This document shows, in pieces, positions 1-26,103 of a DNA stretch of 26,103 nt. Position 1 is the first letter of the stretch, and each line of letters starts with the position of its first letter. The stretch is from assembly GCA_004552195.1 (NCBI GenBank), contig SFPC01000017.1:1-26103 (forward strand). The letters are read 5' to 3'. The notes under the pieces are model-generated. The model did no database searches, was not told the origin of the DNA, and worked only from the letters and a program-made list of their open reading frames with translations. Position numbers and translations under genes: made by a program. The stretch is from Bacteroidales bacterium. GTDB lineage: Bacteria; Bacteroidota; Bacteroidia; Bacteroidales; Bacteroidaceae.

Positions 1-11
1 TCACGTCAGTC

Positions 12-27
12 GCATAGCCCGCTATGC
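12..27. repeat. short inverted repeat near the left edge
   Basis: The arms gcatagc (12-18) and gctatgc (21-27) are perfect complements separated by 2 nt. The repeat lies about 95 bp beyond the GH95 stop codon, and no T-run follows it on the minus strand, so it is not a convincing terminator. The rest of 1-122 holds no gene that I can support. It may be the edge of a repeat or structured RNA that continues outside the window. Confidence 0.35.
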
Positions 28-122
28 TCCTTCCTCCACTTACAAAATGTCATCTCTAAAAATCCAGCATCCAGCTCGGCCTAATTTATAGAACACCCCA
101 TAAGAAATGTCGGAAACAGCCA

Positions 123-3100
123 TCAAGGCACGAGCACCTTCCGGCCACCCACGATGTAAAGGCCACGGCTCAGGCGACCTGCGGCACGGTTGACGCGTCG
201 GCCATCGATGGTGTAAACCACGGGGTTCTCCTTGTCGGCAACGGCAGTCTGGTCCACGCCGGTCACTTCGCCGTTGAGGTCGATGCGGAAGCCGCGTGCC
301 TGCGAAAGTGAAACGGTGGGGCAAGCCAGGTAAGCCTTGCCGGCCTTCGTCACGAAGGGAGCACCATCGGCTGCGCCGTAGAAGAAGCCCAGCACCTTCT
401 CGCCGTTCTCATAGGAGTAGGTCAGCTTGTAGTAGCGGCTGTGTGCCGGCGAAGCTATCAAACCGTCCTCCATCTGTCCGTAGAGGTACTGCGAACCGGA
501 GAAAACATCGGTGGAGCCGGAGTAAGCAAACTCGTAGTTGCCCTTATCGCCCTTGATGAGCAATGCCGTACCGGCGGGCACTGTCGTTCCGGAGGTATAG
601 GTCCATGCAGGAACCAGTGTACCTACCGTTTCGCCGTCTTCGATGGTGACATCCTTTACCGTGGCTCCCGTTACGCCTTGCGGCATCACGATGGCACGGT
701 CAGAGTAGAACGTGCCGTAGCCTTCGGCGGTGAGGATTTCCATCACACCCTTTTCGGGCTTCGTGCCGGACTGGGTAAAGTCAATCACGATGACATCGTT
801 CACAGCAGTCTGCAGGCGTACCACATCGGTCGAGAGGATTGCCACGCCCACAACTTCGCCGTTCTTGGTGAAGCGGGCCTGAGCGATGTCCTTGCCCTTG
901 ACCATCAGCGGCTGGCCTTTGTGCGACACGATGGTGACGGTGGTGGCGGCATTGTTCTCCCAGTTGATGCTGACGGTGAAGTTGCCCACAGCCTTCAAGC
1001 CCTGCATCGTACCATTGCTCCAAGCCGTAGGCAAGGCGGGCAGGATTTCGATAGTGTCGCTCTGGCTCTGCATGATCATCTCGGCCATACCGGCGCAAGC
1101 ACCGAAGTTACCGTCAATCTGGAAGGGAGCGTGCGAGTCGAACAGGTTGTAGAACACACCGGCACCGCCGTTGGCGTGGCGCAGCGCATTATTCAGGATG
1201 GTGCGGCTGTGGTCGCCGTCCTTGGCGCGTGCCCAGAGATTGATCTTCCAACCCATGGACCAACCGGTAGCACCGTCACCGCGCAGGCGCAGCGAGTTGA
1301 CAGCAGCCGTGTACAGGTCGGTGCCCGGAGTTACCTGGCTGAACGGATAGAGGCACATGAGGTGGCTCATGTGGCGGTGGCCGTCAGCACCGGCATCATA
1401 GGGCGAGTATTTCCATTCGCGGAGGATGGTAGTGTTTTGTGCCACGCCGTTGCGCGTTTGCACGGTTTCGTTCGTGCCCCACGTACCGTCGTACACTTCC
1501 GTGGCAAGTCCCTTGTCAAGTTTGTTGAACTTGTTCTTCAGGTCGGCATAGTCATCATCGGTAATGCCGGCTTCGGCCTGACCCAGCACGCGGATGGCTT
1601 CCAGGGTGTTGCTGAAGAGGTCGTAAACGAGCTGCTGGGCATGAGCCACACCATTCTCGCTGCCGGGTCCGTGTTCGGGCGAATACTCGTTGGGGCAGAC
1701 GTAGGTGCCGTCGGTGTCGAGCACGAGGCGGTCAAGCCAGAACTGCGTGGCGGAGAGCATGGCGGGGAAGGCGCGCTTCAGGTAGTCCACATCCAGCGTA
1801 TAGCGGTAGTGCTGCCACAGGTGGGTGCAGTACCAAGCGTTGGAGATGACATAGTTGTGCATAAAGCTGCCGCAACCGCCGAAGATATTGTTCTCCGTGT
1901 AGCACGTCCAGCCGCGTTGCTGACTGGCAGCGGTGGCATAAGCCTTCCACTGCGGACTGTTGGCCATGTTGATGATGTAGTTCAGGAAGGGCAGATGCAT
2001 CTCGCTGAGGTTGGTCTGCTCGGCGGGCCAGTAGTTCATCTGCACGTTGATGTTGGAGTGGATGTCGGAGTTCCAGGCGGGGTTATCCATGTTGCTCCAG
2101 ATACCCTGCAGGTTGTTCGGGAGGTCCACACCGCGCGAAGAGCTGATTTCGAGGTAGCGGCCGTAAGCGAAGTAGAGCTGTTCGAGCATCAGGGCGTTGG
2201 CTCCGTTGCCGCTGTTGTAGGTGTCGATAAGCTCGTTCGTAGGCACGGTGTTGGTAGTGCCGTTGAGGTCGAGGCTCATGCGGTTCCAGTAGTTCTGGAA
2301 GTCGTTGAGGTGGCTGCTGTACAGGTCATTGTAGCTCTTTGCGGCAGCCGTATTCACGCGGTTGCGGAGGTTGGTGGTGAGCTTATCCGTGCCGCTGGTA
2401 TAGGTCGTGGAGTAAGGATCGAAGTCCGTAGCACCGGCAATGACCACCATCACGTTGCGCGTGCCGCTCACGGTAACGCCCTCTTCGGTCGTGGTGACAG
2501 TTCCTTCGTTGTCGAGGTTGACCACCTTGAAGCGGAGGGCATACTTGATGGTCTGGGTTTCACCGTTGAACGTGTTGCCCGAGAAGAAGCCCGAAGCGTC
2601 GTTGTAGAAAGTCGTGCGTCCAAGCACATTGCCGCTCTGCAGCGTGAAGCGGAGGTTGAGCGGGGCTGTACCCGTGGAGGCGTACTGAGCCACCACCACA
2701 TTGTCGGGATAGGAAGCGAAGTACTGGCGTTCGTAGCTCGTTGCGCTCTTCGCGCTCTTGAACTGCACGAAACCGGTGGCATTGGCCAGGTTCAGGCCGC
2801 GCACATAGTCCGTTGCGCCTTCGTCCGGGCGGAGCGTGAGGTCGTCGCTGAGGTTCTCAACGAACAAGGAGCCGAAGTTTTCGTACTGTCCGTAGTTGGC
2901 ACTCACGTCGGAGGAGCGTCCGCTCCAGAGGGTCTTCTCGTTGATTTGGATTTCGTCGCGCATGACGCCGCCGAAGAGGCTGGCGCCGAGCTGTCCGTTA
3001 CCGATGGGCAACGACCATTCCATCCAGTTGCTGTAGCCCTGACCGCCGGAATAGAGGGGTGCGGTGGTGGCAGGCTCGTTGTACCAGAGGGTGAGTTTGT

Positions 3101-5531
3101 TTTCGGGGGTGAAGGAGGCGATGGAGGCTACCGTGTAGTCGGCAAAGGAGATGCCGCTCACGGGCAGGAACTTCATCGGGTTGCCGCCGTCGCCGGCCAT
3201 ATAAACGGAGATGGGGTTTCCTGCGGTAGCGCCGCTGTACATATTGAGGTGGGGGTTGTTGGTGTCGGTCACGACTGTGGGCTTGATTTCCCAGGCCTGA
3301 GCATAGCTGCCTTTGGATACGACGAGGCTGAACTTGTAGGCATCGGTATTGCCGTCGGAAGCGGCTGTCTTGAGGCGGCCATTCGTACCCGTACCGTCGA
3401 AGTAGGCGAACTCACCCTTCTTGTTGACGAGCTTGAAGGAGTTTTTGTTGCCGATGAAGCGCCACATCATTTCTTCCTTGTACTGGGTGCTGGCCGTTAC
3501 GGTCACTTCGCCGCCCACCGTGGTGGGAGCGATCCAGTTGAGGGAGTTTTTGCAGAACTGGATGTAGTACCACTCATCGCCTTCGGCAGGGGTTGCGTCT
3601 GCGTAGAAGGCCGGCTCAACGGGAGCGGGGGGAAGTACGACCCGGAAGGGGTTATTGGAGTCGCCAATGTTCCAAACGCCGAGGGGTTTTCCGGCCCCCG
3701 TGCCGCCCCATTGGTTCATGGCCTGCGAGGCACCGCTGTTGACCAACTCAAAATAGCCGGGATGGGCTGAGCTTTGGCGGAGTTCGAAGGTCACGGCACC
3801 GGATTCGCTGTCCGTGGTCTTATATCTGCTGTCTGAATAGCTGAGGTATCGTCCGGCCTTGCTGATGGCTTTGAGCGAACGGATGTCTGTGCCGATGAAG
3901 GCCCAAAGCTGTGCGTTGGAGTTGGCCATCGTGGCCGTCTGGGCGTTGTTGCCGGCCTGCTTGTCCTCAACGACGGCACCGCCCGTCTTGAACTGGATGT
4001 AGTAGTAGAGCGACTCGTCGGTGAGGTCAGAAGCCGAGGCGTAGAGCGTGGGCTCTGGGGCAAACATGCTTTCTGCGGCAAACAACTGGAGACGGTTGCC
4101 GTTGTCGTTATTGTTCCAAATACCCACACCTGCAGGGTTGTTGATGGAACGGTCGTTCATACCGTACTTGCTGTTATCGCCCACGCGGACGATTTCCACG
4201 TAGTCGCCACAGGGGTCGAAGTAGAAAGTTTCGGCCGAGGCAGCCTCCGTGCCAAGCTGGAAGCGGGCAGTGGTCGTATTCTCTGCGTTCATCGCGTAGA
4301 CGTACTTTCCGGCCTTGCTGACCATGATGAAGTTGTCCTTCGTGCCGATGAACTTCCACTTGAACTGGTCTTCGTTGGTTGCGGATGAAACCACTTCGAG
4401 CTTCGTGTCGGTGGTAGCGGCGCGGAAGTAGTGTGCGCGTTCTTGCATCTTGACAAAGTACCAATACTCGTTGGTTTCGTCGGAGAACTTGGGGAGTTTG
4501 GCGAGATAAGCGTTGTAGGCCTCATCGAGCGATGTGGCATCGAAGGCGGCCATCTTGTTGCCGTTGTCGTGGGCGTTCCACACGCCGACTTCCGCGTTAT
4601 CTCGCTTGTTGAAGCCCAGGCGTGCGTTGTCGTTCTTGCGGTAGATTTCAAAGTCCGAGGTGGTTGCGCCCAGGCCAAAGCGGAAGACGATGGCATCGGC
4701 CTGGGTGGCTGCGGCGCTGCCCATGTAGTAGCGGCCGTTGGTCTGGTCACCGGCGGTTCCGATGTTATCCTTGTGGGAAAAGCTGGTGATGTAGCGGCCC
4801 TGGCGGCTGCGGATGACGAAGTCGCCCTCGTCATTCACGGCGATAAACTGCCATTGGCGGCTCTTGTCGTTGTACGGTTCGCTGGAATCAAGGCCTACTT
4901 TCGCGCTCGCACCATTGTCTTTGAGGTAGTGCGTGGTGCCGTTGGTCAGGGCGAGGTAGTAGTAGATGGGTTCTTCCTCGTCGGAAAGCGTGGGGAGCTT
5001 CGACCGGTAGGTGGCGTAGTCGGCGACAACCGTGGCCACGGGCACGAAAATGAATTTGTTGAGGTCTTTGTCCTTGGCGCGCTCCGTGAAGGGCTGGCCG
5101 TAGGCAGCACTTCCCGAAATAGTCAGGCAGGTTCCGTTGGCCACGTCGCCAACCTCTGTACGGAAGGCTTCCCAGAAATTGTCATACTGGTGCATGCCGT
5201 AGGTCTGCGTTCCAGTGGTCGAGGCCACGTAGCGTGACGTGCCGATGTTGTAGACGAGCGTGCGGCCCGCCTTGCTCACGAGCTTGAAGCTCGTAGTGCT
5301 TTCACCTACGACCTTCCACTGCTGGCCATCGGCGAGGGCGACATCGTAGCCCTTGAGCTGGACGTTCTCATTGGCACCCACATCGGTGAGGTAGAAGTCG
5401 AAATGCGACTTAAACCGGATGTAGTACCACGTAGCCTCGCCATCTTCTGTAGAGAAGGTAGGAGTCGCCGGTTCTGCGCCCGCAGTGATGAACGCTACGA
5501 GCATCAGCCATAAACTGAGGAGTTTTCTCAT
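123..5531 (-). CDS. secreted GH95 alpha-L-fucosidase with five N-terminal repeat modules and a T9SS-type tail
   Basis: This is a predicted 1802-residue exo-enzyme removing terminal alpha-L-fucose, probably 1,2-linked, from host or plant glycans by the inverting GH95 mechanism. The start at 5531 is chosen because it opens directly onto a signal peptide (MRKLLSLWLMLVAFITAGA); the frame stays open 16 codons further upstream, but that stretch is not signal-like. Five related modules with W/Y-YYI/L-x-F signatures start near residues 34, 189, 354, 507 and 651; they resemble ricin-type beta-trefoil or carbohydrate-binding folds. The GH95 N-domain begins near 810 and the catalytic domain near 1100. 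By comparison with the family, N1160 and N1162 (HSNINVQMNYW), E1286 (EYSPEHGPG, general acid) and D1473 (IDGNFGACAG) match the known active-site residues. A Bacteroidetes beta-rich domain (about 1594-1760) precedes the tail TIDGRRV...RGLYIVGGRKV, typical of type IX secretion. The gene has its own likely promoter and follows a repeat-rich gap. Family assignment is secure; linkage specificity is inferred. Confidence 0.93.
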   Translation of the reverse strand: MRKLLSLWLMLVAFITAGAEPATPTFSTEDGEATWYYIRFKSHFDFYLTDVGANENVQLKGYDVALADGQQWKVVGESTTSFKLVSKAGRTLVYNIGTSRYVASTTGTQTYGMHQYDNFWEAFRTEVGDVANGTCLTISGSAAYGQPFTERAKDKDLNKFIFVPVATVVADYATYRSKLPTLSDEEEPIYYYLALTNGTTHYLKDNGASAKVGLDSSEPYNDKSRQWQFIAVNDEGDFVIRSRQGRYITSFSHKDNIGTAGDQTNGRYYMGSAAATQADAIVFRFGLGATTSDFEIYRKNDNARLGFNKRDNAEVGVWNAHDNGNKMAAFDATSLDEAYNAYLAKLPKFSDETNEYWYFVKMQERAHYFRAATTDTKLEVVSSATNEDQFKWKFIGTKDNFIMVSKAGKYVYAMNAENTTTARFQLGTEAASAETFYFDPCGDYVEIVRVGDNSKYGMNDRSINNPAGVGIWNNNDNGNRLQLFAAESMFAPEPTLYASASDLTDESLYYYIQFKTGGAVVEDKQAGNNAQTATMANSNAQLWAFIGTDIRSLKAISKAGRYLSYSDSRYKTTDSESGAVTFELRQSSAHPGYFELVNSGASQAMNQWGGTGAGKPLGVWNIGDSNNPFRVVLPPAPVEPAFYADATPAEGDEWYYIQFCKNSLNWIAPTTVGGEVTVTASTQYKEEMMWRFIGNKNSFKLVNKKGEFAYFDGTGTNGRLKTAASDGNTDAYKFSLVVSKGSYAQAWEIKPTVVTDTNNPHLNMYSGATAGNPISVYMAGDGGNPMKFLPVSGISFADYTVASIASFTPENKLTLWYNEPATTAPLYSGGQGYSNWMEWSLPIGNGQLGASLFGGVMRDEIQINEKTLWSGRSSDVSANYGQYENFGSLFVENLSDDLTLRPDEGATDYVRGLNLANATGFVQFKSAKSATSYERQYFASYPDNVVVAQYASTGTAPLNLRFTLQSGNVLGRTTFYNDASGFFSGNTFNGETQTIKYALRFKVVNLDNEGTVTTTEEGVTVSGTRNVMVVIAGATDFDPYSTTYTSGTDKLTTNLRNRVNTAAAKSYNDLYSSHLNDFQNYWNRMSLDLNGTTNTVPTNELIDTYNSGNGANALMLEQLYFAYGRYLEISSSRGVDLPNNLQGIWSNMDNPAWNSDIHSNINVQMNYWPAEQTNLSEMHLPFLNYIINMANSPQWKAYATAASQQRGWTCYTENNIFGGCGSFMHNYVISNAWYCTHLWQHYRYTLDVDYLKRAFPAMLSATQFWLDRLVLDTDGTYVCPNEYSPEHGPGSENGVAHAQQLVYDLFSNTLEAIRVLGQAEAGITDDDYADLKNKFNKLDKGLATEVYDGTWGTNETVQTRNGVAQNTTILREWKYSPYDAGADGHRHMSHLMCLYPFSQVTPGTDLYTAAVNSLRLRGDGATGWSMGWKINLWARAKDGDHSRTILNNALRHANGGAGVFYNLFDSHAPFQIDGNFGACAGMAEMIMQSQSDTIEILPALPTAWSNGTMQGLKAVGNFTVSINWENNAATTVTIVSHKGQPLMVKGKDIAQARFTKNGEVVGVAILSTDVVRLQTAVNDVIVIDFTQSGTKPEKGVMEILTAEGYGTFYSDRAIVMPQGVTGATVKDVTIEDGETVGTLVPAWTYTSGTTVPAGTALLIKGDKGNYEFAYSGSTDVFSGSQYLYGQMEDGLIASPAHSRYYKLTYSYENGEKVLGFFYGAADGAPFVTKAGKAYLACPTVSLSQARGFRIDLNGEVTGVDQTAVADKENPVVYTIDGRRVNRAAGRLSRGLYIVGGRKVLVP

Positions 5532-5648
5532 AGATAAATAGATATGTGATACAATAAAGATAATTCTGTGTATGCACAACGAGCCTTAACGTAAGAACAA
5601 GGTCAACAAAGGTTTTGTCAAAACAGGTAAGTTGTACGATGAACGCCG

Positions 5649-5656
5649 CAAAAGTA
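5649..5656 (-). promoter_or_regulatory. Bacteroidetes -7 element for the GH95 gene
   Basis: The minus strand reads TACTTTTG, an exact match to TAnnTTTG, the Bacteroidetes sigma-ABfr -7 consensus. It lies about 118 bp upstream of the GH95 start codon. A T-rich stretch, not a clean TTTG, occupies the -33 region. The start of transcription would fall near 5641, giving a leader of roughly 110 nt. The first CTATAG array begins 87 bp upstream of this element. Confidence 0.6.
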
Positions 5657-5743
5657 AGGCATTATTTCTAAAAAATAAAAAAAATGTGCAATTACGTTGT
5701 CGGGCCGATATGATTTTTAGTTTCAAGGGAGAAGCCAGAGCTT

Positions 5744-5867
5744 GATAGGTTGCTATAGGAAGCGATAGGTTTTTATAGGGAGCTATAGATTTCTATAGTT
5801 TTTATAGATTGCTATAGGTTGCTATAGGTTTCTATAGATTTCTATAGATTTCTATAGCTCCCTATCC
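5744..5867. repeat. CTATAG array 1: 13 units at 10-bp period
   Basis: Thirteen hexamers of CTATAG or close variants (gatag, ttatag, a last ctatcc) have end positions at 5748, 5758, 5768, 5778, 5788, 5798, 5807, 5817, 5827, 5837, 5847, 5857 and 5867. Every step is 10 bp except one of 9. The spacers are mostly GATT, GGTT or GTTT-like. The core is a palindrome, so the array has no strand. It lies upstream of the GH95 promoter. The spacing is too short and the spacers too similar for a CRISPR array. Confidence 0.9.
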
Positions 5868-5869
5868 CT

Positions 5870-5940
5870 CACGCGCCCTTCACGCGCCCTTCACGCGCCC
5901 TTCACGCTCCCTTCACGCTCCCTTCACGCTCCCTTCACGC
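5870..5940. repeat. 11-bp GC-rich tandem repeat
   Basis: Three copies of CACGCGCCCTT (5870-5902) are followed by three copies of CACGCTCCCTT (5903-5935) and a partial seventh copy. The 11-bp unit is not a multiple of three and no reading frame is involved. The two sub-families, differing by one base, suggest growth by slippage or unequal exchange. The array directly abuts the CTATAG array, with a change of both period and composition at the junction. Confidence 0.9.
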
Positions 5941-5946
5941 GCGCGG

Positions 5947-6203
5947 ATATACGCAATTTTTCCCCGGAAAAAAGCGTTCACTCCTTCACAGACTGTCTGT
6001 TCTGCGCTGATTTTCATCGGGAAATCGTGTGAAGGCTTTGGTTTTCAACCCTTCACACCTACCCCCGCAATACCCCCACGCAGCTGGCCTGCTGTGAACA
6101 CTTGAAAATCAAAGCCTTCACACCGAAAATCGCTGGTTTTCAGCAAGAAAAGAGCTATCGGTGAAAGGGTGAATGCTTTTTCTCAGTAAAAAATTACGTA
6201 TAT
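5947..6203. repeat. about 257-bp palindromic, MITE-like element
   Basis: The two ends are imperfect inverted repeats: the left end starts atatacgcaattttt and the right end finishes aaaaattacgtatat, with similarity over about 43 bp reaching a TTCAC-rich motif. Inside, 6027-6048 and 6102-6123 pair over 22 bp with one mismatch. The two arms, 5947-6048 and 6102-6203, are both 102 bp long and flank a 53-bp centre, so the whole unit is nearly symmetrical. No open frame fills it. It could be a non-autonomous transposable element, a REP-like repeat or a structured RNA. I could not identify a clear target-site duplication. Confidence 0.6.
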
Positions 6204-6282
6204 AATAGGTTAGAAGATTATGGGGTTACGGTCGCTTCGCTCCCTAAGCTCATCACCCAACAACACCGCTACCTTCACGCGC

Positions 6283-6341
6283 ACAAGTCCCGGACTTGTT
6301 TTTACAACTCAAGGAGTTGGAAAAAATAGTCCGGGACTTGT
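6283..6341. repeat. long inverted repeat, possible terminator after the DPP4-family gene
   Basis: The 28-nt arms (6283-6310 and 6314-6341) match at 25 of 28 positions around a loop of only 3 nt. The outermost 14 bp (acaagtcccggact / agtccgggacttgt) are perfect. Each outer segment is itself nearly self-complementary (acaagtcc.ggacttgt), so two small hairpins could form in place of one long one. It begins 38 nt after the DPP4-family stop. No T-run follows it on the minus strand; the T/A runs lie inside the stem. A terminator role is possible, and a dispersed REP-like repeat is an alternative. Confidence 0.7.
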
Positions 6342-6379
6342 GGAGCACTATCGGCGGCCCTGTGAAGGGATGCGTCGAG

Positions 6380-8548
6380 TTATTTCAGATAATCGTCAAA
6401 GTAGCGGGTGATGCGTTCGTGGAGGTGGACCATGTCGTGGCCCATCATGTTGTGGCCGTCGCCGGGGTAGACAAAGTAGTCGGGCTGGGTGCCGGCATCC
6501 TCGCAGGCGCGGAGGAAGGAGAGGCTGTGCTGGAGCACGCAGGTGGGGTCGTTGTAGCCCACGATGATCTGCAGCCGGCCCTTGAGGTTCTTGGCTTTGG
6601 GAAGCAGGCTGCTCGAAGCGTAACCCTCGGGATTCTCCTGCGGCGTGTCCATGTAACGCTCGCCGTACATCACTTCGTAATACTTCCAGTCGATGACAGG
6701 ACCGCCGGCCACGCCTACCTTGAACACATCGGGATAGCTGCACATGAGGTTGGTGGTCATGAATCCGCCGAACGACCATCCGTGAACGCCGAGGCGGTCG
6801 GCATCGACATAGGGCAGGCTCCGGAGGAATTTCACCCCTTCCATCTGGTCGGCCATCTCGTTGTCGCCGAGGTGGCGGTGGGTCACACTCTCAAACTCGA
6901 AACCACGGTTCTCGGAACCCCGGTTGTCGACCACGAAGACCACGTAGCCGCGCTGCGCCATGTAGGTTTCCCAGGGCCGCGACAGGTAATTCCAGGACTC
7001 GTCGACGTTGTGGGCATGGGGACCGCCATAGACGTAGACCACGGCGGGATATTTCTTGGACGGGTCGAAACCGGCGGGTTTCACCAGTCGGTAGTAGAGG
7101 TCGGTCTTGCCGTCGGCAGCCTTGATGGTGCCGCTCTCCACGGGGGGCACGCCGTTGCCCTGATACGGACTGTCGGCGCGGTGAAGCTCGGTCTGTGCGG
7201 GCTTGGCGGTGGCCACGAGGTCGATGCGGCGGAAGGCATCGGGAGCGGACCAGCGGTCTACGAGGAACGCTCCGCTCTCGCTCAGACGGGCATAGTGTAC
7301 GCCCCGTCCGTTGTCGAGCAGGGTGCGACGGCCTGTCTGCACGTTGACGCTGTAATGGTTGTAGCGGATGGGCGAGGCCTCGTTGCTCTGGATGATAATG
7401 CTCTTGGTGCGCTGGTTGTAGCCCAACACGTCGAGCACCTCGAATGGGCCCTGCGTGAGCTGCTTGAGCTCGCGGCCTGTGGTGTCGAAGAGGTAGAGGT
7501 GGTTGTAGCCGTCGCGGCGGGTCTGGTAGATAAACTTCGTGTCGTCCCAGGGGAGGAAGCTGATGGGGTGCATCGGTTCCACGTAGCGGGCGTTGGTCTC
7601 GGTGTAGAGCACGCCCTTGCGCTGGCCGGTGGCGGCATCATAGGCCACGAGCTCGGCCTTGTCCTGCGTGCGGGGCAGCTCAATCATATAGACAGTGCTT
7701 TCGTCGGGACTCCAGGCTATGTTGGTGAAATAGCGGTCGGTGGGGTCGCCGGCCTGGAGGTAGACGGTACGCTCCGTGGCGGGGTTGTAGATGCCCACGG
7801 TCACCTTGTGGCTCGTCATGCCGGCCATGGGGTATTTCTCAGGGGCGAGCTGGGCCACGCGGTGGTCAATGTCGACGAGGGGATAGTCCGTCACCATGGT
7901 CTGGTCCATGCGGTAGAAGGCGAGCAGGCTGCCCTTGGGACTCCAGAAGAGACCCTGGCTGATGCCGAACTCGTCGCGGTGGACACTCATGCCGTACTGG
8001 AGTTCACGGCTGCCGTCTGTGCTGACCTGGAGGGTCTTGCCGTCGGCACGGGTCACGAAGAGGTTCCAGTCCTTGACGTAAGCAAGATGCCGGCTCTTGG
8101 TGTTGAAGGCCGAAACCTGGCTGTCAAAGTTGTCGGGCATGGTCCAGACCACTTGCTTCGTGGTCCAGTCATAGATGAAACGGCATTTGTGCGTGTTGAG
8201 CATGCACTGCGTGGCCTTGCCGTTGGGGAAGGAGGCATAGAGCAGGGAGTAACATTTGCCCCACTTGGCGGTGTCCACCGCCGCGTTGACCTCGTCGAGG
8301 GTGAAAAGGGTTTGGGGCGTTTTCACCTTTTTCCCTTTTTCGTCCATCAGGGTCTTGACCTCTTCCACGTCTATTTCGAGAAGGCGGTCGCCCCAGAAAT
8401 TGGTTTGAAGGCTCTTGGGTTGCAGTTGCCAGTAGTTCGTGCCGCCCCACATGAGGTCTTCGAGCGAATACTGCTTGGTTTGCTGTGCCATGGCGGGTAT
8501 GACGAGCAACAGCGCGAGCACCGTGCTCCAAAGGTATTTGGTTTTCAT
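6380..8548 (-). CDS. exported DPP4-family (S9B) prolyl serine peptidase
   Basis: This 722-residue protein has the usual length of bacterial dipeptidyl peptidase IV. Such enzymes act in the periplasm or on the surface, releasing short N-terminal peptides ending in proline or alanine. The start at 8548 is chosen because it gives the signal peptide MKTKYLWSTVLALLLVIPAMA; an earlier in-frame extension runs into rlmL and has no family resemblance. An eight-bladed propeller is expected over about residues 30-490, followed by an alpha/beta-hydrolase domain. The catalytic triad reads S592 (GWSFGG), D667 (GYNDPT) and H699 (GDGHNM), with spacings of 75 and 32 against 78 and 32 in human DPP4. The N-terminus-binding Glu-Glu of DPP4 appears as D192-E193 (VHRDEFG), so release of dipeptides versus tripeptides is uncertain. 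The gene begins 49 bp after rlmL and is probably co-transcribed with it. Confidence 0.9.
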   Translation of the reverse strand: MKTKYLWSTVLALLLVIPAMAQQTKQYSLEDLMWGGTNYWQLQPKSLQTNFWGDRLLEIDVEEVKTLMDEKGKKVKTPQTLFTLDEVNAAVDTAKWGKCYSLLYASFPNGKATQCMLNTHKCRFIYDWTTKQVVWTMPDNFDSQVSAFNTKSRHLAYVKDWNLFVTRADGKTLQVSTDGSRELQYGMSVHRDEFGISQGLFWSPKGSLLAFYRMDQTMVTDYPLVDIDHRVAQLAPEKYPMAGMTSHKVTVGIYNPATERTVYLQAGDPTDRYFTNIAWSPDESTVYMIELPRTQDKAELVAYDAATGQRKGVLYTETNARYVEPMHPISFLPWDDTKFIYQTRRDGYNHLYLFDTTGRELKQLTQGPFEVLDVLGYNQRTKSIIIQSNEASPIRYNHYSVNVQTGRRTLLDNGRGVHYARLSESGAFLVDRWSAPDAFRRIDLVATAKPAQTELHRADSPYQGNGVPPVESGTIKAADGKTDLYYRLVKPAGFDPSKKYPAVVYVYGGPHAHNVDESWNYLSRPWETYMAQRGYVVFVVDNRGSENRGFEFESVTHRHLGDNEMADQMEGVKFLRSLPYVDADRLGVHGWSFGGFMTTNLMCSYPDVFKVGVAGGPVIDWKYYEVMYGERYMDTPQENPEGYASSSLLPKAKNLKGRLQIIVGYNDPTCVLQHSLSFLRACEDAGTQPDYFVYPGDGHNMMGHDMVHLHERITRYFDDYLK

Positions 8549-8597
8549 TGAGGTAAAGTTGGGTTGTTTCAGCATAATGGTGATGATGGCCTCCGGC

Positions 8598-10097
8598 TTA
8601 ATCCTGGTCGCGGAAGGGCGGCCGGCGCGGTCCGCCTTTCCGTCCGTCGGGCTTGGAACCGAAGCCGCCGCGTCGTGAAGCGGGCTTGCCGGTTCCTCCC
8701 TTCCGGAAGTCGCCTTTCCGGAAGTCGCCCTTCTTGGCTGCAGGACGCGGCGGCCGGGGTGCGAAACGGCTATCCTGAAATTCGCGGTGCTTGCGGCGCA
8801 GCAGGAGGTATTCGGGATCGAGGTCTTCCTCATCGTGTCGCTCGCGGGGCGTTTCGGAAAGACGTTGTTTGAACTCTTCACGGTTGGCCTTGAAGCGGGT
8901 GCGGTCGCCCATGAGGCGGCGCTCTTCATCGGTCTTTACCTTGCCGCCCTCGGCACGGAAGTCACCCAAACGGCCCTCGAAGAGCTGGTACTTGCGGAAG
9001 TCGCAGTCGAGCTTGCCATTGAAGATCTGCACCTTGAAACTGGGGCGCAGGCCGATGTTTTCGAAGAGTTCCTGCTTGGAGGAGATGACCCACGCCTCGT
9101 TGCCCGAGAACTCGTGCTTGAGGGTCTTGCCTATGGTCTGGTAAAGATTGAGCAGGTCGGGGGGCGTGAGGCGTTCGCCGTAGGGAGGGTTGGTCACCAT
9201 GAGGGCTTTCTGCTCCGGACGGGTGAACTTGCGGAAATCCTGCTGCTGCACGCTGACGATGTCGTCGACTCCGGCACTGCGCACGTTTTTCTGTGCGGCT
9301 TCGACGGCGGGCACGTTGAGGTCGTAGCCGTAGATGCGATGGTGGAACTCGCGCTCCTGGGAGTCGTCCTCATAGATGGCTTGCAGGAGGTCGGGGTCGA
9401 AGTCTTTCCATTTCTCAAAACCGAACTCTTTGCGGAACACGCCGGGATAGATGTTGCGGGCCATGAGGGCGGCCTCGACCAGGAAGGTACCGGAACCGCA
9501 GAAGGGGTCGATGAAGTCGCAGTCGGCCTGCCAACCGGTGAGCTTGATGAGTCCGGCGGCCAGCACCTCGTTGATGGGTGCCTCAACGGTGGCTGTGCGG
9601 TAACCGCGCAGGTGGAGGCTCTCGCCGGAGCTGTCAAGCGAGAGGGTGCAGTCTTCTTCGGCAATGTGGATGTTGAGCTTGACGTCGGGGTTGGTGATGC
9701 GGATGTTGGGACGCTCGCCTGTGGTGTCGCGGAAGTAGTCGACGATGGCATCCTTCACCTTATAAGCCACGAACTTGGAGTGGCGGAACTCGGGAGAGAA
9801 GATGACGGTGTCGACGGCAAAGGTAGTGTCGACGCTGAGGTACTGGCTCCAGTCAATCTTGCGCACCGCATCGTACACCTCGTCGGCATCCTTGGCGCGG
9901 AAGTGCTTGATGGGTTTGAGGATGCGCACGGCGGTACGCAGACAGAAGTTGGCACGGTACATCATGGCCTTGTCACCGGTGAAGGATACCATGCGGCGAC
10001 CTATCTGCACGTTGTCGGCTCCCAGTTCGGTGATTTCCTGTGCCAACACCTCTTCTAAGCCCTGAAAGGTTTTGGCAATAAGTTCAAATTCTTGCAT
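8598..10097 (-). CDS. rlmL: THUMP-domain rRNA guanine-N2 methyltransferase, RlmL-like
   Basis: This 499-residue cytoplasmic enzyme should methylate the exocyclic N2 of a guanine in 23S rRNA (G2445 in E. coli). The start at 10097 gives MQEFELIAKTFQGLEEVLAQEI, the family's usual beginning; the frame extends 28 codons upstream but only into the leader. A THUMP RNA-binding domain (about 45-155) precedes a Rossmann methyltransferase with the SAM-binding motif DPFCGSGTF (D197) and the catalytic motif NPPY (N303-Y306), the form used for amino-group methylation. E. coli RlmL is fused to RlmK; here only the RlmL half is present. The last 50 residues are a basic, glycine- and arginine-rich tail with a KGDFR duplication, probably disordered and RNA-binding. 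A Bacteroidetes-type promoter lies about 156 bp upstream. The exact target base is inferred from the family. Confidence 0.88.
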   Translation of the reverse strand: MQEFELIAKTFQGLEEVLAQEITELGADNVQIGRRMVSFTGDKAMMYRANFCLRTAVRILKPIKHFRAKDADEVYDAVRKIDWSQYLSVDTTFAVDTVIFSPEFRHSKFVAYKVKDAIVDYFRDTTGERPNIRITNPDVKLNIHIAEEDCTLSLDSSGESLHLRGYRTATVEAPINEVLAAGLIKLTGWQADCDFIDPFCGSGTFLVEAALMARNIYPGVFRKEFGFEKWKDFDPDLLQAIYEDDSQEREFHHRIYGYDLNVPAVEAAQKNVRSAGVDDIVSVQQQDFRKFTRPEQKALMVTNPPYGERLTPPDLLNLYQTIGKTLKHEFSGNEAWVISSKQELFENIGLRPSFKVQIFNGKLDCDFRKYQLFEGRLGDFRAEGGKVKTDEERRLMGDRTRFKANREEFKQRLSETPRERHDEEDLDPEYLLLRRKHREFQDSRFAPRPPRPAAKKGDFRKGDFRKGGTGKPASRRGGFGSKPDGRKGGPRRPPFRDQD

Positions 10098-10252
10098 TTC
10101 CTGTAATGAGAAAGGAGGGTGAAAAAGTCCGTAAAGCACACGCTGCGGACCACTGTCGCACCTGAAAGAATCAACGCACAAGAGCGCGCGCCGAAAGGCT
10201 GTCGGTAACAGAATTTAAAGCCTACGGGAGGAGCGGTGCGGACATTGCGAAG

Positions 10253-10260
10253 CAAAAGTA
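10253..10260 (-). promoter_or_regulatory. Bacteroidetes -7 element for rlmL and the DPP4-family gene
   Basis: The minus strand reads TACTTTTG, an exact TAnnTTTG match and identical to the element before the GH95 gene. It lies in the 242-bp gap between the sulfatase stop and the rlmL start. Transcription would start near 10245, leaving a leader of about 150 nt. The rest of the gap holds a T-run just after the sulfatase stop (10316-10322 on the minus strand) without a convincing stem before it. Confidence 0.6.
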
Positions 10261-10339
10261 GAGATTATTTTTAAAATGGAGGGGTTTCAGGGGGATAAGG
10301 TCTTAACAAGGGTGAAAAAAATTAGGAACACGGATAACC

Positions 10340-11842
10340 TCACTCAGGCAACGTGACGGGGAATAGGGGACTGTCGGTGTGCTCGCGGCGGATGATTTCC
10401 TTCATCCGGCTCACTACCTCGGGATGGCGGGCGGAGAGGTCGTGGTCCTCATGGAGGTCGGTGGCGAGGTCGTAGAGGAGGCATTTGCCCTGCTTGACCA
10501 CGAGTTTCCAATTGCCCATGCGCACGGCCATCATGTCGGTTTCGGAGAACTCCCAGTAGAGGTATTCGTGCTCGGGCTGGCCGGAACGCCCCAAGAGGGT
10601 GGGCAGGAAGGAAAGACCGTCGAAGGGGTCGGCGACAAGGGCGGGGTTGCGGTAACGCTCTTCGTAACGGGAGATGCCGGCGAGGTCGCAGAAGGTGGGC
10701 ATGAGGTCGTAGAAGGCGAGCTGGTGGGGGTTGACGGTGCCGGCAGGGACGTGGCCGGGCCAACGGACGATGAAGGGGATGCGGATGCCGCCTTCATAGG
10801 TGCTGCGCTTGATGCCGCGCAACAGGCCGTCGCGGTTGAAATAGGAGGGGTCGGCACCGCCTTCCTCATGGGGGCCGTTGTCGGAGGTGAAGATGACGAC
10901 GGTGGTGGAGTCGAGCCCTTTTTCGCGCAGCTTGGCCATGATTTCGCCCACCTGGGCATCGAGGCGCGAGATCATGGCGGCAAATTCGGCATGGCCGCAG
11001 TCGGTGGGGTTGTAACGGGAACCTGCGTTGCCGGCATAGGTGCGCTCCTGGCAGAAACGGCCTTTGTAAGCCAAGAGGAGGGAGTCCTCGGGCTGCGCCA
11101 GCTCGGCATGTGGCAGGGTGTAGGTGAAGATGCCGAGGAAGGGACGGTCGGAGGTCTGGCGGTCGAGCCACTCCAACGCGCGGCGGTGGATGAGGTCGGC
11201 GGAGTACTGCGCTCGCTGTTTGTAGTCGGGGCCGAACATGGGATATTGGATGTTCTGTTCCAGCACCTCGCGCTGCACTCCGGCATCGCCCGCCGCACGG
11301 CTGTAGCTGTTGAGGAAATTGGGGAAATAGAGGTGGGCCTGGAACTGGCAGATATAGCCGTAGAACTCATCAATGCCGCGACGGTCGGGCGTGGAGGGGG
11401 AGCCTTCGTAGCCACCGGCCCATTTGCCAAACATACCGGTGGTGTAGCCGTTGTCGCGGAAGATTTCGGGCAGGATGACGTGGGCGGTGTCGTAAGGTTC
11501 CTGGCCCACGACGGCATAGTCGGTGTTGTCGCCATAGCGAACGCTGCCGCTCCAATATTCCTTGTTGGCCCTGACGTGGGTGTGACCGGTGTGCTGGCCT
11601 GTCATGAAGGTGGCACGCGACGGTGCCGACACGGGGCTGCCGGCATACGCCTGGGTGAAGCGCATCCCTTCGGAGGCGAGGCGGTCGATGTGGGGCGTGG
11701 CGATAAGCTGCTGGCCGTAGCAAGCGAGGTCGCCATAACCCATGTCGTCGCACATGATGTAAAGGATATTGGGCCGCGTTTGCGCCCCGGCGGCCAAAGC
11801 CGCGAAACCGGCACAGCCGCTAAAAAAAATTCGGTTGAGCAT
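10340..11842 (-). CDS. exported type I sulfatase, Ser-type
   Basis: This 500-residue protein is a formylglycine-dependent sulfatase (SulfAtlas S1 type) that should hydrolyse sulfate esters from glycans in the periplasm or outside the cell. A short signal-like N-terminus (about residues 1-20, ending AAGAQ) precedes the fold. Metal-binding D32 and D33 lie in CDDMGYGD. The nucleophile motif is S72-A-P-S-R76 inside GSPVSAPSRATFMTG, so the residue converted to formylglycine is serine; an anaerobic radical-SAM maturase (anSME) would be needed and is not encoded here. D321-N322 (TSDNGP) complete the calcium site. The gene starts 71 bp after the four-helix gene, with a CTATAG array filling that gap. 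Next to fucosidase and hexosaminidase genes, a sulfated host glycan is a reasonable substrate, but the sequence alone does not tell me the sugar or position. Confidence 0.92.
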   Translation of the reverse strand: MLNRIFFSGCAGFAALAAGAQTRPNILYIMCDDMGYGDLACYGQQLIATPHIDRLASEGMRFTQAYAGSPVSAPSRATFMTGQHTGHTHVRANKEYWSGSVRYGDNTDYAVVGQEPYDTAHVILPEIFRDNGYTTGMFGKWAGGYEGSPSTPDRRGIDEFYGYICQFQAHLYFPNFLNSYSRAAGDAGVQREVLEQNIQYPMFGPDYKQRAQYSADLIHRRALEWLDRQTSDRPFLGIFTYTLPHAELAQPEDSLLLAYKGRFCQERTYAGNAGSRYNPTDCGHAEFAAMISRLDAQVGEIMAKLREKGLDSTTVVIFTSDNGPHEEGGADPSYFNRDGLLRGIKRSTYEGGIRIPFIVRWPGHVPAGTVNPHQLAFYDLMPTFCDLAGISRYEERYRNPALVADPFDGLSFLPTLLGRSGQPEHEYLYWEFSETDMMAVRMGNWKLVVKQGKCLLYDLATDLHEDHDLSARHPEVVSRMKEIIRREHTDSPLFPVTLPE

Positions 11843-11864
11843 AGTGGTAAAGGATAAAGTAAAA

Positions 11865-11939
11865 GATAGGAAGCTATAGATAGCTATAGATAACTATAGA
11901 AATCTATAGAAATCTATAGCTCTCTATTGCAGCTATCAA
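11865..11939. repeat. CTATAG array 2: 6 clear and 2 decayed units at 10-bp period
   Basis: A gatag unit (ending 11869) is followed by perfect CTATAG hexamers at 11874-11879, 11884-11889, 11894-11899, 11904-11909 and 11914-11919, all in exact 10-bp steps. Two decayed units (ctattg at 11924, ctatca at 11934) keep the same phase inside the end of the four-helix coding region. That gene's TAG stop codon (11914-11916) is part of a CTATAG unit. The array lies 22 bp upstream of the sulfatase start. Confidence 0.88.
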
Positions 11940-12717
11940 GGTCCGCCTCGGGCGAGCCTGCGCCTTTGCGCCGCTCCAGCTGCGCTTGAAGTTCCTCAAT
12001 CTGCGCCTTCTGCCCGTTGTAGGCTTTCAGGGCGCGGGCACGGAGGTCATTGTAGCGGGCATCGGCGGCGGCAAGCGACTGCCGCAACGCCTGGCATTCC
12101 TGCCGCAGGGCTTCGTTCTCCAGCTGCAGCTGCCGGAACTCCTCGTCTTGTTGCTGTCGGTAGCCGGTACGCATTTTGTGCATACGCTCCTTCAGGCCGC
12201 CCTCGGTGATGAAATGCTGCTCCACCGACTTCAGGTAGCGATTGAGCATCGAGTCCATTTGGTAGCAGAGCGTGAGCCCCAGGTTAGACAGCTCCTCCTC
12301 GGTACAGCGGTTGGCAAAGTCGCGATAGTCCTCCCAGGAATTGCGTTTCCGGGTGAACTCCCGCAACTTGGCATAGCGTGGATGTTGCGCGTCCCACTGC
12401 TCCATGCCGCGTGCGGTGAGGTGGTCCTTGTAGTCCTCCCGCAGTTCGCTGATACTGGAGCGCGCCACGTTCAACAGCTTGAGCTCCATCTCGGTAGAGG
12501 TCTTGCCGTTCTCCGAACCCTCCACGATGTTCTGCTTTCCGGACCGTGCCGCCTGCACCATCTGGTCCACGGTGCGGTCGCCGTGGAGCGGCAGGAAGCG
12601 GCGGCAGAACACCACGGTGAGCTGGTAAAGCGTGTCGGACTTGCGGTAAAGGTGCAAATCCTGCCAGCGGCAGCCGGTGCGCATCACGTGCAAAGACTCC
12701 ACATTCTTTTCTGTCAT
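11914..12717 (-). CDS. four-helix-bundle suffix-domain protein with C-terminal coiled coil
   Basis: This 267-residue cytoplasmic protein has no signal peptide. Residues about 25-110 (QLTVVFCRRFLPL, VDQMVQAARSGKQNIVEGSE, ELKLLNVARSSISELREDY) match the 23S rRNA intervening-sequence/four-helix-bundle family, in the form annotated as a 'four helix bundle suffix domain'. Residues about 185-255 form a charged, Leu- and Gln-rich coiled coil (LENEALRQECQALRQSL, IEELQAQLERRK). No enzyme motif is visible. The family's molecular role is not established; relatives form ring-like oligomers with basic surfaces, and nucleic-acid binding is only suspected. The gene has CTATAG arrays on both sides: one immediately upstream of its likely -7 element and one overlapping its stop. 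The last codons (LDSCNREL) are partly made of decayed array units, suggesting that the array grew into the gene or that the gene end was rewritten. It may be co-transcribed with the sulfatase. Confidence 0.8.
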   Translation of the reverse strand: MTEKNVESLHVMRTGCRWQDLHLYRKSDTLYQLTVVFCRRFLPLHGDRTVDQMVQAARSGKQNIVEGSENGKTSTEMELKLLNVARSSISELREDYKDHLTARGMEQWDAQHPRYAKLREFTRKRNSWEDYRDFANRCTEEELSNLGLTLCYQMDSMLNRYLKSVEQHFITEGGLKERMHKMRTGYRQQQDEEFRQLQLENEALRQECQALRQSLAAADARYNDLRARALKAYNGQKAQIEELQAQLERRKGAGSPEADLDSCNREL

Positions 12718-12749
12718 AGGCTGTCCTTCAGGATTTAAGGGTTTGGCAG

Positions 12750-12757
12750 CAAATTTA
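12750..12757 (-). promoter_or_regulatory. Bacteroidetes -7 element for the four-helix gene
   Basis: The minus strand reads TAAATTTG, an exact TAnnTTTG match, about 33 bp upstream of the start codon at 12717. The -33 position falls at the proximal end of CTATAG array 3 (nearest unit 12769-12774), so the array sits where an activator or alternative upstream element would act. Confidence 0.5.
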
Positions 12758-12768
12758 GCGCAATCAGG

Positions 12769-12883
12769 CTATAGCTTTTATAGAAGGGGATAGATTTTTA
12801 TAGGCTTTTATAGAATTCTATAGATTTCTATAGTTTTCTATAGCTTTCTATAGCAATCTATAGTTATCTATAGTTTTCTATAG
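12769..12883. repeat. CTATAG array 3: 12 units at 10-bp period
   Basis: Hexamers end at 12774, 12783, 12793, 12803, 12813, 12823, 12833, 12843, 12853, 12863, 12873 and 12883. All steps are 10 bp except the second unit, at 9. Eight are perfect CTATAG; the others are ttatag or gatag. Spacers are mainly ATTT, GTTTT-like or CTTT. The array lies between a terminator (12895-12941) and the four-helix promoter, so it is probably not transcribed, which favours a DNA-level role. The 12718-12984 gap holds no gene. Confidence 0.9.
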
Positions 12884-12894
12884 CCCTTCAAAAG

Positions 12895-12941
12895 AAGCGG
12901 CGCGAAAGGCCGCCCGGCGGGGGGGGCACTTCGCGCCGCTT
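12895..12941 (-). terminator. intrinsic terminator after the GH20/small-protein transcript
   Basis: Perfect 12-bp arms, aagcggcgcgaa (12895-12906) and ttcgcgccgctt (12930-12941), enclose a 23-nt G/C-rich loop. On the minus strand the stem is followed by cttttgaa, a short T-run. It lies 43 bp beyond the small-protein stop and before CTATAG array 3. The stem is strong and the T-run is modest. Confidence 0.7.
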
Positions 12942-12984
12942 GCTTGCTATACGCCCGCATCAGGGCGGGTGGGATTTCCGAAAG

Positions 12985-13152
12985 CTATTCCTCTTCTTCG
13001 TCCCATTCGGTCCAGTTGGAAGGCTGTTCGCACAGGTTGCTGTCGAAACTGTCCGTAGTTCCGCCGATGGGGATGCGGGAGGTCTCCATCAGGTGCGCTT
13101 CAGGCCGGAACTGGATGGCCGAAGAGTGCGGTTGTTGATATACTTTTCTCAT
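12985..13152 (-). CDS. small acidic-tailed protein, 55 residues, unknown function
   Basis: The start at 13152 gives MRKVYQQPHSSAIQFRPEAH, chosen because small Bacteroidales proteins commonly start M-K/R-K-x-Y-x-x-P followed by a stretch ending LM-x-T/S. Here LMETS is followed by a glycine/threonine/aspartate-rich middle and the acidic end NWTEWDEEEE. The frame is open 16 codons further upstream but overlaps the GH20 stop region. It begins 25 bp after the GH20 stop on the same strand and ends 43 bp before a terminator, so it is the last cistron of the GH20 transcript. There is no signal peptide, membrane segment or known domain. Such proteins are usually annotated as hypothetical; I infer that it is real from position and pattern only. 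Confidence 0.62.
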   Translation of the reverse strand: MRKVYQQPHSSAIQFRPEAHLMETSRIPIGGTTDSFDSNLCEQPSNWTEWDEEEE

Positions 13153-13177
13153 AAGCTGAAATTCCGGGCGAAAAAGA

Positions 13178-16100
13178 TTAACGGATATACTTTTTACCAT
13201 TCACGATATATACGCCTTGGGGCAGGTTGTCAAGGCTGCGGGCGGCCTTGCGCACGAGGCGGCCGTTGAGGTCGTAAACATCGGCGGGTTCCTGCTGTTC
13301 CATGGGCTGCAACGGACGGATGCCGGTTACCTCGCCCTCATCGCCTACAAGGCGCAGGCTGATAACCTTGGGAGCTGCTGCCACCTGGGCCGAACGGTCG
13401 AGCACCTGCAAGTACCAGCGGAAAGCACCGAGCGACGCGCTGGAGTTCTGAGCCTGCTGCAAGGAGCCGCCTGAGAGGGCGTAGTAGCCTTCTGAGTAGA
13501 CGGTGGAGCCGGGAATCAGCGTGTAGGTGCCGGTGAAGACGTAGCGGTTGTTCCACGAAGTCACGTCGAACTCGTTCTGAAGGGTGGGCTGCATCACGAC
13601 ATTCTGGAGGCTGATGTTCTTCGTTCCGGTCTGCTTGGCGCGGATAAGGTACGGCGTGTTGGCCTCGATGCTTCCGCTCTTGACGAACATGATTTCCAGC
13701 TCGGTGCGGTCGGCCACGCCGTCTTCGTTGTCATCGTACTGGTGTACGTCGTTCAGGCGGGCCACGTCGAAGTCGTCCTTCCAGTCTTCGTAGCTCATGG
13801 CGAAAGGCATATACCAAGCCTGCCAGTTGGTGGTGTTGAAGGTACGGATGTAGGTGAGTTGGTCGGCGGTGAAGGCGCGCACTACCTCGAACTGCTCGGA
13901 AGCATCGGAGAGCTGCAAGTTGCTCACGTTCATATAGACTACAGTGTACACGCCCTCGGCGGTCTTCGTCATGGACTGCACGGCATAGCCCGCGATTTCG
14001 GGTGTCAGGCTGAGGGTCACCTCGGTCAGGTCGGCATCGACGTAGCGGGTGAAGCCGCCCAGCGAAGTTCCGTCGGTTTTCTCGCAGTTGAAGGTAACGG
14101 GCTTGACGCGCGTGACGTTCCACGTGGATCCCTGGATGCGGGGTGCATCGTAGGTGGCCCCGCTGAGGGTGCTGCCGCTGCTCACGGTGCCGGCCTCTAC
14201 CAAGGGGAAGAAGCTGCGGTCGTTGATTTGCAAGCGATATTCGCCGCAGCTTTCGTCATAGGCCAAGGAAACCGTGGCCTTGGTGCTGGCATCGACTGAT
14301 ACGGGGTAGCCCACGCGATTGCTGTAAGAAGTAGCTGCACCGCTGATGTACTGACCCGTGGTGGCGTTCCGCAAGTTGAGCTGTTGCACGCCGTAGAACT
14401 CGGAAACCTCGGAGGAAGTAACGGTCCAGGCGTTGGCGGCAAACGGGTCGGTGCTGTGGAGCAAACTTGTGTTGTCGGCAGCTGCGGCAAGCGCCGTGGC
14501 ATCAAAGCCCTCTACGGCATTGCTGAACATATAGGTCTCGCCGTAGGTGAGCGGCGTGAAGTTGATGTCGTAGTAGTTTTCGGCAGGGACGAATTCCCAG
14601 TAGCCGGCTCTGGTATTACTTGCATCGCTCCAAAGATTGATGGAATAATTCTGTCCACTACCTGCTGCATTCATATACCACGTAACGCTGCTACCATCTA
14701 CAGACTGTGGAGTGTGAATAGTATAGTAGTAGTTACCATTTACAGAACCCAAACCACCCAAGATGAAGTCGTAATACTTATTCTCGGTGTCGTAGTCCCA
14801 ACGTCCTTCTGCTGATGCAGAAGCATCACCCGATGTTTTGTGAACAGGTGTGCTCTTGACCGAACCATCAGGGAATGCTTTGCACACCAATGCAAATCTG
14901 CCACTTCCTTCCGGGTCTGCCTCCACACTCCACCATTGGTAATCGTAATTATCGGCTCCTTCTGTTGCCACATCATTGGGCCACAAACGATTGACCTTAG
15001 CAGATGCATTGTTTGCCAATGGAGAGCCCTCATGGATAAGCTCTATACACTTGCCTATTCGTTTGCTATCATCTCCATTGTAATTGCTCACAATGCGATA
15101 ATAATACTTCTTCTCCGCCGTATTGGCTTTGGGATAGATGACAGTAGGCGGTTCGGGCTCGGCAACAGGCTCAGGAGCGAATTGCCACTTGCCACTACCT
15201 CCATCCGCAGGATTGCCATAGACATTGACAGAATACTTTTGGCCACCGGCTGCACTGTTCATGTACAAACCCGTTAATTGGTCTGAAGTGATGGAGTAGA
15301 AATAGTTACTTCCCACCTTGCCAAAGAAGTTACCCTTCCCAAGCTGGAAGTTATAATGCTTGGCACTGCTGTCATAGGTCCAACGTCCACCATTATTTTT
15401 TGCTGTAGGAGAAGCATTCACTGACCCTTCGGGCTGCGCCTTGCAGACCAAAGCATATTTGCCTGTACCTGCGGGATCAGCTTCAATACACCACCACTGA
15501 TAATCATAGTTTGTGTCCCCTTTTGTAGCCTGGACATTGGTCCACAAGCGTCCTGCCTGACATTGTTGAGCACTATAGGAATCAATCAACGGAGACCCTT
15601 CTGCCACCAGTTCGATACAGCGGCCCACGCGCTCGGCATCCGTCGCACCAGAAATCAGGCGATAGTAGTGCTTCTCGCTGGCCGTGCTGACATCGGGCAG
15701 AACGATCGGCTTCTCCCAGCCCACCATCTGATAGTCGCACCACTTGTAGTTGTTGTAGTTAAGCAGGAGCGTGTCGGCGGTGATGCGCTGCTGGAAGTCA
15801 GTAAAGCTGCGGTTGGCCTGCGGTGTCCATCCTGCTTCGGCAATGGCAGTAAGGCGCGGCAGCGTGAGCCACTCCAAATAATCGCGGTCGCTGACAACCT
15901 CGGTCCAGAAGGTAGCCTGAATACCGGCATCAACATTCTCTGGGATGGGCTTTTCGTACACCTTCATCACGTCCTCGTTGCCATAGCCCGCAGCAGGGGG
16001 ATCAAGCGAGGGATCACCTTGGTATTTGTTGATATAGAAAGGATATTGCGGCGTGTAGATGCGGCTCAAGCCCAACTCGGCAGCTTTGGTAACACCATCT

Positions 16101-17365
16101 TCGGCAGGCATCCAACAATATACCATTGCACCCGTGCTCTGCACCGTTTTCAAGTCAGCATTTGCAGCCGTGATAGACTCATTCCACACGGAAAGCTTGC
16201 GGCCTTTGGACTGCACAAAGTCGGACATTTCCTTGATGAAAAGGCTCTGAAGCTGGCGATAATTTGTCAAGTTCAGTGCTGCATATTTTGCCTGACATTC
16301 GGCATTGCGTTCCCATGCAGTGGTGGGGCACTCGTCGCCACCGATATGAACGCGCTCGTAGGGGAACAGTTCTATTATCTCTTCCAAGATTCCCTTGGCA
16401 AACGCTACTGCGCCATCGTTGGCCACATTGAGCACGTCGGTCCAAACACCACCTTGATTGGTTTGAACTTCGTGCGAGCCTTTAGGAGTACAGCTATATT
16501 CGGGATAGGATGCCATGGCAGCGGTGAAGTGGCCGGGCATGTCGATTTCGGGAACAATGTCGATGTGGAGCTTCTGGGCGTAGGCCACCACGTCGCGGAT
16601 TTCATCTTGCGTATAGAAGTAAGGACCGTAGGGCTTGTTCTGCCAATACATCGTGTGGCTGTACATATCCGTAAGACGGCAGTTGGCAGCGATGCTTCCC
16701 ACCTCGGTCAGCTTGGGATATTTCTTGATTTCGATGCGCCAGCCCTGGTCGTCGCTGAGGTGCCAGTGGAAGCGGTTCATCTTGTAGTAGGCCATCACGT
16801 CGAGCATACGCTTGATGTCCTCCACGGTGAAGAAGTGGCGCGACACGTCGAGCATGAAACCGCGATACTCAAAGCGCGGCTCGTCCTCGATAGTGACCAA
16901 CGGCAGGGCATAAGTGGTGACCGCAGGGTCGGCCACATTGGCCATGACATTGGCAGGCAACATTTTCTTGACGCTCTGGAAAGCGTAGAACAGGCCGAGG
17001 GCATCGGGCGCGCCGATGGTCACGCTGCCGGCTGCGACGGTCAGGGTGTAGACACCGGGCTTGCTTCCTTCAGCAGCCGTAGTCTTCTCTACCCGGAACA
17101 AGGCAGAGGCATCGCCGGCAACGGCCTTGACACGGCTGCCCGTGGCGTGGTTGTAGACGGTGATGAACTTGTTCACCTCTTCGACCATCTCCGCGTCGAG
17201 GTCGGCTGAATAGCCCACGAAAAAGTCGGCGGGAAGGGTCAATGTGCCCTCCCCTACCGTCATCGTCTTCGGCTTGGGGGTGAGGTTGACGAATGTCTGC
17301 GCCGATGCGGCCCAGGGCCACGCCAGCAGACAGAGCAATAAGCTCAGTAAAAACTTGTGCTTCAT
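13178..17365 (-). CDS. secreted GH20 beta-N-acetylhexosaminidase with repeated C-terminal modules and a T9SS-type tail
   Basis: This 1395-residue enzyme should remove terminal GlcNAc or GalNAc from host glycans by substrate-assisted catalysis. The start at 17365 gives the signal peptide MKHKFLLSLLLCLLAWPWAASA; the 73 codons of open frame upstream are leader DNA. A GH20b domain (about 24-155) precedes the catalytic barrel (about 160-520) with HWHLSDDQGW, PEIDMPGH, the catalytic pair D344-E345 (HIGGDECPTTAW) and the C-terminal tryptophan motifs. Two tandem modules (564-731 and 751-925) share CIEL..EGSPL, NYDYQWW.EADP and ALVCKA. A third beta-rich, ricin-like module (about 930-1110) and a Bacteroidetes beta domain (about 1150-1345) follow. 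The end, VYDLNGRLV...PQGVYIVNGKK, is a type IX sorting signal. GH20 enzymes are often 500-800 residues, so the extra half is accessory and probably binds glycan. The tandem modules are encoded by visibly more AT-rich DNA. The 55-residue gene follows closely. Confidence 0.94.
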   Translation of the reverse strand: MKHKFLLSLLLCLLAWPWAASAQTFVNLTPKPKTMTVGEGTLTLPADFFVGYSADLDAEMVEEVNKFITVYNHATGSRVKAVAGDASALFRVEKTTAAEGSKPGVYTLTVAAGSVTIGAPDALGLFYAFQSVKKMLPANVMANVADPAVTTYALPLVTIEDEPRFEYRGFMLDVSRHFFTVEDIKRMLDVMAYYKMNRFHWHLSDDQGWRIEIKKYPKLTEVGSIAANCRLTDMYSHTMYWQNKPYGPYFYTQDEIRDVVAYAQKLHIDIVPEIDMPGHFTAAMASYPEYSCTPKGSHEVQTNQGGVWTDVLNVANDGAVAFAKGILEEIIELFPYERVHIGGDECPTTAWERNAECQAKYAALNLTNYRQLQSLFIKEMSDFVQSKGRKLSVWNESITAANADLKTVQSTGAMVYCWMPAEDGVTKAAELGLSRIYTPQYPFYINKYQGDPSLDPPAAGYGNEDVMKVYEKPIPENVDAGIQATFWTEVVSDRDYLEWLTLPRLTAIAEAGWTPQANRSFTDFQQRITADTLLLNYNNYKWCDYQMVGWEKPIVLPDVSTASEKHYYRLISGATDAERVGRCIELVAEGSPLIDSYSAQQCQAGRLWTNVQATKGDTNYDYQWWCIEADPAGTGKYALVCKAQPEGSVNASPTAKNNGGRWTYDSSAKHYNFQLGKGNFFGKVGSNYFYSITSDQLTGLYMNSAAGGQKYSVNVYGNPADGGSGKWQFAPEPVAEPEPPTVIYPKANTAEKKYYYRIVSNYNGDDSKRIGKCIELIHEGSPLANNASAKVNRLWPNDVATEGADNYDYQWWSVEADPEGSGRFALVCKAFPDGSVKSTPVHKTSGDASASAEGRWDYDTENKYYDFILGGLGSVNGNYYYTIHTPQSVDGSSVTWYMNAAGSGQNYSINLWSDASNTRAGYWEFVPAENYYDINFTPLTYGETYMFSNAVEGFDATALAAAADNTSLLHSTDPFAANAWTVTSSEVSEFYGVQQLNLRNATTGQYISGAATSYSNRVGYPVSVDASTKATVSLAYDESCGEYRLQINDRSFFPLVEAGTVSSGSTLSGATYDAPRIQGSTWNVTRVKPVTFNCEKTDGTSLGGFTRYVDADLTEVTLSLTPEIAGYAVQSMTKTAEGVYTVVYMNVSNLQLSDASEQFEVVRAFTADQLTYIRTFNTTNWQAWYMPFAMSYEDWKDDFDVARLNDVHQYDDNEDGVADRTELEIMFVKSGSIEANTPYLIRAKQTGTKNISLQNVVMQPTLQNEFDVTSWNNRYVFTGTYTLIPGSTVYSEGYYALSGGSLQQAQNSSASLGAFRWYLQVLDRSAQVAAAPKVISLRLVGDEGEVTGIRPLQPMEQQEPADVYDLNGRLVRKAARSLDNLPQGVYIVNGKKYIR
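14590..15676 (-). repeat. diverged tandem duplication inside the GH20 gene
   Basis: Two adjacent coding modules of about 170 residues each, joined by an EPEPP-containing linker, are clearly homologous along their length (shared CIEL..EGSPL, YDYQWW, EADP.G.G, ALVCKA, GRW.YD). At DNA level they have diverged. The segment is lower in GC than the flanking parts of the same gene, roughly mid-40s percent by hand count of sample lines against high-50s. Confidence 0.8.
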
Positions 17366-17534
17366 TGTGATTAGATTTATAGATGATATAATGATGTTTG
17401 TACTATGGTAAGAGCAGGTGAAAAAAGATGAAGGGGAAAGGCGATGAAGCCAAGCGGTAACAGACTGATGCTGCGCTGACTGCGACCTTTCCACGCCACC
17501 CCTTGCACAAGGAGGGACGTTTGCCGAGTGCAAA

Positions 17535-17542
17535 GAAAAGTA
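17535..17542 (-). promoter_or_regulatory. possible -7 element for the GH20 gene
   Basis: The minus strand reads TACTTTTC, matching TAnnTTTG at all but the last base, followed by TTTGCA. It lies about 170 bp upstream of the GH20 start and downstream of the rpoC terminator, a sensible position. The one-base mismatch keeps this tentative. Confidence 0.35.
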
Positions 17543-17675
17543 AAATTGATGGAAAGTGCACTGATTTAGACCGAAAAAAAGCATTTTTCACCTTTTTGGG
17601 GCTCCACAGGGCGCGCAGAGGCTGAGGAGACCGCCCCACAACGGAGGATGGACGCTTGCCCATGAACAAACGCAA

Positions 17676-17722
17676 AAAATCCCCGCCGCTCCTCACGATA
17701 CGAGGGGAGTGGCGGGGATTTT
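17676..17722 (-). terminator. strong intrinsic terminator of rpoBC
   Basis: Perfect 12-bp arms, aaaatccccgcc (17676-17687) and ggcggggatttt (17711-17722), with further pairing of cctc and gagg inside, form a GC-rich stem. On the minus strand the stem is followed by a run of T. It starts 39 bp after the rpoC stop, so it should end the rpoBC transcript and insulate the GH20 gene. Confidence 0.9.
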
Positions 17723-17761
17723 CGGGATTTATACGCTACGGGCAGCTGTACAGGAGATTGG

Positions 17762-22030
<4,269 letters not shown>

Positions 22031-22124
22031 GTTCTAAGAATTGTTGAGAGTGGTTTGTTGGTTTTTGCCCCCTTGCCAGACCGGAGAGAAGGTGCTCTCC
22101 GGCGGGTCGGAGGCGGTGAGGCTG

Positions 22125-25100
22125 TTAATCGAGCGAAACGCTTAAGCCCAAGCCTCGCAACTCGTGGAGCAATACGTTCAACGATTCGGGAATGCCCGGC
22201 GTTGGCATGGGTTCGCCCTTGACAATGGCTTCGTACGCCTTGGCACGGCCGGTAACGTCGTCGGACTTGATGGTGAGGATTTCCTGCAACACATGGGATG
22301 CGCCGAAGGCTTCGATGGCCCAAACTTCCATCTCTCCGAAACGCTGACCACCGAACTGGGCCTTACCGCCCAAAGGTTGCTGCGTGATGAGTGAGTACGG
22401 ACCGATGGAACGTGCGTGCATTTTGTCCTCAACCATGTGGCCAAGTTTGAGCATGTAGGTTACACCCACTGTGGCCTTCTGGTCGAAAGGCTCGCCTGTG
22501 CCACCATCATAGAGCTGTGTGGAACAGTAACGCGGCAGTCCGGCCTTGTCGGTCCACTCGCACAAGTCGTTGAGCTTGGCACCGTCAAAGATGGGGGTGG
22601 CAAATTTCACGCCCAGCTTGCGGCCTGCATAGCCCAGCACGGCTTCGAATATCTGACCGAGGTTCATACGCGAAGGTACGCCGAGGGGGTTGAGCACGAT
22701 GTCGACCGGAGTACCGTCGGCAAGGAAGGGCATGTCTTCCTGGCGAACAATTTTCGACACAATACCTTTGTTACCGTGACGACCGGCCATCTTGTCGCCC
22801 ACGCCAATCTTGCGCTTCTTGGCCACATAGACCTTGGCTTGCTTGATGATGCCCGAAGGAAGGTCATCGCCGATGGTGATGGCGAACTTCTTGCGCTTGA
22901 GCACGGCATCGAGCTGGTTGTGCTTTTTCAGATAGTTGATGACCAACTGACGCACAAGGGTATTGGTGTGCTCATCGTCCGTCCAATCGTGAAGCTCAAT
23001 GGCGGTGAAGTCGAGCGTGCTGAGAAGCGACTTGGTGAACTTGGCGCCTTTGGCAATGACTTCCGAACCTACGTTGTCCTTAATACCTTGCGATTTCTTC
23101 TCGCCCAACAACGAAAGGAGCTTGTCAATCATCAGCGACTTGAGTTCTCCGACTTCCTTGGCAAACTCGTCATCGAGTTTCTGGAGCATCACTTTATCGG
23201 CAGCCTTGGAGCTGCGAGTTTTCTGTACACGCGAGAAGAGGCGTTTGTTGATTACGACACCGGCCAAAGAGGGATTGGCTTTCAAAGAGGCATCTTTTAC
23301 GTCGCCGGCCTTGTCACCGAAGATGGCACGGAGCAGTTTTTCTTCAGGAGTGGGGTCGCTTTCGCCCTTCGGAGTGATTTTACCGATAAGGATGTCGCCG
23401 GGAGCCACTCGGGCACCGATGCGGATGATACCATTCTCGTCCAGGTCTTTAGTGGCGTCTTCGCTGACATTGGGGATGTCGTTGGTGAACTCTTCCATAC
23501 CGCGCTTGGTCTCGCGCACTTCCAAAGAGAACTCATCGACATGGACGGATGTAAGAATATCTTCTCGAACAATGCGTTCGTTGAGCACAATGGCATCCTC
23601 GTAGTTGTAACCCTTCCAAGGCATGTAAGCCACCAAGAGGTTACGACCTAAAGCCAATTCTCCATTCTCCGTAGCATAACCTTCAGTCAGGATGTCGCCT
23701 TTCTGTACCCGCTGTCCCTTTTCGCAGATGGGACGGAGGTCAATGGTCATGTTCTGATTGGTACGACGGAACTTAGGAATGGCATATTCTTTAACGTTGG
23801 AGTCGAAGCTGACGAACTCTTCGTCTTCCGTTCGGTCGTAGGCGATGCGGATGGTGGTAGCATCAACATATTCAATCACACCATTACCTTCTGCGATAAT
23901 CATGGTGCGAGAGTCTTCACATACTTGTTTTTCAATACCGGTGCCGACAATGGGAGCTTCGCTGCGGATAAGGGGTACTGCCTGGCGCATCATGTTCGAT
24001 CCCATCAATGCACGGTGGGCATCGTCGTGCTCCAGGAAGGGGATGAGAGAAGCTGCGATGGAGGCAATCTGCTGCGGTGCCACGTCAATCAGCTCTACCT
24101 GTGCAGGGGGCACCACGGGATAGTCGGCATCCTGGCGGCATTTTACTTTGTCGCGGATGAAGGTACCATCATCGTTCAGCGGAGCGTTACCCTGGCCAAT
24201 GATTTTTCCTTCTTCTTCCTCTGCCGAGAGATAAACGACATCGTCGTTGTTGAGGTCGACAACGGAATTTTCCACCTTGCGGTACGGAGTTTCGATGAAG
24301 CCGAGGCTGTCAATCTTGGCGTAAACGCAAAGAGAGGAAATCAGACCGATGTTGGGGCCTTCAGGAGATTCGATAGGACAGAGGCGACCATAGTGGGTAT
24401 AGTGTACGTCGCGCACCTCAAAACCGGCACGCTCACGCGACAGACCGCCGGGACCTAAGGCAGAAAGACGACGTTTGTGCGTTACCTCGGCCAACGGGTT
24501 GGTCTGGTCCATGAACTGCGACAAAGCATTGGTGCCGAAGAAGGAGTTGATAACGCTCGAAATGGTCTTGGCGTTAATCAAGTCGGTCGGCGTGAACACT
24601 TCGTTGTCGCGAACGTTCATTCGCTCACGGATAGTGCGGCTCATACGGGCCAAACCTATGGCAAACTGGTTGGAAAGTTGCTCTCCAACAGTACGTACAC
24701 GACGATTGCTCAAATGGTCAATATCATCGACAGAAGCCTTGGAGTTAATCAGCTCGACAAGGTACTTGATGATTTCGATGATGTCCTCACGGGTCAGCAC
24801 GCGCACTTCCATGTCGGTGCCGAGATTGAGCTTCTTGTTAATGCGGTAACGTCCCACCTCGCCCAGGTCGTAACGCTTTTCCGAGAAGAAGAGGTTGTTG
24901 ATAACCTCACGGGCGGAAGCGTCATCAGCCGGGTCGGCATTACGCAACTGGCGATAAATGTAGAGCACAGCCTCCTTCTCCGAGTTGGAGGGGTCCTTCT
25001 GCAGGGTGTTGAAGATGATGGAGTAATCGGAAGCGGAAGCCTCTTCGTAGTGGAGCAGGATGCTCTGTGCGCCGGATTCGATGATGGCATCCACGTGCTC

Positions 25101-25937
25101 GGGTTCGAGCACCGTTTCGCGGTCGAGGATAACCTCGTTACGCTCGATGGATACCACTTCGCCGGTATCTTCGTCCACGAAGTCTTCCACCCAGCTCTTC
25201 AGCACACGAGCAGCCAGTTGACGTCCAATGACTTTCTTCAAATTGGTCTTGGTAACCTTCACTTCTTCGGCCAATTTGAATATCTGAAGGATGTCTTTGT
25301 CCGTTTCAAAACCAATGGCGCGCAAGAGGGTCGTAACGGGCAACTTCTTCTTACGGTCAATGTATGCGTACATCACATTGTTGATGTCCGTGGCAAACTC
25401 AATCCAGGAGCCCTTAAAGGGAATGATACGGGCAGAATAGAGTTGGGTACCATTGGCATGGATGCTGGACCCAAAGAACACGCCCGGCGAGCGGTGAAGC
25501 TGCGACACCACCACACGCTCGGCACCATTGATGATAAAGGTACCGTTTTCAGACATATAAGGTATCGCACCCAAGAATACGTCCTGCACTACGGTGTCGA
25601 AGTCCTCGTGGTCGGGGTCTGTGCAGTAAAGTTTAAGCTTTGCCTTTAAGGGTACACTATAAGTCAAGCCGCGTTCCAAACACTCCTGTATGGTGTAGCG
25701 AGGCTCATCAATATAATAGTCAATGAACTCCAGCACAAAGTTGTTGCGAGTATCTGCAATGGGGAAGTTCTCAGCAAAAACTTTGTACAGGCCGTCGTTC
25801 TTACGCAATTCACTCGGAGTATCCAATTGGAGGAAATCACGGAAAGACTTTAACTGTACGTCCAAAAAATCCGGATAAGGCATCGGATTCTTTACGGAGG
25901 CAAAGTTTACGCGTTGGTTTATTACTCTGGAAGACAT
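22125..25937 (-). CDS. rpoB: DNA-directed RNA polymerase subunit beta
   Basis: This 1270-residue protein is the beta subunit of RNA polymerase. The start [17 protein letters not shown] is typical of the phylum. The rifampicin pocket (about residues 470-505) reads [20 protein letters not shown], then SALGPGGL; the positions equivalent to E. coli Q513, D516, H526 and S531 keep susceptible-type residues. Later motifs include the [13 protein letters not shown] segment, the [12 protein letters not shown] switch region and the C-terminal [18 protein letters not shown]. It is the first gene of the visible rpoB-rpoC unit and lies downstream of an attenuator-like hairpin. In most bacteria rplJ and rplL come just upstream, and they would lie beyond the right edge. 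Confidence 0.99.
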
Positions 25938-26054
25938 TCGAAGAGATATAGTGTGGAATAAAAGAAAAGGAAAATACAGAACGTGTACTCAGCGACACGG
26001 ACCCGGCAGTAATATAGTTCATGGTCTTTTGACCCTATGAACACATGAAGACAC

Positions 26055-26092
26055 AAAAAGGTTATGAACCCTCTACCAGAGGATCCATAACC
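26055..26092 (-). terminator. terminator or attenuator upstream of rpoB
   Basis: The arms ggttatg (26060-26066) and cataacc (26086-26092), plus an inner stem cctct (26070-26074) / agagg (26078-26082) around loop acc, form a two-part hairpin. On the minus strand it is followed directly by five T (26059-26055). It lies 118 bp before the rpoB start. By analogy with other bacteria it may partially end an upstream ribosomal-protein transcript (rplL, off-window), lowering rpoBC expression relative to it. Between 25938 and 26054 I see a small hairpin (ggtc tttt gacc, 26023-26034) and no convincing -7 element. Confidence 0.75.
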
Positions 26093-26103
26093 AAAGAAAT
26101 ATT

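Follow-up and report, generated by a model that had tools for sequence, protein, structure and literature searches.

Periodic CTATAG arrays in Bacteroidales bracket a gene for a TIGR04258 helix-bundle protein and may be its recognition sites

Introduction

A 26,103-nucleotide stretch of Bacteroidales DNA (contig SFPC01000017.1; hereafter the window) carries three arrays of the hexamer CTATAG, spaced at a nearly exact 10-bp period. Such arrays raise the question of what maintains a short core in register, and whether a protein encoded by the same bacteria reads it. The gene found between two of the arrays encodes a member of TIGR04258, a family whose proteins have, to our knowledge, no known function.

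Results

CTATAG arrays and the gene between them

CTATAG occurred 22 times in the window versus 2.54 expected, a count that none of the dinucleotide shuffles reached (0/100), and 21 of the 22 copies fell inside the three arrays (Table 1). Tandem Repeats Finder reported period 10 at 5745-5857, 11866-11919, and 12790-12883. The three arrays of the original prediction are therefore real, except that array 2 has five exact cores, not six. Its degenerate units are AGATAG at the left and CTATTG and CTATCA at the right, and its final step is 9 bp; in the window and in other arrays, imperfect outer units tend to retain ATAG at the left and CTAT at the right. The spacers of the window arrays vary while the core persists, in keeping with the earlier view that core and phase are kept as spacers drift.

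Arrays 2 and 3 bracket a single gene, a point absent from the original prediction. Array 2 overlaps the 3′ end of this helix-bundle gene, contributes its TAG stop codon, and is situated upstream of a sulfatase gene, ~22 bp from the start listed for it at 11842 (minus strand). Array 3 separates the upstream side of the helix-bundle gene from the next large gene (13178-17584, minus strand), which was read as GH20-type; a decayed counterpart of this array was found at the same position in a relative (G001, locus L004). Array 1 is solitary: its neighbors are a DPP-IV-type peptidase gene (6380-8551, minus strand) and a GH95 gene (123-5579, minus strand), and no helix-bundle gene adjoins it. An 11-bp slippage-like repeat directly adjoins array 1.

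Table 1. Positions of the arrays, the gene, and the module in the window
Feature	Position	Strand	Description
Array 1	5744..5867	.	13 units (8 exact, 5 degenerate); one 9-bp step
Array 2	11865..11939	.	5 exact cores and 3 degenerate
Array 3	12769..12883	.	12 units (8 exact, 4 degenerate); one 9-bp step
Helix-bundle gene	11914..12717	-	267 aa; four-helix bundle plus suffix domain (TIGR02436 + TIGR04258)
Array-gene-array module	11865..12883	.	~1 kb; layout recurs at other loci

The encoded protein scored 58.1 bits against TIGR04258 (cut-off 40) and 28.1 bits against TIGR02436 (cut-off 24), and a long C-terminal helix was predicted. With a score above the curated cut-off and a suffix after the four-helix-bundle domain, it is a TIGR04258 member. 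It also belongs to the S23/IVP superfamily (PF05635): 37 of 41 family representatives matched PF05635 at E 0.001, the window protein by itself scoring 27.6, below the gathering score of 33.8; the family profile matched 2gsc at E 5e-4; and Foldseek ranked 2gsc first and 2rld seventh, with E values of only 0.03-1.2 and TMt of 0.55-0.72. The original prediction envisaged a small dimeric binder; one solved relative of the four-helix-bundle fold is cited as a homopentamer in the accessible part of PMC4990558. A topoisomerase-type DNA-binding zinc ribbon occurred in 5 of the 41 representatives and a recombinase zinc ribbon gave one weak match among them; no nuclease or recombinase domain was found in the five window proteins scanned.

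Arrays flank TIGR04258 genes across Bacteroidota

Many TIGR04258 genes of Bacteroidota, in bacteria of the Bacteroides-Prevotella kind, were found to be flanked by period-9 or period-10 arrays, whose cores vary (CTATAG, CCTAGG, GTCCAC, GTCCGA, ATGGGC, and others). TIGR04258 was present in 50 of 395 genomes of a phylum-wide draw, and the loci were drawn blind to arrays. The 110 listed places gave 90 scored loci (91 places), 16 places being left out along with 3 of G002, a genome that had been picked for its arrays. At least four periodic copies on a flank were detected at 20/90 loci versus 7/577 control tiles, with tiles taken from all 112 loci and one tile per control set against two flanks per locus; by this simple detector, a strong array was absent at 70/90 loci. 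In one family, where 105 of 301 genomes had TIGR04258, at least four copies were present at 22 of the 30 loci with the best E-values. Among 57 array-positive loci, the array lay upstream in 41, downstream in 46, and on both sides in 30.

As a suffix-less control, 30 TIGR02436 loci were examined. None of the 15 profile-found loci had at least four copies, L235 being set aside as itself a suffix gene. Fourteen further controls were taken by their central frame; six were dropped, the central frame not being the gene, and one of the eight usable (L227) scored 5. Compared with suffix-less genes alone (1/23), the difference from the draw loci was not significant (p 0.07). The gene was found in one Prevotella nigrescens plasmid record, where a CTAG-type array adjoins it on the 3′ side; sister records yielded no comparison. 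A search of phages gave no match.

Period and polarity of the arrays

In the phylum-wide sample, 5-mer autocorrelation peaked sharply at lag 9 (×0.001: 12.6 upstream and 11.3 downstream versus 2.4 in controls), with further peaks at 18 and 27. Because many relatives have the CTATAG core itself in arrays of period 9, same-helix-face phasing was rejected as a general rule, and the earlier argument from 10 bp to sites all facing one side of the helix fails. Intrinsic bending was also put forward earlier; bending by A-tracts does not suit GTCCAC or CCTAGG arrays, and the idea was rejected for both families.

The half-sites converge on the array centre, perfectly so in 24 of 35 two-armed arrays versus 1.3 expected, and half-units had the preferred polarity in 83/103 and 41/44 cases. 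By exact cores, 18 of 26 distinct GTCCAC arrays were one-armed. Spacers across ten dyads were complementary at 24/57 positions versus 21.3 expected; they are unpaired across the dyad, and a maintained base-paired hairpin was not supported.

The core follows the protein

The core differs among protein subfamilies and tracks the protein, not the genome. Homologues at least 60% identical from different genomes shared the core in 143 of 166 pairs, and same-genome paralogues below 60% identity shared it in 1 of 12. Across 59 loci, the core was shared by 0-2% of pairs below 50% protein identity, by 15% at 50-59%, and by 79-100% in each bin of 60% or more. This change of the repeat letters in step with the protein points to an unrecognised partnership between a protein and scattered DNA marks; the agreement of core and protein, like the genome-level associations below, may partly reflect common descent.

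Dispersed arrays occur mostly in family-carrying genomes

The cores found beside genes recur as dispersed, mostly intergenic arrays, and a search of related genomes showed that arrays are not confined to one contig. Of 82 distinct dispersed arrays, 64 were intergenic, in support of the original interpretation, 18 were intragenic, and 6 lay in divergent gaps; these placements come from crude frame calls, too crude for comparison with background gaps. Arrays inside reading frames were also seen. One genome, G192, has dozens of separate array places on one contig. One array, between two genes read as susC- and susD-like, was found in two relatives but is missing from a third.

Dispersed arrays occur mostly in family-carrying genomes, those of GTCCAC and CCTAGG mostly alongside a gene of the cognate type. 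Among the 301 genomes of the one bacterial family, CTATAG arrays were found in 30/105 with TIGR04258 versus 12/196 without it (odds ratio 6.1), or 27/102 versus 12/196 (odds ratio 5.5) minus three genomes chosen for arrays. Of the genomes identified via their CTATAG arrays, 10 of the 12 from Bacteroidota had TIGR04258 and none of the 7 others did. Of 47 genomes, 11 had GTCCAC arrays; each of the 11 carried TIGR04258, and none of the 20 lacking it had such arrays. In the loci read from these 11, a gene was strongly GTCCAC-flanked in seven genomes and weakly in two, and no such gene was seen in the remaining two. CCTAGG arrays were present in 11 of the 14 genomes that have CTAG-type genes and in 0 of 28 others.

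Exceptions were seen. Among 14 array-bearing genomes without a TIGR04258 match, the family profile also found nothing in 10, where assembly gaps may account for the missing gene; in G682, no family gene was detected and yet 78 pattern matches were counted. Of ten genomes with both CTATAG arrays and the family, six had a CTATAG-flanked gene, and the other four had no clearly flanked one. Among these four, G012 had two copies. No CTATAG was seen beside the genes found in G007, G008, and G011, and G008 had the most CTATAG pattern matches (134, overlapping) despite having no CTATAG-flanked gene among those found. CTATAG arrays were also present in 7 non-Bacteroidota genomes and 17 viral-contig stretches, in which no helix-bundle gene was found.

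At the CTAG-type loci compared, homology ends with the module

At the CTAG-type loci compared, DNA homology of non-sister genomes ends with the module: no alignment longer than 300 bp was found outside it. At 20 sites in G192, shared two-spacer strings showed no excess (3 versus 3.6 expected), and no match in the 450 bp next to the arrays was longer than 88 columns, so recent whole-array copying was not supported there. The RlmL-DPP gene order of the window locus was kept in seven relatives, whose fetched stretches contained neither an array nor the helix-bundle gene. The outer neighbors differ in these relatives, and therefore they offer no clean empty site.

Discussion

On the sequence evidence, we consider it an even call that the arrays are recognition sites of a dedicated helix-bundle-suffix protein, module and dispersed arrays together making up a repeat-and-protein system. 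A bound protein, suggested from the window alone, remains the best explanation, and a candidate, the predicted helix-bundle binder, is now at hand. The protein with the four-helix bundle and suffix, whose gene lies between arrays 2 and 3, would bind the core in DNA, probably as an oligomeric ring like a solved relative, each successive protomer reading the unit 9 or 10 bp further on. Binding next to its own gene would lead to autoregulation, and its action at DNA would seed, extend, or move arrays, array 1 being a putative dispersed site of the same system as the module. Spreading of the arrays by the protein is the weakest step that we infer. More tentatively, and at less than even odds, there may be a widespread Bacteroidota class in which a ring-forming protein that lacks a catalytic domain of its own recognises a short core private to its subfamily and, together with host replication or repair enzymes, seeds and extends convergent 9-10 bp arrays across the genome, the array-gene-array module moving as a whole and splitting into many distinct codes.

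It is rather unlikely, although worth serious weight, that the protein is a domesticated host regulator whose arrays, born by slippage and kept where useful, serve as operator, insulator, or nucleoid sites and do not spread, much as ParR- and omega-like proteins bind repeat arrays. In its favor, there is no sign of recent copying, the arrays at the 57 array-positive loci adjoin the ends of the gene itself, and the array between the susC- and susD-like genes is missing from one relative of three. Module homology that stops near arrays in unrelated contexts, the many array loci per genome, as on the G192 contig, and the arrays within reading frames argue against such a regulator. Neutral microsatellite growth by slippage, with the gene either carried along passively or lying where arrays tend to land, would suit the differing unit numbers of relatives, the arrays in genomes without a detectable gene, and the slippage-like repeat next to array 1; we judge it improbable, given a core retained while spacers drift and specific to a protein subfamily, a preferred array polarity, and a period sharply at 9 in the phylum sample.

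Still more doubtful is an RNA element, in which inverted arrays would form transcript hairpins, as happens at the ends of 23S rRNA intervening sequences, and RNase III would cut them or the protein would bind them as RNA. The protein's relatedness to those that such intervening sequences encode (PMC4990558, accessible part) and the two-armed layout speak for it; the lack of spacer complementarity across the dyad, the single-armed majority of GTCCAC arrays, and a window without any Rfam family speak against it. Phased intrinsic DNA curvature, needing no protein, accords with the 10-bp period and A/T-rich spacers of the window but is scarcely credible in view of the period of 9 and the G+C-containing cores elsewhere.

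A literature search found no paper describing these arrays; a term search of the accessible part of PMC2267715 gave no mention of Bacteroides, Chlorobium, Porphyromonas, or S23. The private periodic code in flanking DNA offers a direct handle on the function of TIGR04258 proteins. If the recognition-site reading is true, it would amount to a REP-like system lacking a transposase and to a new origin for the dispersed repeats of bacteria from the gut and rumen; it would also furnish a natural collection of protein-DNA specificity pairs and account for arrays that otherwise resemble random microsatellites.

Several known systems share parts of this arrangement. NCBIfam names TIGR04258 the 'four helix bundle suffix domain', a name silent on arrays. 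CRISPR loci have long identical repeats, unique spacers, and cas genes, whereas here a 6-bp core alternates with 3-4 bp spacers and no cas match was found among the five window proteins scanned. Avd of diversity-generating retroelements has a related four-helix-bundle fold and acts with nucleic acid, but no reverse transcriptase was found among those five proteins. In the iteron and centromere arrays of ParR, TubR, and omega, short phased sites lie beside the binding protein's gene, as here beside that of a candidate binder; the protein fold, the many dispersed chromosomal copies, and the converging half-site polarity differ. The 23S rRNA intervening sequences share a protein of the same superfamily and an inverted sequence enclosing its gene. 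They have one terminal inverted repeat, whereas the module has arrays, with dispersed arrays of the same core, lies outside an rRNA gene, and encodes a suffix domain; no Rfam family, rRNA included, matched the window at its gathering score.

REPtrons, as defined in the accessible part of PMC8266576, combine an HUH/Y1 transposase gene with palindromic REP sequences bearing a GTAG-type tag. Neither the window protein nor the 41 representatives matched the HUH Y1 transposase, and in place of GTAG-tagged hairpins, as single or paired palindromes, there are periodic multi-unit arrays of ~6-bp cores at a 9-10 bp period with unpaired spacers. A REPtron protein binds or cleaves its repeats; for the module, the core and the protein covary. 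As in REPtrons and REPIN-RAYT (TnpA-REP) systems, however, a low-copy gene lies beside its repeats in an inverted layout, the cognate repeats are dispersed through the genome, and the repeat sequence is specific to the protein group. Our best reading is that the module and its arrays would constitute a system analogous to REPtrons in its working, built from unrelated parts.

Arrays and helix-bundle gene in the window

CTATAG occurs 22 times in the window versus 2.54 expected, a count reached by none of 100 shuffles, and 21 of the 22 copies fall within three arrays. Counting and array reading thus confirmed the three arrays at the positions named in the original prediction, and its statement that spacers vary while cores and phase are retained was borne out in them. 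Array 2 itself stood, but it holds five exact cores rather than six clear ones.

Coordinates of features in the window
Feature	Position	Strand	Description
Array 1	5744-5867		CTATAG core; solitary
11-bp tandem repeat	5869-5942		TCACGCGCCCT, 6.7 copies, 96% matches; directly adjoins array 1
Array 2	11865-11939		CTATAG core
Helix-bundle gene	11914-12717	minus	267 aa; arrays 2 and 3 on its two sides
Array 3	12769-12883		CTATAG core
Gene group	123-25937		GH95, DPP-IV-type peptidase, RlmL-like, sulfatase and GH20-type genes, next to rpoC and rpoB

Array 1 has a GH95 gene on one side and a DPP-IV-type peptidase gene on the other. The near-identical 11-bp repeat beside it looks like ordinary slippage, unlike the drifting spacers of the array. 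In the GH95 protein (1818 aa), the N-terminal part is long and contains a weak match to a ricin-type lectin; the GH20-type, rpoC and rpoB labels are presumptive, assigned by reading the sequence.

The helix-bundle protein exceeded the curated thresholds of both TIGR02436, a four-helix-bundle model, and TIGR04258, the model of the four helix bundle suffix domain; PF05635, the 23S rRNA intervening-sequence (S23) protein, is a weaker relative. The TAG stop of the helix-bundle gene sits within an exact array 2 core. The predicted protein structure, a confident model (mean pLDDT 92.9, pTM 0.74), is all-helical with a long C-terminal helix. Foldseek with this model placed two structures of the S23 kind, 2gsc and 2rld, first and seventh with weak E-values, and 2gsc was also found by profile search (E 5e-4). 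In PMC4990558, the S23 family is stated to be without known function and a Xanthomonas S23 structure is cited as a toroidal homopentamer. Of 41 representatives of the helix-bundle protein, 5 carry a fused C4 zinc ribbon of the topoisomerase type, which points to DNA. The only sign of a nuclease or recombinase domain in the window protein or the 41 representatives was a single weak hit to a recombinase zinc ribbon.

Generality of the gene-array association

Species-genome contigs were pattern-scanned for runs of four CTATAG cores spaced exactly 10 bp apart. The scan yielded 25 stretches, of which 18 came from 12 Bacteroidota genomes and the remaining 7 from as many genomes outside the phylum, as judged by record titles. 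TIGR04258 was present in 10 of the 12 Bacteroidota array genomes and in none of the other seven, and many of the TIGR04258 loci read have adjoining arrays, often with cores other than CTATAG. We then used a phylum draw of 395 Bacteroidota genomes picked irrespective of arrays (centre genome G002 apart), of which 50 carried TIGR04258, with 110 places listed. At least four periodic copies of one 6-mer occurred on a flank at 20 of 90 draw loci versus 7 of 577 control tiles, and at least three at 31 versus 8, the tiles being drawn from all 112 loci and one tile per control being set against two flanks per locus. Autocorrelation, for which no motif was chosen, gave lag-9 values (×0.001) of 12.6 for 83 upstream flanks, 11.3 for 83 downstream flanks and 2.4 for 419 control tiles; the flanks peaked again at lags 18 and 27, with a weak peak at lag 10. 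In a draw of 301 genomes of one family, 22 of the 30 best-E-value TIGR04258 loci, a non-random set with no control tiles of its own, had at least four copies. Suffix-less sister-family genes had a strong array at 1 of 23 usable loci, a difference from the 20 of 90 suffix loci that is not significant alone (p 0.07). That sole array, next to a TIGR02436 gene lacking the suffix (L227, ~1840-1930), consists of runs of the 10-bp unit TGATGCTCTT.

Array layout

Among 57 array-positive loci, 46 had a downstream array, 41 an upstream array and 30 both. Among 35 two-armed arrays, those whose exact copies lie on both strands, 24 had the G-rich copies before the C-rich ones (1.3 expected on shuffling); two were reversed and nine mixed, and eight of these nine reflect CTATAG or CCTAGG cores read off-centre. 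This polarity is independent of the strand read, because the layout of a two-armed array is unchanged by reverse complementation. Half-intact outer units of palindromic arrays followed the same polarity: for CTATAG, 83 of 103 retained ATAG when on the left and CTAT when on the right, and for CCTAGG, 41 of 44 retained the corresponding halves. Truncation might explain this at the first outer unit. Counts at the second step outward continued to favour the rule (18 to 5 for CTATAG, 12 to 0 for CCTAGG), and those at the fourth, for CTATAG, did not (4 to 6). Of 162 spacer bases standing just before the next core in GTCCAC-family arrays, 148 were A or C. Spacer pairing across ten dyads (24 of 57 positions versus 21.3 expected) and spacer sharing among 20 sites of one genome (G192) did not exceed chance.

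At loci whose core family contains TAG or CTA, the stop codon was TAG in 22 of 27; the figures were 10 of 30 for the other cores and 15 of 68 for array-less loci. Five helix-bundle genes (L119, L122, L136, L141 and L043) contain in-frame arrays of their own core, before the suffix or at the C-terminus. In L361 (2081-5375) and L362 (2772-6013), in-frame repeats encode tripeptides such as GLM/GLI where lipoprotein signal sequences, with a Cys-Ser box at the end, would be, and the helix-bundle frame continues into what we read as lipoprotein-like sequence. At L336 (6100-6350), a CCTAGG array is continued by arrays built from different short units, as though an existing array drew in more repeat growth.

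Core and protein vary together

Cores were compared across 59 array-positive loci, sharing being defined as a common stretch of at least five. They were shared in 79, 88, 94 and 100% of protein pairs at 60-69, 70-79, 80-89 and at least 90% identity, in 15% at 50-59%, in 2% at 40-49% and in none below 40%. Same-genome paralogues less than 60% identical had a common core in only 1 of 12 pairs, whereas homologues at least 60% identical from different genomes had one in 143 of 166; therefore, genome composition does not explain the agreement. Some of it is due to shared descent of the gene and its flanking DNA. Sister genomes with CTAG-type loci (flanking cores of the CCTAGG/CTAG kind) had several kilobases in common; between non-sister loci, the only alignments above 300 bp were 0.5-0.9 kb over the array-gene-array module, ending in or near the arrays.

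Dispersed arrays

CCTAGG arrays occurred in 11 of 14 genomes with CTAG-type genes versus 0 of 28 others, 12 of which were family members without a TIGR04258 hit. Every CCTAGG match in G665 flanks the gene; by the places and loci listed, at least nine other genomes have matches away from it. Between two presumptive susC- and susD-like genes, exact CCTAGG units number eight in G711 and two in G571, which also has several degenerate units; G665 lacks such units there. Within 47 genomes, GTCCAC arrays were found in 11, all among the 15 TIGR04258 genomes that are not Prevotella-like. In the loci read, 7 of these 11 had a strongly GTCCAC-flanked gene, two a weak one (G075, G039) and two none (G176, G295); the remaining 4 of the 15 had neither arrays nor a GTCCAC-flanked gene.

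The gene-array fit is looser for CTATAG. Three-unit arrays, counted as overlapping windows that include gene-flanking arrays, occurred in 12 of 12 Prevotella-like genomes, all preselected for arrays, in 0 of the 15 other TIGR04258 genomes and in 0 of 20 TIGR04258-free ones. A CTATAG-flanked gene was found in 6 of 10 gene-bearing genomes with such arrays. Of the other four, G012 has just two copies beside its gene, and the genes found in G007, G008 and G011 had no CTATAG flank, though G008 tops the match count; its locus L044 has the related core ATAGGA. Of the 301 family genomes, 105 carry TIGR04258, and 30 of these have CTATAG arrays, compared with 12 of the 196 that lack it (Fisher p 3e-7, kinship ignored); once the three genomes chosen for arrays are removed, 27 of 102 stand against the same 12 of 196 (p 2e-6, kinship ignored). 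A profile search was run on 14 genomes that have arrays but no TIGR04258 hit (those 12 plus G006 and G010). G426 proved to have an interrupted but clearly recognisable gene next to an array, three genomes gave weak matches and ten gave no match. In the relative G001, the window gene is retained together with its large neighbour and the two arrays, one of which has decayed. Viral contigs gave 17 stretches (L026-L042) with four-unit CTATAG arrays, and the loci fetched for them had no match to the window protein.

Interpretation and comparison with known systems

Because cores are subfamily-specific, polarity is preferred and the step is conserved, the arrays are best explained as being read by a protein, for which the encoded helix-bundle protein is the obvious candidate. 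This protein may spread the arrays or may simply use them; the lack of recent copying, the gene-less genomes and the looser CTATAG fit counsel caution about spreading.

No description of such arrays was found in the literature searched, which lay mostly outside subscription journals. A possible distant parallel is the Coxiella 23S rRNA intervening sequence, for which PMC4990558 reports two to three strain-variable tandem heptamers just upstream of the S23 frame. REPtrons, in the account given by PMC8266576, resemble the present system in module boundaries and dispersed same-core arrays; however, the helix-bundle protein and its repeats are unrelated to the REPtron parts, which places the system outside that family. 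By analogy alone it could be called a REPtron-like variant; it matches the definition of none of the known repeat-and-protein systems tested.
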